Positions 1 to 64,000 of a stretch of 64,000 bases of DNA are shown piece by piece; positions within the stretch are counted from its first letter, which is position 1; each line of letters opens with the position of its first letter. Source of the DNA: Acidovorax sp. A79 (GTDB taxonomy: Bacteria; Pseudomonadota; Gammaproteobacteria; Burkholderiales; Burkholderiaceae_C). Below the pieces are notes generated by a model, which saw only the letters and a program-made list of their open reading frames with translations, was not told where the DNA came from and did not search any database. Position numbers and translations under genes: made by a program. The stretch is taken from positions 5,310,501 to 5,374,500 of the forward strand of contig NZ_AP028672.1 in NCBI RefSeq assembly GCF_041154505.1, written 5' to 3'.

Positions 1-138
1 TGGCGCGGCCAGCAGGCTGGCGAGCGCGGCACGGCCCTCGGCCTGGTGCTCCACGGTGTAGCCCGCGTGGCGCAGGTAGTCGACCACGATGGCGGCGATG
101 TCGGGTTCGTCTTCGACGACGAGGATGCGGTGGCTCAT
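1..138 (-). CDS. Response regulator, receiver domain (partial, N-terminus only)
   Basis: The reverse strand from 138 to the window edge encodes MSHRILVVEDEPDIAAIV and continues off the end. The run of hydrophobic residues followed by E-D-E is the start of a CheY-like receiver domain, with the acidic pocket for the phosphoryl Mg2+ ion. The ATG overlaps the TGA of the upstream sensor kinase (ATGA), so the two are translationally coupled. The kinase resembles BaeS/OmpR-class kinases, so an OmpR-type DNA-binding C-terminus is expected, but it lies outside the window. Confidence 0.85.
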   Translation of the reverse strand, partial: MSHRILVVEDEPDIAAIVVDYLRHAGYTVEHQAEGRAALASLLAAP

Positions 139-1730
139 GAAGGGTTGTCCAGCAGGGGCAGTTGCAGGGTGACGCGCAGGCCTCCCAGCGGGGAGGCCTC
201 GGCCGCGAGGGTGCCGCCATGGGCCAGCACGATGGCGCGGCAGATGGCCAGGCCCAGGCCGGAGCCGCCGTGGTCGCGGTTGCGCGAGGTTTCGGCACGG
301 TACAGGCGCTCGAAGATGCGCGGCAGCTCGTGCGCGGGCACGCCGGGCGCGCTGTCGTCCAGCTGCACGCGCAGCAGCGGCGCGCCATCGGTGGCCCGTG
401 TTTCCCCGGCCGTGACGCGCAACTGCCCGCCCGCATCGGTGTAGCGCAGGCTGTTTTCCAGCAGGTTCATGAAGACCTGGTGCAGCTGCTGCGCGTCGCC
501 CCGCACCAGTGGCGCGGGGGCTTGCGCGGCCAGGGCCTCCAGGCCCGTGGTGTTCACCTCGATGCCGGCCTGGGCCAGGCGCGGGCGCATGGAGGCCAGC
601 GCCTCGGCCAGCAGCGCGAGCGGGTGCACGGGCACCTGGGCCGACGGTGCACTGGTGCCAGCGGCATCCAGGCTGGCGCGCAGGTCGCCCACCAGCTGGA
701 TGAGGCGCATCACCTGCCGGTGCAGGCGCAGCGCGGTCTTGTCGTCAAAGGGGCGCACGCCGTCCTGCACGGCTTCGATCTCGGCGCGCATGGCGGCCAG
801 GGGCGTGCGCAGCTCGTGGGCCACGTCGCCCAGCCACTGGCGGCGCGAAGACTCGATGCTGCTCAGTTGTTCGGCCATGGTGTTGAAGGTGCGGGCCAGT
901 CGGGCCAGTTCATCGTTGCCGTGCACGGGCACACGGGTGTGCAGGTGGCCCTGTGCAATCTCGCGCGCGCCGGTGGCCAGGGCCTCGACCGGGGCCAGCC
1001 AGCGCCGTGCCAGCCAGCCCGACAGCAGCAGCGCCAGCGCCAGGCCGGCCAGGCCCGTCCACGCCACGAAGCCCAGGTGTTGCGCCAGAAAGGCCTGGTC
1101 GGCCTCGCTGCGCACGCCCTGCGGGGGCGCCAGCACCAGATGGCCGATGGCCTGGCCGTCGGCGCCGGTCAGGGCCACGCGCGCGCTGCCGGGCTGGGGT
1201 GCCGTGCCTGCCACCAGCTTCTGCTGCGCGTCCACCAGGCCCAGGCGGGGAAACAGGTCGTCGGGGTGGCGTTGCGCGGATGGGGGCGGGGGGCCGCTGG
1301 TGCCACGCTCGCCCGGGGGCGGGCCGCCATCGGGGGGCGGGGGCGGCGGCTGCTGCTGCATGCCGCGCTCCGACGCCGGGTTGCCGTTCGCCATCCCGGG
1401 GGGCATGCCGGGCGGCTGTCTGCTGCGGTCGCTGGGCGGGGCGTCTTCCATGCCCTGGTGGCCACCCCGGCGCGGGCTTGCGCCCGGGTGGCTGAGCTGG
1501 CCCCAGAGGCGGGGCTGGCCGCGCAACGTGTCCCAGCCGCCCGTCTGTGTGTGGTGGGCCTGCAGGCGCTCCGCGAGCCAGCCCATGCGGGCCAGTTCGA
1601 TCTCGGCCACGTAGGGCCCCAGGCCCCGCTGCAACCCCAGGCGGGAGAAGCCCGCAAAGATCAGCAGCAAGGCCAGCAGCAGGGCCGCCAGGGCGATGAA
1701 GGCTTTGCGGTGCAGGGTCAGGTGGGGCAT
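135..1730 (-). CDS. Sensor histidine kinase (BaeS-like, HAMP-HisKA-HATPase)
   Basis: A membrane sensor kinase of 531 residues that phosphorylates the response regulator it overlaps. From the ATG at 1730 there is an N-terminal membrane segment (residues ~8-28). A periplasmic sensor region follows, with an unusual Pro/Gly/Gln-rich stretch at ~115-155, then a second membrane segment. A HAMP region follows. The HisKA H-box is GDVAHELRTPLAAMRAE (phospho-accepting His), the N-box is NLLENSLRYTDAGG and the G-box is GGSGLGLAICRA. The ORF stays open upstream to 1841, but that extension is Arg/Pro-rich and precedes the natural signal anchor, so 1730 is preferred. It starts 20 nt after the stop of the small exported protein gene and is probably in one operon with it. 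The ligand is unknown. Confidence 0.88.
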   Translation of the reverse strand: MPHLTLHRKAFIALAALLLALLLIFAGFSRLGLQRGLGPYVAEIELARMGWLAERLQAHHTQTGGWDTLRGQPRLWGQLSHPGASPRRGGHQGMEDAPPSDRSRQPPGMPPGMANGNPASERGMQQQPPPPPPDGGPPPGERGTSGPPPPSAQRHPDDLFPRLGLVDAQQKLVAGTAPQPGSARVALTGADGQAIGHLVLAPPQGVRSEADQAFLAQHLGFVAWTGLAGLALALLLSGWLARRWLAPVEALATGAREIAQGHLHTRVPVHGNDELARLARTFNTMAEQLSSIESSRRQWLGDVAHELRTPLAAMRAEIEAVQDGVRPFDDKTALRLHRQVMRLIQLVGDLRASLDAAGTSAPSAQVPVHPLALLAEALASMRPRLAQAGIEVNTTGLEALAAQAPAPLVRGDAQQLHQVFMNLLENSLRYTDAGGQLRVTAGETRATDGAPLLRVQLDDSAPGVPAHELPRIFERLYRAETSRNRDHGGSGLGLAICRAIVLAHGGTLAAEASPLGGLRVTLQLPLLDNPS

Positions 1731-1750
1731 CGGTGGGGGTGCAGGTGTCG

Positions 1751-2053
1751 TCAGCGGGCGGGTGGCGGGCCGCCCGCACCGCCGGGGCCGCCAGGCCCGC
1801 CCGCGGGCATGGCCACCAGGGTGCCGCCCATTGTGCGGCATGTGCCCGCGAGCGATTGGCCGTCGGGCATGGTCAACGTCACGCTGGCGCCTTCGGTCTT
1901 GCCCTTGCAGGCGGCATAGGCCTCGGGCGGCGGCGCCGGCGGGTCCTGCCGGCCGTGGGGTTGCGCCAGCACGGGGGTGGCGGATATTGCAGCCAGCATG
2001 GTCGTGAGGGCCACGCAGGCCAGCCAGCGTGGACGAAGAGAGTGCACAGGCAT
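1751..2053 (-). CDS. Small Pro/Gly-rich exported protein
   Basis: A 100-residue protein that I do not recognise as a named family. Residues 1-30 form a clear Sec signal peptide (Arg residues, then ACVALTTMLAAISATPVLAQ, cleavage after ALA). The mature part has two Cys residues (in AACKGK and GTCRTM), which could form a disulfide. It ends in a Gly/Pro run. It is the first gene of the operon with the sensor kinase and response regulator, so a periplasmic partner or target of that system is plausible. The ATG at 2053 is preferred over upstream starts because it directly precedes the signal peptide and has a purine-rich stretch before it. Confidence 0.72.
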   Translation of the reverse strand: MPVHSLRPRWLACVALTTMLAAISATPVLAQPHGRQDPPAPPPEAYAACKGKTEGASVTLTMPDGQSLAGTCRTMGGTLVAMPAGGPGGPGGAGGPPPAR

Positions 2054-2199
2054 GGTGTTTTTTCTTTCAGTGTTGTGGAGAAAGGAGTTCAGCGAGTCAG
2101 CGCCAGCACGTGCTACCGGCGCGGCGCGTCTGAGGGCGCAGTGGATTAAGGAAAGCGTTTGACGGGTGGGGCACGTCGTCAGAAACCGGCGCCGCCCGG

Positions 2200-2284
2200 G
2201 CCAGTGCACCCGAGGAACCGGCTTCGCCGGACCACCGGGTGCGTCCCCCTCCGGGGGAAGGCGCCGAAGGCGACTCAGGGGGGC
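2200..2284 (-). repeat. Dispersed GC-rich repeat, family R2, copy 1
   Basis: Read on the minus strand it begins CCCCTGAGTCGCC and carries GCC/GGC and CCCCC/GGGGG inverted repeats, then a CACCCGG...CACTGGC segment. Copies with the same layout follow the Bug receptor gene (27469) and btuB (50701). In each case the element sits directly after a stop codon, in the same orientation as the gene. Here it follows the dioxygenase-like gene. A role in transcription termination or mRNA 3'-end stability is inference. Confidence 0.6.
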
Positions 2285-2290
2285 TTTCAG

Positions 2291-3157
2291 TCAAGCTGCG
2301 ATCGAGATCGTGATGCTGGCCGAGTACCCGCCGCCGCTGTTGGCCTGCATGGTGGTCATCTCCAGCGTGGTGCCGTCGCTGAAGACGTTGTCCGTGGCGA
2401 ACGACATGGAGGCCAGGTTGCGCACGCTGGCGCTGTAGCCCGAATTGGCGCTGTAGATGGTGCTGAGCAGCGCGGTGGGGAAGGCCAGCTGCGTGGTCTT
2501 GATCTTGTTGCTCGCGCTGCTGGCGGCGGCCAGGCTGCGGTACACCTCCAGGTGCATGTGGGGCATGCGGCCCGCGTAGCAGCCGGGCACGATGGTGGTG
2601 AAGGTGACCGTGCCGCTCGCATCGGTGGCCTGCACGCCACGCAGGTAGTTGTCGGCGATGTTGCTGGAGCTGTACACGGAGTAGTTGCCGTCCTGCGTGC
2701 AGTGCCACAGGTAGATGGCGTAGCCGGACAGCGCGGCGCAGCTTGCGTTGGTGTTGGTCAGCGTGATGGTGATGGTGAACGGCACGCCGCTGACCTGCGT
2801 GGAGGAGCCGATGGAGCTGCGGATGTCCGAGCGCACGATGCCGCTGAGCGCCAGCACGTTGTAGGTGTTGTTGCTGGCGCTGGAACCGTCGGCCGGGTAG
2901 GGGCCGGCGGTTTCCTCCGGAACAACCGAGCAGGTGGCGGCGGTGCCTGTCCCGGTGCCCGTACCTGTTCCCGTTCCCGTTCCGGTCCCCGTGCCGGTGG
3001 CCTCGGTCGTGTCGCTGGCTTCGGTGTCGCTGCCCCCGCCCCCGCAGCCAAGGAGCGTGGCCACGCCCAGCGAACCCAGGGCATTCAGCGCAAGGCGGCG
3101 GTTGGAAGGGGCCTGTGCGGCGGCGGCCAGGGGCTCGGGGAAGGGGAGGCGGTCCAT
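2291..3157 (-). CDS. Exported intradiol ring-cleavage dioxygenase-like lipoprotein
   Basis: A 288-residue homologue of the catechol / protocatechuate 3,4-dioxygenase beta-chain fold. The N-terminus has a twin-arginine-like NRRLALNALG followed by a lipobox (LLGC, Cys38), so it is probably exported and lipid-anchored. A linker of nine Gly-Thr units (residues ~55-72) leads into the catalytic domain. That domain begins CSVVPEETAGPYPADGSS. The Fe(III) ligands look intact: a Tyr in WHCTQDGNYSVY, and Tyr, His, His in CYAGRMPHMHLEV. The ATG at 3157 has GGAG at a good distance; the longer form would need a TTG at 3172. Extracytoplasmic members are common in genomes, but their substrates are mostly unknown. 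Confidence 0.85.
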   Translation of the reverse strand: MDRLPFPEPLAAAAQAPSNRRLALNALGSLGVATLLGCGGGGSDTEASDTTEATGTGTGTGTGTGTGTGTGTAATCSVVPEETAGPYPADGSSASNNTYNVLALSGIVRSDIRSSIGSSTQVSGVPFTITITLTNTNASCAALSGYAIYLWHCTQDGNYSVYSSSNIADNYLRGVQATDASGTVTFTTIVPGCYAGRMPHMHLEVYRSLAAASSASNKIKTTQLAFPTALLSTIYSANSGYSASVRNLASMSFATDNVFSDGTTLEMTTMQANSGGGYSASITISIAA

Positions 3158-3238
3158 GGATGGCTCCTGCAAGTGGGTATGGCCTGCACTGTGCCGTCCG
3201 ATTGGGGAGAAATTAGGGAGCCGCTGCTCCCTCGGAAT

Positions 3239-3278
3239 GCTATAAATTCAATAGCTATCAGCGCTTGTCCCTAAAGCG
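3239..3278 (-). repeat. Dispersed short repeat, family R1, copy 1
   Basis: On the minus strand it reads AAGCGCTGATAGCTATTGAA followed by TTTATAGC. The same core (AAGCGC, AGCTAT, then TAGC) recurs at 23513, 28293, 52578 and 54723. This copy is intergenic, between the dioxygenase-like gene and the RDD-protein gene. Confidence 0.65.
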
Positions 3279-3353
3279 AAAAAGCGGTTTTTGCCGGAAA
3301 CCGTGAGCGCCGGATGCAAGCGCACTGCGCGGCGCCGGGCGGGCTTCGTGGGC

Positions 3354-4448
3354 TTACTTCGCCGCCCCGGTGGCCTCGTGCCGGCAGCTGAAGGACCGGT
3401 CGCCACGCACGATGTCGTCGCTGCCGCACTGCCATTTGTGGATGTCCGTCTGCTGCTTGCGGGTGCGCAGCACGGGGGTATAGACCAGGTGCTTGCCAGC
3501 CAGCGCCAGGTCGCCTGAGCTGTCGGCAATGGTCAGCCGCACCACGCCATTGGCCGGATCGATGGCCATGGCCTGGAAGCCGGTGGGAAGCTGCCCGGGC
3601 CGGCCCAGGCCGATGGCGGCGGCGCTGGCGGGAAAGGCGCCGGTGCTCCGGTAGTGGTTCTCCACCAGCCCCAGCACCGTGCGCGCGGCGCCGTCCAGCT
3701 GGCGCACGGCTTCGCGGCGCGGATTGGCGGGCTCCTCTCCCTGGTGCCACAGCGCCACGGCCACCATGGCCGCAAAGCTCAAGGCGGCCACCCCGCCCAG
3801 CATCACCAGCGCCTTGAGGAACCAGCCGGGCCCGCGGACCAGGGCCACTGCCTGCTGGATGGCGGTATCGCTGGCGTGGCGGGAGACCACGAACGTGCCC
3901 GTGATCGAACTGTGCAGGCCCCGCTCGCCAAACAGGGCGGTCAGCAGGCGGTGCAGCAGGAACGGCACGGCCAGCGTGAGCGCCAGGGTGAGCGAATACT
4001 TCAGAAAGTGCCGCAGCACGGACCGCGCGATGCCAGGGCGTTCACCCGTGCGGGTCGCCACCCGCATGCCGAGCAGCCGCTTGCCCGCCGAGCCCTGGCC
4101 CAGCGCATCCATCAGCGCGGGGAGGAACAGGCCGAGGATGCCCAGCGCCAGCGCGGCCGGGTACGTGGCGCCCGGGGCGCTGTCGAAGGCCGGGCGCGCG
4201 AACACCCAGGCCAGCGCCAGCGCGACCGGAAAGGCCGCCATGCATGCGCCGTCGATCAGCGTGGCACCCAGGCGCGCCATGGTGCCCGGAAACACCTCCA
4301 CCAGCCGCGCCGGCGCGGGTGTCTGGGCGGGCTGCCCCCGGCCTGCCGGGGCCCTCGCGGCGGGCATGTCCGCCACCAGCGGCGCCTGGCAGCTGAAACA
4401 CTGCGTGTAGGAAGCATGGTTCTGCCAGTTGCAGCGGGGGCATTGCAT
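3354..4448 (-). CDS. Zinc-ribbon / RDD membrane protein with pilin-like C-terminus
   Basis: A 364-residue protein with three visible parts. Residues 1-25 are a zinc ribbon with two C-x2-C pairs (CPRC and CFSC). Residues ~55-195 hold an RDD domain with several membrane segments (for example GATLIDGACMAAFPVALALAW) and the Arg-Asp region around MDALGQGSAGKRLLGMRV. The C-terminal ~130 residues follow another membrane segment. They resemble the PilA-like soluble pilin fold, with a periodic ARTVLGLVENHYRSTGAFPAS helix and two late Cys residues (WQC, FSC). The ATG at 4448 begins the zinc ribbon, which fixes the start. RDD proteins are poorly understood. No functional partner is apparent nearby. Confidence 0.78.
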   Translation of the reverse strand: MQCPRCNWQNHASYTQCFSCQAPLVADMPAARAPAGRGQPAQTPAPARLVEVFPGTMARLGATLIDGACMAAFPVALALAWVFARPAFDSAPGATYPAALALGILGLFLPALMDALGQGSAGKRLLGMRVATRTGERPGIARSVLRHFLKYSLTLALTLAVPFLLHRLLTALFGERGLHSSITGTFVVSRHASDTAIQQAVALVRGPGWFLKALVMLGGVAALSFAAMVAVALWHQGEEPANPRREAVRQLDGAARTVLGLVENHYRSTGAFPASAAAIGLGRPGQLPTGFQAMAIDPANGVVRLTIADSSGDLALAGKHLVYTPVLRTRKQQTDIHKWQCGSDDIVRGDRSFSCRHEATGAAK

Positions 4449-4508
4449 GAGGGTGCGCCTGGGGTGGGCAAGAGGCCGCGCCAGGCGGCCTCCTCGCGGG
4501 GTGGAGGC

Positions 4509-5117
4509 TCAGTGCCGTGCGGGCGGCGCGGTGTGCGCCATCAGGCGGTCCGTCAGCGCGATGGCCAGCGCGCTCAGCAGGAACACCACGTGGATGATGG
4601 TCTGCCACATCAGCACCTTGAGGTCGTAGTTGGCGGCGTTGATGAAGGTCTTGAGCAGGTGGATCGAACTGATGCCGATGATGGCGGTGGCCAGCTTGAC
4701 CTTGAGCACCGAGGCGTTCACGTGGCTCAGCCATTCGGGCTGGTCGGGGTGGTCTTCCAGGTGCAGGCGCGAGACGAAGGTCTCGTACCCGCCCACGATC
4801 ACCATGATCAGCAGGTTGGAGATCATCACCACATCGATCAGCGCCAGCACCACCAGCATGATGATGGTCTCGTTGAGCGCGGTGACCTCGAAATCGCTCT
4901 TGTAGCCGATGCTGGAGACCAGCTGCTTGAGTGCGGCGGTGTTGCCGAAGGCTGCCTCGATCAGGTGCACCAGCTCCACCCAGAAGTGGAACACGTACAC
5001 CGCCTGCGCCAGGATCAGGCCCAGGTACAGGGGCAGCTGCAGCCAGCGGCTGGCAAAGATCAGCGACGGCAAGGGGCGCATGGGCGACGGGGTGGCGGGA
5101 TTTGGGGGGAGGGACAT
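4509..5117 (-). CDS. UPF0114 / YqhA family inner-membrane protein
   Basis: A 202-residue integral membrane protein with four hydrophobic segments: around [62 protein letters not shown] and [15 protein letters not shown]. The family hallmark [12 protein letters not shown] lies in the middle loop. The E. coli homologue is YqhA; its function is unknown. The ATG at 5117 gives a short polar N-terminus, and the ATG at 5081 is an alternative closer to the first helix. It is divergent from acs across 187 bases and is probably independent of it. Confidence 0.85.
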
Positions 5118-5304
5118 GGAATGTAGGGTGGGACTTGGGTCGCGCGATTTTAGGGGTGCCGCGTGACAGCCCCTCGCGCACAGGTGCCTTCTTCCCTGCC
5201 CGGCACTGGCGATTCTGTAAGCTTCGTGCCAGTCAGTGGCTTGTAAGTGCCGCGTCCGACAGTACCGCCCAATTCCAATTCCATCAGACCCAGGAGACAA
5301 CACC

Positions 5305-7299
<1,995 letters not shown>

Positions 7300-7704
7300 T
7301 CCAGGAGGTGCCGCGCATGCGGCGCCAGCGTGCAGCGCCTGCGGGTTTGGGGCCACTCATGTCGCCACAGGCGATGTGACGTGGCCACAGAATCCGGCAA
7401 TCCTGGACCAGCTGGCCAAGGCCAACTGACCAGAGGGCGGTGCGCCGCCGAGGGCGCGGGCGCGCTGCGCCTGCAAAGCAGCGTAGCGGGGGGGGCCTGC
7501 CTGGGGACGTGGCGGGCGTTCACCGTCCACGGGGAAACTCGCCATCGGCAACGGGGTGCCGTCCAGCCCGAAGGCGTGCGCGGCCCCTTGTAGGACACCG
7601 ACTGAAACCGCTCCCCCGCGGCGCGGGATGGCCCCTGCATGGGTTACAACGGCGGCATCGTGTCCCAGGCTGCATGCCTGGGCGCTGCATACCGGAGGTT
7701 TCCC
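7300..7704. other. Intergenic region with duplicated acs 3' end and hairpins
   Basis: These 405 bases hold no convincing gene. Bases 7307-7326 form a hairpin (GGTGCCGC / GCGGCGCC with one G-U pair) just after the acs stop. Bases 7391-7433 repeat the last 12 codons, stop and adjacent bases of acs (7261-7305) with a few substitutions, encoding [12 protein letters not shown] and a stop. Bases 7664-7682 form a perfect 7-bp hairpin (CCCAGGC, loop TGCAT, GCCTGGG) shortly before the next gene's ribosome site. Confidence 0.6.
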
Positions 7705-8190
7705 ATGCATCTGCGTTCCATAGTCCTTTTGTTGACGGTGCTGGCCATCGCGATACTCGCGGCGCTCAACTGGCCCACCCTGGCCGCTCCCGCCCTGGTC
7801 TCCCTGGGGATCGTGGTCTTCGAGGCGCCGCTGGGCCTCATCATGCTGGCCCTGACGGCCCTGCTGGGGATATTCTTCCTGGCCTACGTCCTGTCCCTCC
7901 AGGGGTCCGTGCTCATGGAGACACGGCGCCACGGCAAGGAGATGCAAGTCCAGCGTGAACTGGCCGACAAGGCAGAAGCCTCGCGGTTCACGGAATTGCG
8001 CACCTTCCTGGATGCCCAGCACCATCAGGCGCACGCCGCCTTGCTGACCCGGCTGGACCAGCTGGAGGCGCGCCTGGCGGCGCGGGTCGCCGAATCCGAC
8101 AATTCCACCGCGGCCTACGTGGGGCAGCTGGAACACCAGCTGCGCACCCGGGGCCTGGAGCCCGCGCCCGTGGTGCCGCCACTCGTCTGA
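7705..8190 (+). CDS. Small two-helix membrane protein, LapA-like
   Basis: A 161-residue protein with two N-terminal membrane segments (residues ~3-22 and ~32-58, including LGLIMLALTALLGIFFLAYVL). A cytoplasmic helical tail follows with coiled-coil character (QRELADKAEASRFTELRTF, LLTRLDQLEARLAARV). This is the layout of LapA/YciS-type (DUF1049) proteins, which are implicated in lipopolysaccharide assembly control. The match is by architecture only. The ATG at 7705 follows GGAGG at optimal spacing, so the upstream extension to 7639 is rejected. Confidence 0.65.
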   Translation: MHLRSIVLLLTVLAIAILAALNWPTLAAPALVSLGIVVFEAPLGLIMLALTALLGIFFLAYVLSLQGSVLMETRRHGKEMQVQRELADKAEASRFTELRTFLDAQHHQAHAALLTRLDQLEARLAARVAESDNSTAAYVGQLEHQLRTRGLEPAPVVPPLV

Positions 8191-8263
8191 TCCCCGCTTG
8201 CGCGAGGCGCGGGCGGCAGGGCCCGCGGGCCGGCCGGCAACGAGAAAAAAGACCCGGAAACGT

Positions 8264-8297
8264 TTGCGGCCGTGACAGGGATCTGGCACGGCCGCAA
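8264..8297 (-). terminator. Candidate terminator hairpin between convergent genes
   Basis: A perfect 11-bp inverted repeat (TTGCGGCCGTG at 8264-8274, CACGGCCGCAA at 8287-8297) lies between two convergent genes. On the minus strand a run of six T follows about 15 bases later, so the spacing is looser than in a textbook terminator. It probably ends the cytochrome c transcript. Confidence 0.5.
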
Positions 8298-8348
8298 GGG
8301 GCGGGGAAGGGCGGTGCGGCCCCCCGCCGTAACTCCATCAAAGGCGCA

Positions 8349-8654
8349 TCACTTTTGCGTCAGCACCCAGGCCGCCAGCTTCTTGGCCTCTGCATCGTTG
8401 ACCTGCGCGTTGGCAGGCATCGGGACCGGACCCCATACGCCCGCGCCACCCTTGATGATCTTGGCGGCCAGCTTGTCCACGGCATCCTTCTGGCCCGCAT
8501 ACTTGGCGGCCACGTCCTTGTACGAAGGACCCACCAGCTTCTTGTCCACGGCGTGGCAGGCCATGCAGTTCTTCGAGGTCGCCAGGGCTAGATCGGCCAT
8601 GGCGGGTGCCGCAACCGACAGCGTCATGGCAAGGGTGATCAGGGTACGCTTCAT
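8349..8654 (-). CDS. Periplasmic cytochrome c (c551/c552 type)
   Basis: A 101-residue class I cytochrome c. Residues 1-20 are a signal peptide ending AMA. The heme-binding motif is CMACH at residues 30-34, and the distal axial Met is in [26 protein letters not shown] is the typical segment after the heme site. The size matches cytochrome c551/c552, soluble electron carriers to terminal oxidases or nitrite reductases. The ATG at 8654 has AGGAAA upstream. It stands alone on this strand. The cbb3 oxidase block further on is a plausible electron acceptor, but that is inference. Confidence 0.93.
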
Positions 8655-8760
8655 GGTGGGATTTCCTGTGGGTTGGGTTACAGTTCTTTTAATGGAATTG
8701 TAGTGAGTTGGGTTGACAGGCATTTGTCTGTCGTCAACCCGGCGTTTTCTGGAGATCGCG

Positions 8761-9003
8761 ATGTACCTGCTGGGTCTTTCACTGGTGCTTCTGGCACTGA
8801 AGTATTTCGAGATCGGACCCGTGGCCAACTGGTCCTGGTGGTGGGTGCTGGCACCCTTTGCCGCCACGGCCCTATGGTGGGCCTGGGCGGATTCCACAGG
8901 GTATACGAAACGTAAAGCCATGGAAAAGATGGACCAGCGCAAGCAGGACCGGATCAACAAGAACAAGGAAGCCCTGGGCATGCGCCCGCGCAAGCCACGC
9001 TAG
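8761..9003 (+). CDS. Small Trp-rich membrane protein (TIGR04438 type)
   Basis: An 80-residue protein. It has an N-terminal hydrophobic segment ([20 protein letters not shown]), then [25 protein letters not shown] with seven Trp residues, then a strongly basic tail rich in Lys, Arg and Asn. It matches the small Trp-rich protein family defined by TIGR04438, which is restricted to betaproteobacteria; the role is unknown. The ATG at 8761 has GGAG at good spacing; the longer frame from 8713 adds an unlikely N-terminus. Confidence 0.85.
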
Positions 9004-9085
9004 ACAGTCCATTGCGTTTGTCCCGCGCACCGCCTGCGCGGATGTACCCAGGTTGCGCCACAGAAAGAATCGATCATCGTTGCAC

Positions 9086-10119
9086 ATGGCAAAACAGCAG
9101 TCATCACTGGCGTAACCGGGCAGGATGGGGCCTATCTGGCAGAGTTTCTTCTGCGAAAAGACTACCAGGTCATAGGGACTCATCGCCGCACGAACAGTGT
9201 GAATACTTGGCGCCTGCGGGAGTTGGGCGTGCTGGGCCATCCCAATTTGTCCCTGGTCGATTTCGATCTGACGGACCCAGGTTCTGCCATCGCACTCCTG
9301 CAGAAATTTCGCCCCGATGAGTTGTACAACCTGGCGGCACAGAGCTTCGTGGGGGCCAGTTTCGATGTTCCGACCACCACGGCGCTGGTCAACGGCCAGG
9401 GTGCGCTCAATCTGCTGGAGGCCGTCCGGCTGGTGAATCCCCGCATACGCTATTACCAGGCCAGCTCCTCCGAGATGTTCGGAGGCGTGCAGGACGCTCC
9501 CCAGCATGAGGGCACTCCGTTTTCCCCCCGCAGCCCCTATGGCATCTCCAAGCTGTTTGCCCACTGGATGACGATCAACTACCGGGAAGTGCACGGCATC
9601 TATGCCGTCAGTGGCATTCTTTTCAATCACGAGAGCCCGCTGCGTGGCCTGGAATTCGTGACGCGCAAGGTCTCGGATGCCGCGGCCCGCATGGCCCACG
9701 GCCACCTGGGGCGGCTTGAGATCGGCAATCTGGATGCCCGCCGTGACTGGGGCTTCGCGGCCGAGTATGTGCAGGGCATGTGGCAGATGATGCAGGCCGA
9801 TCAGCCCGGTACCTACGTGCTCGCCACCGGGCGCCAGCAGTCCGTGCGGGATTTTCTCGGCATGGCGTTCTCCGTGGTCGGGGTGACCCTGGAGTTCCTG
9901 GGAACCGGGGCGTCGGAGGTGGCGGTGGATTCGCGCACCGGCCGGGTGGTGGCGTGCGTGGATCCAGTTTTTTTCCGGCCTGCAGAGGTTGATCTGCTGG
10001 TAGGGGATGCCTCCATGGCAAAGGCCCGGCTGGGCTGGGAAGCGCACACGACGCTGGAGCAGCTCTGTTGCATGATGGTCGAAGCCGACCTGCGGCGAAC
10101 CCATCCGGGGGCGCGGTGA
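9086..10119 (+). CDS. gmd: GDP-mannose 4,6-dehydratase with apparent 5' frameshift
   Basis: Gmd converts GDP-mannose to GDP-4-keto-6-deoxymannose, the precursor of GDP-rhamnose or GDP-fucose in surface polysaccharides. The main frame encodes [20 protein letters not shown] (Rossmann GxxGxxG), the catalytic Ser-Ser-Glu in [12 protein letters not shown] and the YxxxK motif in [12 protein letters not shown], ending at 10119. The only suitable ATG (9086) reads MAKQQSSLA and stops after nine codons. One more A in the A tract at 9091-9094 would join it to the conserved MAKTAVITG start. In the intact frame the first usable start is GTG 9199, which would lose the cofactor-binding motif. It is therefore either a sequencing error, a slippage site or a broken gene. 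Confidence 0.82.
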
Positions 10120-10171
10120 TGGGCGGCTGCTACCGTATTGCGCCCCGGGCCCTCCACTGCGGGGTGGCGCC

Positions 10172-11293
10172 ATGAACGTGGCCTTTGGCGTCAGCGTGCT
10201 GGCGCGTTCTGTGCAACAGGGCGGTGTGGATGGCATTGGCACCTACACGCGGGAGTTGATGGCGGCCATGCCGCGGGCGGCGCGGCTGCAGCCCTATGTA
10301 TTCGATGCTCCGGCCAGTGTGTGGCAGGGCCCGACACCCGCGATGTCGTTGGGACCCTTTGCGCGGCAGGCATTGGCCGCGACGCTGCCGGGCATGGACT
10401 TTGGCGGCGCGCGCCGCGCGCTGGGGGCGGGGACCGATCTGGTGCATGCCACCGACCACCTGGTGCCGCGCCTGCGCGGAATCCCGGTGGTGGCGACGAT
10501 CTTCGATGCCATACCGCTGTCGAACCCGGAGTGGGTCAGATACCGTTTCAAGAGCCTGAAAAATGAGTTGTGGCGGCGCACGGCCTTCTGGGCGCAGCAT
10601 GTCATCACGATTTCGGAGTATTCCCGCCAGGAGATCGCCATCCATTTCCGCCTGCCCGAGGAGCGGATCACCGCGATTCCGCTAGGAGTCGGGGCCCAGT
10701 GGTTCGTACCTCTGGACGCGGCCCTGCATGAGGCCGTGCGATCGCGGCATGCGCTGCCCGACCACTATTTCGTGAGCGTGGGCACCCTGCAGCCGCGCAA
10801 GAATATCGACCGCCTGCTGTCGGCGCACGCGAGCCTTCCAGAGCATCTTCAGCGCGAGTACCCCTTGCTCATCGTCGGCAAGCCGGGCTGGGGGTGCGAT
10901 GACGTCGTTGCACGCTTCACGGGGGGTGCATTGAAGCATGTGCGGTGGCTTCGGCATCTGCCGGATGCGGAGCTTCAGGTCGTGATCAAGCGGGCCACCG
11001 CCCTGGTGTTTCCGTCGCTGCACGAAGGTTTCGGCTTGCCGGTGCTGGAGGCATTCGCTGCCGGCGTGCCGGTGGTGGCGTCCAACACGACATCGATCCC
11101 CGAGGTCGCGGGTGACGCGGCCTTGCTGATCGACCCTCTTCGCACCGATGAGATCGCGGATGCGATGCGCCGCATCGCGCAGCAGCCTGAGCTTGCGGCC
11201 CGGCTGGTGGCACGGGGGCGTGACCGGGTGCAGGCGTTCAGCTGGCAGGCGTGCGCCGAAAAAACCTTGCGTGTCTACGAGTCGATGGCTTGA
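10172..11293 (+). CDS. Glycosyltransferase family 4 (GT-B fold)
   Basis: A 373-residue glycosyltransferase, probably adding sugar residues (mannose or rhamnose from the Gmd product) to a surface polysaccharide on the cytoplasmic side. The N-terminal half begins MNVAFGVSVLARSVQQGGVDGIGTYTREL, a typical start with a Gly-rich acceptor loop (shown in part only). The C-terminal donor domain has VSVGTLQPRKNIDRLL and the nucleotide-sugar E-x7-E region in FPSLHEGFGLPVLEAFAAG. It lies 52 bases after gmd and 12 bases before wzm. The exact donor and acceptor cannot be told from sequence. Confidence 0.9.
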   Translation: MNVAFGVSVLARSVQQGGVDGIGTYTRELMAAMPRAARLQPYVFDAPASVWQGPTPAMSLGPFARQALAATLPGMDFGGARRALGAGTDLVHATDHLVPRLRGIPVVATIFDAIPLSNPEWVRYRFKSLKNELWRRTAFWAQHVITISEYSRQEIAIHFRLPEERITAIPLGVGAQWFVPLDAALHEAVRSRHALPDHYFVSVGTLQPRKNIDRLLSAHASLPEHLQREYPLLIVGKPGWGCDDVVARFTGGALKHVRWLRHLPDAELQVVIKRATALVFPSLHEGFGLPVLEAFAAGVPVVASNTTSIPEVAGDAALLIDPLRTDEIADAMRRIAQQPELAARLVARGRDRVQAFSWQACAEKTLRVYESMA

Positions 11294-11305
11294 AATATTT
11301 CTGCG

Positions 11306-12135
11306 ATGACCACAGCGACCCACAGCCCCTCCGTCTCGGCGCGACAGCGCCAGGTCCAGCTGCTGTGGCGCGATATCCGGGGCGCCATGCTCGCATGGAG
11401 GTTCTGGTGCTTCATGGGATGGAACGATGTCGCCAAGCAGTACCGGCGCACCTTCCTGGGCCCCGTGTGGATTGCGTTGCACACGGCCTTGTTCATCATC
11501 GCTTTCGGCCTGATCGGTGCGCAGCTGTTCAAGTACCCGCCGGACTGGTACTTGCCTTATTTTTGCGCGGGGCATGTGCTGTTCGGGTATTTCAGCGCCT
11601 TGATCAATGAGGGCTGCCTGACCTACATCGGCGCGGACGCCTTCTTGAAGCAGACGCCCTATCCCAAGATGGCGTTTGTTTTTCGCACCGTGTTCCGGTG
11701 CTCCCTTCTGATGTTGCACAGCGCGGTCATCGTGCTGGCGGTGCTGCTCTGGTCGGGGCGGCTGGGGGACGTGCAGTGGTGGGCCTTGCTCGGCGCGGCT
11801 GCCTTGACGCTGGCCGCCGCCTGCTTCGTGGTCGCCATACTGGGGGGCCTGGCCACCCGTTTCCGTGATGTCACGGTGGCCACGGGCAGCCTCATGCAGG
11901 TCAGTTTCTTTGTGACGCCCGTGCTGTGGGTGCCGGACCAGTTGACCGAACGGGCCCAGTGGGTGGTGCACCTGAATCCCCTGGCCCTGTTCCTGGACCT
12001 GGTACGCAGTCCCTTGATGGGGACCGTGCCCAGCATGCGTACCTGGGGGGCGGCCGGCGGCATGGTCGTGCTGCTGGCACTGGTTTTTTTCTGGCAGTAC
12101 GTGGTGATCCGGCGCCGGATCGTGTACTGGCTGTG

Positions 12136-12136
<1 letters not shown>
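11306..12136 (+). CDS. wzm: Polysaccharide ABC exporter, permease (Wzm-like)
   Basis: A 276-residue ABC-2 type permease with about six membrane segments. It exports completed O-antigen or capsule chains with the ATPase encoded next. Family features include FMGWNDVAKQYRRTFLGPVW near the N-terminus and the late segment QVSFFVTPVLWVPDQL, followed by HLNPLALFLDLVRSPLMG. All are typical of Wzm/KpsM-class proteins. Its TGA overlaps the ATG of the ATPase (TGATG), so the two subunits are made together. Confidence 0.92.
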
Positions 12137-12920
<784 letters not shown>

Positions 12921-12924
<4 letters not shown>

Positions 12925-14120
12925 GACTGAAATGCACGGGCCCGGCCGAGGTGCTGGAAACCATCGCGGCGCTGGGGCGTACCGAGGACGTGAGCTGGTC
13001 GCCCAATGGGCGCCGCATCGCGTTGGCCGGCATCGCGGTGGACAAGCTGCTGATTCTCGGCGTGGACTGCCGCATCGAGGATGGGCATAAATGCGTTCAT
13101 GTTTCCGATGCCATGCAGGTGGCTTCCGCCAGCCTGAAGCGCCCGCACGGGGTGTGCTGGGTCAGCGACGGGACCGTGGCGGTTGCCAGCCGCGAGGGCA
13201 ACGTGTCGTTCTTTGATATTCCCGCGGCGCAGCGGCCCGTGTCCGCCTGCAGGCTGCAGCCGCTGGCGACGGTTGGCAAGGGCGATACCGAACTGCTGAA
13301 GTCGCCCGGCAGCCTGTGCGCCCGGCCTCTGGGCTCCGGCCTGCTTGAACTCTGGGTGTGCAATGGCTTCGCGCACTACGTGACCCACCACCTGCTGGAT
13401 GCCCGTTCCGGCTTGACCCATGTGGACGCCCAGGTCCTGATGCGCGAAGGCCTGGAAGTGCCCGATGGCGTGGCACTGGATCCTGCGGGCGATTGGGTCG
13501 CCATCAGCAACCATGACCGGCATGTAGTGGCCCTGTATCGCAACGATGCGCGGCTGGAGGCCGCCGCCAGGCCATCGGCCGAACTGCACGGGCTCAGCTA
13601 TCCCCATGGCGTGTGCTTCGCGGCGGGGGGCAGCGTTTTGCTGGTCGCGGATGCGGGGACTCCGCACATCGCGTTGTTCCGCCGAGCGCCGCAGGGCTGG
13701 CCGGATGGTGCGTCCGAGCCCCATGCGCTGGTGCGGGTGCTCGACGATGCCACCTTCCGCAAGGGGCAGCACAACCCCAGGGAGGGCGGGCCCAAGGGGG
13801 TGGACGTGCATGAGCCGTGGGGTTTGCTGGTCACCACCTGTGCGGAACAGCCCCTGGCCTTTTTTGATCTTGAGGCCATCTTGCCGTCTGACCTGCGCCA
13901 GCAGGACACGCTGGCGCCCGCACAGGCCGCGGGCGAGGGGCTGCGGACCGCGATGCTTCGATTGGCGCGCGGTGTCTCCGCGCGAGAGGCGTTGCTGATG
14001 GGCGCGGTGCGCAATGAAGCGGCCCTCATGCGCGCCAGCTGGTCGTGGCGTGTGACGGCCCCGCTCAGAAGCCTGGCGGGAGGATGGCTTCGCTGGATCT
14101 CCCGGTTTCGCAAGCACTGA
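12921..14120 (+). CDS. Beta-propeller-like protein with SWR-x-T-x-PLR tail, export locus
   Basis: A 399-residue protein of unknown function. It starts at a GTG that overlaps the wzt stop (GTGA). Repeated blocks such as TEDVSWSPNGRRIALAGI, RPHGVCWVSDGTVAVASREG, VPDGVALDPAGDWVAISN and YPHGVCFAAGGSVLLVAD look like blades of a WD40/NHL/YncE-type propeller. The C-terminal ~30 residues contain ASWSWRVTAPLRSL, a motif I know from the tails of polysaccharide glycosyltransferases. No signal peptide is visible. Coupling to wzm-wzt suggests a cytoplasmic role in chain length, modification or export control. That is inference. Confidence 0.75.
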
Positions 14121-14231
14121 GGCCCCTGCGAACGGGCCGGCACGCACGTTGATGGGCTGGCCAGCGCCTTTCGGGAAACATCCGGGGCGCGTGCCCTGGG
14201 CCTCCCTGTGGTGATGCCCGCCAAGGCAAAA

Positions 14232-14260
14232 CGCCCATGCGGGGCAGCATGGGCGCTTGT
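14232..14260. terminator. Bidirectional terminator between export locus and ilvD
   Basis: A perfect 9-bp stem (CGCCCATGC at 14232-14240, GCATGGGCG at 14247-14255) with a 6-base loop. It is flanked by AAAA before and CTTGTTT after, so it can work on both strands. It lies between the end of the propeller gene and the end of ilvD, which converge. Confidence 0.75.
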
Positions 14261-14332
14261 TTGTCCGGCGCGGCCCCGGGGGCGCGGCGGCCTGCCGCCA
14301 GAAAGGGCCATCAATGGCCGCTCATCCGTTCA

Positions 14333-16039
14333 TCAATAGGCGTCCAGCACCGCACCCTTGCTCGCGCTCGATGCATTGAAGGCGAACTTGGCCTGCACGC
14401 CGCGGGTGTAGCGGGGGGCAGGGGCCGTCCAGGCGGCGCGGCGCTTGACGATTTCTTCCTCGGGCACGTTCAGCTCCAGCAGCAGCTGGCGCGCGTCGAT
14501 GGTGATGCTGTCGCCTTCGTTGACGAAGGCGATGGTGCCGCCGGCCGCCGCCTCGGGCGCCACGTGGCCCACCACCATGCCCCAGGTGCCGCCGGAGAAG
14601 CGGCCGTCGGTGATCAGTCCCACGCTTTCGCCCAGGCCGGCGCCGATGAGCGCACCGGTGGGGGCCAGCATCTCGGGCATGCCGGGGCCGCCCTTGGGGC
14701 CCAGGTAGCGCAGCACCATCACGTCGCCGGCCTTGATCTTGCCGGCCAGGATGGCCTCCAGGGCCGATTGTTCGTCGTCGAACACGCGGGCGGGGCCGGT
14801 GATGACGGGGTTCTTCAGGCCCGTGATCTTGGCCACGGCACCCTCGGGGCTCAGGTTGCCCTTGAGGATGGCCAGGTGGCCCTGCGCGTACATCGGGTTG
14901 TCGATGCCACGGATCACGTCCTGGTCGGCGCGGGGCACATCGGGCACGTCCTGGAGCACTTCGGCAATCGTCTTGCCGCTGATGGTGATGCAGTCGCCAT
15001 GCAGCAGGCCGGCGTTGAGCAGCACCTTCATCACTTGCGGGATGCCGCCCGCGCGGTGCAGGTCCACGGCCAGGTACTTGCCGCTGGGCTTGAGGTCGCA
15101 CAGCACGGGGGTCTTCTGGCGCACGCGCTCGAAGTCGTCGATGGTCCATTCCACGCCGGCGGCGTGTGCGATGGCCAGGAAGTGCAGCACCGCGTTGGTG
15201 GAGCCGCCGGTGGCCATGATCACGGCCACGGCGTTCTCGATGGCCTTCTTGGTCACGATGTCGCGGGGCTTCAGGTCCATCTTGATGGCCTCGATCAGCA
15301 CCTTGGCCGATTCCTTGGCCGAATTCATCTTCTCGTCGTGCGGGTTGGCCATGGTGGACGAGTACGGCAGGCTGATGCCCAGGGCCTCGAAGGCGCTGGA
15401 CATGGTGTTGGCGGTGTACATGCCGCCGCACGAGCCGGTGCCGGGGATGGCGCGCTTCTCGATTTCCTTCAGGTCGAAGTCGCTCATCTTGCCCGCGGCG
15501 TTCTCGCCCACGGCCTCGAACACGCTCACGATGTTCAGGTCCTTGCCCTGGTAGTGGCCGGGCAGGATGGTGCCGCCGTAGACGTAGATGGCGGGCACGT
15601 TGGCGCGCAGCATGCCCATCAGGCCGCCGGGCATGTTCTTGTCGCAGCCGCCCACCACCAGCACGCCGTCCATCCACTGGCCGCCCACGCAGGTCTCGAT
15701 GCAGTCGCTGATGACCTCGCGGCTCACCAGGCTGTACTTCATGCCTTCGGTGCCCATCGCCATGCCGTCGCTGATGGTGGGCGTGCCGAACACCTGGGCG
15801 TTGCCGCCCGCTTCCTCGATGCCGGCGATGGCCGCGTCGGCCAGCTTCTGCAGGCCGCTGTTGCAGGGCGTGATGGTGCTGTGGCCGTTGGCCACGCCGA
15901 CCATGGGCTTGACGAAGTCGCCTTCCTCGTAGCCCATGGCGTAGTACATGGAGCGGTTGGGCGCGCGCGACTTGCCTTGCGTGATGTTGGCGCTGCGGCG
16001 GTTGATGGGCTGGATCGGGATGGTCTTGCTGTCTGCCAT
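14333..16039 (-). CDS. ilvD: Dihydroxy-acid dehydratase
   Basis: A 568-residue iron-sulfur enzyme of branched-chain amino acid synthesis. It dehydrates 2,3-dihydroxy-isovalerate and -methylvalerate to the 2-keto acids. Cluster and substrate motifs are present: a Cys in [22 protein letters not shown] and [14 protein letters not shown]. The C-terminal [11 protein letters not shown] and [13 protein letters not shown] are also conserved. The ATG at 16039 has AGGAAAACCGCC before it and matches the usual N-terminus; the ORF extension to 16147 is not needed. A LysR gene is divergent, 162 bases away. Confidence 0.96.
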
Positions 16040-16201
16040 GGCGGTTTTCCTGGTGGGGAGTCGTTGTAGTGGGAAGACGCGCAGAGGGGCGCACGGGTCT
16101 TCGGCTGTCGGGGTGCAAGTATGCGAGGTTTGGAGTGGCGTTTCCAATCCCTTTCGCCTGCTTCAGTAATATATAAAACATATCACCGGATCACCACCGC
16201 T

Positions 16202-17167
16202 ATGAAAGAAGCATTCATCGACGTGCGCGCCTGGCGCCAGTTCGTGGCCGTGGCCGAGGAGCTGCACTTCGGCCGCGCCGCGCTGCGCCTGCACATGACG
16301 CAGCCACCCCTGACCCAGGCGATCGCGCAGATGGAGCGCTCGCTGGGCGTGGTGCTGTTCGACCGCACGCGCCGGCGCGTGGCGCTGACCCCGGCGGGCG
16401 AGGCGCTGCTGCCCGACGTGCGCGACTTTCTGGAGCGTGCGCAGGCCTTGCCGGCCCGCGCCCGCGCGGCGGCGGCCGGTGAGGTGGGGCGCGTGCGCCT
16501 GGGATTCGTCTCCACCATCGGGTTCGAGCGCCTGCCTGAATGGGTGCGGGACTTTCGCGTGTTGTGCCCCCAGGTGGCGCTGGAGCTGGTGGAGGCCACG
16601 GGCGATGTGCAGCGCGAACTGTTTGCGCGCGGTGAACTGGACGCCGGGCTCATGCTGCATTCGCCGGGCTTCGCGCCGCCCGGGCTGGCGCGGCTGGTGG
16701 TGGCGCAGGAGCCGCTGGTGCTCGCCTTGCCCGAGCGCCACGCGCTGGCCGGTGCGCCGCGCCTGGACCTGGCGCGGGTGCTGGCCGAACCTTTGGTGAT
16801 CTTTCCGCGCCGCATCGTGCCTTCGCTGCACGACGCGATCTTTGCGCTGTACCACGCAGCGGGCCGCGTGCCCGTGGTGGCGCAGGAGGCCATCCAGATG
16901 CAGACCATCGTCAACCTGGTATGGGGCGGCCTGGGCGTGGCGTGGGTGCCCGAGAGCGTGACCCAGTTCCGCCGCGAGGGCGTGGTCTACCGCGCGGCGG
17001 ATGCGTTCGGGGCCGCGCCGGCCAGGGCCCCGGCCAGGGCCGCCAAGGCGGCCGCCGCGCCGCCGCTGCCCGTGTGCGAAACCAGCCTGGTCTGGCCCGC
17101 CGAGCTCAACAACCCCGCGCTGGCGCGCTTCACTGATTTTGTGCGCGAGCGCTCGGCGGCGGGCTGA
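16202..17167 (+). CDS. LysR-family transcriptional regulator, divergent from ilvD
   Basis: A 321-residue regulator. The N-terminal winged helix-turn-helix spans residues ~8-65 (WRQFVAVAEELHFGRAALRLHMTQPPLTQAIAQME is given here only by its ends: WRQFVAVAEE to TQAIAQME). A periplasmic-binding-like effector domain follows from ~95 (VRLGFVSTIGFERLPEWV). An Ala-rich insert lies near the C-terminus (residues ~275-293). It is divergent from ilvD, with an AT-rich stretch (TAATATATAAAACATATC) just upstream, where a LysR site would be expected. Control of ilvD or of itself is plausible. Its stop lies one base from the stop of the convergent MFS gene, within a palindrome. Confidence 0.88.
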   Translation: MKEAFIDVRAWRQFVAVAEELHFGRAALRLHMTQPPLTQAIAQMERSLGVVLFDRTRRRVALTPAGEALLPDVRDFLERAQALPARARAAAAGEVGRVRLGFVSTIGFERLPEWVRDFRVLCPQVALELVEATGDVQRELFARGELDAGLMLHSPGFAPPGLARLVVAQEPLVLALPERHALAGAPRLDLARVLAEPLVIFPRRIVPSLHDAIFALYHAAGRVPVVAQEAIQMQTIVNLVWGGLGVAWVPESVTQFRREGVVYRAADAFGAAPARAPARAAKAAAAPPLPVCETSLVWPAELNNPALARFTDFVRERSAAG

Positions 17168-17180
17168 GTCAGCCCGCCGC
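17156..17180. terminator. Perfect 12-bp palindrome spanning two convergent stop codons
   Basis: Left arm GCGGCGGGCTGA (17156-17167) and right arm TCAGCCCGCCGC (17169-17180) are exact reverse complements separated by one base. The left arm contains the TGA of the LysR gene and the right arm contains the TGA of the MFS gene on the other strand, so both proteins end in Ala-Ala-Gly. There is no T run, so action as an intrinsic terminator is uncertain. Confidence 0.5.
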
Positions 17181-18344
17181 GGCCGGCGCGGCGCGCCCGC
17201 GCGCGAACAGCAGCCCCACCGCGATGGCCAGCAGCGGCAGCATCACCGCGTTGATCGCCGTCCAGCCCACGCCAGTGAGCAGCGCGCCCGAGGCAAAGGA
17301 CATGGCCGCCGCCACGGTGCCGTTGGCCAGTTGCATCAGCGCCTGCGCCTGGCCGCGCTCCTCGGGTGCATGGCTTTCGGCGAGCAGCGCTGTGCCCGAG
17401 ATCACCATCAGGTTCCAGCCCGTGCCCAGCAGGAAGGAGCTGGCCAGGAATTCGGTGAACGCCATGCCCGAGAGCGCCACCGCCGCGCTGGCCGCCAGAC
17501 AGGCCGCCCCCACGGCCGCCACCGGGCGGCTGCCGAAGCGGTCCACGAGCTGGCCCGCGAACAGCGCCGGGAAGAACATGCCGATCACGTGCCACTGGAT
17601 CACCTGCGCGGCCGAGGCCGCCGAAAAGCCGCACACCTCCATGGCCAGCGGCGTGGCGTTCATCACCAGGATCATCAGGCCGTGGCCGATGGCCGCCATC
17701 ACCACGGCGGCGCGCAGCCCGGGCCGGGCGAGCAGGGTGCGCATGGCCGCGATGCCGCCCGCCGCAGGCTGGGGCGCGGCCCCCTCGCGCAGCCGTGCCA
17801 TCACCGCCCACCCGAGTGCGGACAACACCGCAATGGCCAGGTAGGCGCCCGCCAGCGGCGTGGCCAGCAGGTTGCGCGACCACAGCGCCAGCGGTGGCGC
17901 GAACACGGCGGCCCACAGGCCGCCTGCCACCACGCAGGCCGCCGCGCGCCCTTTTTGCTGCGGGTCCACCGCCTCCAGCGCCGCATAGGTGTAGTAGCCC
18001 GACGATGCCTGGTACGCGCCGATGGCCAGCGTGCCCGCGCAGAACACGGCGAAGCTGCCCCATTGCACGCCCGCCATGCTCACCAGCCCGCCCGCCACGC
18101 CAAGGAGCGCACCGGCCTGCAGCCCCGCGCGCCGCCCCCGGCGCTGCATGAACAGCGACAGCGGCTGCACCGACAGCAGGTTGCCCAGAACCAGCAGCGC
18201 CAGCGGCAGCGTGGCGAGGGTGGGCCAGGGCGCCAGCCTTGCCCCCACGATGGAGGTGAGCGTGATGCCGATGATGGAGCAGCCCCAGTAAAGGGCCTGG
18301 CCCGCGAACAGCAGGCGAACGGACGCATTGCGCAAGAGCAGCAT
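17169..18344 (-). CDS. MFS transporter (drug/sugar efflux type)
   Basis: A 391-residue major facilitator with about 12 membrane segments. Visible segments include LLFAGQALYWGCSIIGITLT and VVMAAIGHGLMILVMNATPLA. The loop RFGSRPVAAVG matches the motif-A-like region between helices. The substrate is unknown. The start at ATG 18344 (MLLLRNASVRLLF) begins just before the first helix; the ORF extension to 18518 overlaps the neighbouring gene and is rejected. The GlxA-type regulator gene lies 65 bases upstream on the same strand, which suggests joint control. Confidence 0.85.
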   Translation of the reverse strand: MLLLRNASVRLLFAGQALYWGCSIIGITLTSIVGARLAPWPTLATLPLALLVLGNLLSVQPLSLFMQRRGRRAGLQAGALLGVAGGLVSMAGVQWGSFAVFCAGTLAIGAYQASSGYYTYAALEAVDPQQKGRAAACVVAGGLWAAVFAPPLALWSRNLLATPLAGAYLAIAVLSALGWAVMARLREGAAPQPAAGGIAAMRTLLARPGLRAAVVMAAIGHGLMILVMNATPLAMEVCGFSAASAAQVIQWHVIGMFFPALFAGQLVDRFGSRPVAAVGAACLAASAAVALSGMAFTEFLASSFLLGTGWNLMVISGTALLAESHAPEERGQAQALMQLANGTVAAAMSFASGALLTGVGWTAINAVMLPLLAIAVGLLFARGRAAPAAAG

Positions 18345-18409
18345 GGATGGCTTTCGGTGGTGCGCCCCGGTGGGCGCGTAGGAAGGAAAGGGGCCGGGCC
18401 GCGGGGCGG

Positions 18410-19423
18410 TCAGTCCAGCGGCACACCCGCGCCAAAGCGCTGCGCATAGGCCTGCGGGCTCACGGCGCGGTGCTTGTGAAAACTGCGGCGCAGGTTCTCC
18501 GGGTGCTCGAACCCGCACAGCCGGGCCACGGTGGAGATCGATGCCTGGGCCTGCGCCAGCAGCGTGGACGCAGCTTCCACGCGCACGCGTTCCACGTAGC
18601 GGGCGGGCGTCATGCCCAGCTCGCGCTGGAACACGCGCGAGAGCGTGCGGGTGGGCATGCAGGCACGTTCGGCCAGGGCATCAAGCGACAGGTCGCCGCC
18701 CAACTGCGTGGGAATCCATTCGAGCAGCGCGGCCAGCCGTGGGGCGTGCAGGGTCTCGGGCGCCAGCAGGGGGCTGAACTGGGCCTGCCCGCCCGGGCGG
18801 CGCATGAACATCACGAGCCGCCGCGCCACGGCCAGGGCCAGGGGACGGCCCAGGTCCGCCTCCACCAGCGCCAGGGCCAGGTCAATGCCGGCGGTGACGC
18901 CCGCCGAAGTGAAGACATGGCTGTCGTGTGGGCTGGCGGCGTCGTACGTGTGCAGGCAGTCGTGCTCCACCAGCACCTTCGGGTGGCTCTGGCGCAGGCG
19001 GTCCAGGCGCGACCAGTGGGTGATGGCGCGCCGTCCGTCCAGCAGCCCCGCCTGTGCCAGCAGCAGCGCGCCGGAGCACACCGACCCCAGCCGCCGCACC
19101 CGTGGCTCGGCGTGGCGCAGCCACTCGCACAGGCCGGCATTGGACAGCTGCGCAATCACCCCGTCGCCGCCCGCCACCAGCACGGTGTCGAAGCCAGCCG
19201 CATCCAGGCCTCCCCAGGCGCCATCGGCCACCAGCGCGAACCCGGCCGATGTGGGCACGGGCCCTGGCGCTTCGGCCAGCAGGTGCAGCGTGTAGGCCGG
19301 CGGCAGGCCATGGCCCGTGCGCTCTGCGTTCGCAGAGCCAAACACCTGCATGGGGCCGACCACGTCCAGGCTCATGACGCCGGGGTAGAGCAGGCAGGCG
19401 ATAGCGCGGGATGGAAGGTGCAT
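18410..19423 (-). CDS. GlxA-type regulator: DJ-1/PfpI domain plus AraC helix-turn-helix
   Basis: A 337-residue transcription factor. Residues ~8-190 form a DJ-1/PfpI (class I amidotransferase-like) domain, with the nucleophile-elbow Cys in LGSVCSGALLLAQAG. The C-terminal ~100 residues are an AraC/XylS DNA-binding domain with two helix-turn-helices (LDALAERACMPTRTLSRVFQ and ISTVARLCGFEHPENLRR). The C-terminus reads HKHRAVSPQAYAQRF, the standard AraC ending. The ATG at 19423 begins MHLPSRAIACLLYPGV, the usual start of the DJ-1 domain. It probably controls the MFS gene just downstream. Confidence 0.9.
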   Translation of the reverse strand: MHLPSRAIACLLYPGVMSLDVVGPMQVFGSANAERTGHGLPPAYTLHLLAEAPGPVPTSAGFALVADGAWGGLDAAGFDTVLVAGGDGVIAQLSNAGLCEWLRHAEPRVRRLGSVCSGALLLAQAGLLDGRRAITHWSRLDRLRQSHPKVLVEHDCLHTYDAASPHDSHVFTSAGVTAGIDLALALVEADLGRPLALAVARRLVMFMRRPGGQAQFSPLLAPETLHAPRLAALLEWIPTQLGGDLSLDALAERACMPTRTLSRVFQRELGMTPARYVERVRVEAASTLLAQAQASISTVARLCGFEHPENLRRSFHKHRAVSPQAYAQRFGAGVPLD

Positions 19424-19568
19424 GGCGCCAGTGTGAAGGCTCCGTGGGTTGGCTGCAACGACAACATCCCCACAGATCTGGCCACTGGCTGGAGGGCGGT
19501 CTGGGGGACAGGGTGCTTCCGGCGGGTCGCCGGCGTTCGCACCGGCGCCGGGGCAGTCGCCAGGCGAT

Positions 19569-20867
19569 TCAGCGCGGGGACGGCGGTGCGCCGATGCCGG
19601 GCAGGACGGCGCTCAGATCGACGGCCTCGGCCATCGCGCGGTTGCCTTCATCGCCCGGATGCAGCCGGTCGCCTGAATCGAAGCGCGCCGCGATGCGGGC
19701 AGGGTGGGCCGGGTCGCGCAGCGCCGCATCGAAGTCGATCACCGCATCGAATGCGCCGCTTTGGCGGATCCAGTCGTTCACCTGCCGGCGCAGTGTGTCC
19801 TTGTCGGGATGGTGGTAGTTGCTGAGCGGCGTGCCAGGCAAGGCACCCTCGAACGGCGTGAGCGTCGCGCCGATCACCCTCAGCCCGTGGCCGCGTGCCT
19901 GCGCGATCAGCTGGCGGTAGCCAGCCACCAGCGCCTGCAGCGTCGGCCGGGGACTTGCCGGGGCGAACGCGGTGCCCGGCCAGGAGATATCGTTGATGCC
20001 CAGCATCACGATGACGCTTTGCACGCCAGGCTGGGCCAACACGTCGCGCTCCAGCCGCGCCAGCGCATTGGCGCCCATGCCGTCGGACAGCAGGCGGGCG
20101 CCGGAAATGCCGGCATTGACGACCGCCACCCCGTGCGGCGCCAGACGGGTGGCCAGGAAATCCGGCCAGCGGCGGTCCTTGTCCAGGCTGGCGGTGGCCC
20201 CGTCGGTGATGGAGTCCCCGATCACGACGACCGCGCGCGCGGCCGGTGCGGCTTCCACCTGAATGCCCGCCAGCAGCGGGCGCGCCGTGGTGCTCTGCAC
20301 CGCTGCGCCTCCGGCGACCAGCTCCGGGGCGGTGGCCTGGTCGCCGGGGGCAATCCAGGTGGTCTGCCGTCCGTCCCAATGGAAGGTGCTCACCGGCGTT
20401 TCATCGGGGAGGTACAGGCTCACCGCAAGCTGCGCCAGCGCGGGCACGGCCAGCCCCACGGGGTCGCTGACCAGCGACGCGCCGGGCAGGATCGTCGCCG
20501 CCTCCTGGCCGCCAAAAGTGACGGTGTGCAGGCTGTCTGCCAGCACGGCCCCGCCGGGAGCTGGCCGCGCGACCGTCGCCTTGCCCAGCGCCACCGGCTG
20601 CCGGCCGTAGGCATTGGACAGCACAATGCGCACGCGGGGCCCGCCCAGGCTGACGCGCGCCACCTGCCGCACCGTCTGGCCATGCAGCACCGGCGGAAGG
20701 TGGGTGGGGAACAGGAAGTCCAGTCCCCAGGCAGGCTGGGGGCTGGCGCCCCAGGTTGCCACCCAGGTGGACGCACGGACAGGCGCTGGAGCGTGGGGCG
20801 CGGCCGCGCCAGCCGAAAGTGCAATGGCCAGCAGCGCCGACGCCGAGAGGGCAGGGAGGGTTTTCAT
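19569..20867 (-). CDS. Secreted SGNH/GDSL hydrolase
   Basis: A 432-residue exported hydrolase. Residues 1-22 form a signal peptide (ALSASALLAIALSAGAAA). The GDSL block I is VVIGDSITDGA (nucleophile Ser). The Asn of block III lies in VMLGINDISWPG, and the Asp/His of block V lie in DRLHPGDEGNRAMA. It resembles the larger SGNH hydrolases with an N-terminal beta domain that act on polysaccharides or esters; the substrate is unknown. It is divergent from a LysR gene that shares a control region with three TGAATTCA palindromes. Confidence 0.92.
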   Translation of the reverse strand: MKTLPALSASALLAIALSAGAAAPHAPAPVRASTWVATWGASPQPAWGLDFLFPTHLPPVLHGQTVRQVARVSLGGPRVRIVLSNAYGRQPVALGKATVARPAPGGAVLADSLHTVTFGGQEAATILPGASLVSDPVGLAVPALAQLAVSLYLPDETPVSTFHWDGRQTTWIAPGDQATAPELVAGGAAVQSTTARPLLAGIQVEAAPAARAVVVIGDSITDGATASLDKDRRWPDFLATRLAPHGVAVVNAGISGARLLSDGMGANALARLERDVLAQPGVQSVIVMLGINDISWPGTAFAPASPRPTLQALVAGYRQLIAQARGHGLRVIGATLTPFEGALPGTPLSNYHHPDKDTLRRQVNDWIRQSGAFDAVIDFDAALRDPAHPARIAARFDSGDRLHPGDEGNRAMAEAVDLSAVLPGIGAPPSPR

Positions 20868-20872
20868 ATTGT

Positions 20873-20964
20873 TGAATTCATTGGCTTTGTAAGATTCAAT
20901 GATGAATTCAAAGACATAAATAAACTAGACTTCTCCCCGGAAGAACATTTGTGATTTGAATTCA
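20873..20964. promoter_or_regulatory. Divergent control region with three TGAATTCA palindromes
   Basis: The 111 bases between the SGNH hydrolase start and the LysR start hold three exact copies of the 8-bp palindrome TGAATTCA, at 20873-20880, 20903-20910 and 20957-20964. Centre spacings are 30 and 54 bases. The region is AT-rich against a GC-rich background. They are likely operators for the adjacent LysR protein, but that is inference from position. Confidence 0.55.
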
Positions 20965-20978
20965 CCGAGGAAGCCGCG

Positions 20979-21902
20979 ATGGCCCGTCTGGATGTCAATC
21001 GCTCCGGCGAACTGGAGGTATTTGTCCGTGTCATCGAGCTGGGCGGGTTTTCCGCGGCAGCCCGTGCCTGCGGCATGACGCCCTCTGCCGTGAGCAAGCT
21101 GGTGGCGCGCATGGAGCAACGCCTGGGCACGCGGCTGGTGAACCGCTCCACGCGGCAGCTCCAGCTCACCCCCGAGGGCTGTGCCTTGTACGAGCGTGGC
21201 GTGCGCATCCTGGCCGATCTGGACGAGGCCGAGCGCTGCGCCAATGCGCACGCCGCGCCGCGCGGGCGGCTGCGGGTGAACGCGAACGTGCCGTTCGGGC
21301 ACCATTTCCTGCTGCCGCTTGCTCCGCAGTTCCTTGAGCGCTGTCCCGATGTCACCCTGGACATCGTGCTGACCGATGAAGTCATCGACATCCTGGAGCA
21401 GCGCACCGACGTGGCCGTGCGCGCGGGTCCGCTCAAGAGCTCGAACCTGATGGCGCGCAAGCTCGGTCAGACGCGCATGGTCATCGTTGGCGCGCCCGGC
21501 TACCTGGAGCGCAAGGGCATGCCGGCGGCGCCGGATGATCTGCTGCTGCACAACCGGCTGGGCACCAGCTACGTGCGCGCCCAGGCCGGCTGGCCGCTGC
21601 GGCACAACGGTGTGGACGTGGTGGTTCCGGTGGCGGGCAATGCCCAGGCCAGCGACGGTGAAGCCCTGCGCCACCTGGCGCTGGCCGGCCTGGGGCTGGC
21701 GCGCCTGGCCGCCTTCCAGGTCCGCGACGACCTGGCGGCAGGCCGGTTGCGGCCCGTGCTGGAGGAATCCAATCCGGGCGGCCTGGAGGAAGTGCATGCC
21801 GTGTTCGTCGGCCAGGGAGGCTACCTGCCGCTGCGCGTGCGCGCCTTCCTGGATTTCCTTGCCGAACGGGTCGACATCGGCGCGCAGTCAGTTCGTTCAT
21901 GA
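20979..21902 (+). CDS. LysR-family transcriptional regulator, divergent from SGNH hydrolase
   Basis: A 307-residue regulator of the CrgA/AaeR-like subgroup. The helix-turn-helix is near the N-terminus (FVRVIELGGFSAAARACGM, then SAVSKLVARMEQRLG). The linker is GRLRVNANVPFGHHFLLP, and the effector domain has DVAVRAGPLKSSNLMARKLG, the typical phrase of this subgroup. The ATG at 20979 is preceded by a purine-rich CGAGGAAG. It is divergent from the hydrolase gene and very likely regulates it and itself. Confidence 0.9.
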   Translation: MARLDVNRSGELEVFVRVIELGGFSAAARACGMTPSAVSKLVARMEQRLGTRLVNRSTRQLQLTPEGCALYERGVRILADLDEAERCANAHAAPRGRLRVNANVPFGHHFLLPLAPQFLERCPDVTLDIVLTDEVIDILEQRTDVAVRAGPLKSSNLMARKLGQTRMVIVGAPGYLERKGMPAAPDDLLLHNRLGTSYVRAQAGWPLRHNGVDVVVPVAGNAQASDGEALRHLALAGLGLARLAAFQVRDDLAAGRLRPVLEESNPGGLEEVHAVFVGQGGYLPLRVRAFLDFLAERVDIGAQSVRS

Positions 21903-21959
21903 GGCGCGCCGCATGCTGCGGCCGGGCACGGCCTTGCCGGGATGGCAGTCCTTTGAGTT

Positions 21960-21984
21960 GTTCTAGGCCGAAAAGGCCTTGAAC
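21960..21984. terminator. Candidate hairpin between convergent LysR and bfr genes
   Basis: Inverted repeat GTTCTAGGCC (21960-21969) and GGCCTTGAAC (21975-21984) with one mismatch and a GAAAA loop. It lies between the ends of two convergent genes. There is no clear T run, so the terminator call is tentative. Confidence 0.4.
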
Positions 21985-21990
21985 AGGTTC

Positions 21991-22461
21991 CTACGCCGAT
22001 GCCTGTGACTGCAGGTAGTTCTGCAGGCCGATCCTGTCGATCAGTCCGATCTGCTTTTCGAGCCAGTAGGCGTGGTCTTCCTCGGTGTCGCGCAGCTGGG
22101 CCAGCAGCAGGTCGCGGCTCACGTAGTCGCCCACGCTTTCGCACAGGGCCATGCCGTTTTGCAGGGCGGCGCGCACTTCGTACTCGGTGGCCAGGTCCTT
22201 GCGCAGCATCTCGGGCACGGTCTCGCCGGGGGTGAATTCCTTGGGGCGCATGTCGGGGCGGCCGCCCAGGAAGAGGATGCGGCGCAGCAGCGCGTCGGCA
22301 TGCTGGGTTTCTTCCTGCATCTCGTGGTCGAGACGGGTATAGAGCTTGACGAAGCCCTGGTCCTCGTAGATCCGCGAGTGCGCGAAATACTGGTCGCGCG
22401 CGGCCAGCTCGCCGCGCAGCAGATCCTTGAAATACTCGACGACTTGTGGGTTTCCCTGCAT
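21991..22461 (-). CDS. bfr: Bacterioferritin
   Basis: A 156-residue heme-containing ferritin that oxidises Fe(II) and stores it in a 24-mer shell. The diiron ligands are visible: Glu in [11 protein letters not shown], Glu and His in [12 protein letters not shown], Glu in [11 protein letters not shown], and Glu and His in [14 protein letters not shown]. The Met in HEMQEE is at the position of the heme-ligating Met52 of E. coli Bfr. The ATG at 22461 gives the standard [19 protein letters not shown] start (conserved length). No bacterioferritin-associated ferredoxin gene is next to it. Confidence 0.94.
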
Positions 22462-22673
22462 GTTCTTATCCTTGAATTTCTGGTGGGGAGTATCGCGCGG
22501 ACCGTGGCCTTTGTGGGGAATGCCCCCGTCTTGCCGCTCTGCATGCGTACCGGGATCAGAAGCGTTCTCACTGGGGCGCAAATGGGGTGCGCGGCCCGCG
22601 CCGCGGCTGCCCCCACGCCCCGCGGGGCTGCCGGCTGCCCTCCGCCACGGCGCGCGGGCACAATACCGCCCAA

Positions 22674-23501
22674 ATGCTGATCTACCCCCACATCGATCCC
22701 GTCGCCCTGCAAGTGGGCCCGCTGGCCATCCACTGGTATGGCCTGACCTACCTGGCGGCCTTCGGGCTGTTCATGCTGCTGGGCATCGCCCGGCTGCGGC
22801 ACCCGCCATTCGCGTCCATCACAGGGCCCAGCGCGTGGACGCGCAAGGATGTGGAGGACATCCTGTTCCTCGGCGTGGCAGGCGTGGTGGTCGGTGGGCG
22901 CCTGGGCTACTGCCTGTTCTACAAGCCCGGCTACTACCTGAGCCACCCGCTGGAGATCTTCGCGGTGTGGCAGGGGGGCATGGCCTTTCACGGCGGGCTG
23001 CTGGGCGTGATCGCGGCGATGCTGTGGTTTGCCCATTCGCGCAAGCGTCCGTGGCTGCAGGTGGCCGACTTCGTGGCGCCCTGCGTGCCCACGGGGCTGG
23101 CGGCGGGGCGGGTCGGCAACTTCATCAACGGCGAGCTGTGGGGCCGCTTTTCCAGCCCCGACCTGCCGTGGGGCATGGTCTTCGCGCACAGCGGCTCCAT
23201 GCAGCCACGCCACCCGTCGCAGATCTATCAGTTCCTGTTGGAAGGGCTGCTGCTGTTCATCCTGCTGTGGCTCTATGCGCGCAAGGAGCGCCGCCAGGGC
23301 CAGGTGGCGGCGGCGTTCCTTGTGGGCTACGGTGCGTTCCGCTTCATCGCCGAGTATTTCCGGGAGCCCGACGCCTTCCTGGGCGTCCTGTCGCTGGGCA
23401 TGAGCATGGGCCAATGGCTCTGCGTGCCCATGATCGTCGCCGGCGTCGCGCTGTGGCTGTGGGCGCAGCGGCAGCCGGCCCCCGTGCCCGGTTTTAAGTA
23501 A
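22674..23501 (+). CDS. lgt: Prolipoprotein diacylglyceryl transferase
   Basis: A 275-residue inner-membrane enzyme that transfers diacylglyceryl from phosphatidylglycerol to the lipobox Cys of prelipoproteins. It has about seven membrane segments. Conserved pieces are [12 protein letters not shown] near the N-terminus, [11 protein letters not shown], the Lgt signature [14 protein letters not shown] and the C-terminal [11 protein letters not shown]. The ATG at 22674 begins [21 protein letters not shown], the usual N-terminus (shown in part). The gene is essential in most proteobacteria. Confidence 0.95.
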
Positions 23502-23512
23502 AAATACTTCTG

Positions 23513-23554
23513 ACGCTTGATGATCAAGCGCTGGCAGCTATTGAAAATATAGCA
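23513..23554 (+). repeat. Dispersed short repeat, family R1, copy 2
   Basis: It reads ACGCTTGATGATCAAGCGCT, then GGCAGCTATTGAAAATATAGCA. It has the R1 core AAGCGC...AGCTAT...ATAGCA, preceded by a self-complementary GCTTGATGATCAAGC. It is intergenic, directly after lgt, and might serve as that gene's transcript end. Confidence 0.65.
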
Positions 23555-23939
23555 AACAGCGGGTTGTGGCCGGCTGCCCATCCCGCAGCCTGCATCGCGG
23601 GGTGGCGGGCTTGCGCATGCGGCTTCTTCCGCTGCCTTCCTCAGGGCGCTCCTTCGCGGCGGGGCCCTGGCTGGCGCCGAACCCGAACCCGTGCCATGCG
23701 CGCGGCGCGTCCTGCAGGGCCTGGGGCACCGGTTTTCCGGTGAGTCCGGCGGCCGTGCAGGCCTTGCCACTGGGGGCGGGCAGCCCCGCCAACGTCATCC
23801 CGACGTGCGCGAAGCGCCTGGCTTCTCCGTAACCTCTTCCAGCGTGCCCCATGGCCCGCTGAGTGCGCGCGGATGTGGTGTGGGAGCCACCGGCCCGCAT
23901 TTTTTTGCGAAATTCAACGAATTGGACGTTTCAGGTCTT

Positions 23940-23967
23940 GTAATTTTTCATAATTATGAGAAATTAC
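23940..23967. promoter_or_regulatory. 28-base AT-rich near-palindrome, candidate GntR operator
   Basis: Arms GTAATTTTTCATAA (23940-23953) and TTATGAGAAATTAC (23954-23967) are reverse complements except for one position. It lies 110 bases before the GntR gene in the only AT-rich stretch of the region. An autoregulatory operator for the adjacent malonate regulator is inferred from position and symmetry. Confidence 0.5.
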
Positions 23968-24077
23968 GTAGAAATCAGAGAAAGCCCGGTATTTGTGAGC
24001 TTTTGGCGGCGTGTTGGCGGCCAAAGGCGTCAGAGAATCTGACTGTGCCGCCTCTGCCACTGGAGTTCACCCGCACC

Positions 24078-24746
24078 ATGCGCCCGATTCCCAACTCATT
24101 GCACGACGAAGCCGCCTCGCGGCTGCGCGAGCAGATCTTCGCCGGGGCCTTGCCGCCGGGGAGTTTTCTGGACGAGGCGGCGCTGTGCGAGCGGCTGGCC
24201 ATTTCGCGCACGCCGCTGCGCGAGGCGCTCAAGGTGCTGGTGGCCGAGGGCCTGCTGCGCCACGAGCCGCGCCGGGGGTGCTTCGTGGCAGAGATCTCCG
24301 AACGCGACCTGGACGACCTGTTCCCGGTGATCGCCTTGCTGGAGGGGCGGGCCGCACACGAGGCCACCCGCAAGGCGGGCGCCGCCGACGTCGCGGCGCT
24401 GGAGGTGCTGCACGAGCGCCTGCAGCAGTGCGCCTCGGACGGACTCCTTACCGACTACTACGAAGCCAACTACGCGATCCATGAGGCCTTCATCACGCTG
24501 GCGGACAACCGCTGGCTGGCGCAGGTGATCGGCGACCTGCGCAAGATCCTGCGGCTGGCGCGGCTGCAGACGCTGCATGCGCCGGGCCGCCTGCAGCAAA
24601 GCCTGGCCGAGCACCTGGCCGTGTTCGCCGCGCTCAAGGCGCGCGACTGCGACGCTGCCGAGGAGGCCATGCGCACCCACCTGTTGCGCCAGCGCGATGC
24701 GCTGCGCGACGTTGCCCGCAACCAGCAATCGAGGCTGACACCATGA
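24078..24746 (+). CDS. GntR/FadR-family regulator of malonate operon
   Basis: A 222-residue regulator, in the role of MatR. The N-terminal winged helix spans residues ~10-70 (AASRLREQIFAGALPPGSFL, then LAISRTPLREALKVLVAEGLL). The C-terminal FCD helical effector domain follows from ~80; its ligand Asp/His residues are probably in YEANYAIHEAFI and LAEHLAVFAAL. The stop overlaps the ATG of malonyl-CoA decarboxylase (ATGA). Malonate or malonyl-CoA is the likely effector, by analogy with MatR/MdcY. The ATG at 24078 is the natural start of the family. Confidence 0.88.
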   Translation: MRPIPNSLHDEAASRLREQIFAGALPPGSFLDEAALCERLAISRTPLREALKVLVAEGLLRHEPRRGCFVAEISERDLDDLFPVIALLEGRAAHEATRKAGAADVAALEVLHERLQQCASDGLLTDYYEANYAIHEAFITLADNRWLAQVIGDLRKILRLARLQTLHAPGRLQQSLAEHLAVFAALKARDCDAAEEAMRTHLLRQRDALRDVARNQQSRLTP

Positions 24747-26245
24747 TGAACAGTACCCCCGAATGGATCGCCCGCAGCGTGTCCCGCCTGCGCACCGCCG
24801 CGCCTGCCACGGACAAGGCGGCCGACAAGTCCGGCGAGAAGCCCGCGAGGGCCGCCATCGACAAGTCGGTGACGGATGTGGTGGCCAAGGTGGCCGTGCC
24901 GCGCTCCACGCACGAACGTCTGCAGGCGACGCTGCGCCGCGGGCAGGAGGCGCTGTCGCCGCGCGCGCTGCGCCGCCTGCTGGCGGACCTGCAAGAGGTG
25001 GTGGCCCCGCAGGTGAGTGAGCTCGAGGGCGGGCGCCGCGCCCAGGCGGTGGCCGAGTGGTATGCCAGGGCCGAGACCGAGGAGCGGCGCGACATGTGGC
25101 TCCTGATGTGCGAGCAGTTCGCGCCCGACGCCACGCGCTTCAAGTCGGCCCGCCAGCGCTACGAGGCCGCGGCGGGCACGGCCGAAGAGGGGCAGGCCGA
25201 GATCAGCCTGCGCCGCGCGCTGGTGTCGCCGCGCACCCGGCTGCTGCAGCGCTTTTCCGTGTTCCCCGAGGGCATGCGCTTCCTGGTGGACATGCGGGCC
25301 GAGCTGCTGCCGCTGCTCAAGGCCGACAAGCGCCTGCTGGCGCTGGATGCGGAGCTGGAACACCTGTTCTCCACCTGGTTCGACGTGGCCTTCCTGGAGC
25401 TGCGCCGCCTGTCGTGGGATTCGCCGGCCTCGCTGATCGAAAAACTCATCAAGTACGAGGCCGTGCATGACATCCGCAGCTGGGCGGACCTCAAGAACCG
25501 GCTCGACAGCGACCGGCGCTGCTACGGCTTCTTTCACCCGCGCCTGCCCAACGAGCCGCTGATCTTCGTGGAGGTGGCGCTGGTGGACAAGATTTCTGCC
25601 AGCATCACGCCCTTGCTGGACGAGGCGGCCGCACCGGTGGACATCTCCCGGGCCACCACGGCGATCTTCTACTCGATCAGCAACACACAGACGGGCCTGC
25701 GCGGCGTGAGCTTCGGCGATTCGCTCATCAAGCACGTGGTGGAGACGCTCACCGCGGAGTTCCCGCGCCTGCGCACCTTTGCCACGCTGTCGCCCATTCC
25801 TGGCTTCCGCTCGTGGCTGGGCAAGCACGCGGGCGCGATGCTCGAGCGCCTGGATGACAAGCGCCGCGCCGAGCTGGGCCGCGCGGTGGGCTTCGAGCCC
25901 CCGCAGCCCACGCACCTGCTGGCCGCCATCGACAAGGCCCTGGAGCTTGACGCCAAATCGCCCGTGCGCCAGATGCTGCTGGAATGCGCCGCCCGCTACC
26001 TGGGGCGCGAACTGCACGAAGGCAAGCCGGTCGACCCGGTGGCACGCTTTCACCTGGGCAACGGCGCGCGGGTTGAACGGCTGAACTGGGCGGGCGATCC
26101 TTCCGGCAAGGGGCTCAAGCAGTCGTACGGGCTGATGGTGAACTATCTGTATGACCTCAAGCGCATCGACAAGCACCGCAGCCTGCTTGCGCAGGGCAAG
26201 GTGCCGGTGTCGGGGGACATCGACAGCCTGTGCCGTGGTGATTGA
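24743..26245 (+). CDS. matA: Malonyl-CoA decarboxylase
   Basis: A 500-residue MLYCD-family enzyme, about the usual length for the bacterial form. It decarboxylates malonyl-CoA to acetyl-CoA and CO2. Family motifs are present: HPRLPNEPLIFVEVALV, SISNTQTGLRGVSFGDSLI, TLSPIPGFRSWL, and the late His/Tyr region VARFHLGNGARVERLNW with YGLMVNYLYDL. It overlaps the regulator gene by 4 bases and is followed by a strong terminator. The malonate genes beyond therefore need read-through or their own promoter. The product feeds acetyl-CoA metabolism. Confidence 0.95.
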   Translation: MMNSTPEWIARSVSRLRTAAPATDKAADKSGEKPARAAIDKSVTDVVAKVAVPRSTHERLQATLRRGQEALSPRALRRLLADLQEVVAPQVSELEGGRRAQAVAEWYARAETEERRDMWLLMCEQFAPDATRFKSARQRYEAAAGTAEEGQAEISLRRALVSPRTRLLQRFSVFPEGMRFLVDMRAELLPLLKADKRLLALDAELEHLFSTWFDVAFLELRRLSWDSPASLIEKLIKYEAVHDIRSWADLKNRLDSDRRCYGFFHPRLPNEPLIFVEVALVDKISASITPLLDEAAAPVDISRATTAIFYSISNTQTGLRGVSFGDSLIKHVVETLTAEFPRLRTFATLSPIPGFRSWLGKHAGAMLERLDDKRRAELGRAVGFEPPQPTHLLAAIDKALELDAKSPVRQMLLECAARYLGRELHEGKPVDPVARFHLGNGARVERLNWAGDPSGKGLKQSYGLMVNYLYDLKRIDKHRSLLAQGKVPVSGDIDSLCRGD

Positions 26246-26248
26246 TCC

Positions 26249-26280
26249 GTGCCGCCCGCGCGGCGGGCGGCACTGTTTTG
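26249..26280 (+). terminator. Rho-independent terminator after malonyl-CoA decarboxylase
   Basis: A perfect 11-bp stem (GTGCCGCCCGC at 26249-26259, GCGGGCGGCAC at 26263-26273) with loop GCG, followed by TGTTTT. It starts 4 bases after the decarboxylase stop. Confidence 0.8.
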
Positions 26281-26454
26281 GCCCTGGGCCGGTGGGCCGG
26301 GGGCCGAAAGGCGGCTGACCTGCCCGCCTGGCAGGCGTGGCGCCCGGGGCGCGGCGTCTTTCTGGTAGAAGTGCAGGCAGCAACCGGTGGCCGATGGCCG
26401 ATCGCACGCCACGGGCCGGTTTCCATTTTTACAACGACGACAGGAGACAAGGAA

Positions 26455-27468
26455 ATGACAGACAACATGCGAATCGACGACCGAGCGGTGCAGCGCCGCA
26501 GCCTGCTGGCCGCAGCGGCGGCAGCGGGCCTGGGCCTGGGCAGCGGCGGCAGCTGGGCGCAGGCCTCCGCCTGGCCCTCCAAGCCCGTGAACCTGGTCGT
26601 CCCCTTTCCGGCCGGAGGCGGCACCGATGCGTTCGCGCGGCCGCTGGCCGCGCAGTTTTCCCGCGCCACCGGCAAGACGCTGGTGATCGACAACCGGGGC
26701 GGGGCGGGGGGCACCGTGGGGGCCAGTTTTGCCGCCAAGGCCGCGCCCGACGGGTACACGCTGTTCATGGGCGCGGTGCACCACGCCATCGCTCCGTCGA
26801 TGTACCCCAAGCTCGACTACGACATCGAGAAGGATTTCATTCCGCTGTACCTGCTGGCCAACGTGCCGCAGGTGGTGGTGGTCAACCCGAAGAACGTGCC
26901 GGTGGGCAACTTCCAGCAGTTCATGGACCATGTCAAGCGCAACCCCGCCAAGCTCAACTACGGCTCGGCGGGCGCGGGCACATCGCACCATCTGGCGGGC
27001 GAGCTGTTCAAGCAGCAGACCAACACCTTCATCACGCACATCCCCTACCGTGGCGCGGGCCCTGCGCTGCAGGACCTGATCGGTGGGCAGGTGGACATGA
27101 TGTTCGATGGCCTGGGTTCGTCGGCCGCGCATATCAAGGCGGGGCGCATCAAGGCGCTGATGGTGTCCGGCTCCAAGCGCAACGCGGCCTTCCCGGACGT
27201 GCCCTGCGCTTCCGAAGTGGGCCTGCCCGACTACACCGTGACCACCTGGTATGGCCTGTGGGCGCCCAAGGGAACGCCGGCCGATGTCCAGGCGCGCATC
27301 GTCGAGGAGATCCGCAAGCTCGGCGCGGCCGACGAGCTCAAGACCATCTGGGCCAGCAATGGCGCCGAATACGGCGGCCTCACGCAGCAGCAGTTCGCCG
27401 GCATGGTCAGCAGCGAGGTCAAGCGCTGGGCGGCGGTGGTGAAGGCTTCTGGCGCAAAACTTGATTGA
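26455..27468 (+). CDS. Bug-type tripartite tricarboxylate receptor, probably for malonate
   Basis: A 337-residue periplasmic binding protein of the Bug/TctC family. A signal peptide with twin Arg (QRRSLLAAAAAAGLGLGSGG, then WAQA) precedes the mature protein. Family hallmarks are WPSKPVNLVVPFPAGGGTDA, then NRGGAGGTVG, YGSAGAGTSHHLAGELF and HIPYRGAGPALQDL. The position between malonyl-CoA decarboxylase and malonyl-CoA synthetase genes suggests malonate as ligand. The membrane partners (TctA/TctB) are not in the window. The ATG at 26455 has CAGGAGACAAGGAA upstream; ATG 26467 is a possible alternative. Confidence 0.92.
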   Translation: MTDNMRIDDRAVQRRSLLAAAAAAGLGLGSGGSWAQASAWPSKPVNLVVPFPAGGGTDAFARPLAAQFSRATGKTLVIDNRGGAGGTVGASFAAKAAPDGYTLFMGAVHHAIAPSMYPKLDYDIEKDFIPLYLLANVPQVVVVNPKNVPVGNFQQFMDHVKRNPAKLNYGSAGAGTSHHLAGELFKQQTNTFITHIPYRGAGPALQDLIGGQVDMMFDGLGSSAAHIKAGRIKALMVSGSKRNAAFPDVPCASEVGLPDYTVTTWYGLWAPKGTPADVQARIVEEIRKLGAADELKTIWASNGAEYGGLTQQQFAGMVSSEVKRWAAVVKASGAKLD

Positions 27469-27549
27469 CCCCCTGAGGCGCTTCGCGCCATCCCCCTGAG
27501 GGGGACGCCACCCGTGGCCTGGCAGAGCCAGTTCCACGGTGGCACTGGC
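27469..27549 (+). repeat. Dispersed GC-rich repeat, family R2, copy 2
   Basis: It begins CCCCCTGAGGCGCTTCGCGC immediately after the Bug receptor TGA, continues with CCCCCTGAGGGGG hairpin sequence, and ends AGCCAGTTCCACGGTGGCAC. It is nearly identical at both ends to copy 3 at 50701, after btuB. The hairpins suit a 3'-end or terminator role. Confidence 0.7.
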
Positions 27550-27608
27550 GATGGCGTTGCGCCAGTTGTTGTGGGGCGTGGACTTTGCAAACGTGATGGG
27601 CAACGAAT

Positions 27609-28412
27609 ATGTCAGGTGAAGTGTTGATGGATGCCGGTGAGCGTGGCGTGGTGCATGTCACCTTGCGCCATGCCGGGCGGCTGAACGCGATGTCGCGGGG
27701 CATGTGGCGGCAACTGCGCGAGGTGTTTCAAGACATCCAGCGGCGCAGCGATGTGCGCTGCGTGCTCATCGCCGGCGAGGGCGATGCCTTCTGCGCGGGG
27801 GGCGACATTTCGGAGTACCCGGGCTTTCGCTTCGACACCGCGGCCTTGCGCGATTTCCATGAGAACGACGTCTGGGGCGGGCTGAGCGCCATGCTCCTGT
27901 GCGACGTCCCCATCGTGGCCCAGATCAGCGGGGCCTGCATGGGTGCCGGGGTGGAGATCGCCAGCTGCTGCGACATTCGCATCGCGGGCGGCACGGCCCG
28001 CTTTGGCGCCCCCATCGCCAAGCTCGGCTTCCCCATGGCCCCCCGCGAGGCGCAGCTGGTGGCCGGCGCCGTGGGCGATGTGACGGCCCGGCAGATGCTG
28101 CTGGAAGCCGCCACCTTCAGCGCCGCCGACATGCTGGCGCGCGGTTTCCTGAGCCGCGTGGTGGCCGACGACAGGACGGCCACCGAGGCGGTGGGCAGCG
28201 CGCAGCGCATTGCCGCGCTGGCACCCCAGGCCGCCCGCATGAACAAACAGACATTTCGGGCATTGAAAGTGCCTGTGGCGCCTGCTGTAAATGCGCAATC
28301 AGCTATTAAATATATAGCAAACGATGCGTCTGACCCCTATGCGTACGCGGACAGCGCCGAGCACCGCGAAGGCATCACCGCGTTCCTTGAAAAACGCGCC
28401 CCCCTGTTTTGA
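27609..28412 (+). CDS. Enoyl-CoA hydratase/isomerase family protein
   Basis: A 267-residue crotonase-fold protein. The oxyanion-hole segments are IAGEGDAFCAGGDISEYPG and QISGACMGAGVEIASCCDIR, both intact. The second catalytic Glu position has MAPREAQL, so a hydratase-like acid is partly conserved. The role in a malonate operon is unclear; it may act on another malonyl- or acyl-CoA. Residues ~229-239 (NAQSAIKYIAN) are encoded by an in-frame R1 repeat. The ATG at 27609 is followed by a typical N-terminus. The gene is separated from matB by 62 bases. Confidence 0.88.
   Translation: MSGEVLMDAGERGVVHVTLRHAGRLNAMSRGMWRQLREVFQDIQRRSDVRCVLIAGEGDAFCAGGDISEYPGFRFDTAALRDFHENDVWGGLSAMLLCDVPIVAQISGACMGAGVEIASCCDIRIAGGTARFGAPIAKLGFPMAPREAQLVAGAVGDVTARQMLLEAATFSAADMLARGFLSRVVADDRTATEAVGSAQRIAALAPQAARMNKQTFRALKVPVAPAVNAQSAIKYIANDASDPYAYADSAEHREGITAFLEKRAPLF
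28293..28319 (+). repeat. R1 repeat, copy 3, inside the enoyl-CoA hydratase gene
   Basis: GCGCAATCAGCTATTAAATA then TATAGCA carries the R1 core (GCGC, AGCTAT, TATAGCA). It is read in frame without a stop, close to the C-terminal end of the enzyme, where crotonase sequences vary. It is AT-rich against the surrounding codon usage. Confidence 0.6.
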
Positions 28413-28474
28413 TGGGCCTTGCCCATTTCCATTCCTCTTGTGGATCTGACCATTTGCAACCCCGCCCAACTGCC

Positions 28475-30049
28475 ATGAGCCAACACAACCTCTTCAGCGC
28501 CCTGCGCGCAGCCTTTCCCTCCGACCTGGGCCGCACCGCCGTGGAAACCACGGCGCCCGACGGCACCCCGCTGCACTACAGCTGGGCCGACCTGGACCAT
28601 GCCAGCGCGCGCATCGCCAACCTGCTGGCCTCGCTCGAGCTGCCCGAGGGCAGCCGCGTGGCCGTGCAGGTGGAAAAGTCGGTCGAAGCCATGCTGCTGT
28701 ACCTCGCCACCTTGCGCGCGGGCTACGTGTTCCTGCCGCTCAACACGGCCTACCAGAGCGCCGAGATCGAGTACTTCATCGGCAACGCCGAGCCTGCGGT
28801 GGTGGTGTGCAGCCCGGGCAACTTCGGCTGGGTGTCGAAGATCGCCTTCACGCTGGGCACGCAGCACGTCTTTACCCTGGGCGACGACCGCACCGGCAGC
28901 CTGCTGGAGCGCGCGGCGCACCATGGCGACAGCCACACGCCCGTGCAGCGCGCGGCCGATGACCTGGCCGCCATCCTGTACACCAGCGGCACCACGGGCC
29001 GCAGCAAGGGCGCCATGCTCACGCACGGCAACCTGCTGTCGAACGCGCAGGTGCTCAAGGAGTACTGGGGCTGGACGGCTACCGGAGGGCCTGATGGCCG
29101 TGGCGACGTGCTGATCCACGCCCTGCCCATCTTCCACGTGCACGGCCTGTTCGTGGCCATCCACGGCGCGCTGATCAATGGCAGCAAGATGATCTGGTTC
29201 AGCAAATTCGACCCCAAGGCCGTGCTCGCCGCCATGCCGCGCGCCACCGTCTTCATGGGCGTGCCCACGCTCTACGTGCGCCTGCTGGGCGAGGCCGGCC
29301 TCACCAAGGAGGCGGCGAAGAACATGCGCCTGTTCGTCGCGGGCTCGGCGCCGCTGCTCATCGAGACCTTCAACGAATGGCAGCAGCGCACCGGCCACAC
29401 CATCCTGGAGCGCTACGGCATGAGCGAGACCATCATGCTCACCTCGAACCCCTACGCGGCCGATGCGCGCCATGCCGGCCAGACCGAGCGGCGCGGCGCC
29501 ACCGTGGGCTTCCCGCTGCCCGGCGTGGGCCTGCGCGTGGTGGACGATGCCAACAAGCCGCTGCCCGTGGGCGAGATCGGCAACATCCAGGTTCAGGGCC
29601 CCAACGTGTTCAAGGGCTACTGGCGCATGCCCGAGAAGACGGCCGAGGAGTTCACGCCTGACGGCTGGTTCAAGACCGGTGACGTGGGCAAGGTGGACGA
29701 GCGCGGCTACGTGAGCATCGTGGGCCGCAGCAAGGACCTGATCATCAGCGGCGGCTACAACGTCTACCCCGCCGAGATCGAGGGCTACATCAACGACATG
29801 CCCGGCGTGGCCGAAAGCGCCCTGGTGGGCGTGCCGCACCCGGACTTCGGCGAAGTGGGCGTGGCCGTGGTCATCGCCAAGCCGGGCGTGAAGCTCGACG
29901 GCGAGGCCATCGTGGCGCGGCTCAAGTCGCAGCTGGCCAACTTCAAGATCCCCAAGCGCTGCTTCGTGGCCGACGAGTTGCCGCGCAACACCATGGGCAA
30001 GGTGCAGAAGAACCTTCTGCGCGAGCAGCACAAGGCACTGTTTTCCTGA
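28475..30049 (+). CDS. matB: Malonyl-CoA synthetase
   Basis: A 524-residue AMP-forming ligase (ANL superfamily) that joins malonate and CoA, the first step of malonate use before the decarboxylase. Visible motifs are YTSGTTGRSKGAMLTHGNL (A3), LERYGMSETIMLTSNPY (A5), WFKTGDVGKVDERGYVSI and GRSKDLIISGGYNVYPAEIE (A7-A8). The C-terminal Lys is in LPRNTMGKVQKNLLR. The Arg in YGMSETIMLTSNPYAADARH fits the MatB specificity region that binds the malonate carboxylate. The ATG at 28475 gives the usual MatB N-terminus (NLFSALRAAFP). Confidence 0.92.
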   Translation: MSQHNLFSALRAAFPSDLGRTAVETTAPDGTPLHYSWADLDHASARIANLLASLELPEGSRVAVQVEKSVEAMLLYLATLRAGYVFLPLNTAYQSAEIEYFIGNAEPAVVVCSPGNFGWVSKIAFTLGTQHVFTLGDDRTGSLLERAAHHGDSHTPVQRAADDLAAILYTSGTTGRSKGAMLTHGNLLSNAQVLKEYWGWTATGGPDGRGDVLIHALPIFHVHGLFVAIHGALINGSKMIWFSKFDPKAVLAAMPRATVFMGVPTLYVRLLGEAGLTKEAAKNMRLFVAGSAPLLIETFNEWQQRTGHTILERYGMSETIMLTSNPYAADARHAGQTERRGATVGFPLPGVGLRVVDDANKPLPVGEIGNIQVQGPNVFKGYWRMPEKTAEEFTPDGWFKTGDVGKVDERGYVSIVGRSKDLIISGGYNVYPAEIEGYINDMPGVAESALVGVPHPDFGEVGVAVVIAKPGVKLDGEAIVARLKSQLANFKIPKRCFVADELPRNTMGKVQKNLLREQHKALFS

Positions 30050-30104
30050 CCCCGTGGGCTGGCGGCTGCCGCAGGCGCGGCCTGCTGGCACCTGCCCGCC
30101 GCAG

Positions 30105-30737
30105 TCAGTGCCCGCCGCCGACCAGGGCGCGTCCGGCCGCCCGCAGGGCCTTGGCCGTGCTGTCGCCCAGCAGCAGCGCCCCGCTGCTGAACGCGCCATC
30201 CACGAGCAGCGAGAGCTGGGCGGCGATCACGTCCGGCTTTTTCACACCGAGCCGCCGGCACAGCGCCGAAAGCCGCTTGCGCTGCTCCAGCCTGTGGCGG
30301 GCCGAGATGGCGCGGGCAGGGTGCGCGGGGTCCGCGAATTCCGCGGCCACGTTCAGCTGGGGGCAACCCCGGTAGCCCGGGCGGGCCACCCGCTCGCCCA
30401 CCCACTGGAGCAGGGCGTCGAGCTCCGCCGCGGGATCGGGGCCGTGCGTTGAGACAACGTCGTCCCATTGCTGCCAGAACTCGCGGTCTTCGCGCTCCAG
30501 GAAGGCCGCGATCAAGTCATCCTTGGTGCGGTAGTAGCGGTAGAGGCTGGTCTTGGCGATCTTCGCGCGCTCGATGATCAGGTCGATGCCCACCGCGCGA
30601 ACGCCCTCGTTGTAGAAAAGCTGGGAAGCGGTGTCGAGGATGCGTTGCTGCACATCGCCGGGCGGCATGGCCGCGGGCGTGGCGGAGGAGGCAGCTCGCG
30701 AGGATGGGGCGCCGTCACGGGTTCCAGGTGGTCTCAT
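30105..30737 (-). CDS. TetR-family transcriptional regulator
   Basis: A 210-residue repressor. The helix-turn-helix domain is at residues ~25-75 (QRILDTASQLFYNEGVRAVG, then AKTSLYRYYRTKDDLIAAFL). The ligand domain that follows contains ARPGYRGCPQLNVAAEFADP, a phrase of the YfiR/TetR_C-type family. The ATG at 30737 has GGGAAAA upstream; ATG 30755 is possible. It converges on matB and points away from uspA, so the target is unclear. Confidence 0.85.
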   Translation of the reverse strand: MRPPGTRDGAPSSRAASSATPAAMPPGDVQQRILDTASQLFYNEGVRAVGIDLIIERAKIAKTSLYRYYRTKDDLIAAFLEREDREFWQQWDDVVSTHGPDPAAELDALLQWVGERVARPGYRGCPQLNVAAEFADPAHPARAISARHRLEQRKRLSALCRRLGVKKPDVIAAQLSLLVDGAFSSGALLLGDSTAKALRAAGRALVGGGH

Positions 30738-30901
30738 GCGCAGATTTTCCCACATCGCGCGGAGATGTGATACAGACCTGTATGTTGCCGGCAGGCCTGC
30801 ATGCGCCGCGTGCCTTCAGCCCGCTCCCCGGGGGCGGCCACGGCCGTGGCTCCGCCCCTGCCGTTGGGCAAGGCCCGCGCGGCGGGGCCTCTGCCCTGTG
30901 C

Positions 30902-31345
30902 TCAGCGCAGCACCAGCACGGGGATGTGCGAGTGCGTGAGCACATGCTGGGTTTCGCTGCCCAGCAGCAGGCGCTTGAGCCCCTTGCGGCCGTGCGATGC
31001 CATGACGATCAGGTCGCACTTGTGTTTCTTGGCGGCGGAGATCACCGCTTCCGCGACGAGATCGGATTTGGCGATGACGGCCTTCACGGCAACGCCCTGG
31101 GCGATGCCTTCGGTCTTGACGCCATCGACCATGGCCTGCGCGGCGTCGCCCCACTGTTTCTCGATGCGCTTGACGTCGCTCATGTCGACCGGCATGCCGC
31201 CTTCAAAGTAGCTGCGGGGATAGCGTGGCACGACCTTGAGGGCCACCACCGTGGCGCCCGACAGGGCTGCAAGGGACAGGCCGTGCTCCACCGCTTTGTC
31301 CGACAGGGCCGAACCGTCCGTGGCAATCAGGATGCGTTTGTACAT
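30902..31345 (-). CDS. uspA: Universal stress protein (UspA family)
   Basis: A 147-residue Usp domain. The N-terminal strand MYKRILIATDGSALSDKAVE and the ATP-binding motif G-x2-G-x9-G-S are visible (MASHGRKGLKRLLLGSETQHVL; the latter only its ends MASHGRKG and LLLGSETQ). The protein probably binds ATP. The start at ATG 31345 follows GAGGAGCCC. It is divergent from ccoI with a shared Fnr-type box at 31399-31412, so induction under low oxygen is likely, like the Anr-controlled Usp proteins of Pseudomonas. Confidence 0.93.
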   Translation of the reverse strand: MYKRILIATDGSALSDKAVEHGLSLAALSGATVVALKVVPRYPRSYFEGGMPVDMSDVKRIEKQWGDAAQAMVDGVKTEGIAQGVAVKAVIAKSDLVAEAVISAAKKHKCDLIVMASHGRKGLKRLLLGSETQHVLTHSHIPVLVLR

Positions 31346-31398
31346 AAAGGGCTCCTCAAAGTGATGGAACAAGCTTAGGATCAATCATGTTCCGGGGC

Positions 31399-31412
31399 TT
31401 GATCCAGGTCAA
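31399..31412. promoter_or_regulatory. Fnr box between uspA and ccoI
   Basis: TTGATCCAGGTCAA matches the Fnr/Anr consensus TTGAT-N4-ATCAA with one change. It lies 35 bases before the ccoI ATG and 54 before uspA on the other strand, so it can serve both promoters. Confidence 0.75.
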
Positions 31413-31446
31413 TGTACCTGCCGGGCCCTCACGATAGGCTTGAACC

Positions 31447-33897
31447 ATGTCAATGTTTGGACCCGGTGCGCCGGCCTCATCCCCGGTGCATCAGACAGAT
31501 GCCGGGACGGACGCGTGGCCGGCGGCCGCGCCCGCTCCGCAGGCCGTGCTGCTGGACGACCCGCACGAATGGTCGGCATTCGGCCGCCCGTGTGCTCAGG
31601 CGGGTGGTGCTCCCGCGGACCTTGCCGCGTGCGCCTGGGAATCCCAGGTGGTGCTGGAGGGCATGCACTGCGCGGCCTGCGCGCTCACCATCGAAGACGC
31701 GCTGCGCGCCGTGCCGGGCGTGCAGCAGGCCGATGTGAGCGCCGCCACGCGGCGCGCGCGCGTGGTCTGGCACCCGGCGCAGGTGCGCCCCTCGCAGTGG
31801 ATGCAAGCAGTGCACAAGGCCGGCTACCGCGCCATGCCCGCCATCGACGCCTTTGCACGCGAGCAGCGCCTGCGCGAGAGCCGCCGCGCGCTGTGGCGCT
31901 GGCTGGTGGCGGGTTTTTGCATGATGCAGGTCATGATGTACGCGTGGCCGGCCTATGTGGCACAGCCGGGCGACCTCACGCAGGAGATGGAGCAGCTGCT
32001 GCGCTGGGCTTCCTGGGTCATTACCTTGCCGATGGTGGTCTTTGCGTGCGGCCCCTTCTTCTCCAGCGCGCTGCGCGATATCCGGTTGCGCCGCGTGAGC
32101 ATGGACCTGCCCGTGGCGCTGGGCATGGCCATCACTTTCGCGGTGAGCACGGCCGGGACCTTCGACCCCACGGGCATCTTCGGGAAAGAGGTGTACTACG
32201 ACTCGCTGACCATGTTCGTCTTTTTCCTGCTCACGGGGCGCTGGCTCGAGCTGCGCCTGCGCGACCGCACTGCCGGCGCGCTGGAAGCCGTGATGAATCG
32301 CCTGCCCGACAGCGTGGAGCGGCGCTCGGCGGATGGCAGTTTCGTGCGCGTGGCCACACGCCGCCTGGCCGTGGGGGACACGATCCGCGTGCTGCCGGGG
32401 GAGTCCTTTCCGGCCGATGGGCGCATCACCCGGGGCAGCACCCAGGCCGACGAATCCCTTCTGACGGGAGAGTCCACCCCGGTGGCGCGGCCCGTGGGCA
32501 GCGTGGTCACGGCCGGCAGCTACAACTTGCAGGCGCCGGTGGAGGTGCAGGTGGAGGGCACGGGCGGGCAGACGCGCTTCGCGCAGATCGTGGCCTTGAT
32601 GGAAAGCGCGTCGCTGCAGAAACCCCGGCTGGCACAGCTGGCCGACCGCATCGCGCGGCCGTTCCTGGTGGCGGTGCTCGCGGCCGCGGCCCTGGCGGCC
32701 GCGTATTGGTGGCCCTCCGATCCTGGCCATGCGCTGATGGTGGCGGTGGCGGTCCTCATCGTCACCTGTCCCTGCGCGCTGTCCCTGGCCACACCGGTTG
32801 CCATGCTCACGGCGGCGGGCACGCTGGCGCGCCATGGCGTGCTGGTGCGCAACCTGCAGGGCCTGGAGGCCTTGGCCCGCGTGGATACCGTGGTGTTTGA
32901 CAAGACCGGCACGCTCACGCGGGACTGCATGGCATTGCAAACCGTGCATACCTCCGAAGGATGGACGGCACGGGGCGCGCTGGCGCTGGCGTCCGCCTTG
33001 GCGCGCCAATCGATGCATCCCGCATCGCGCGCCGTGGTGGCCGCTGCTGGCGCGCAGGACGACGGGCGCTGGATCGTGAGCGGCCTGCAGGAGGAAGCCG
33101 GGCTCGGCCTGGTGGCCGTGGCGCGGGATGGCCTGGGCGCGGAGCCTGCCCGCACGTTCCGGCTGGGCTCCGCCCGCCATGCGGGCGTGGCGCCGCAGGA
33201 CGGCGCCGCACTGCAGGTGGTGCTGTCGGAACAGCGCCCCGACGGGCGGGTGCTGGAACTGGCGCGCTTCGACCTGGTGGAGGCTCTGCGCGCCGAGGCC
33301 CCGGCCGTGGTGGCGACGTTGGCGGATGCCGGCATGGCGGTGCAGCTGCTGTCCGGTGACCGGGCCGTGTCGGTGCGGCGCGTGGCTGCGCAGGCGGGCA
33401 TAGCGCAGGCGGCGGGGGAGTGCACGCCCCAGGGCAAGCTGGCCGCGTTGCAGGCGCTGCAGGCCGGCGGCCACCACGTGGCCATGGTGGGCGATGGCAT
33501 GAACGATGGCCCGGTGCTGGCAGGCGCCCATGTGTCCTTCGCGTTTGGCCGCGCCGTGCCGCTGGCGCAGGCGCAGGCCGATTTTGTCGTGCTGGGCGAC
33601 AGCCTGGCGCTGGTGCCGCAAACGGTGCTGCTGGCGCGGCGCACCCTGCGTGTGGTGCGCCAGAACCTGTGGTGGGCCGCGGGCTACAACGCCCTGTGTG
33701 TTCCATTGGCCGTGGCTGGTTTCATGCCCGCCTGGCTCGCCGGGCTGGGAATGGCGCTGAGTTCGCTGCTGGTGGTCCTAAATGCCGCGCGCCTCGCACG
33801 AGATCTTCCGCCGTTGTCTTCCTCGGGCGCGGCGCCGCTGCCGCAAGAGGGTGCTCCGGCCATTGAAATCACCAAGACAACGCTGAAGGCCGCCTGA
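31447..33897 (+). CDS. ccoI: Copper-transporting P1B-type ATPase for cbb3 oxidase assembly
   Basis: An 816-residue P-type ATPase that exports Cu(I) for the CuB site of the cbb3 oxidase. One heavy-metal-associated domain (GMHCAACALTIEDAL, residues ~72-86) follows a Cys-containing N-terminus. The membrane metal motif is CPC (VTCPCALSLATP, ~441). The phosphorylated Asp is in DKTGTLT (~485), the HP motif is SMHPASRAV and the hinge motif is GDGMNDGPVLAGA. The last is unusual: most members read GDGINDAP. The ccoS ATG overlaps its stop. The start at ATG 31447 is placed 35 bases after the Fnr box. Confidence 0.94.
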   Translation: MSMFGPGAPASSPVHQTDAGTDAWPAAAPAPQAVLLDDPHEWSAFGRPCAQAGGAPADLAACAWESQVVLEGMHCAACALTIEDALRAVPGVQQADVSAATRRARVVWHPAQVRPSQWMQAVHKAGYRAMPAIDAFAREQRLRESRRALWRWLVAGFCMMQVMMYAWPAYVAQPGDLTQEMEQLLRWASWVITLPMVVFACGPFFSSALRDIRLRRVSMDLPVALGMAITFAVSTAGTFDPTGIFGKEVYYDSLTMFVFFLLTGRWLELRLRDRTAGALEAVMNRLPDSVERRSADGSFVRVATRRLAVGDTIRVLPGESFPADGRITRGSTQADESLLTGESTPVARPVGSVVTAGSYNLQAPVEVQVEGTGGQTRFAQIVALMESASLQKPRLAQLADRIARPFLVAVLAAAALAAAYWWPSDPGHALMVAVAVLIVTCPCALSLATPVAMLTAAGTLARHGVLVRNLQGLEALARVDTVVFDKTGTLTRDCMALQTVHTSEGWTARGALALASALARQSMHPASRAVVAAAGAQDDGRWIVSGLQEEAGLGLVAVARDGLGAEPARTFRLGSARHAGVAPQDGAALQVVLSEQRPDGRVLELARFDLVEALRAEAPAVVATLADAGMAVQLLSGDRAVSVRRVAAQAGIAQAAGECTPQGKLAALQALQAGGHHVAMVGDGMNDGPVLAGAHVSFAFGRAVPLAQAQADFVVLGDSLALVPQTVLLARRTLRVVRQNLWWAAGYNALCVPLAVAGFMPAWLAGLGMALSSLLVVLNAARLARDLPPLSSSGAAPLPQEGAPAIEITKTTLKAA

Positions 33898-34034
33898 TGG
33901 ACATTCTGTACCTGCTGATTCCGCTGTCCGTGGTGCTGGTCTTGATGGTTCTTGCAGGACTGTGGTGGGCGGTCCATCACGGCCAGTTCGAGAGCGTCGA
34001 GCAAGAAGGTGAACGGATTCTCCGAGACGATTGA
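33897..34034 (+). CDS. ccoS: Cbb3 oxidase maturation protein CcoS
   Basis: A 45-residue protein: [20 protein letters not shown], then [20 protein letters not shown] and ILRDD. One membrane segment (residues ~4-24) is followed by the family phrase W-x3-GQF-[ED]-[SD]-[LV]-E-x-[EQ]-x2-RIL-x-DD. CcoS is needed for insertion of heme and copper cofactors into cbb3 oxidase. It overlaps ccoI by one base (TGATG). Confidence 0.93.
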
Positions 34035-34044
34035 CTTGTGTCAA
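34031..34044. promoter_or_regulatory. Fnr box upstream of ccoN
   Basis: TTGACTTGTGTCAA is a perfect palindrome of Fnr/Anr type. It overlaps the end of ccoS and lies 54 bases before the ccoN ATG. It gives the oxidase genes their own oxygen-controlled promoter. Confidence 0.8.
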
Positions 34045-34098
34045 TGCCCTGAAAAGCTGGCTGCAACAAACTCTTACTGCAATACAAAGAGGTGCCCG

Positions 34099-35538
34099 AT
34101 GGATTCTCCAAAAACAAATGCTGCGCACTACAACGACACGGTGGTGCGGCAGTTTTCTATCATGGCCGTGGTATGGGGGGTGGTTGGCATGCTGGTGGGC
34201 GTCATCATCGCCGCCCAGCTGGCCTGGCCTGAACTCAACTTTGGCATACCCTGGCTCAGCTACGGGCGCTTGCGTCCCCTGCACACCAACGCGGTGATTT
34301 TTGCGTTTGGCGGCTGCGCGCTGTTCGCCACAAGCTACTACGTGGTGCAGCGCACCAGCCAGGTCCGGTTGTTCGCCGGGCCGCTGGCGGCGTTCACGTT
34401 CTGGGGCTGGCAGCTGGTCATCGTGGCCGCCGCCATCAGCCTGCCGCTGGGCTACACCTCCGGCAAGGAGTACGCAGAGCTTGAATGGCCCATCGACATC
34501 CTGATCACGCTGGTCTGGGTGTCCTACGCCATCGTGTTCTTCGGCACCATCGGTGTGCGCAAGGTCAAGCACATCTATGTGGCCAACTGGTTCTTCGGTG
34601 CGTTCATCCTGGCCGTGGCATTGCTGCATGTGGTCAACAGCGCAGCGATTCCCGCCGGCTTCATGAAGAGCTACTCGGCCTATGCGGGCGTGCAGGATGC
34701 GATGGTGCAGTGGTGGTATGGCCACAATGCCGTGGGCTTCTTCCTCACGGCGGGCTTCCTCGGGATGATGTACTACTTCATCCCCAAGCAGGCAGGCCGT
34801 CCGGTGTACAGCTACCGCCTGTCCATCGTCCACTTCTGGGCGCTGATCTTCACCTACATGTGGGCCGGTCCCCACCACCTGCACTACACCGCGCTGCCCG
34901 ACTGGACGCAATCGGTGGGCATGGTGTTCTCGCTGATCCTGCTGGCCCCCAGTTGGGGCGGGATGATCAACGGCGTGATGACGCTGTCCGGCGCCTGGCA
35001 CAAGCTGCGCGACGACCCGATCCTGCGCTTCCTGATCGTGTCGCTGTCGTTCTACGGCATGTCCACGTTCGAGGGCCCGATGATGTCCATCAAGACCGTT
35101 AATGCCCTGAGCCACTACACCGACTGGACCGTGGGCCACGTGCACTCCGGCGCCCTGGGCTGGGTGGGTCTGATCTCGATGGGGTCGCTGTACTACCTGG
35201 TTCCCCGCCTGTTCGGCCGCGAGAAGATGCACTCCATCAAGGCGATCGAGCTGCACTTCTGGATGGCCACCATCGGCATCGTCCTGTACATCGCCGCCAT
35301 GTGGATCGCCGGCGTGATGCAGGGCCTGATGTGGCGCGCCATCAATCCCGATGGCACGCTCACCTACACCTTTGTGGAAAGCGTGAAGGCGACCTATCCG
35401 TTCTATGTGATCCGTGTGGCCGGTGGTCTGCTGTACCTGGGCGGCATGGTAGTGATGGCCTGGAACGTGTGGGTGACTGCGATCTCCGGCCGTTCGGTCA
35501 AGGTGGCGATCCCTGCCGTGAATGCGGCCCACGCCTGA
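34099..35538 (+). CDS. ccoN: Cbb3-type cytochrome c oxidase subunit I
   Basis: A 479-residue catalytic subunit of the high-affinity cbb3 oxidase, with 12 membrane segments. It carries heme b, heme b3 and CuB. Heme and copper ligands are visible: the His-rich [16 protein letters not shown] (CuB), the cross-link region [19 protein letters not shown] and [12 protein letters not shown]. The N-terminus contains [17 protein letters not shown], the usual CcoN start. The ATG at 34099 is used; the ORF extension runs into ccoS. ccoO follows after 17 bases. Confidence 0.96.
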
Positions 35539-35555
35539 GCCGAAGGAGATAACTC

Positions 35556-36188
35556 ATGTCTAACAACAACCCATCGAATTCGACCGGCTTCTCCCATGAA
35601 AAGGTGGAGACCAACAACTTCCTGATGATCGTGCTGATCCTGCTCGTGATCGCCATTGGCGGCCTGGTGGAGATCGTGCCGCTGTTCTTCCAGAAGTCCA
35701 CGACCGAGGCGGTCAAGGGTGTGGAGCCCTACAACGCCATGCAACTGGTGGGCCGCGACATCTATATCCGCGAGGGCTGCTACAACTGCCATTCGCAGAT
35801 GATCCGCCCCTTCCGCGCCGAGACGCTGCGCTACGGCCACTACTCGGTGGCGGGCGAGTTCGTGTACGACCATCCCTTCCAGTGGGGCAGCAAGCGCACC
35901 GGACCCGACCTGCACCGCGTGGGCGGCAAGTACAGCGATGAGTGGCACCGCATCCACCTGAACAACCCGCGCGACGTGGTGCCTGAGTCGAACATGCCCG
36001 CCTATCCCTGGCTGGAAAAGAGCGCGGTGGACCCCGCGAGCGTTGCGCCGCGCATGAAGGCGCTGCGCACCGTCGGCGTGCCCTACACGGACGAGCAGAT
36101 CGCGGCATCCGCGGCCGACGTCAAGGGCAAGACCGAGATGGAGGCGCTGGTCGCCTACCTGCAAGTCATGGGCCGTGCGCTCAAGTAA
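35556..36188 (+). CDS. ccoO: Cbb3-type cytochrome c oxidase subunit II
   Basis: A 210-residue membrane-anchored mono-heme cytochrome c that passes electrons to CcoN. One membrane segment (~23-43, [20 protein letters not shown]) is followed by the heme site [12 protein letters not shown] (residues ~74-78) and the axial Met in [12 protein letters not shown]. The family phrase [15 protein letters not shown] is present with an Asp (GRDIYIREG). AAGGAGAT before the ATG at 35556 is a strong ribosome site. Confidence 0.96.
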
Positions 36189-36200
36189 AGGAGGTTCGCA

Positions 36201-36338
36201 ATGGACATCACCACCATGCGCATCGTCGCCACGCTGGCCTCGATGGCCTGCTTCGTCGGCATCTGGGTCTGGGCCTACCGGGGCCGCAACAAGGCCCGGT
36301 TTGACGAGGCCGCTCGGCTGCCCTTTGAACAAGATTGA
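36201..36338 (+). CDS. ccoQ: Cbb3-type oxidase small subunit CcoQ
   Basis: A 45-residue one-helix protein: MDITTMRIVATLASMACFVG, then IWVWAYRGRNKARFDEAARL and PFEQD. The pattern of one membrane segment, a Tyr-Arg-x-Arg-Asn loop, and an F-D/E-A-A-x-L-P-F ending is that of CcoQ/FixQ, which stabilises the oxidase. It lies between ccoO and ccoP with GGAGG before it. Confidence 0.92.
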   Translation: MDITTMRIVATLASMACFVGIWVWAYRGRNKARFDEAARLPFEQD

Positions 36339-36362
36339 CCCCCACCAGAACGAGAACACCCC

Positions 36363-37283
36363 ATGAGTGACTTCACCAGCAATTTCTGGTCGGTCTTTGT
36401 GACCACGCTGACCCTGGTCGGCATCATCGCCTGCGGCATCCTGCTATGGATGGCAGGCCGCAAGAAGGTGATGGCCACGGCCGACAACACCACGGGCCAC
36501 GTCTGGGACGAGGACCTGGTCGAGATGAACAACCCCCTGCCGCGCTGGTGGGTCTGGCTGTTCGTCATCACCATCGTCTTCGGCTTCGGCTACCTGGCCG
36601 CCTACCCAGGCCTTGGCAGTTTCACCGGCAAGCTGAACTGGACGCAGAAGGGCGAATACGAAGCCGAGATGGCCAAGGCCAAGGCTGAACTGGAGCCGCT
36701 GTATGCCCGTTTCGCCTCGATGAAGCCGGAAGACGTGGCCAGGGACCCGCAGGCCCAGGCCATTGGCGAGCGCCTGTTCATGAACAACTGCGCTCAGTGC
36801 CATGGTTCCGACGCGCGCGGCAGCAAGGGTTTCCCCAATCTGGCGGACGGTGACTGGCTCCATGGCGGGGCGCCCGAGAAGATCCGTGAAACGATCGAAA
36901 AGGGCCGTGTGGGCAACATGCCTCCCATGGCGGCTGCAGTGGGCACGCCCGAAGACGTGCGCAACCTGTCGCACTATGTGCTGAGCCTGTCGGGCAGCCC
37001 GCACGATTCGCTGCGTGCTTCGCTGGGCAAGTCCAAGTTCACGGCATGCGCGGCCTGCCATGGCATGGACGGCAAGGGCAACCAGGCGCTGGGTGCACCC
37101 AATCTGACCGACGACGTCTGGCTGCATGGCTGGGGCGAGGCGGCCATTACCGCCATGGTCAACAACGGCAAGGTCAACCAGATGCCGGCCCAGGCCGACA
37201 AGTTGACGGAAGCGCAGATCGGCGTGCTGTCTGCATATGTATGGGGCCTGTCCAACGGCAAGCAGGCTGCCGCGGTGCGCTGA
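36363..37283 (+). CDS. ccoP: Cbb3-type cytochrome c oxidase subunit III (di-heme)
   Basis: A 306-residue di-heme cytochrome c. Two N-terminal membrane segments (residues ~9-30 and ~60-80) come before two heme c sites, CAQCHGSDARG (~143) and CAACHGMDGKG (~227). The axial Met residues are in GNMPPM and NQMPAQ. The phrase HVWDEDLVEMNNPLPRWW is typical of CcoP. A terminator-like hairpin follows at 37289, so ccoG may be expressed at a lower level. Confidence 0.96.
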   Translation: MSDFTSNFWSVFVTTLTLVGIIACGILLWMAGRKKVMATADNTTGHVWDEDLVEMNNPLPRWWVWLFVITIVFGFGYLAAYPGLGSFTGKLNWTQKGEYEAEMAKAKAELEPLYARFASMKPEDVARDPQAQAIGERLFMNNCAQCHGSDARGSKGFPNLADGDWLHGGAPEKIRETIEKGRVGNMPPMAAAVGTPEDVRNLSHYVLSLSGSPHDSLRASLGKSKFTACAACHGMDGKGNQALGAPNLTDDVWLHGWGEAAITAMVNNGKVNQMPAQADKLTEAQIGVLSAYVWGLSNGKQAAAVR

Positions 37284-37288
37284 TCCGG

Positions 37289-37328
37289 GCCGGGTGGCGC
37301 GCCCCCTGGCGCTGCGCCCGGCTTTTTG
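37289..37328 (+). terminator. Terminator or attenuator between ccoP and ccoG
   Basis: Outer stem GCCGGG (37289-37294) and CCCGGC (37317-37322) is followed directly by TTTTT. Additional GGCGC pairs are possible inside. Since ccoG follows on the same strand after 89 bases, it may act as an attenuator that lowers assembly-factor expression relative to the oxidase. Confidence 0.65.
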
Positions 37329-37371
37329 CCCCATTGCTGAAGACACACCAAGCCAATAGGTCGACACCACC

Positions 37372-38817
37372 ATGAAGCCACCCAGCGGGCCAGCCCGCAA
37401 GGTCATTCCGATTGCACCGGTTGCATCCGATGCCTCGTCCGAGGGCGAGATCGTCTCCTTGTACGAAGCGCAGAAGAAGATTTACCCGCGCTCCATCAGT
37501 GGCCTGTTCGCACGCTGGCGCTGGGGCATGGTGTTTCTCACGCAACTGGTCTTTTACGGCCTTCCCTGGTTCGAGTGGGGGCAGCGCCAGATGGTGCTGT
37601 TCGACCTGGGGGCACGGCGGTTCTATATTTTCGGGCTGGTGCTCTATCCGCAGGACTTCATCTATCTCACGGGCCTGCTCATCATCTCGGCGCTGTCGCT
37701 TTTCCTGTTCACGGCCGTGGCGGGGCGGCTGTGGTGCGGTTTTGCCTGTCCCCAGACGGTCTACACCGAAATGTTCATGTGGATCGAGCACAAGATCGAA
37801 GGCGATCGCAGTGCCCGGCTGCGGCTGGACAACGGGCCCTGGAGCTTCGAGAAGATCCGCAAGAAGTTTCTCAAACAGGTGGTATGGATCACCGTGGCGC
37901 TGTGGACGGGGTTCACGTTCGTGGGCTATTTCGTGCCCATCCGCGAGCTCGGCGCGGAACTGCTGGCGCTGCAGGGCAACTGGCAGATATTCTGGGTGCT
38001 GTTCTACGGCTTTGCCACGTATGGCAATGCGGGCTACATGCGCGAGCAGGTGTGCAAGTACATGTGCCCCTACGCGCGCTTTCAGAGCGCGATGTTCGAC
38101 CGGGACACCCTGATCGTGAGCTATGACGTGGAACGCGGCGAGCCGCGCGGCCCGCGCAACAAGACGATCGACCACAAGGCCAAGGGCCTGGGCGACTGCA
38201 TTGACTGCACCCTGTGCGTGCAGGTGTGTCCCGTGGGCATCGATATCCGCAAGGGCCTGCAGTACGAGTGCATTGGCTGCGGACTGTGCGTGGATGCGTG
38301 CAACACGGTGATGGACAAGATGCACTACCCCCGGGGGCTGATCCGCTTTTCCACGCAGAACGGCGTGGCGCAGCGCTGGAGCCAGTCGCAGATCCTGCGG
38401 CGCGTCCTGCGGCCTCGCGTGCTGATCTACACCGCCGTGCTGGTGGCACTGTGCGTGGGCATGATGGCCAGCCTGGTCACCCGCACGCCGCTCAAGGTGG
38501 ATGTGGTGCGCGACCGCGCGGCCCTGTCGCGCATCGTGGCGGGCGGCAAGCTGGAGAATATCTACCGCCTGCAGATCATGAACGCCACCGAAGGCCCCCA
38601 GCGCTACCGCATCGGCGCCCGCGGCCTGGACGGGCTGGAGGTGGCCTCTGAAGCCGAGGTGGACATTGGCCCCGCGGAGTCCCGGTGGGTGGCCGTGCGC
38701 CTGCAGATACCGTATGGCTCCGCGCCCCCGGGCTCCCATGCCGTGCAGTTCGATGTGCAGGCGGTGGGCGCTGCGGCCCATGTGACCGAGAAGTCCGTAT
38801 TCCTGGTGCCCCGATGA
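37372..38817 (+). CDS. ccoG: Cbb3 oxidase accessory iron-sulfur protein CcoG
   Basis: A 481-residue membrane protein of the CcoG/RdxA/FixG family, thought to reduce copper for oxidase assembly. About five membrane segments are present. Two [4Fe-4S] ferredoxin clusters are seen in GDCIDCTLCVQVCPVGIDIR and ECIGCGLCVDACNTVMD. A CGFACPQTVYTEMF segment, as usual for the family, lies near residue ~125. The C-terminal Ig-like domain (IgC/FixG_C) spans ~370-481. The ATG at 37372 has no strong ribosome site but is the only sensible start. Confidence 0.94.
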   Translation: MKPPSGPARKVIPIAPVASDASSEGEIVSLYEAQKKIYPRSISGLFARWRWGMVFLTQLVFYGLPWFEWGQRQMVLFDLGARRFYIFGLVLYPQDFIYLTGLLIISALSLFLFTAVAGRLWCGFACPQTVYTEMFMWIEHKIEGDRSARLRLDNGPWSFEKIRKKFLKQVVWITVALWTGFTFVGYFVPIRELGAELLALQGNWQIFWVLFYGFATYGNAGYMREQVCKYMCPYARFQSAMFDRDTLIVSYDVERGEPRGPRNKTIDHKAKGLGDCIDCTLCVQVCPVGIDIRKGLQYECIGCGLCVDACNTVMDKMHYPRGLIRFSTQNGVAQRWSQSQILRRVLRPRVLIYTAVLVALCVGMMASLVTRTPLKVDVVRDRAALSRIVAGGKLENIYRLQIMNATEGPQRYRIGARGLDGLEVASEAEVDIGPAESRWVAVRLQIPYGSAPPGSHAVQFDVQAVGAAAHVTEKSVFLVPR

Positions 38818-38889
38818 GGCGACGTGCACCCAGGTGCACGGCCCCGGGGACGTTGTATGACCGAGAAGATTTTTGAGGAGCAAGCACCC

Positions 38890-39171
38890 ATGCCATCCAA
38901 TCCAGCCATCGGCTCCGCCCCCGCCACCGCTGCGCCCTGGTGGAAATTCGGCCACGTCTGGCTGATCATCGCCGGCCCTGCCATCGTCATCGTGGCGGGC
39001 TTTGTCACGCTGTGGCTGGCGATTTCGCGGCCAGACCCCGTGATTGCCGAGGACTACTACCGCCAGGGCATCGAAATCAACAAGACGCTGGAGGCTCCGG
39101 AGAAGAGCCTGGCCCCGGCCATGAAGGGCCGCAACCACGCGGCAACGCCGGTTCAGGACCAGCCACGCTGA
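38890..39171 (+). CDS. ccoH: CcoH/FixH family protein
   Basis: A 93-residue single-helix membrane protein. The segment KFGHVWLIIAGPAIVIVAGF (residues ~19-38) is followed by WLAISRPDPVIAEDYYRQGI, the FixH hallmark, and a short soluble tail. The full FixH periplasmic domain is missing, so this is the short type common in betaproteobacteria. It assists cbb3 assembly. The start at ATG 38890 is chosen for the strong GAGGAGCAAG before it. ATG 38857 is in frame but weaker. Confidence 0.85.
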   Translation: MPSNPAIGSAPATAAPWWKFGHVWLIIAGPAIVIVAGFVTLWLAISRPDPVIAEDYYRQGIEINKTLEAPEKSLAPAMKGRNHAATPVQDQPR

Positions 39172-39222
39172 AACCCCTGGCCGAGCAGCGGGTCTGCGCG
39201 GCCTTACCAGGAGACAACCCCG

Positions 39223-39516
39223 ATGTGGACGCAACGCCTGATGTGGATTGCATGGCCCGCCTTTCTGATGGCGGGCGCGATGGAGATGCTGGTTTTTGCG
39301 ATGGTGGACCCGCAGGACCTGCATTGGTTCGGGCAGCCGCTGGCCCTGTCGCGCCAGGGCGTCTACACGCTCGCGTTCTTTGCGTTCTGGGCCATCACCA
39401 TGGCCTCCAGCGCGTTGACCACGCTGCTGGCAATGTCGCCCTTTGAACTCAACCGCTGCCCCGTGCCCGAAGGCGAGCGCCCTGATGATTGCCGAAAGAC
39501 ATCATCCTGCCCTTGA
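39223..39516 (+). CDS. Small membrane protein following ccoH (unknown function)
   Basis: A 97-residue protein with two membrane segments (WIAWPAFLMAGAMEMLVFAM and VYTLAFFAFWAITMASSALT), then a short Cys-containing tail (NRCPVPEGERPDDCRK). I do not know a named family. It follows ccoH by 51 bases on the same strand with AGGAGACAACC before its ATG, so it is a candidate accessory factor of the oxidase. The tail with two Cys residues may bind a metal; that is inference. Confidence 0.75.
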   Translation: MWTQRLMWIAWPAFLMAGAMEMLVFAMVDPQDLHWFGQPLALSRQGVYTLAFFAFWAITMASSALTTLLAMSPFELNRCPVPEGERPDDCRKTSSCP

Positions 39517-39581
39517 ACAGCGCACCGGCCGAGCTCCGGTGGCAAGGCGTTGCCGGGACGGGCGGTCCTGGCTCGCCTTGC

Positions 39582-40304
39582 TCAGTGGCAGGCGGACTGG
39601 TTGTTCACGATGCGCTTGAGCGCGTCGGTCTCGAGGATGCGGACATGGCGCTGCTTGACTTCGACAATGCCTTCTTCCACAAACTTGGAGAAGGTGCGGC
39701 TCACGGTCTCGAGCTTGAGGCCCAGGTAGCTGCCGATCTCCTCGCGCGTCATGCGCAGCACCAGCTCGGACTGCGAGAATCCGCGGGCGTGCAGGCGCTG
39801 CACCAGATTGAGCAGGAACGCTGCCAGGCGCTCCTCGGCACGCATGCTGCCCAGCAGCAGCATCACGCCGTGTTCGCGCACGATCTCGCGGCTCATGATC
39901 TTGTGCACGTGGTGCTGCAGCGCGGTGACCTCGCGGGACAGTTCCTCGATGCGGTCAAACGGCATGACGCAGACCTCGGCGTCTTCCAGGGCCACCGCAT
40001 CGCAGGTGTGGTGGTCATTCACGATGCCGTCCAGGCCGATGATCTCGCCCGCCATCTGGAACCCCGTGACCTGGTCGCGTCCGTCCTCGGTGGCCACGCA
40101 GGTCTTGAAAAAGCCGGTGCGGATGGCATAAAGCGAGGTGAACGACTCACCATTGCGAAACAGCGTGCCGCCGCGCTTCACCTTGCGGCGAACTGCAACG
40201 ACCTCGTCGATGCGGTGCAGTTGCTCTTCGCTCAGGCCCACCGGCATGCACAGCTCGCGCAGGTTGCAATTGGAACAGGCGACTTTGATGGTGAGCGGGT
40301 TCAT
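39582..40304 (-). CDS. fnr: Fnr-type oxygen-sensing transcriptional regulator
   Basis: A 240-residue Crp/Fnr regulator. The [4Fe-4S] ligands are the N-terminal CSNCNLRELC and the central Cys in HHTCDAVALED. The cyclic-nucleotide-like beta-roll spans ~25-150. The helix-turn-helix is TREEIGSYLGLKLETVSRTFSKF, seen in parts as TREEIGSYLGL and ETVSRTFSKF; the E-x2-SR recognition residues match the TTGAT half-site. The ATG at 40304 is preferred; a GTG at 40310 is in frame. It probably drives the ccoI, ccoN and hemN promoters that carry Fnr boxes. Confidence 0.95.
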   Translation of the reverse strand: MNPLTIKVACSNCNLRELCMPVGLSEEQLHRIDEVVAVRRKVKRGGTLFRNGESFTSLYAIRTGFFKTCVATEDGRDQVTGFQMAGEIIGLDGIVNDHHTCDAVALEDAEVCVMPFDRIEELSREVTALQHHVHKIMSREIVREHGVMLLLGSMRAEERLAAFLLNLVQRLHARGFSQSELVLRMTREEIGSYLGLKLETVSRTFSKFVEEGIVEVKQRHVRILETDALKRIVNNQSACH

Positions 40305-40423
40305 AGGCACAGGGCGGAGTTAGGTTTCGAGCATACCGCCCGATGGCCGAAGAGGGAGTCTCTTGGAGGGCGGGCAGGCGACTGACATGCATCAAATTGT
40401 CGCTGTTCCGGCCACTCCATCAC

Positions 40424-40437
40424 TTGATTCATGTCAA
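40424..40437. promoter_or_regulatory. Fnr box between fnr and hemN
   Basis: TTGATTCATGTCAA is an Fnr-type palindrome with one deviation. It lies 53 bases before the hemN ATG and 119 bases before fnr on the other strand. Control of hemN is likely; fnr autoregulation is possible. Confidence 0.75.
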
Positions 40438-40490
40438 GGACATGGGGGGCAGCTTACGGCACAGTCAAGGTGTACGCAAGGATTCGCCCC

Positions 40491-41873
40491 ATGACCGCTG
40501 TTTCGCCTGACCTGCTGCGCCGTTTTGACGTACCAGGCCCCCGCTATACCTCCTATCCGACGGCCGACCGGTTTGTGGAAGCCTTCGGCCAGGAGGACTA
40601 CGCCCTCGCCCTCGAGCAGCGCCGCATGGGCACCCTGACCAAGGCGCTGCCCTTGTCCCTGTATGTGCACATCCCCTTTTGCGAGTCGCTGTGCTACTAC
40701 TGCGCCTGCAACAAGATCATCACCAAGCACCACGACCGGGCTGAAGTCTATCTGCGCTATCTCAGCCGCGAGATCGATCTGCACACGGCGCACTGCGGCA
40801 CGGGTCAGGTGGTGAGCCAGCTGCACCTGGGCGGCGGCACCCCCACCTTCCTGTCGGACGATGGCTTGCGGGAACTCATGGCGATGCTCCAGCGCAGCTT
40901 CACCCTGGCGCCGGGCGGGGAGTACTCGATCGAGGTGGACCCCCGTACCGTCAATGCCGACCGGCTTGCCGTGCTCGCGGAGCTTGGATTCAACCGGCTG
41001 AGTTTTGGCGTGCAGGATTTTGACCCCGAGGTCCAGAAGGCGGTGCACCGCATCCAGCCCGCCGAACAGGTGTTTTCGCTGGTGGAATCCGCGCGCTCGC
41101 TCGGCTTCGAATCGATCAATGTGGACCTGATCTACGGGTTGCCGCGCCAGACGCCGGAGTCGTTCGACCGTACGCTGGCGCAGGTGGTTCAGTTGCGGCC
41201 TGATCGCATTGCGCTGTATGCCTATGCCCACCTGCCGGAGCGGTTCAAGCCCCAGCGCCGCATCCTCTCCGCCGAACTGCCCGCAGCCTCCGGCAAGGTG
41301 TCGATGCTCTCCCGTTCGCTCGACGCGTTCATGGGCGCCGGCTATGTGTATGTGGGGATGGACCACTTCGCGCTGCCGGAGGACTCGCTGGCCGTCGCCA
41401 AGCGGCAGGGCCGCCTGCACCGTAACTTCCAGGGCTACAGCACCCAGCCCGACTGCGACCTGATCGGCCTGGGCGTGTCGGCCATTGGCAGGGTCGGCGC
41501 CACCTACAGCCAGAACGCCAAGACCCTGGATGAGTACTACGACCTGCTGAACCAGGGGCGTCTGCCCGTGGTGCGTGGCCTGGCCCTGACGCGGGACGAC
41601 CTCGTGCGCCGCGCCGTCATCATGTCCTTGATGTGCCAGGGAGAACTGCTGTTCGAGCCCATGGAACAGGCCTGGCTCCTCGATTTTCGGCACTATTTCT
41701 CCGCCGAACTGGCGCAACTCGACACCATGGCCGAGCAGGGGCTGGTCAAGGTGAGGCCCGACGGTGTCGAGGTCACGGCCATGGGCTGGTTCTTCGTGCG
41801 CGGCATCGCCATGGTTTTCGACCGATATCTGCAGGCAGACCGCAACCGCGCGCGTTTTTCACGCATCATCTGA
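40491..41873 (+). CDS. hemN: Oxygen-independent coproporphyrinogen III dehydrogenase
   Basis: A 460-residue radical-SAM enzyme that converts coproporphyrinogen III to protoporphyrinogen IX without oxygen, which supplies heme for the cbb3 oxidase. The cluster motif is CESLCYYCACN (C-x3-C-x2-C). The SAM-binding HLGGGTPTFL follows, then FGVQDFDPEVQKAVHRIQP. All are typical of true HemN and not of the shorter HemW. The start at ATG 40491 gives MTAVSPDLLRRFDVPGPRYT, the known N-terminus. Confidence 0.95.
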   Translation: MTAVSPDLLRRFDVPGPRYTSYPTADRFVEAFGQEDYALALEQRRMGTLTKALPLSLYVHIPFCESLCYYCACNKIITKHHDRAEVYLRYLSREIDLHTAHCGTGQVVSQLHLGGGTPTFLSDDGLRELMAMLQRSFTLAPGGEYSIEVDPRTVNADRLAVLAELGFNRLSFGVQDFDPEVQKAVHRIQPAEQVFSLVESARSLGFESINVDLIYGLPRQTPESFDRTLAQVVQLRPDRIALYAYAHLPERFKPQRRILSAELPAASGKVSMLSRSLDAFMGAGYVYVGMDHFALPEDSLAVAKRQGRLHRNFQGYSTQPDCDLIGLGVSAIGRVGATYSQNAKTLDEYYDLLNQGRLPVVRGLALTRDDLVRRAVIMSLMCQGELLFEPMEQAWLLDFRHYFSAELAQLDTMAEQGLVKVRPDGVEVTAMGWFFVRGIAMVFDRYLQADRNRARFSRII

Positions 41874-41878
41874 ATCCC

Positions 41879-42637
41879 ATGCTTGCAACGGTTGCCTCGA
41901 CTGCCTTGTTGATGGGGCTCGTTGGCGGGCCCCATTGCCTGGCCATGTGCTCGGCACCTTGTGGCGCCGTGGTGGGGCAGGGGAGCGCGGGCTGCGCATC
42001 CGCCCCCGGCGGCGGGGCGCCGGCGGAGGGGGCTCCCCCGAAGGTGCAGGCGGTGCGGTGGGCACCGCGCGGTGGCGTGGCCCGGCGGGCCGTGGCCTTT
42101 CATGCGGGCCGCCTGACGGGATATGCGCTGGCGGGCGGGCTGGCCGCCCTGGCCATGGACAGCCTGGCGTGGCTCACTCAGCAGACCATGGCACTGCGCC
42201 CGGCGTGGACCTTGATGCACGTCGCGGTGATGGCGTGGGGGCTGATGCTGATGGTCCAGGCGCGGCAGCCGCTCTGGGTGGAGCAGGCGGGCCGTGGCGT
42301 GTGGGAGCGCGTGCGGCCTCTGGTCCGTGCCCCGGGAGGCATTCTTGCCGCGGGGTTTCTCTGGGCGCTGATGCCCTGTGGCTTGCTGTATTCGGCGCTG
42401 CTGGTGGCTGCCTTGAGCGGAGGGCCCCTGGAGGGCGCATTGTCCATGGCGCTTTTTGGCATTGGCAGCGGCGTCTGGCTGGTCGGCGGGCCCTGGGCCT
42501 GGACGCGGTTGCGGGCCCGGCTCAACACCGTGCGCGCGGACTGGGGGACGCGCGCCGCCGGTGGCCTGCTCTGCGCGGTGGCAAGCTGGGCACTGTGGAT
42601 GGACCTCGTCTACAAACCCTCGCTGTGGTGCCGCTAG
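41879..42637 (+). CDS. TauE/SafE-like (UreH_2-type) membrane protein of cbb3 cluster
   Basis: A 252-residue membrane protein with about six segments. The N-terminus has LLMGLVGGPHCLAMCSAPCGAVV, seen here as MGLVGGPHCLAMCSAPCG, and the middle segment is GFLWALMPCGLLYSALLVAA. Both carry Cys residues next to Pro, as in the CcdA-like/UreH_2 proteins found beside cco genes, which are suggested to move copper or reducing power. It follows hemN after 5 bases and is probably co-transcribed with it. The name sulfite exporter is only a family label. Confidence 0.82.
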   Translation: MLATVASTALLMGLVGGPHCLAMCSAPCGAVVGQGSAGCASAPGGGAPAEGAPPKVQAVRWAPRGGVARRAVAFHAGRLTGYALAGGLAALAMDSLAWLTQQTMALRPAWTLMHVAVMAWGLMLMVQARQPLWVEQAGRGVWERVRPLVRAPGGILAAGFLWALMPCGLLYSALLVAALSGGPLEGALSMALFGIGSGVWLVGGPWAWTRLRARLNTVRADWGTRAAGGLLCAVASWALWMDLVYKPSLWCR

Positions 42638-42847
42638 CGTGCATTCGGGCCGCGGCGGCCTGAGGGCGCGGCGGTTTCGGTAACCCACATCCCCATGAGG
42701 GGGATTGCCCCGCCCCGCGCCTTCGGGCAGGCAAGTGTTGCCGTGCCGCCGCGGCGCGGGTGGGCTCCTTCGACAAGGCCTTCGAACTGGCGATAATCTG
42801 TGTAACTATTGGTGGCATTCACGTCTCCATGTTTCGCGCGCCCCGAA

Positions 42848-44146
42848 GTGAACTCCTCCATCCTCATCGATATCAGCCAACTGCGCGTCGGCATGTACAT
42901 CCAGCTCGATGTGGGCTGGATGCACCATCCGTTCCCGGTGAGCAGTTTCCGGGTGGCATCGGCGGACCAGATCGCGACGTTGCGGGAACTGGGGCTCACC
43001 GAGGTGCGATACGTCCCCAAGAAAAGCGATCCGGAGCAAAGAGAGCTGGTTCCGGCCGCCTGGAGCGTGCCGGAGATGACGGTGCCCTCGGCCCAGGGAC
43101 CGGATGCCCCCGGCGCCACGGCCACCGTGGACCCGGAGGCGCAGCGCCGGCGCGAATTGCTGGAGGCGCAGAACCGCACCTTGGCGGCCTGCAACCAGCG
43201 GTTCGGAGAGGCCACCCGGCAGTACCAGGCACTCGAACGCGTTGCGTCCGAGCACCCGGACCAGGCCCGCACCAAGGGCGATGCGCTGGTGGCTGGCTGC
43301 GTGTCGGAACTCCTCGAGAACGGTGACTCCGTCATCCGGTTGCTGTCGGAGGGCGTTGGCGAGCGCAATGCCCTGCACCCCATCAACGTGATGGTGATCT
43401 CCCTGCTGCTGGGCCGTGCCCTGGGCATGAAGAGCTCCGAGCTGCATGATCTCGGCATCGCGGCCCTGATCCATGACCTGGGCAAGCTCAAGCTGCCGCC
43501 GAACCTGCGCCAGCCCACACCCTCGATGATCCCCATGGAGCGAACGCGCTACGAGTCCCACGTGGGCGAGTCCGTGGCATTCGCCACGCGCATGGGGCTG
43601 CCCGAAGCGGTGCTGACGGCCATTGCGCGGCATCACGAAATGGCCGATGGCAGCGGGTTCCCCCTGCGGCTGTCGGGGCCTGACCTGGGACGCGCGGGGC
43701 AGGTGCTGGCGCTGGTCAACCGGTACGACCGCATGTGCAACCCGGCCAACGGCGTGGATGCGCTCACGCCCCACGAGGCGTTGTCCGTCATCTTCGCGCA
43801 GCTCAAGGCGCGCTTCGATTCCGTGGTTCTGGGGGCATTCATCCGCATGATGGGGGTGTACCCGCCGGGCTCCATTGTCCAGTTGGTCAATGACCGCTAT
43901 GCGATCGTTGCCTCGGTCAACTCGTCGCGGCCCCTGCGGCCCAAGGTCATCGTGCACGATTCCCGTGTGCCCAAGGACGAAGCACCGATCTTGGACCTGG
44001 AAACGGTGCCCGAGCTGGGCATCCGGCGCAGCCTCAAGCCCGCGCAGCTGCCGCGCGATGCGCTGGACTATCTCTCTCCCCGTCAGCGCATCTGTTACTT
44101 TTTCGAGCGTGCGGTCAGTCCCGGCAATGAAGAGGCAGGTTCGTGA
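42848..44146 (+). CDS. HD-GYP-type c-di-GMP phosphodiesterase (GFP variant)
   Basis: A 432-residue protein. The N-terminal ~100 residues form a DUF3391-like domain (ISQLRVGMYIQLDVGWMHHP, then F). The C-terminal HD domain has HDLGKLKLP and HHEMADGSGFPLRLSG, where GYP is replaced by GFP. It probably hydrolyses c-di-GMP. The start is uncertain: GTG 42848 begins right before the domain, while TTG 42809 and GTG 42812 are in frame with no better ribosome site. Its TGA overlaps the GTG of the GGDEF-EAL gene, so opposing or joint c-di-GMP activities are made together. Confidence 0.85.
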   Translation: MNSSILIDISQLRVGMYIQLDVGWMHHPFPVSSFRVASADQIATLRELGLTEVRYVPKKSDPEQRELVPAAWSVPEMTVPSAQGPDAPGATATVDPEAQRRRELLEAQNRTLAACNQRFGEATRQYQALERVASEHPDQARTKGDALVAGCVSELLENGDSVIRLLSEGVGERNALHPINVMVISLLLGRALGMKSSELHDLGIAALIHDLGKLKLPPNLRQPTPSMIPMERTRYESHVGESVAFATRMGLPEAVLTAIARHHEMADGSGFPLRLSGPDLGRAGQVLALVNRYDRMCNPANGVDALTPHEALSVIFAQLKARFDSVVLGAFIRMMGVYPPGSIVQLVNDRYAIVASVNSSRPLRPKVIVHDSRVPKDEAPILDLETVPELGIRRSLKPAQLPRDALDYLSPRQRICYFFERAVSPGNEEAGS

Positions 44147-46590
44147 GGGTTTCGCAATCCCACGGCTGGCTTGACGCGCTGCAGGAAGCCGTCTGGCTTG
44201 TCGATGAGGCCAGCCTGCTCATCCTGCACGCGAATGCCGCCGCGCAGCGGCTGGTAGGGACCCCCGTGTCCGCCATGGTCGGTGCATCGGTGCTTGGCCT
44301 GGCCACCACGCCGCAGGACCAGGCGTTCTGGGGGGAGCCGGCCGAGGTGGTGGCGGGCGGCATCCATTCCCACACCCGTCTTCTGCGTGCGGATGGCACG
44401 CTGGTGCCCGTGGACCGGCAGGTAAGCCGCGTGCCCTGGGGGGCGGCGGGCGGCGATACGGTGTACATGCTGACCATGCTGGACCGCAGTGCCCAGGAGG
44501 CCACCGAGCGCGAACTGGAAACCCTGCTGTCCGAACTGCGCGCAACCCTGGACTCCGCGGCCGACGGCATGCTCGTCTGCAGCCTTGATGGCCGGGTGCG
44601 GGCGTTCAATCAGCGCCTTGCACAGCTGTGGAACATTCCGCGCGACCTGCTCCTTGAGCGTGACGACGGGGCGGTGTATGCCCACATGGCCACGCAGGTG
44701 AACGATGCGGCGGCCTATTCGGAGCGCCTGGCCGCGATTGCGCGCGAGCCGATGCAGGAGAGCACTGACATCCTGGTGCTGCGCAACGGCGCGGTGCTGG
44801 AGCTGCGCACGGTCCCCCAGTTCAGCCAGGGGCGGCCGGTGGGGCGTGTGTACTCGTTCCGGGACATCACCCGGCAGACCGAGATACAAGCCAGCCTGCG
44901 CCTTGCCGCCAGGGTGTTCGAATCCAGCCTGGACGCGATCTTCATCGCCGACAGCCAGCACCGGGTCCTGCGCATGAACCCGGGATGCGAGCGCCTCGTG
45001 GGCCCGTCGGCCAAGTCGTTCGAGGGCAACACGGCGGCCTCCCTCTTTGGCGGCGGCCCCGATGCGGCGTTCATGGAACAGGTGCTGCAAGGTTGGTCCA
45101 GCGAAGGCTTCTGGGAAGGCGAGCTGTGGCTTCCCCGGGACAACGGGACCTATTGCGCGGTGCAGCTGTCGTGGGTGGCGTTGCGCGACGACGAGGGGCG
45201 GCTGGTGCAGAGCATCGGCTTCATGCGCGACCTGACGCTGCAGCATGCGGCCCAGAAGCGCATCGAAGAGCTGGCGTACAGCGATGTGCTCACAGGGCTG
45301 CCCAACCGGCTGCTTCTGTCGCAGCGGGTGGACACGGCCATCCAGGGCGCCCGCCAGAGCGACACCGGCTTCGCGATCCTGTTCCTGGACCTCGACCGTT
45401 TCAAGATCATCAATGACTCGTTGGGCCATCCCTTTGGCGACCGGGTGCTGCAGCTGGTGGCCGAGCGATTGCAGGCCTGCCTGCGCCAGACGGACATGCT
45501 GTGCCGGCTGGGCGGGGATGAGTTCGTCATCTATCTGCACGGTGGGGATGCCGTGGTGGCCGAGAGCGTGGCGCGCCGTATCCTGGACGACATGCTCAAG
45601 CCCTTCATGCTCGACGGCATGGGTTTCTCCATCCAGTGCAGCATCGGCATGGCGCTGTACCCGCAGGACGGGGCCACGCTGGACGACCTCATCAAGCAGG
45701 CCGATACCGCCATGTACCGCGTCAAGGAGCGCGGCCGGGGCAGCTATGGCTTCTACCAGCCGCAAATGAACGCCAACCTGCTGTCGCGCATGCAGATGGA
45801 GCATGCGATGCGCCAGGCGCTGGGTCTGGACCGCATGGCGGTGCACTACCAGCCGCAGGTCAACATGGCCACGGGGCGCATCACGGGCGCCGAGGCCCTG
45901 ATCCGCTGGACCGACCCTGAATTCGGCGCGGTCTCGCCCGGGCAGTTCATCCCCCTCGCGGAGGAGTCCGGCTACATCGTCACGCTGGGTGCCTGGGTTA
46001 TGGAGCAGGCCGTGCGCGAGGCGGCGGTGTGGATGCACAGCGGCATGCCCATCATGATCTCGGTGAACGTGTCCGCGCTGGAGTTTCGCCAGCCCGATTT
46101 CGTGGACCGGATCACGCGCCTGCTGGCGGTGCACCAGCTGCCGCCCACGCTGCTGGAGCTGGAGCTGACCGAAACCATCCTGCTGCAGGATGCGCAGGAG
46201 ATGGAGCAGCGCCTGCGCGTGCTGGCCGGCCTGGGCATTGGCCTCGCCATCGATGATTTCGGCACGGGCTATTCCAGCCTGGCGTACCTGAAGAAGCTGC
46301 CGATCCACAAGCTCAAGATCGACCAGTCGTTCGTGCGCGGGCTGCCCGACGACGATGGCGACCGGGCCATCGTGAGCGCGATCATCAGCATGGGGCGCGC
46401 CATGCATGTGGAGGTGGTGGCGGAGGGCGTGGAAACCGAAACCCAGCAGGCGGTGCTGCTTCAGATGCAATGCGACCACTACCAGGGTTTTCTGTGCGCG
46501 CCCGGGCTTCCTGCCCACGAATTTCGTGCCCTGCTGGGCAAGCCGCTGCCCTTGAAGGCGCAGGGCCGGCGCAATTCCGTCCAGACCTAG
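44143..46590 (+). CDS. PAS-GGDEF-EAL c-di-GMP signalling protein
   Basis: An 815-residue cytoplasmic protein. Three PAS-like domains lie in residues ~5-375 (for example WLVDEASLLILHANAAAQRL and ARVFESSLDAIFIADSQHRV). The GGDEF domain has an intact active site (RLGGDEFVIYL) with an RxxD inhibitory site (RQTD) five residues before it. The EAL domain has GAEALIRWTDPE, the ExxxE region in LELELTETIL, and DDFGTGYSSLAYLK. Both activities therefore look intact. The start is a GTG (44143) overlapping the preceding stop (GTGA). No membrane segment is present. Confidence 0.93.
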   Translation: MRVSQSHGWLDALQEAVWLVDEASLLILHANAAAQRLVGTPVSAMVGASVLGLATTPQDQAFWGEPAEVVAGGIHSHTRLLRADGTLVPVDRQVSRVPWGAAGGDTVYMLTMLDRSAQEATERELETLLSELRATLDSAADGMLVCSLDGRVRAFNQRLAQLWNIPRDLLLERDDGAVYAHMATQVNDAAAYSERLAAIAREPMQESTDILVLRNGAVLELRTVPQFSQGRPVGRVYSFRDITRQTEIQASLRLAARVFESSLDAIFIADSQHRVLRMNPGCERLVGPSAKSFEGNTAASLFGGGPDAAFMEQVLQGWSSEGFWEGELWLPRDNGTYCAVQLSWVALRDDEGRLVQSIGFMRDLTLQHAAQKRIEELAYSDVLTGLPNRLLLSQRVDTAIQGARQSDTGFAILFLDLDRFKIINDSLGHPFGDRVLQLVAERLQACLRQTDMLCRLGGDEFVIYLHGGDAVVAESVARRILDDMLKPFMLDGMGFSIQCSIGMALYPQDGATLDDLIKQADTAMYRVKERGRGSYGFYQPQMNANLLSRMQMEHAMRQALGLDRMAVHYQPQVNMATGRITGAEALIRWTDPEFGAVSPGQFIPLAEESGYIVTLGAWVMEQAVREAAVWMHSGMPIMISVNVSALEFRQPDFVDRITRLLAVHQLPPTLLELELTETILLQDAQEMEQRLRVLAGLGIGLAIDDFGTGYSSLAYLKKLPIHKLKIDQSFVRGLPDDDGDRAIVSAIISMGRAMHVEVVAEGVETETQQAVLLQMQCDHYQGFLCAPGLPAHEFRALLGKPLPLKAQGRRNSVQT

Positions 46591-46676
46591 GCGCGCGAGG
46601 CCAAGGGCTTCGCACCACCGCCTTGGCCACCATCTCCGCTGCCCTTGCGCCGTGACCCCACGGCAGAGCCTCAGGA

Positions 46677-47492
46677 TCAGGAGGCCGCGATGCCCTTCCA
46701 GAGCATGTAGGCCGCCAGGCCGAAGAGCAGGGATGCGAACACGCGCTTGAGTTGCTTGACCGGCAGGCTGTGCGCCGCCCTGGCGCCCAGGGGCGCGGTG
46801 AGCACGCTGCAGGTCGCGATCACCGCCAGGGCGGGAAGCCAGATGTAGCCCAGCGATGCCGGGGGCAATCCGCTCACGTTCTGGCCGCCAATCACGTAGC
46901 CCACCACGTTGGCGAGGGCGATGGGAAAGCCGAGCGCGGCGCTGGTGGCCACGGCATTGTGGATGGGCACGTTGCACCACGTCATGAACGGCACGCTCAC
47001 GAAGCCGCCGCCGGCACCCACCAGCCCCGACAGGAACCCGATCACGCCGCCCGCCGCCACCTGCCCCGCGCCGGCAGGCATCTGGCGCGAGGGGGCGGGC
47101 TTCTTGTCCAGGAACATCTGAGAGGCCGAAAAACTCACGAACAGCGCGAAGAAGATCGCCAGGAACGAGCCCTTGAGGAGCGCGAACACGCCCAGGCTGG
47201 CGATGAATCCACCGAGCACGATGCCGGGCGCCAGGCGCTTGACGATGTCCCAGCGCACCGCCCCACGCTGGTGGTGCGCGCGCACGCTGGAGATCGAGGT
47301 GAACATGATCGTCGCCATGGAGGTCGCGATGGCCATCTTCACCGCGAGGTCCGGTGCCACCTTCTGGGCACCCAGGATGTACGTCATGAACGGCACCAGC
47401 AGCATGCCGCCGCCGATGCCGAGCAGGCCGGCCAGAAAGCCGGTTGCCAGGCCCAGTACACCGAGTTCAACGATCAGGAGAGGATCCAGCAT
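46677..47492 (-). CDS. TauE/SafE family permease
   Basis: A 271-residue membrane protein of the DUF81/TauE family with about eight segments. The duplicated family motifs are visible as FLAGLLGIGGGMLLVPFMTY and GFLSGLVGAGGGFVSVPFMT. Members move sulfite, sulfoacetate or other organosulfur anions; the substrate here is unknown. The start at ATG 47492 (MLDPLLIVELGVLGLATG) leads directly into the first helix. The 6S RNA gene lies 105 bases upstream on the same strand. Confidence 0.9.
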   Translation of the reverse strand: MLDPLLIVELGVLGLATGFLAGLLGIGGGMLLVPFMTYILGAQKVAPDLAVKMAIATSMATIMFTSISSVRAHHQRGAVRWDIVKRLAPGIVLGGFIASLGVFALLKGSFLAIFFALFVSFSASQMFLDKKPAPSRQMPAGAGQVAAGGVIGFLSGLVGAGGGFVSVPFMTWCNVPIHNAVATSAALGFPIALANVVGYVIGGQNVSGLPPASLGYIWLPALAVIATCSVLTAPLGARAAHSLPVKQLKRVFASLLFGLAAYMLWKGIAAS

Positions 47493-47597
47493 GGGGCAAA
47501 AAGGGAGAAGGGGAGGGAACAAGGGGCGGGGAGGCGGCGCCCGGTCGGCCGTTCAGCGGGAAGGTGAGGCGGCGGCGACAGCGGCATGGGGAAGGAA

Positions 47598-47775
47598 GAA
47601 GGTGTCTGCGATTGCCACCGGACTCTCATCCTGAACCGGGGGTTCAGGTGGGCGAGGGCAGCCAAGCGTTGGGTTCATCTGACGCGAGATGATCACGCTC
47701 ACCGGGCAATGTACCAAGCCCGAGCTCGTTGAGCATTGGTTCAAGGAAATATAAAGCCCGACAGCATCGCAGACA
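47598..47775 (-). ncRNA. ssrS: 6S RNA
   Basis: The minus strand just downstream of zapA gives a ~178-nt RNA. Its 5' end (TGTCTGCGAT) pairs with the 3' end (ATCGCAGACA). The 3' half contains CACCTGAACCCCCGGTTCAG followed by GATGAG, which matches the CACCTTGAACC...GGTTCAA element of E. coli 6S RNA in place and spacing. A -10-like TACAAT (47786-47781) lies just before the 5' end. The size (E. coli 184 nt) and the neighbouring zapA fit as well. 6S RNA binds sigma-70 RNA polymerase in stationary phase. The ends are estimated to a few bases. Confidence 0.85.
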
Positions 47776-47873
47776 GCCTGATTGTAGGCGCTGGCGGAGT
47801 CCGACGCCGGCGCCAGGACATGTAAAGACCGCAGGGCGGCGCGCCGGGTTCAGAGGTGCCGGGGGGCGCCGCG

Positions 47874-48239
47874 TCAGAGCAGGCGCCCGTCCTCGCCCAA
47901 TGCCTCGTCGAGCCGCTGGACCAGGGCCTTGAGGTGGTCCTCGTCCCGCTCGGGCAGGGGCAAGGCGGCCTGTGCTCCGGGCTGTGCCGCAGGCGGCGGG
48001 GAGGACTTGGCGGCCGCGCCCGCCGCCAGGTCGGCCGCCTCGCGGTCCGCAATCTCGAAAGCCAGGTTCAGCGCGGCCAGCACCGCGATGCGTTCACGGG
48101 CGCGCACCTTGCCGGCGTCGCGGATGCGGGTCATGGCCGTGTCGACGCGTTCAACGGCATCCAGCAAGCGGCTTTCATGCCCCTCGGGGCAGGTCAGCAG
48201 GTAGCTTTGCTGCAGGATCTGCACCTCGATTTGCTTCAT
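47874..48239 (-). CDS. zapA: Cell division protein ZapA
   Basis: A 121-residue FtsZ-ring-associated protein. The N-terminus, MKQIEVQILQQSYLLTCPEG, and the following LLDAVERVDTAMTRIRDAGK are the ZapA head domain. RIAVLAALNLAFEIAD is the conserved start of the coiled coil. The C-terminus is longer and more Ala/Pro-rich than in E. coli. It overlaps the zapB-like gene by 4 bases (ATGA), and 6S RNA follows as in many proteobacteria. Confidence 0.93.
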   Translation of the reverse strand: MKQIEVQILQQSYLLTCPEGHESRLLDAVERVDTAMTRIRDAGKVRARERIAVLAALNLAFEIADREAADLAAGAAAKSSPPPAAQPGAQAALPLPERDEDHLKALVQRLDEALGEDGRLL

Positions 48240-48460
48240 TCGGATTCTTTCGTGACAGGGGCCGCCGCGGGCAGCCGCTCCAGCAGCGCGTCAACCCGGG
48301 CGCGGGCCGCGCTCAGGCGCGATTTGAGCGAATCCCGCTCCTGCGCGAGGGCGGCCACCTGATCGGCGAGCAGCGCGTTGGTGCGTTGCAGTTCCGCGTG
48401 CCGCAGCAGCAGGCGTTCGACGCGCTCGGCGATCTGGTCGGTGGTGGACGGTGTTGCCAT
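48236..48460 (-). CDS. zapB: ZapB-like coiled-coil protein
   Basis: A 74-residue protein: MATPSTTDQIAERVERLLLR, then HAELQRTNALLADQVAALAQ, and ERDSLKSRLSAARARVDALL. The heptad pattern makes nearly the whole chain a coiled coil, like ZapB/TIGR02449-type proteins, which are often encoded directly before zapA. The ATG at 48460 is the only one that fits; longer forms run into the opposite riboswitch region. It probably helps ZapA at the division ring. Confidence 0.82.
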   Translation of the reverse strand: MATPSTTDQIAERVERLLLRHAELQRTNALLADQVAALAQERDSLKSRLSAARARVDALLERLPAAAPVTKESE

Positions 48461-48507
48461 ACAGCTGTCGATTGTAGGGTTGGCGGTTGTAAACGGTCGT
48501 AAAATCC

Positions 48508-48716
48508 CGTTGTTGGTGCTCGCGGTGTGGTTCACATGCCGCAGTTCAACGGGAAGCAGGGAGGTGCCGCCAACCATGGTGCGCCCAGCCTGCGCTGCCC
48601 CCGCAACGGTCAGCGGACGAATCGTTCCGATTCCCCCTTCATACACATGCCACTGGGTGCCTTGAACAAGCCCCTGGGAAGGCTTTGAAGGGTGTTCCGC
48701 CAGCCCGGATACCGGC
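48508..48716 (+). promoter_or_regulatory. Cobalamin riboswitch upstream of btuB
   Basis: The conserved blocks occur in order: GGTGC near 48515, GGGAAGCAGGGAGGTGCCG, the central GCTGCCCCCGCAACGGT (48594-48610), the B12 box GCCACTGGGTGCC (48650-48662), GGGAAGGC, and the closing GCCCGGATACC. It is placed 103 bases before the btuB ATG. Binding of adenosylcobalamin is expected to reduce btuB expression. Since the following genes are closely spaced, the whole B12 locus may be under this switch. Confidence 0.92.
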
Positions 48717-48818
48717 CAACACGGTGGTTGCACGCGCCCGATCAGGGTGCGCGCAGCCGTATCACCCATTTGCTGGCGGGGAGGCCGGCGCGGGTTTTGT
48801 TTGTTGACGATGTTCCCC

Positions 48819-50696
48819 ATGAAAATCCGTACCTCTCGTGCGCGCCTTGCTGCGCCGCTGTGCCTGCGTCCCGCGCTGGTGGCGCTGGCCGTTGTGGGCG
48901 CCTGCTCCGTGCAGGCCCAGCAGGCCGATGCCGGCGGCCCCGTGCTGCTGGCGCAGAACCTGCGCGCGCCCTCGCTGACCGAAACCGTGGTGACCGCCAC
49001 GCGCACGCCCCAGCCCTTGTCCGACCTGGTGGCCGATGTGACCGTCCTGGATCGCGAGACCATCGAAACCAGTGGCGCCACCGGCCTGGCCGACGTGCTC
49101 GCCCGTGTCCCCGGCATCGAGTTCTCGCGCAACGGCGGCCCCGGCACGACCACGGGCGTGTTCCTGCGCGGCGCTGAGTCGCGCTTCACGGCCGTGTACA
49201 TCGACGGCGTGCGCATCGATTCCCAATCCACCGGCGGCGCGGCATGGGAGTCGATCCCGCTGGCGCAGATCGACCGCATCGAAGTGCTGCGCGGCCCGGC
49301 GGGCGCGGTCTATGGCTCCGACGCCATGGGTGGGGTGGTGCAGATCTTCACCAAGCGCGGCGAAAACGGCACCGCGCCCTATGTGGGCGTGGGGTTCGGC
49401 AGCCACGGCACGCGCAAGATCGAAGCCGGTGTGAGCGGTGCCAGCGGCACGATCGACTACGCGCTGGGCATTGCACGCGAGGAAAGCAAGGGCTTCAACG
49501 CGCGCACCGTCGCCACGCAGAACCCCGACCGCGACGGGTATGAAAGCACCTCTGCCAACGCGCGGGTGGGCCTGCAGGTCAACGCCATGCACCGGCTGGA
49601 AGGCACGCTGCTGGTCAACGACCTCGACAGCGGCTACGACAGCGGACTGGGCAAGGATGACCGCAACAAGCACAGGCTGCATGCCCTGGGCCTGAACTGG
49701 CAGGCGCAATGGACCCCGCAGTACAAGACGCGCCTGCAGCTGACCGATTCGCGCGACAGGTACGAAACCAAGCCCTCGGTGTACCTGAGCGATACCCACC
49801 TGCGCGGCTACCTGTTCCAGAATGAATGGCGCGAGGGTGCGCACCTGTTGACCGCCGCGCTGGAGCGCCGCGAAGACAATCTGGAAAACAAGCCCATCGA
49901 CCGCAAGCGCTCGCAGGACGCCGTTGCGCTGGGCTATGGCTACAGCGCGGGCGGCCACACGGTGCAGGCCAATGTGCGGCACGACTCGGACAGCGAGTTC
50001 GGCGGCAAGGGCACGGGCAGCCTGGCCTACGGCTACGCCTTTGCACCCCAGTGGCGCGCGACGGCATCGGTGGGCACGGCCTTCCGGGCCCCCACGCTGT
50101 ACCACCGCTTCAGCGAGTACGGCACGGGGTCGCTCAATCCCGAGAGCAGCCGCAATGTCGAGGTGGGCCTGCGCTGGGCCGAGGGCGGCAGCAGCTTCTC
50201 CGCCACCGCCTACCGTAACCGGGTGCAGGATCTGATCACGTTCGGGGCCGCAGGGCCTTGTCCGTCGGATTTCGGCTGCTACGTGAACACCGCGCGGGCC
50301 GAGTACAAGGGAGTGACGCTGGCGGGTTCGTACCGCCTCGGCGGCGTGCAGCTGCGCGGCTCGCTCGATCTGCAGAACCCGCGCGACCTGGCCACGGGCA
50401 AGCTGCTGGCCCGCCGCTCCAAGCGCCACGGCACGCTCGGAGCCGACACGCAACTCGCTGGCTGGACGGTGGGCGCCGAGGTGCAGGCCTCTGGCCGCCG
50501 CTTCGACAACGCCGCCAACACCACGGTGCTGGGCGGCTACACGCTGGTCAGCCTGTATGCCAGCACGCGGGTTGCTCGCGATTTCACCCTGGTGGCGCGC
50601 GTGGACAACCTGGCCGACAAGCACTATGAGCTGGCCCGCACTTACGCCACCGCGGGCCGCACCGCCTACGTCGGCGTGAAGTGGGCCCCGCAGTGA
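48819..50696 (+). CDS. btuB: TonB-dependent vitamin B12 receptor
   Basis: A 625-residue outer-membrane receptor that takes up cobalamin with energy from TonB-ExbBD. The signal peptide is at residues 1-~35. A TonB box-like TETVVTATRTPQP leads to the plug domain (LADVLARVPGIEFSRNGGPG, then GVFLRGAESRFTAVYIDGVR). The beta-barrel ends in VGVKWAPQ with the usual aromatic C-terminal strand. It follows a cobalamin riboswitch, which supports the substrate. An R2 repeat lies after the stop. The start at ATG 48819 is chosen for the signal peptide. Confidence 0.95.
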   Translation: MKIRTSRARLAAPLCLRPALVALAVVGACSVQAQQADAGGPVLLAQNLRAPSLTETVVTATRTPQPLSDLVADVTVLDRETIETSGATGLADVLARVPGIEFSRNGGPGTTTGVFLRGAESRFTAVYIDGVRIDSQSTGGAAWESIPLAQIDRIEVLRGPAGAVYGSDAMGGVVQIFTKRGENGTAPYVGVGFGSHGTRKIEAGVSGASGTIDYALGIAREESKGFNARTVATQNPDRDGYESTSANARVGLQVNAMHRLEGTLLVNDLDSGYDSGLGKDDRNKHRLHALGLNWQAQWTPQYKTRLQLTDSRDRYETKPSVYLSDTHLRGYLFQNEWREGAHLLTAALERREDNLENKPIDRKRSQDAVALGYGYSAGGHTVQANVRHDSDSEFGGKGTGSLAYGYAFAPQWRATASVGTAFRAPTLYHRFSEYGTGSLNPESSRNVEVGLRWAEGGSSFSATAYRNRVQDLITFGAAGPCPSDFGCYVNTARAEYKGVTLAGSYRLGGVQLRGSLDLQNPRDLATGKLLARRSKRHGTLGADTQLAGWTVGAEVQASGRRFDNAANTTVLGGYTLVSLYASTRVARDFTLVARVDNLADKHYELARTYATAGRTAYVGVKWAPQ

Positions 50697-50700
50697 AGCA

Positions 50701-50782
50701 CCCCCTGAGGCGCTGCGCGCCTTCCCCCCACGGGGGGATGCCACCCGGGGCCTGGCGGAGCCAGTTCCACGGTGGCACTGGC
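50701..50782 (+). repeat. Dispersed GC-rich repeat, family R2, copy 3
   Basis: CCCCCTGAGGCGCTGCGCGC follows the btuB TGA after four bases, then CCCCCCACGGGGGG as a perfect hairpin arm pair, and AGCCAGTTCCACGGTGGCAC at the end. It corresponds to copy 2 at 27469 nearly base for base in the outer parts. It may act as the btuB transcript end. Confidence 0.7.
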
Positions 50783-50838
50783 GTCGTGCGTGCCAGTTTC
50801 ATCGGCATGCCGGGAATGTGTCCCACAGGGTTGCTGAA

Positions 50839-52197
50839 ATGACCAGCTGCCCCGCGCTGCTGATTGCCGCCCCGGCCTCCGGCCAGGGCAAGACCACCGT
50901 CACCGCGGCCCTGGCGCGCCTGCATGCGCGGCAGGGCCGGCGGGTGCGGGTGTTCAAGTGCGGGCCGGATTTTCTGGACCCGCACTGGCACCAGCTGGCC
51001 AGCGGAGCGCCGGTGCACCAGCTCGACCTGTGGATGAACGGCGAGGCGGACTGCGCGCAGCGCCTGCATGACGCGGCGCGCGCGTCGGACCTGGTCCTGA
51101 TCGAAGGCGTGATGGGGCTGTTTGACGGCACCCCCAGCGCGGCCGACCTGGCCCGGCACTTTGGTGTGCCCGTGCTGGCCGTGGTCGATGCCTCGGCCAT
51201 GGCGGGCACCTTTGGCGCGCTGGCCTACGGCTTGCGCCACTACCGGCCGGGCCTGCCCTGGGCGGGGGTGCTGGCCAATCGCGTAGGCAGCGCGCGCCAT
51301 GCCGACATGCTGCAGGGTGGCTTGCACGATGCGGAGGACTGGATGGGGGCGCTGATGCGGGTGCAGTCTGGCACTGCGCCCGCTGCGGGCAAGGCCGGTG
51401 CGGCGCTGCTGCCCGAACGCCACCTGGGTCTGGTCGCGGCGCATGAGCTGCCCGACAGCCTGCAGCGTCTGGACGCCGCCGCCGATGCCCTTGCGGCCAC
51501 GCCCCTGGGCCAGATGACGCTGGAGGACCTGCAGCGCTGGGCCGTGGACTTTCCGGCCCCCGCGATGGTTGCGGCCGTGCCGCCCCTGCTGGCGGGCCGC
51601 ACCGTGGCCATGGGACGCGACGCCGGGTTCTGTTTCATCTACGCCGCCAATGTGCAATGCCTTGAACAGATGGGCGCGCGTGTGGTGTTCTTCTCGCCCC
51701 TGCACGATGCCGCGCTGCCCGACTGCGATGCCGTGTGGCTGCCCGGCGGCTACCCCGAGCTGCACACCGCGCAGATAGCGGCCAACACCGGCATGCAAGC
51801 CAGCCTGCGCGCCCATGGGGCCGCAGGCAAACCCCTGTGGGCCGAGTGCGGCGGCATGATGGCGCTGTTTGATTCCATCACCCTGGCCGACGGCGGCACG
51901 GCACCGCTCTGGGGCCTGCTGCCCGGCCGCGTGACCATGCAAAAACGCCTGGCGGCGCTCGGGCCGCAGCAACTGGCGGTGGCGGGGCACACCCTGCGCG
52001 GCCACACCTTCCACTACTCGACCAGCGACAGCAGCGCCCCCGTGGTGGCCCGCACGGCCCGCCCCCATGAAGCGGTTGCGCCGGATGCGGGCGAGGCGCT
52101 GTACCAGCAGGGCAGCCTCCACGCCAGCTACTTCCATGCGTGGTTTCCGTCCAGCCCCGAGGCCGTGGCGCATCTGCTGGGAGGCGTCTCGGCATGA
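50839..52197 (+). CDS. cobB: Cobyrinate / hydrogenobyrinate a,c-diamide synthase
   Basis: A 452-residue glutamine amidotransferase of the CobB/CbiA family. It amidates the a and c carboxylates of (hydrogeno)cobyrinate with ATP and glutamine. The N-terminal P-loop is APASGQGKTTVTAAL, followed by KCGPDFLDPHWH and EGVMGLFDG. The class I amidotransferase half has WLPGGYPELH and the nucleophile Cys in WAECGGMMALF. The final catalytic His is in LHASYFHAWFPS. The enzyme is cytoplasmic. The TGA overlaps the cobU ATG (ATGA). Confidence 0.94.
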   Translation: MTSCPALLIAAPASGQGKTTVTAALARLHARQGRRVRVFKCGPDFLDPHWHQLASGAPVHQLDLWMNGEADCAQRLHDAARASDLVLIEGVMGLFDGTPSAADLARHFGVPVLAVVDASAMAGTFGALAYGLRHYRPGLPWAGVLANRVGSARHADMLQGGLHDAEDWMGALMRVQSGTAPAAGKAGAALLPERHLGLVAAHELPDSLQRLDAAADALAATPLGQMTLEDLQRWAVDFPAPAMVAAVPPLLAGRTVAMGRDAGFCFIYAANVQCLEQMGARVVFFSPLHDAALPDCDAVWLPGGYPELHTAQIAANTGMQASLRAHGAAGKPLWAECGGMMALFDSITLADGGTAPLWGLLPGRVTMQKRLAALGPQQLAVAGHTLRGHTFHYSTSDSSAPVVARTARPHEAVAPDAGEALYQQGSLHASYFHAWFPSSPEAVAHLLGGVSA

Positions 52198-52796
52198 CTC
52201 CCACCCCGCACCCCATCACCAGCGAACTCATCCTGGGTGGCCAGAAAAGCGGCAAGTCCCGCCGCGCCGAGCTGCTGGCGCGCGACTGGCTGGCGCAATC
52301 CAGCGACCACCGCGCCGTGCTCATCGCCACGGGGCAAGCCTGGGACGACGAGATGCGTGAGCGCATCGCCCGCCACCAGCGGGACCGCGCCGAGCGCGTG
52401 CCGGGTCTGCGGACCGTGGAAGAGCCGCACGATGTGGCCGCTGCCGTGGTGTTGCACAGCACGCCGCAGACCCTGGTGGTGGTGGACTGCCTCACGCTGT
52501 GGCTCACCCACTGGACCATGCCCATGGGCTGCGAAGACATGGATTTGAAGCAAAAACAGGCTCTGGCTCTGGATTGGCAAGCGCAAGCAGCTATGTTTTT
52601 GATAGCAGTTCGGAAATCCCCCGGCCCCGTTGTTCTGGTGGGCAACGAAATTGGCCTGGGGGTCATCCCGATGGGGCGCGAGGTGCGCGCCTTCGTGGAT
52701 GCGCTGGGCACGCTGAACCAGCAGGTGGCCCAGGTGTGCCCGCGCGTCACGCTGATGGCCGCCGGGCTGCCCCTCACTTTGAAAGAACCTCGCTGA
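52194..52796 (+). CDS. cobU: Adenosylcobinamide kinase / GTP:cobinamide-P guanylyltransferase
   Basis: A 200-residue bifunctional CobU/CobP enzyme of the nucleotide-loop assembly. It phosphorylates adenosylcobinamide and then adds GMP. The P-loop is LILGGQKSGKSRRAE, the substrate region is VVVDCLTLWLTHW, and VLVGNEIGLGVIPMGREVR carries the conserved Asn-Glu. Residues ~117-140 (MDLKQKQALALDWQAQAAMF to LIAV) are encoded by an R1 repeat and replace the usual variable linker. The guanylylated His is probably the one in IARHQRDRAERV. Both ends overlap neighbouring genes. Confidence 0.92.
   Translation: MTPTPHPITSELILGGQKSGKSRRAELLARDWLAQSSDHRAVLIATGQAWDDEMRERIARHQRDRAERVPGLRTVEEPHDVAAAVVLHSTPQTLVVVDCLTLWLTHWTMPMGCEDMDLKQKQALALDWQAQAAMFLIAVRKSPGPVVLVGNEIGLGVIPMGREVRAFVDALGTLNQQVAQVCPRVTLMAAGLPLTLKEPR
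52548..52607 (+). repeat. R1 repeat, copy 4, inside cobU
   Basis: The core at 52578-52607 reads CAAGCGCAAGCAGCTATGTT then TTTGATAGCA. The stretch before it (AAGCAAAAACAGGCTCTGGC) looks like the extended part of the same repeat. It is translated in frame as part of CobU and is richer in A and T than the flanking codons. Confidence 0.65.
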
Positions 52797-53698
52797 TGAA
52801 ACCCACCCCCGTGCGCCGCATCCTGTGGGTGATCGCCATCCTGTTGCTGCTGGGCCTGCTCATGGCCGGGCTGGCGCGGGCGCAGCCTGTGCAGATCACC
52901 GACGACAAGGGCCGCAAGATCGCGTTGCCCCGCCCGCCCGAGCGCATCGTGAGCCTGCTGCCCTCGCTGACCGAAAGCGTGTGCGAGCTGGAGCAGTGCC
53001 ACCGGCTCGTGGGGGTGGACCGCTATTCCAACTGGCCCGAGGCCGTGGTCGGCAAGCTGCCCAAGATGGGCGGCGGCATAGATCCCAGCATCGAGGCCAT
53101 CGTCGCGCTCAAGCCGGACCTGGTGCTCATGTCCGTCAGCTCGCGCGCCAGCGACCGGCTGGAGGCGCTGGGCCTCACCGTCGTGCAGCTGGAGCCCAAG
53201 ACCCATGCCGACGTGCGCCGCGTGCTGGGCACCGTGAGCGACCTGCTGGGCGTGCCCCGCGCGCAGGGCTCCGACCGCCTCTGGCGTGTGATCGATGCGG
53301 GTGTGTTGGCGGCGGCGCAGTCCCTGCCACCCAGGGCCAAAAATGCGCGCGTGTACTTCGAGGTGAGCCGGGGGCCTTACGCGGCGGGCGAGGCGTCGTT
53401 CATCGGCGAATCGCTCACCCGGCTGGGGGTGCGCAACGTGGTGCCGGCGTCGCTCGGTCCGTTCCCGCGCCTGAACCCCGAATTTGTGGTGCGCGCCAAC
53501 CCCGACATCATCATGATCGGCAACCGCAGCATGCAGGCCATGGTGCCGTACCCCGGCTGGGCCAGCATGCGTGCGATTCGCGACAACCGGCTGTGCGTGT
53601 TCGGCCCCGGTGATTCGGACGTGGTGGTGCGACCTGGCCCGCGCATGGCCGAGGCCGCGCGCATCATGGCCCGCTGTCTGGTGGAGAAAGCTCCATGA
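52796..53698 (+). CDS. btuF: Cobalamin ABC transporter, substrate-binding protein
   Basis: A 300-residue periplasmic binding protein of class III (BtuF/FepB fold). The N-terminal signal is ILWVIAILLLLGLLMAGLARA. The binding domain starts RIVSLLPSLTESVCELEQCH, which is the family-typical opening. IDPSIEAIVALKPDLVLMS and PGWASMRAIRDNRLCVFG are also conserved. It binds cobalamin or corrinoids and delivers them to BtuCD encoded next. The ATG overlaps the cobU stop (TGATG), and the stop overlaps the btuC ATG. Confidence 0.92.
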   Translation: MKPTPVRRILWVIAILLLLGLLMAGLARAQPVQITDDKGRKIALPRPPERIVSLLPSLTESVCELEQCHRLVGVDRYSNWPEAVVGKLPKMGGGIDPSIEAIVALKPDLVLMSVSSRASDRLEALGLTVVQLEPKTHADVRRVLGTVSDLLGVPRAQGSDRLWRVIDAGVLAAAQSLPPRAKNARVYFEVSRGPYAAGEASFIGESLTRLGVRNVVPASLGPFPRLNPEFVVRANPDIIMIGNRSMQAMVPYPGWASMRAIRDNRLCVFGPGDSDVVVRPGPRMAEAARIMARCLVEKAP

Positions 53699-54729
53699 CC
53701 AGCCTTGCCATGGATTTGCCAACAGGTTCCGCCAGCCGCCGCGCGGCATGGTGTGCCGCCTGGCTGCTGCTGGCCAGTGTTGTGCTGACCGTGTGTGGCG
53801 CCAGCGTGGGCAGCACGGGTTTTGACAGCGTGCTGCGCATGCGCGGCGACCCCGTCGCCTGGCAGATCGTGTGGGACATCCGCCTGCCGCGCACGCTGGG
53901 CGCGTGGCTGGCGGGTGCGCTGCTGGGCCTGTCGGGTGCTGTGGCGCAGGGGCTGTTTCGCAACCCATTGGCCGACCCGTACCTGCTGGGCAGCGCCTCG
54001 GGCGCCGCGCTGGGCGGGGCGGTGGCGATGGCGCTGTTCGGGGTGTCGCCGGTGGCGGCGCAGTGGATGGCCCGCATCGGCATCACGGGCATGGCTTTCC
54101 TGGGCGCGGCGGGGGCGGTGGTGCTCACGCTGCTGTTGGCCAAAGGCGTGCAGCACACGCTGCGCCTGCTGCTGGCGGGGGTGATCGTGGGCGTGGTGCT
54201 GGGCGCGCTGCGCGACCTGGTGGAGCTGGCCTCGCCCGACATCCTGCAGGCCATGCAGGCGTTCACGCTGGGCAGCACCGCCTTTGTGGGCTGGATGGCT
54301 TGTGTGCTGATGGCCGTGGCCTGGGGGTTGTGCTCGGTGGTCGCCTGGATGCTGGCGCGCGCGCTCGATGGCCTCACGCTGGGCGAGGCCACGGCGGCCA
54401 GCCTGGGCCTGCCGCTCATGCCCATGCGCGTCGGGCTGGTGGCCGCCATGGCGCTGGCCACGGGCACGGCCGTGGCGCAAACGGGGCTCATCGCGTTTGT
54501 GGGGCTGGCCGCGCCACACCTGGTGCGCTCCATCGTGCGCGTGACGCACGAGCGGCACATCGTGCTCGCAAGCCTGATGGGCGCGGTGCTGCTGCTGGCG
54601 GCCGACATCCTGGCGCGCTGGCTGCTGGCACCGCAGGAGCTGCCCGTGGGCGTGCTCACGGCGGCGCTGGGCGGAACCTACCTGCTGTGGCTCATGCACC
54701 GGCGGACGTCGCAAGGTGGTTCGCTATGA
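53695..54729 (+). CDS. btuC: Cobalamin ABC transporter, FecCD-family permease
   Basis: A 344-residue permease with about ten membrane segments. Signature parts of the FecCD family are RLPRTLGAWLAGALLGLSGA, VAQGLFRNPLADPYLLGSAS, and GLIAFVGLAAPHLVRSIVRV. The dimer forms the pore of the B12 importer. The start ATG 53695 overlaps the btuF stop, and the stop overlaps the ATP-binding gene's ATG, so all three are made in a coupled way. Confidence 0.94.
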   Translation: MTSLAMDLPTGSASRRAAWCAAWLLLASVVLTVCGASVGSTGFDSVLRMRGDPVAWQIVWDIRLPRTLGAWLAGALLGLSGAVAQGLFRNPLADPYLLGSASGAALGGAVAMALFGVSPVAAQWMARIGITGMAFLGAAGAVVLTLLLAKGVQHTLRLLLAGVIVGVVLGALRDLVELASPDILQAMQAFTLGSTAFVGWMACVLMAVAWGLCSVVAWMLARALDGLTLGEATAASLGLPLMPMRVGLVAAMALATGTAVAQTGLIAFVGLAAPHLVRSIVRVTHERHIVLASLMGAVLLLAADILARWLLAPQELPVGVLTAALGGTYLLWLMHRRTSQGGSL

Positions 54730-54767
54730 ATTCAGTAGCTATCAGCGCTTGCCAGATAAGCGCCAGC
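54723..54767 (-). repeat. R1 repeat, copy 5, supplying the start of btuD
   Basis: GCTATGAATTCAGTAGCTAT then CAGCGCTTGCCAGATAAGCG and CCAGC. It is the R1 core in the inverse direction (compare 3239-3278). The ATG inside it is the start codon of the next gene, and the first ~14 residues of that protein (MNSVAISACQISAS) come from the repeat. Confidence 0.7.
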
Positions 54768-55544
54768 ATCGGAAATCGCTTGATATTGCAGGGCATTGAC
54801 CTGCAACTGCCTGCCGGGCGCTGGATCAGCATCGTCGGCCCCAACGGCGCGGGCAAGTCCACCTTGCTCAAGGTGCTGGCGGGCCTGCTGCCGCGCGCTG
54901 CGGTGCAGGGCGAAGTATTGCTGCTGGGCCGCCCACTCGCGCAGATCCCCGCACGCGAACGTGCCCGGCAGCTCGCCTGGCTGGGGCAGAACGAAGGCTC
55001 GGCCGACGACCTCACGAGCTACGACGTGGCCATGCTGGGCCGCCTGCCGCACCAGGCCTGGCTGGCACCGCCGGGTGCGGCCGACCACGCAGCGGTCGAG
55101 CAGGCGCTGCGCACCACGCAGGCCTGGGACTGGCGCCACCGCCCGCTGGCGCAGCTGTCGGGCGGCGAGCGCCAGCGCGTGTTGCTGGCCCGCGCCCTGG
55201 CCGTGCAGGCGCAGGTGCTGCTGATGGATGAACCCCTGGCCAACCTCGACCCGCCTCACCAGACCGACTGGCTGCACACCATGCGCGCGCTGGTGGACGC
55301 GGGCGGCACGGTGGTCAGCGTGCTGCACGAGGTGTCGCTGGCGCTGCAGGCCGACGACATGGTTGTGATGGCGGAGGGCCGCGTGCTGCACCAGGGCGCA
55401 TGCGATGCGCCCGCCACCCACGCCGCGCTGGAGAGCGTGTTTGACCACCGCATCCACGTGCGGCATCTGGATGGCATGTGGATGGCGCTGCCGTCCCTGC
55501 AACGCAAGAACAACAACCAAGGAATGAAGGAAGTGCAAGCATGA
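54726..55544 (+). CDS. btuD: Cobalamin ABC transporter, ATP-binding protein
   Basis: A 272-residue ATPase of the FecE/BtuD kind. Walker A is GPNGAGKST, the signature is LSGGERQRVLLARAL, Walker B is VLLMDEPLANLD and the H-loop His is in VLHEVSLAL. The start codon lies in an R1 repeat and overlaps the btuC stop (ATGA); the repeat-coded N-terminus is followed by the family-typical GNRLILQGIDLQLPAGRW. Its stop overlaps the ATG of the ExbB-like gene, which ties that protein to the importer genes. Confidence 0.93.
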   Translation: MNSVAISACQISASIGNRLILQGIDLQLPAGRWISIVGPNGAGKSTLLKVLAGLLPRAAVQGEVLLLGRPLAQIPARERARQLAWLGQNEGSADDLTSYDVAMLGRLPHQAWLAPPGAADHAAVEQALRTTQAWDWRHRPLAQLSGGERQRVLLARALAVQAQVLLMDEPLANLDPPHQTDWLHTMRALVDAGGTVVSVLHEVSLALQADDMVVMAEGRVLHQGACDAPATHAALESVFDHRIHVRHLDGMWMALPSLQRKNNNQGMKEVQA

Positions 55545-56008
55545 ACATCGAATCGGGTTTTTCGCAGGTCGCGCAGTCGCTGCTGTGGCCGGTGCTGGTG
55601 CTGGTGGGGCTGGCGTTTGTCTACGCGCTGTGGTCGGGCGGCGCCACGCTCATGGAGGCCTGGCAACGCTGGCGCCAGCCGCAGTACCGCTCGCTGCGCG
55701 TGGCCCCTGGCTTGTCGATGGAAGAACTGGAGTTGCAACTGGTGCGCCAGGTGGAGCCCGTGCGCCTGCTCAGCCGCCTGTCGCCCATGCTGGGGCTGAT
55801 CGCCACGATGATCCCGCTGGGCCCCGCGCTGCAGAGCGTGGCGGCGGGCAACGGCCAGCAGGCGCTGGCGGTGTTCAGCGGCGCCTTTGCAGGCGTGGTG
55901 CTGGCGCTGGCCGCCGCGTCGGTGGGCCTGGTGGTGTACTCCGTGCGCCGCCGCTGGCTGCTGGCCGAACTGCTGGTGGTGCGCAAGGAGCGCGGGGTGG
56001 CGCAATGA
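55541..56008 (+). CDS. ExbB/TolQ/MotA-like proton channel protein
   Basis: A 155-residue membrane protein with three segments: residues ~12-32 (LLWPVLVLVGLAFVYALW), ~80-100 (LSPMLGLIATMIPLGPALQS) and ~112-138 (FAGVVLALAAASVGLVVYSV). The second carries the P-x-L-G-L-I-x-T-x-I-P-L-G pattern of MotA/TolQ/ExbB proteins. It is shorter than ExbB (~240) because the cytoplasmic loop is reduced. The ATG overlaps the btuD stop, and the stop overlaps the DUF2149 gene. It probably forms a proton channel with the DUF2149 protein, to energise the CobN homologue. That is inference. Confidence 0.85.
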   Translation: MNIESGFSQVAQSLLWPVLVLVGLAFVYALWSGGATLMEAWQRWRQPQYRSLRVAPGLSMEELELQLVRQVEPVRLLSRLSPMLGLIATMIPLGPALQSVAAGNGQQALAVFSGAFAGVVLALAAASVGLVVYSVRRRWLLAELLVVRKERGVAQ

Positions 56009-56391
56009 CCTTGAAGCACCTGAATGTGCTGGCCGAGGACGACGACGACCCAATGCTGTCGGCCGTGAACCTGGTGGACGTGTTCCTGGTGCTCGTGGTG
56101 GCGCTGCTCACGGCCGTGGCCGTGCAGACCCAGACCAGCGCCAACGAGAGCGTCACCATCATCCGCAACCCCGGCCAGCCCGACATGGAAGTGGTGGTGC
56201 GCGAGCAGGGCAAGGAGGTGCGCTTCAAGGGCGCGGGCAGCGCGGCGCAAGGGCAGGGCGTGCGCGCGGGCGTGGCCTACCAACTCGAAGACGGCAACAT
56301 CGTCTACATCCCTGAAACGGGCGCTGCTCCTGCCGGCGCTTCGGCCGGTGGCGCGGGTGGCGCCGCCACGCCGGCACCCGCCAAGCCATGA
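56005..56391 (+). CDS. DUF2149 protein with ExbD/TolR-like membrane segment
   Basis: A 128-residue protein. After a short acidic cytoplasmic N-terminus (AEDDDDPMLSAVN) comes one membrane segment, NLVDVFLVLVVALLTAVAVQ. Its Asp lies where ExbD/TolR have the proton-carrying Asp (in E. coli ExbD: FIDVMLVLL). The periplasmic part holds VTIIRNPGQPDMEVVVREQG and ends in a Gly/Ala/Pro tail. The phrase matches DUF2149, known next to ExbB-like and CobN-like genes. It overlaps both neighbours by 4 bases. Confidence 0.85.
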   Translation: MTLKHLNVLAEDDDDPMLSAVNLVDVFLVLVVALLTAVAVQTQTSANESVTIIRNPGQPDMEVVVREQGKEVRFKGAGSAAQGQGVRAGVAYQLEDGNIVYIPETGAAPAGASAGGAGGAATPAPAKP

Positions 56392-59300
56392 AGGCGCTGA
56401 TCCTGCGCGCGGCACTCTGGTGCCTGCTGCTGGCTGCGCCGCTGGCGCATGCCGTGCAGGCGGACAAGGCCCAGGGCGCAGCGGGCGCCAACAAGGCCGC
56501 ACCCGTTCTGCTGTGGCTCACCTCCGACATCACCACGGCCACGCGCACGGCCATGGTGCAGCGCCTGGCCACCGAGGCAGGCCTGGGCTTTGCGCACATC
56601 GACTACCCGCTCGCCGGGCCGGCGGTGCTCGACACAGCACAGGCCCGGACGCTGGAGCGCGCGCTGGCGGGCGCTGCGCTGGTGTGGGTGGATGCGCCGC
56701 ATGCCAGCGTGGAGGCACGCCTGCGCCGCATGGCGGGGGCGCAGCTCGATGGCCGTGCCACACGTTCCCCCGGCCGCGTGGTGTGGGTGCCTGCGGGCGC
56801 CCCCGCCGCCGACCTGACCGCGCTCGATGCGTCCGGCCGCATGGTGGCCTACCTGCAGGCCGGTGGCCCGCGCAACCTGAAGAGCGCCATCGCCCTGGCG
56901 CGTGCCACCGTGGCGGGTGTGGCCATGCCCGTTTTGCCCGCGCCGGAGATCCTGCCCACCCGGGGCATCTACCACCCCGACGCGCCCCGGCTGCTCCCCA
57001 ACGCCATGGCGCTCGAGGCATGGCGCCAGGGCCAGCCCGCGTCGCTGCGCGGCCTGCCGGCGGTGGCCGTGCTGGTGCACCGCCACCATTTTGTCGATGG
57101 CAGCACCGAATGGCTCGATGCCTGGCTGCGCACTTTCCGCCAGCAAGGCCTGTTCGCCTATGCGGCGTTCGGCCAGCAGGTCACGGCGCAGACGCTGGCC
57201 GAGGTGCTGGAGCTGCCCCCCGAGAGCGGCATCGGACCCGGCCGCCTGCATGCCTCTGCCCTGGTGCTGCACCAGCTCGTGCCCCAGGCCGCTGCGCTGC
57301 AGCCGCTGCTGGCCCGCTGGGGCGCACCCTTGCTGGGCACGCAGCCGTACCGCGCAGGCGATGCCGCCGCGTGGGAGGCCAGCGACACGGGCCTGTCGCT
57401 GTCCGATGTGCCGTTCTACCTGGCGCAGCCTGAGGCGGCGGGTGCCATCGACCCGGTCCTGGTCGCCGCCCACGGCGCCGAGGGGCAAGACTTTCGCCTC
57501 ATCGAGCGCCAGGCCCAGGCCGTGGCCGCCAAGGCGCGGCGCCTGATCGCGCTGCAGACCAAACCGGCAGCAGACAAGCGCCTGGTGGCCATGGTCTACA
57601 ACTACCCGCCGGGCGGCACCAACTTCGGCGCATCGTTCCTCAACGTGCCGCGCAGCCTGGAGCAGGTCTCTGGCGGCCTGGCCCAGGCGGGCTACCGCAC
57701 GCAGCAGGTGCCCGAACAGGGCTGGATCGACGGGCTCAAGCCGCTGCTGGCCGCCTATTACCCCGGCGCCGATGTGCGCGCGCTGCTGCAAAGCGGGCAG
57801 GCCGCCGCGCTGCCGCTGGCGCGCTACGAGCAGCACCTGGCCACGCTGCCGAAGGCCGTGCGCGAGCGCATGAACGCGCACTGGGGCGCGCCCGAAAAGA
57901 GCCGCTATGTGGTCGAGTGGCAGGGCGAAAAAGTGTTCGCCATCCCGCGCCTGCAGGTGGGCAAGCTCTCGGTATTGCCCCAGCCCCCGCGCGAGGAAAC
58001 CCTGCGCCTGGGCCAGAACCCGTTCATGCACAAGAGCAAGGCGCCGCTGTCGCACCATTACCTGGCGGTGTACCTGTGGGCGCAGCTGGAGGCCGATGCG
58101 CTCATCCACTTCGGCACGCACGGCACGCAGGAATGGGCGGGCGGCAAGGCCCGTGCGCTCGATGTGCACGACGACGCGCTGCTGCCATTGGGCGACCTGC
58201 CCGTGGTCTACCCCTACATCGTGGACAACCTGGGCGAGGCCCTCACGGCCAAGCGCCGGGGCCGCGCCGTGCTGGTGAGCCACCGCACGCCCGTGTTCGC
58301 CCCGGCAGGCTTCGAGGCGCGCATGGCCCACATGCACGAGGTGATGCACGAATGGGAAACCGTGGATGAAGGCCCCACGCGCCGCGCGCTCGAAAAGCAG
58401 CTGGTGGCGCAGTTCGTGGAGCACCAGCTGCACCGCGACCTGGGCTGGAGCGCCGAGCGCATCGCGGCCGACTTCAGCGGCTTCCTGGAAATCCTGCACC
58501 CCTACCTGGACCAGCTCGCACAAAGCTCGCAGCCCAAGGGCCTGGCCGTGTTCGGCCGCGTGCCCGCGCCCGAGCAGCGGCGCGAGACCATCCTGCAGGC
58601 GCTGCGCAAGCCGCTGATCGAGGCACTGGGCGAAGACATCGACGAAGCCTTCCTCATCAAGCACGATGCCGTGCTGGCGGCGCGCCCCGCGCGCTGGTTG
58701 GAAGTGGCATTGAAGGACGCGCAGGCCGCCAGCGTGCTGGACCTGCGCCCCGTGCTGCCAGCGCAGGTGGCAACACCGGGTGCGGCGGGCGCATCCGACG
58801 TGGTGCGCGCCGAAGACCATGTGCCCAACCGCGCCGCGCGCAAGCCCATCGACACGCCCGCGCTGCTGCAGCTGGCCCACCGCGCGCAGGAGCTGGAGGG
58901 CCTGCTGGCCACCGAAGGCGAGATGCCCGGCCTGCTCGCAGGGCTGGAGGGCCGTTTCCTCACCGCTGCGTACGGTGGCGATCCGATCCGCAACCCCGAG
59001 AGCCTGCCCACGGGCCGCAACCTCACGGGGCTGGACCCGAGCCGCCTGCCCACGCGCCAGGCCTATGCCGTGGCGCAGACGCTGTTCAACGACTGGTTCA
59101 AGGACTACCAGGCGCGCCATGGCGGCCAGGTGCCGCAGCGCATGGCGTTGTCGCTCTGGGCGGGCGAAACACTGCGCCACCAGGGGATCATGGAAGCGCA
59201 GGCCCTCGTGGCGTTGGGCATGCGCCCGGTGTGGGACGACTCGGGCCGCCCGGTGCGTGTGGAGACCATTGCCGCAGAAGAGCTCAAACGCCCGCGCGTC

Positions 59301-60623
59301 GATGTGCTCATGAGCATCACCGGCTCGTACCGCGACCAGTTCCCCGCGCTGATGGCGCTCCTCGACCGCGCCGTGGCCCAGGCCGCGACGGCCGAGCCCG
59401 GCAATGTGATTGCGCGCAACACCGAGCAGATCGGCCAGGAGCTGCGCAAGCAGGGTGTGCCCCGCGCGCAGGCCGAGCAACTGGCGCGCGTGCGCTCGTT
59501 CGGCAACGCGGTGGGCGACTATGGCACCGGCCTGTCCGACGCGGTGCAGAGCGACGGCCTGCAAACCAACGATGCGCGCCTGGGCCAGATGTTCCTCGAA
59601 CGCATGAGCCAGCCCTATCTGGAGGGCGAACCGGTGACGGGGGTTGCGGGCGGCACGGCCGCGAAGGCGCTGGGGGCCCACCTGCGCCGTACCGACGCCG
59701 CCATCCTGTCGCGCAGCTCGAACCTGTACGCCATGGTCAGCTCGGACGACCCGTTCCAGTACCTGGGCGGCCTGTCGGCCGCAGCCCGTGTGGCCGGCCG
59801 GTCGCAGGGGCTGGAGCTGCACGTGGCCCAGCTGCAGGATGTGAGCGAGCCCACCACCGAAACCGCGCAGCGCGCCATTGCGCTGGAGATGCAGTCGCGC
59901 TACCTGCACCCGGGCTGGCTCCAGGCGCAGAAGGCCGAGGGCTATTCGGGCACGCTGCAGGTGCTCAAGGCCGTGCAGTTCGCCTGGGGCTGGCAGGCCG
60001 TGGCGCCCGACACGGTGCGCAGCGACCATTGGCAGAGTTTCTACGACGTGCTGGTGCGCGACAAGCACCAGCTGGGCCTGCCCGGGTGGCTGAAAGAACA
60101 TCCACAGGCCTACGCCCAGTCGCTGGAGCGCCTGGTGCAGGCGCAGCGCCAGGGCTATTGGCAGGCCGATGCCGACACACAAAAACAGCTGGCGCAGATG
60201 TACCAGGAGCTGACGCGTGCCGCACCGCTGGCGGCCGAACTGCCCAGCGTGCGCCGCTGGGTGGAGCAGGCCGCGCAGGGTGCGCCAGCGGCGGAATCCG
60301 CGCCCGCAGGCATGGCCGTGGCCACGCCGCAGTCGCCTGCCGCGCCGGCGCCGCGGCCCGTGCCGCCTGCTGCCGACCTGCCTGCGCCACCCGCCCAGGC
60401 AGAAGCCCCGCCCGCCGCACCCACCGTGCCCGCCATGGGCGTGCTGCTGGAGCGCCAGCCCGAGCGCGATGCCCCCGACACCGCCCAAGAACCCAGCCCC
60501 GTGGAGCGCATGGCCGGCATCGTGGCCCTGCTGGTCATGGCCCTGTTGGTGCTGGCGGGCGCTGCGTGGCAGGCGCGCCGTCCGTTCTCACTGTCCGCCG
60601 CGCCCGGCCTGGCCCGCGTGTGA
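56388..60623 (+). CDS. Envelope-anchored CobN/chelatase-H homologue
   Basis: A 1411-residue member of the CobN/BchH family. Family marks are [40 protein letters not shown] (His574 region), [19 protein letters not shown] and [14 protein letters not shown]. Unlike cytoplasmic CobN it starts with a Sec signal peptide ([19 protein letters not shown], residues 4-22). It ends in a Pro/Ala-rich linker (~1295-1365) and a membrane segment ([19 protein letters not shown], ~1376-1394), so the chelatase part should lie in the periplasm. It overlaps the DUF2149 gene and precedes cobO. The same layout is known for HmuS-type heme dechelatase operons (CobN-like, ExbB-like, DUF2149). The substrate here is unknown; corrinoid or another tetrapyrrole is inferred from the neighbours. 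Confidence 0.9.
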
Positions 60624-60651
60624 ATCGACCCTTCTTGAAAGCACCCCCACC

Positions 60652-61221
60652 ATGCAGATCGAAACCCCACCCACCGAGAAGCGCTATGAAAAGCCCGAGG
60701 GCGAGCGCCGCGGCATCGTCATCGTCAACACCGGCGATGGCAAGGGCAAAAGCACGGCGGCCTTTGGCCTGGCGCTGCGCGCCCACGGCCGGGGCAAGGC
60801 CGTGAAGATCTTCCAGTTCATGAAAGTGCCCACGGCGCGTTTTGGCGAGCACCGCATGTTCGAGCAACTCGGCCTGCCCATCGAGGGCCTGGGCGACGGC
60901 TTCAGCTGGAAGAGCAAGGACCTGGAGCACTCGGCCCAGCTGGCGCGCGACGGCTGGGAGAAGGCGCGCGCCGCCATCCTGTCGGGTGAGCACTTCCTGG
61001 TGGTGCTCGATGAGATCACCTACCCGCTGATCTACGGCTGGCTCCCGCTGGAGGGTGTGCTGCAGACGCTGCGCGAGCGGCCCAAGGAGGTGCATGTGTG
61101 CCTCACCGGCCGCCGCTGCCCGCCCGAGATCATCGAGCTGGCCGACACGGTGACCGAGATGCAGATGGTCAAGCACGCATTCAAGGCGGGCATTCCCGCG
61201 CAGCGTGGCATCGAGGACTGA
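60652..61221 (+). CDS. cobO: Corrinoid adenosyltransferase
   Basis: A 189-residue ATP:cob(I)alamin adenosyltransferase of the CobA/CobO type. The P-loop is [39 protein letters not shown] and the Walker-B-like [17 protein letters not shown] follow. The C-terminus has [20 protein letters not shown] and [20 protein letters not shown], which are diagnostic. It converts imported or modified corrinoids to the adenosyl form, which is the substrate of CobU. It follows the CobN homologue by 28 bases. Confidence 0.95.
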
Positions 61222-61246
61222 GCACGTTCAAAGTCGCTTTGCGTCG

Positions 61247-61269
61247 ATAATGCAACTTGGTTGCGTTAT
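61247..61269. promoter_or_regulatory. 23-base inverted repeat before TonB-dependent receptor
   Basis: ATAATGCAAC (61247-61256) and GTTGCGTTAT (61260-61269) are reverse complements with one mismatch around TTG. It lies 36 bases before the receptor's ATG. Size and AT-rich ends are like operators of Fur-superfamily metal regulators, but it does not match a standard Fur or Zur box, so the regulator is open. Confidence 0.5.
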
Positions 61270-61304
61270 GCTTTCGCCCTTCCGCTTTCCCAAGGTCCTG
61301 TTCC

Positions 61305-63422
61305 ATGCGCGTTTCCCTGACTTCCATTTCCCTGTGCCTCTGGTCTTTTGGCATGCAGTCACCGGCTGCGGCCGAGTCCGCCACCCTGTTGCCGGTGGAG
61401 GTGACGGCGCCGCGTGAGACGGCCGGCAGCACGCTGGGGCTCGACCTGCCTGGCACCACCGGCTCACGCCTGGGCCTCACCGCACGCGAGACGCCCGCCA
61501 GCGTGAGCAGCCTGGGCGCGGCCGACATCGCCGAGCGCAGCCTGACCCGCGCGCAGGACGTGGCCGTGCGCATGCCCGGGATCACCGAGGCGCCGGCCCC
61601 CGGCAACGGCGGCACCAGCCTGGTGGCGCGCGGCTTTGCGGGCCACAGCTCGGTGGCTCAGATGGTGGACGGCACGCGCCTCATCGTGGCCTCGGGCACC
61701 ATCACCTACCCGTTCTCGACCTGGCCCATGGAGTCGGTCGAGGTGCTGCGCGGCCCGGCCTCGGTGCTCTATGGCGACGGGGCGATCGGCGCGGCCGTGA
61801 ACTACGTGACCAAGCGCCCGGCCTTCGGAACGCCGCAGCGCGAGGCGTTCCTGAGCGTGGGTTCGTTCGGCAGCGTGCAGGGCGGCGTGGGCCTGCGCGG
61901 CCCCATCAACGATGTGCTGGCCTACTCGGTCTACCTCGATGCCGAAAAGAGCGACGGCTACCGCCAGTTCATGGACACGCAGCGCCACAACTACGCGCTG
62001 GCCCTGGCCGTGCGCGCCAGCCCCGACCTGAATGTGACCCTGTCGCTGGACGGTGGCGTGAACGACGATGCGCGCTACTTCGGCACCCCGCTGCGCAATG
62101 GCGTGCTCGACGAGCGCCTGCGCCGCACCAATTTCAACGTGGCCGACTCGGTGGTCCAGTACGACGACCGCATCTGGCGCGCCAAGGTCGACTGGCAGGC
62201 CGCCGCCGGCGTGCGCCTGCGCAACGAGACCTACCACCTGACCACCGACCGCCACTGGCGCAATGCCGAGGCCTATGCCTTCAACGCCGCCGGCACGGCC
62301 GTGAACCGCAGCGACTACCTGGAGATCCTGCACGACCAGCAGCAGGCCGGCAACCGCCTCGACGCCGCGTTCGACGGCCACCTCGGCGGCATGAAGAACC
62401 GCTTCATCGTGGGCCTGGACTGGTACCGCACCAGGCTGCTGCACACCAACAACTCCCCGTACGGCGGCGCGAGCACGGTGGACCCGTTCAATTTCGTCCC
62501 GGGCGGCTTCATCAGCCCCGTGCCCACCCTCCCGGGCCGCGCGTCCGAACTCCAGACCACCGCGCTGTTCGCCGAGAACGCGCTCGACCTCACCAAGGAA
62601 TGGAAGCTCGTGGCCGGCCTGCGCAGCGACCGCATGGAGCTTGACACCACCGACCTGCGCACGGGCGTGAACCTGGTCAAGAAGTATTCGCCCGTCACCG
62701 GCCGCCTGGGCGCCGTGTGGTCGCCCAGCGAGGCGCTGTCGCTCTACGGCCAGTTCGGCACCGGCACCGACCCGCTGTCCGGCGCGCTGTCGCTGCCGGG
62801 CGGCGGCAACACCTTCGACCTCACCAAGGGCCGCCAGGTCGAGGTCGGCGCCAAGGGCGCGGTGCCCGCCGTGCGCGGGGAGTGGACCGTGGCGCTGTAC
62901 AAGATCGAAAAACGCAACCTGCTGTCACGCGACGCCGGCAACCCCAACCTCTCGCAGCAGGTGGGCCAGCAGTCCTCCACCGGCATCGAGCTGGCCTTCG
63001 CGGCCGAGCCCGTGCGCGGCTGGACCATCGACGCCAATGCCGCCTTGCTGCGTGCGCGTTACGACGCATTCAAGGAACTGGTCTCCGGCGCCCTGGTCTC
63101 GCGCGATGGCAACACGCCCACCGGCGTGCCCGAGCGCACCGCCAGCATCTGGACCACCTACCGCTTCCTGCCGCAGTGGCAGGCGGGTTTTGGCGCGCGC
63201 TACGTGGGCGCGCGCCAGGGCAACACCGCCAACACCACGCAACTGCCGTCGTATGTGGTGCTGGATGCCTCGCTGGCCTACGACCATTCGCGCAACCTCA
63301 AGCTCGGCCTGGCCGTGAAGAACCTGGCCGACCGCGACTATGCGCTGGCCGGCACGGCCAACGCGCGCTGGCTGCTGGGTGCGCCGCGCACCGTGCAGCT
63401 GACCGCGCGCGCAACGTTCTGA
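61305..63422 (+). CDS. TonB-dependent siderophore-type receptor
   Basis: A 705-residue outer-membrane receptor. The signal peptide is residues 1-~22 (LCLWSFGMQSPAAAE). A TonB box-like TLLPVEVTAPRE is followed by the plug domain (LTRAQDVAVRMPGITEAPAP, then VEVLRGPASVLYGDGAIGAA). The barrel ends in RTVQLTARATF with the terminal Phe. It resembles the Fe-siderophore (Fiu/FhuE-like) group. Placement after cobO suggests a metal complex or a tetrapyrrole as alternative ligand. The PepSY-type protein that follows is commonly paired with siderophore receptors, which favours iron. Confidence 0.9.
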   Translation: MRVSLTSISLCLWSFGMQSPAAAESATLLPVEVTAPRETAGSTLGLDLPGTTGSRLGLTARETPASVSSLGAADIAERSLTRAQDVAVRMPGITEAPAPGNGGTSLVARGFAGHSSVAQMVDGTRLIVASGTITYPFSTWPMESVEVLRGPASVLYGDGAIGAAVNYVTKRPAFGTPQREAFLSVGSFGSVQGGVGLRGPINDVLAYSVYLDAEKSDGYRQFMDTQRHNYALALAVRASPDLNVTLSLDGGVNDDARYFGTPLRNGVLDERLRRTNFNVADSVVQYDDRIWRAKVDWQAAAGVRLRNETYHLTTDRHWRNAEAYAFNAAGTAVNRSDYLEILHDQQQAGNRLDAAFDGHLGGMKNRFIVGLDWYRTRLLHTNNSPYGGASTVDPFNFVPGGFISPVPTLPGRASELQTTALFAENALDLTKEWKLVAGLRSDRMELDTTDLRTGVNLVKKYSPVTGRLGAVWSPSEALSLYGQFGTGTDPLSGALSLPGGGNTFDLTKGRQVEVGAKGAVPAVRGEWTVALYKIEKRNLLSRDAGNPNLSQQVGQQSSTGIELAFAAEPVRGWTIDANAALLRARYDAFKELVSGALVSRDGNTPTGVPERTASIWTTYRFLPQWQAGFGARYVGARQGNTANTTQLPSYVVLDASLAYDHSRNLKLGLAVKNLADRDYALAGTANARWLLGAPRTVQLTARATF

Positions 63423-63450
63423 TCGCGGCGAACCGGGCAAGGCGCGGCGC

Positions 63451-64000
63451 ATGCTGAAGAAGCTCGTCATCTTCGTGCACAAGTGGCTGGGCGTGGTGCT
63501 GGCGCTGTTCTTCCTCATGTGGTTCGTGAGCGGGGTGGTGCTGTACTTCGTGCCGTTCCCCAGCCTCACGGCGGCGGAGCGGCTGGCCGCCTTGCCCGCC
63601 CTGACGCTGGAAGGCCCGGGATGCTGCCTTGCGGCGCAGGATGCCGCCCAGCGCGCGGGGCTGCGGCCTGCGGTGGGCGGCGAGGCGCGCCTGGGCATGC
63701 TGGGCGATGCGCCGGTGTGGCGCCTGCTGGCCACGGAAGAGGCAGTGCCGGCACGCGCCGTGGCGCGTGCGCCGCAGCCCGATGCCAGGCCGCGCTGGCG
63801 CACCGTGGACGCGCGCAGCGGGACGCTGCTCGCGCCGCTGTCGCCGGACGCGGCCGCCCGGGTGGCCGAGGCCTTCAGCGGCCGCCGCGCCACGGGCACC
63901 GAGTGGGTCGAGCGCGACCAGTGGACGGTGCCGCAGGGCCTGGATGTGCACCGTCCCCTCATCAAGGTGCTGCTGGACGGCGATGACGGACTGCAGCTGT
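63451..64000 (+). CDS. PepSY-associated membrane protein (partial, 3' end outside window)
   Basis: The ATG at 63451 opens a frame that runs off the window: MLKKLVIFVHKWLGVVLALF, then FLMWFVSGVVLYFVPFPSLT. The HKW-x-G at the first membrane segment and the W-F/L-x-SG-x3-Y segment are the start of PiuB/PepSY_TM proteins, which are thought to reduce or release iron taken up by siderophore receptors. About 183 residues are visible, with a PepSY-like periplasmic part (RWRTVDARSGTLLAPLS). It lies 28 bases after the receptor gene and is probably co-transcribed. Confidence 0.85.
   Translation, partial: MLKKLVIFVHKWLGVVLALFFLMWFVSGVVLYFVPFPSLTAAERLAALPALTLEGPGCCLAAQDAAQRAGLRPAVGGEARLGMLGDAPVWRLLATEEAVPARAVARAPQPDARPRWRTVDARSGTLLAPLSPDAAARVAEAFSGRRATGTEWVERDQWTVPQGLDVHRPLIKVLLDGDDGLQL

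Follow-up and report, generated by a model that had tools for sequence, protein, structure and literature searches.

The nearest characterized relative of the locus described here is HmuS (BtuS), a heme de-chelatase of Bacteroidota that uses NADH and occurs with HmuT, HmuU, and HmuV (EMBO J 2025, PMC12583661; MicrobiologyOpen, PMC6460266; and Front Microbiol 2026, PMC13227078); the second of these credits Rodionov et al (2003) with the BtuS proposal, and the third suggests a heme-carrier role for the P. gingivalis protein. The HmuS authors regard most remaining sequences of the superfamily as not reliably annotatable, and "cobaltochelatase" in organisms that do not make B12 is described as a known source of misleading annotation (PMC8123684). 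Two further clusters have been remarked upon: a CobN–exbB–exbD–tonB cluster on plasmid pSZ77 of Geobacter (Trichlorobacter) lovleyi, noted in 2012 and suggested to serve cobalamin metabolism or corrinoid-precursor transport (PMC3403914; record NC_010815), and the Zur-linked Pseudomonas aeruginosa genes PA1922–PA1925 (a TonB receptor, a CobN-like protein, an "ExbD-like" protein and a hypothetical gene, co-induced), whose role was called undetermined (PMC4542158). In the literature that we searched (most subscription papers lay outside its scope), we found no description of a B12-riboswitch CobN–ExbB–DUF2149 operon in Burkholderiales, by which we do not claim absence from print.

Such an operon is present in Acidovorax sp. 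A79, within the window (the whole 64-kb stretch of DNA that was analyzed). Its order is riboswitch–btuB–cbiA–cobU–btuFCD–[ExbB-like/DUF2149/CobN triad]–cobO, and the same contig continues beyond the window, after a gene for a PepSY_TM protein, into cbiB, a cobD-like gene, cobQ, and cobT (Table 1). The start of each triad gene overlaps the preceding stop by 4 bases, the junction of btuD and the ExbB-like gene included (55541–55544); coordinates, Pfam matches, and hydropathy all agree with the original prediction of three overlapping genes for an ExbB-like protein, a DUF2149 protein, and a CobN that begins like a secreted protein and carries a membrane segment near its C-terminus. That prediction did not remark on the late B12 steps encoded in the cluster (CbiA, CobO, CobQ, CbiB, the CobD-like protein, CobU, and CobT). 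The second TonB-dependent receptor, of siderophore type, is present in only part of the operon copies.

Table 1. Features of the operon, in coordinates of the window.
Feature	Position	Strand	Evidence
Cobalamin riboswitch aptamer (RF00174), heads operon	48497..48734	+	Rfam 77.8 bits, E 1.8e-17
btuB, TonB-dependent B12 receptor	48819..50696 (start picked by eye)	+	TIGR01779 9.6e-129, under curated cut-off
cbiA/cobB, cobyrinate or hydrogenobyrinate a,c-diamide synthase	50818..52197	+	NF002204 404 bits, over cut-off
cobU	52194..52796	+	NF004469 8.9e-44; 149 bits against cut-off of 161
btuF-like periplasmic binding protein	52796..53698	+	TroA_like NF038402 48.9 bits, over cut-off; BtuF NF002894 6.8e-13, under cut-off
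btuC-like permease	53695..54729	+	BtuC and FhuB models ~1e-50, under cut-offs
btuD-like ATPase	54726..55544	+	Heme and corrinoid ABC ATPase models 5e-58 and 6e-56, under cut-offs
ExbB/TolQ-like subunit, 155 aa	55541..56008	+	Relatives with PF01618, profile matches, AlphaFold model
DUF2149 protein, 128 aa	56005..56391	+	PF09919 1.7e-23
CobN-family protein, 1411 aa	56388..60623	+	PF02514 2.8e-256
cobO, corrinoid adenosyltransferase	60652..61221	+	NF004637 216 bits and TIGR00708 196 bits, over cut-offs
Second TonB-dependent receptor, siderophore-receptor type	61257..63422	+	TIGR01783 271 bits, over cut-off
PepSY_TM membrane protein	63451..64000, runs on to 65037	+	Same contig (L184) read past the window

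The CobN protein contains a full-length CobN-Mg_chel domain (residues 154–1264 match positions 2–1089 of the 1090 in the PF02514 model), flanked by hydrophobic segments. At its start, a 22-residue stretch presents a hydrophobic core followed by A-x-A (signal peptide-like, as judged by eye); toward its end, a Pro/Ala linker (46% Pro/Ala over 100 residues ending 50 before the C-terminus) precedes a hydrophobic segment with a 17-residue mean of 2.72. By hydropathy, 12 of 13 window-type rows have a hydrophobic segment at each terminus versus 0 of 10 canonical CobN/BchH, in line with the envelope anchoring that was originally proposed, and an envelope location is very probable. In trees, window-type CobN is separate from the soluble, ATPase-partnered CobN/BchH proteins. 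Among PDB sequences it matches HmuS (9d26) best, and the catalytic histidine (His-538 of HmuS, the second His of HFGTHG) is kept throughout the window's clade; this retention is not specific to HmuS, since aligned canonical rows keep it too. The features that define HmuS were not found: the Met-rich insertion of domain IV is represented by 4 Met in 283 residues (HxGTHG to GGDP) versus 35 in 416 in Prevotella HmuS, and, with the N-terminal alignment uncertain, there is neither a Met-Gly at the site aligned to axial Met-79 nor, in the first 500 residues, a His-Gly-Arg corresponding to axial His-254. The His-1209 position is Asp in 13/13 window-type rows.

The ExbB-like protein itself falls below the Pfam threshold for MotA_ExbB (PF01618, 17.4 bits, cut-off 22.9); we assign it to this family because its relatives do carry PF01618, profile comparison matches MotA (E 0.019) and TolQ (E 0.05), and its AlphaFold model (pLDDT 91.4) displays a three-helix fold for which Foldseek ranks 1–38 against the PDB are all ExbB/TolQ (probability up to 1.00, best E just 0.043, TMq 0.33–0.56). 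Polar residues of TM2 and TM3 line the proton path of ExbB, TolQ, and MotA. Thr89 in TM2 is invariant here (20/20 and 66/66 aligned rows), as is Pro92 among relatives; TM3 has no Thr in the window's protein, and the majority of relatives in the larger alignment have one. The DUF2149 protein comprises one membrane helix with invariant Asn22 and Asp25 (the latter near the helix start, in 21/21 and 65/65 rows), followed by a short strand-rich domain. We retain the originally noted ExbB-like fold and ExbD-like membrane Asp. Any homology of DUF2149 to ExbD is putative: profile comparison gave no ExbD match and TolR at just E 1.3, and the AlphaFold model is poor (pLDDT only 63.7). A natural DUF2149–CobN fusion (P0043) occurs in a single MAG and could be an artefact, for which reason it is not counted as evidence.

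The btu-linked operon is found in 13 genomes of the family (the window's included). A cobalamin riboswitch is present in 12 of these copies, namely all 12 whose stretch includes btuB, which bears out the proposed wiring into cobalamin uptake; the contig of the thirteenth (L178) starts inside cbiA. A 14th window-type triad lies on a short contig (L175) with no btu genes and no riboswitch, and a Comamonadaceae plasmid carries a lone triad, with a riboswitch ~90 bases upstream of its exbB. Linkage of this riboswitch to such CobNs recurs in three separate clades—the window's, that of L042–L044 with Marinobacter, and that of T. lovleyi with L025—and trees in which the window's clade is united with L042–L044 (p 7e-60) or with T. 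lovleyi (p 1e-5) are rejected by AU tests. None of 16 receptor–CobN–ExbB–DUF2149 loci tested (P. aeruginosa not among them) has one. The gene cbiA lies immediately before the triad in 7/13 copies (it is not adjacent in 6/13, the window among them) and immediately before cobN in L042–L044 and Marinobacter, so that two separate lineages have cbiA directly beside the chelatase or the triad containing it.

Among 100 other loci, located through DUF2149 (with at least five contigs counted twice), an ExbB-like gene is present in 100 and a CobN of this type in 78, so that the association of the triad is not chance. The DUF2149 match in L042–L044 is weak (24–36 bits). The Marinobacter B12-operon CobN, which has a signal-like start without the C-terminal membrane segment, has no ExbB or DUF2149 that we found in the fetched stretch, indicating that the pair is not always needed and arguing against coupling being essential. 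Zinc control of receptor-type triads through Zur gained no support (a consensus scan gave 3/100 loci versus 2 in shuffled sequence). Two of the Zur-scan matches, one in L037 and one in L117, are near the receptor start.

The host genome (completeness 100%) encodes a single CobN. A genome-wide search for CobS (TIGR01650) gave no match, consistent with the earlier statement that no such partner is present, and CbiC, on which that statement was silent, is also absent; corrin ring synthesis is therefore not expected in this host. CobW, ChlI, and ChlD are absent from the stretches of 13/13 window-type relatives, versus CobW in 7/9 canonical loci. CbiC is missing in 13 of 14 genomes with a window-type triad, the exception (G446) having CbiD and CbiG, which are marks of the early-cobalt route. 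An enrichment of the triad in B12 non-makers was not found (CbiC in 1/14 triad holders versus 32/186 others, Fisher p 0.47). In two B12 makers of the same family, ring genes occupy the spot held by the triad in the window operon, and a same-genus maker has CobW–CobN–ChlI–ChlD beside its btu genes.

We propose, at a probability of about 0.4, that the triad represents a class I tetrapyrrole chelatase adapted to the envelope and to corrinoid salvage, with CobN facing the periplasm, the ExbB-like/DUF2149 pair as a proton motor, and Co(II) insertion or exchange as its reaction. Its components differ in standing: a role with corrinoids is likely, proton drive is somewhat favored, and insertion or exchange rather than removal of metal is predicted at even odds. 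After export, CobN would stay at the periplasmic face, anchored through its C-terminal helix, and the pair would act as a small proton-driven motor in place of the AAA+ ring of CobS/T or ChlI/D. B12 shortage would switch the operon on, BtuB would import corrinoids (a supply of metal-free corrins is presumed), and CobN would place Co(II) into metal-free corrins, or exchange a wrong metal, at around the hydrogenobyrinate stage; BtuFCD would take the product inward for further processing by CbiA, CobO, CobQ, CbiB, the CobD-like protein, CobU, and CobT. Probably, then, the triad helps salvage unfinished B12-like molecules. In favor of this proposal are the recurrent riboswitch linkage, the lack of CbiC, the cbiA neighborhood, the ring or chelatase genes that related makers have in the corresponding context, and the conserved catalytic His; against it are the Marinobacter CobN found without the pair, the TM3 Thr missing from the window's ExbB-like protein, the poor DUF2149 model, the failure of CbiC loss to be enriched among triad holders, and the copies in which cbiA lies elsewhere. 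The most specific version, a periplasmic proton-run insertase in which the motor has replaced the AAA+ ring and which finishes scavenged metal-free or mis-metallated corrins with cobalt, so giving a non-maker B12, is on balance doubtful.

The reaction might instead run the other way, as in an HmuS-like de-chelatase that strips metal from incoming heme or a non-cobalt corrinoid, freeing metal or ring. Partner types and both-ends membrane anatomy are as in hmu operons, the best PDB match is to HmuS with its catalytic His kept, and the PepSY_TM protein encoded downstream is a possible reductase. We nonetheless judge such an enzyme unlikely, as the HmuS-defining insertion and axial residues were not found, His-1209 is replaced, and riboswitch control and the cbiA neighborhood indicate corrinoids; moreover, cobalt-type metals are postulated to be unable to leave a corrin without destroying the ring (cited in PMC12174906). 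The original suggestion of metal removal from heme, or of cobalt from corrinoids, is for these reasons less likely, and genes induced by B12 shortage would be expected to make B12, not unmake it. Cobalt insertion into metal-free or wrongly metallated corrins is more likely than metal removal; copper is freed from corrin by reduction (PMC12174906), which still allows exchange or removal.

A reading without metal chemistry, in which proton-motive force drives corrinoid binding and hand-over (for example by prying the ligand from BtuB or BtuF), would echo the carrier suggestion for P. gingivalis HmuS (PMC13227078) and suit the uptake or receptor genes that accompany all examined riboswitch-linked copies except the lone plasmid triad; yet the conserved catalytic His, a BtuF-like protein already in place, and the cost of a 1400-residue chelatase as carrier make it improbable. 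That the ExbB-like/DUF2149 pair energizes TonB-dependent receptors, with CobN a mere neighbor, is less probable again: a BtuB-resembling receptor does occur in 73/100 other DUF2149 loci, and CobN is not seen in 22/100 (in some cases on a short contig), but the T. lovleyi gene run has a separate ExbB–ExbD–TonB set besides its DUF2149 pair, no receptor gene is annotated around the lone plasmid triad in the fetched stretch (of which the gene table is incomplete), and in the window the pair overlaps cobN. If the start were misread and the protein a conventional cytoplasmic cobaltochelatase for B12 synthesis, this would agree with the NCBIfam name (cobaltochelatase subunit CobN, NF004644, 1477 bits, over cut-off); the lack of CbiC and of a CobS match, the relatives' stretches free of CobW, ChlI, and ChlD, and the signal-like start and C-terminal segment, which recur among relatives and are seen in 0/10 canonical proteins, led us to reject this reading, which we regard as highly improbable.

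Should the proposed proton-driven chelatase be correct, proton-motive force would perform periplasmic chemistry through an ExbB-type motor, a new output beyond flagella, TonB uptake, and Tol–Pal; "cobaltochelatase" in some non-makers would be explained, and an exchange between organisms of corrins that are unfinished or lack a metal would come to light. The riboswitch gives the window-type CobN group a regulon and a likely substrate class.

Set against known systems, the triad shares with CobNST and CobN–ChlID cobaltochelatases a homologous CobN body (PF02514), but those enzymes are soluble, employ ATP-driven AAA+ partners, often with CobW, and belong to ring-making genomes. With ExbB–ExbD–TonB and TolQ–TolR–TolA it has in common the ExbB/TolQ-like fold, the TM2 Thr, and a single-helix partner with a membrane Asp (no ExbD match was found for DUF2149), whereas what those motors move is a rod across the envelope and not an enzyme. 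PA1922–PA1925 belong to a zinc regulon, the window operon to a cobalamin riboswitch. On pSZ77, a B12 plasmid, as in the window, a CobN without CobST follows upstream riboswitches (tandem on the plasmid) with ExbB-like and DUF2149 genes in the same run; pSZ77 differs in encoding early-insertion B12 synthesis, in having a CobN of a different clade, and in also carrying ExbB–ExbD–TonB and DUF2162, and the accessible text of PMC3403914 treats ExbB/ExbD/TonB rather than the second (DUF2149) pair. HmuS resembles the triad in its CobN-family body with an anchor at either end, in its ExbB-like (HmuU) and DUF2149 (HmuV) partners, and in the catalytic His; the window triad differs in its B12 riboswitch and salvage operon and in its separate clade, the HmuS-defining residues were not found in it, nor was an HmuT-like gene among those identified in its operon, and the reaction of HmuS is the opposite of the cobalt insertion proposed.

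The three genes under study (exbB-like, DUF2149 and cobN, hereafter the triad) lie on the plus strand at the positions originally predicted for them, overlapping by 4 bases, and the btuD/exbB junction is an overlap of the same kind. Following the riboswitch, and all on the plus strand, the gene order runs btuB, cbiA, cobU, btuF, btuC, btuD, triad, cobO, TonB receptor, PepSY_TM. Past the window, the same contig carries on through cbiB, a cobD-like gene that scores below cut-off, cobQ and cobT; with the genes identified, the cluster therefore covers most of the steps that follow the corrin ring. The TonB receptor/PepSY_TM pair, which adjoins the triad in some relatives only, resembles FoxA-FoxB and is perhaps a periplasmic reductase.

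Coordinates of operon features and of loci discussed in the text
Feature	Sequence	Coordinates	Position or strand
Cobalamin riboswitch	window	48497-48734	heads operon
exbB-like gene	window	55541-56008	+
DUF2149 gene	window	56005-56391	+
cobN	window	56388-60623	+
Siderophore-type TonB receptor, then PepSY_TM protein	window	61257-65037	between cobO and cbiB
Off-frame window-type cobN	L173 (genome G302)	10200-14455	
Broken receptor-type cobN	L102 (Nitrosomonas europaea)	5200-9300	
ExbB-DUF2149 pairs without CobN	L045, L049, L106 (Cupriavidus)	~6000-11200	
ExbB-DUF2149 pair without CobN	L055	10347-11726	
B12 gene run with cobN	L226 (Marinobacter sp. M3C plasmid, NZ_CP092285.1)	2754-16072	

DUF2149 and CobN are assigned clearly by Pfam. 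The ExbB-like protein scores under the Pfam cut-off and was identified via its relatives and profile matches to MotA (E 0.019) and TolQ (E 0.05); its model has a pLDDT of 91.4, and its top 38 PDB matches are all ExbB/TolQ entries (Foldseek E 0.04 or worse). DUF2149 has a single predicted membrane helix, and its Asn22 and Asp25 are invariant (21/21 and 65/65 aligned rows); its model is weak (63.7), and sequence matching demonstrated no homology with ExbD. The nearest named proteins are from Acidovorax. One protein of 1684 residues from a Xylophilus ampelinus MAG (P0043) carries DUF2149 and CobN in one frame, possibly an artefact.

The envelope anchoring of CobN put forward in the original prediction is supported by hydropathy, which places hydrophobic segments at both ends in 12 of the 13 window-type sequences as against none of 10 canonical (soluble) CobN/BchH proteins, and in 76 of 89 non-canonical rows overall (an N-terminal segment in 80 and a C-terminal one in 83, leaving aside six partial rows). 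The lone exception, L173, has its start in another reading frame; its N-terminus is off-frame relative to the body, through sequencing error or gene decay. The CobN of a Marinobacter B12 operon has a signal-like start and no C-terminal segment, and no ExbB/DUF2149 pair was found near it within the stretch examined; this protein supports export and corrinoid salvage, but counts as evidence against the proposed ExbB/DUF2149 motor being essential. Its operon, locus L226, reads riboswitch-TonB receptor-cobalamin-binding protein-ABC transporter-cbiA-cobN-cobO-cobQ-bluB, with no ring genes annotated in the stretch.

DUF2149 occurs in 22/300 genomes of the order and 28/200 of the family, and the fetched stretches hold 13 relatives with a window-type triad. 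A btu operon houses the triad in the window and in 12 of these 13; in L166 it is preceded by cobO, and the thirteenth relative, L175, carries receptor-PepSY_TM-triad-cobO on a 14-kb contig with btu genes absent. The riboswitch is present in 12/13 btu-linked copies, window included (one, L174, is the same species as the window), the sole miss being L178, whose contig begins within cbiA. The most telling case is the plasmid locus L128, where the triad has its own riboswitch immediately upstream of exbB and no B12 gene is annotated nearby. The receptor-CobN-ExbB-DUF2149 arrangement is commoner than the riboswitch-linked type, and a riboswitch was found in none of the 16 such loci tested (L028, L031, L032, L034, L036, L037, L038, L053, L056, L058, L082, L084, L101, L112, L117 and L179); genomes G372 and G474 each hold one locus of both types. 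The receptor-type CobN of L102 is broken across three open frames, with cobO and a BtuB-like receptor close by on the opposite strand.

In a 51-row tree, triad-type CobNs (Prevotella HmuS included) split from soluble CobN/BchH with SH-aLRT 99, and a 30-row tree gives the same split with support 100, the rows being our own selection; the exact placement of HmuS is unsure because it forms a long branch. CobNs linked to a B12 riboswitch form three clades: that of the window with L166 and L128; L042-L044 with Marinobacter; and Trichlorobacter lovleyi with L025, a clade that also holds L027 and the riboswitch-less L026. AU tests rejected uniting the first two clades (p 7e-60) and likewise placing T. 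lovleyi in the window's clade (p 1e-5).

CbiC/CobH, the enzyme common to both ring pathways, is absent from the window's genome (100% completeness), whose one CobN is that of the triad; a search of this genome for CobS gave no match, agreeing with the original view of a CobN without its usual AAA+ partners. CbiC is likewise absent from 13 of the 14 genomes with a window-type triad (window included). The exception, G446, carries CbiC together with CbiD and CbiG, marks of the early-cobalt route, in which CobN has no part, and its sole CobN is again that of the triad. Absence of CbiC is common across the family (present in 33/200 genomes) and is thus not enriched among triad genomes (Fisher p 0.47). 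CobS-like matches of 490-590 bits (one over the curated cut-off) occur in G083, G158, G267 and G176, four genomes that carry a DUF2149 locus and lack CbiC. Two ring-building genomes of the same family (G433, G314) have corrin-ring genes at the triad's place, after btuB-cbiA-cobU-btuF-btuC-btuD, and a ring builder of the same genus (G479) has CobG-type ring synthesis and CobW-CobN-ChlI-ChlD close to its btu genes; the triad therefore occupies the slot of its relatives' corrin-supplying module.

Within stretches of ≤20 kb, and with reference proteins drawn from some of the nine canonical loci, those nine have CobW beside CobN in seven, ChlI in five and ExbB or DUF2149 in none; the 13 window-type relatives have the ExbB-like/DUF2149 pair in all 13 and CobW, ChlI or ChlD in none. 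We infer that the pair would substitute for the AAA+ ring. It is not simply a TonB energiser, since a single gene run of T. lovleyi holds the pair as well as ExbB, ExbD and TonB as a set of their own. The CobN-less Cupriavidus pairs lie downstream of a large gene (of RND efflux type by PF00873, the test being on L106) and upstream of one for a ChaN-like haem-binding protein (PF04187, in both L049 and L106), which suggests that the pair may serve other tetrapyrrole machines; in L055, the gene after the CobN-less pair encodes a HAMP/HisKA_3 histidine kinase.

Riboswitch logic, cbiA adjacency, metal-binding rates and a postulate on metal removal lead us to favour insertion of cobalt or exchange towards it as the direction of the reaction. 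The riboswitch should switch the genes on under B12 shortage. CbiA, as described in PMC8123684, amidates cobyrinate or hydrogenobyrinate; cbiA lies immediately upstream of the triad in 7/13 copies (in the window it comes after btuB instead) and of cobN in L042-L044 and Marinobacter. Metal-free hydrogenobyrate binds copper ~200 times faster than cobalt according to PMC12174906 and, by our division of its rates, zinc ~40 times faster; the same paper cites a postulate that such metals are removable only by destroying the ring, which it circumvents for copper via reduction.

The likeness to HmuS (BtuS), the Bacteroidota heme de-chelatase of the CobN family, holds for the types of partner and fails for the residues. 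In the hmu operons, too, a CobN-like protein stands beside an ExbB-like and a DUF2149 partner, whose role there is left open by the published accounts in so far as they were available. The catalytic His-538 is kept in the window CobN, as in canonical rows; the second His (1209), present in HmuS and 6/23 receptor-type rows, is Asp in all 13 window-type rows, L042-L044 and T. lovleyi. The family-defining traits that PMC12583661 lists (a Met-rich insertion, Met-79 and His-254) were not found in the window CobN, and the HmuS reading is therefore without residue support. A CobN-like protein with such partners was already known in PA1922-25 (PMC4542158), and in 2012 the CobN-exbBD-tonB cluster of a Geobacter plasmid had been proposed to be linked to B12 (PMC3403914). 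As far as could be seen, the failure of HmuS membership features, the ring-module slot, the Burkholderiales operon, the triad straight after a riboswitch and the three separate B12-linked clades are new.
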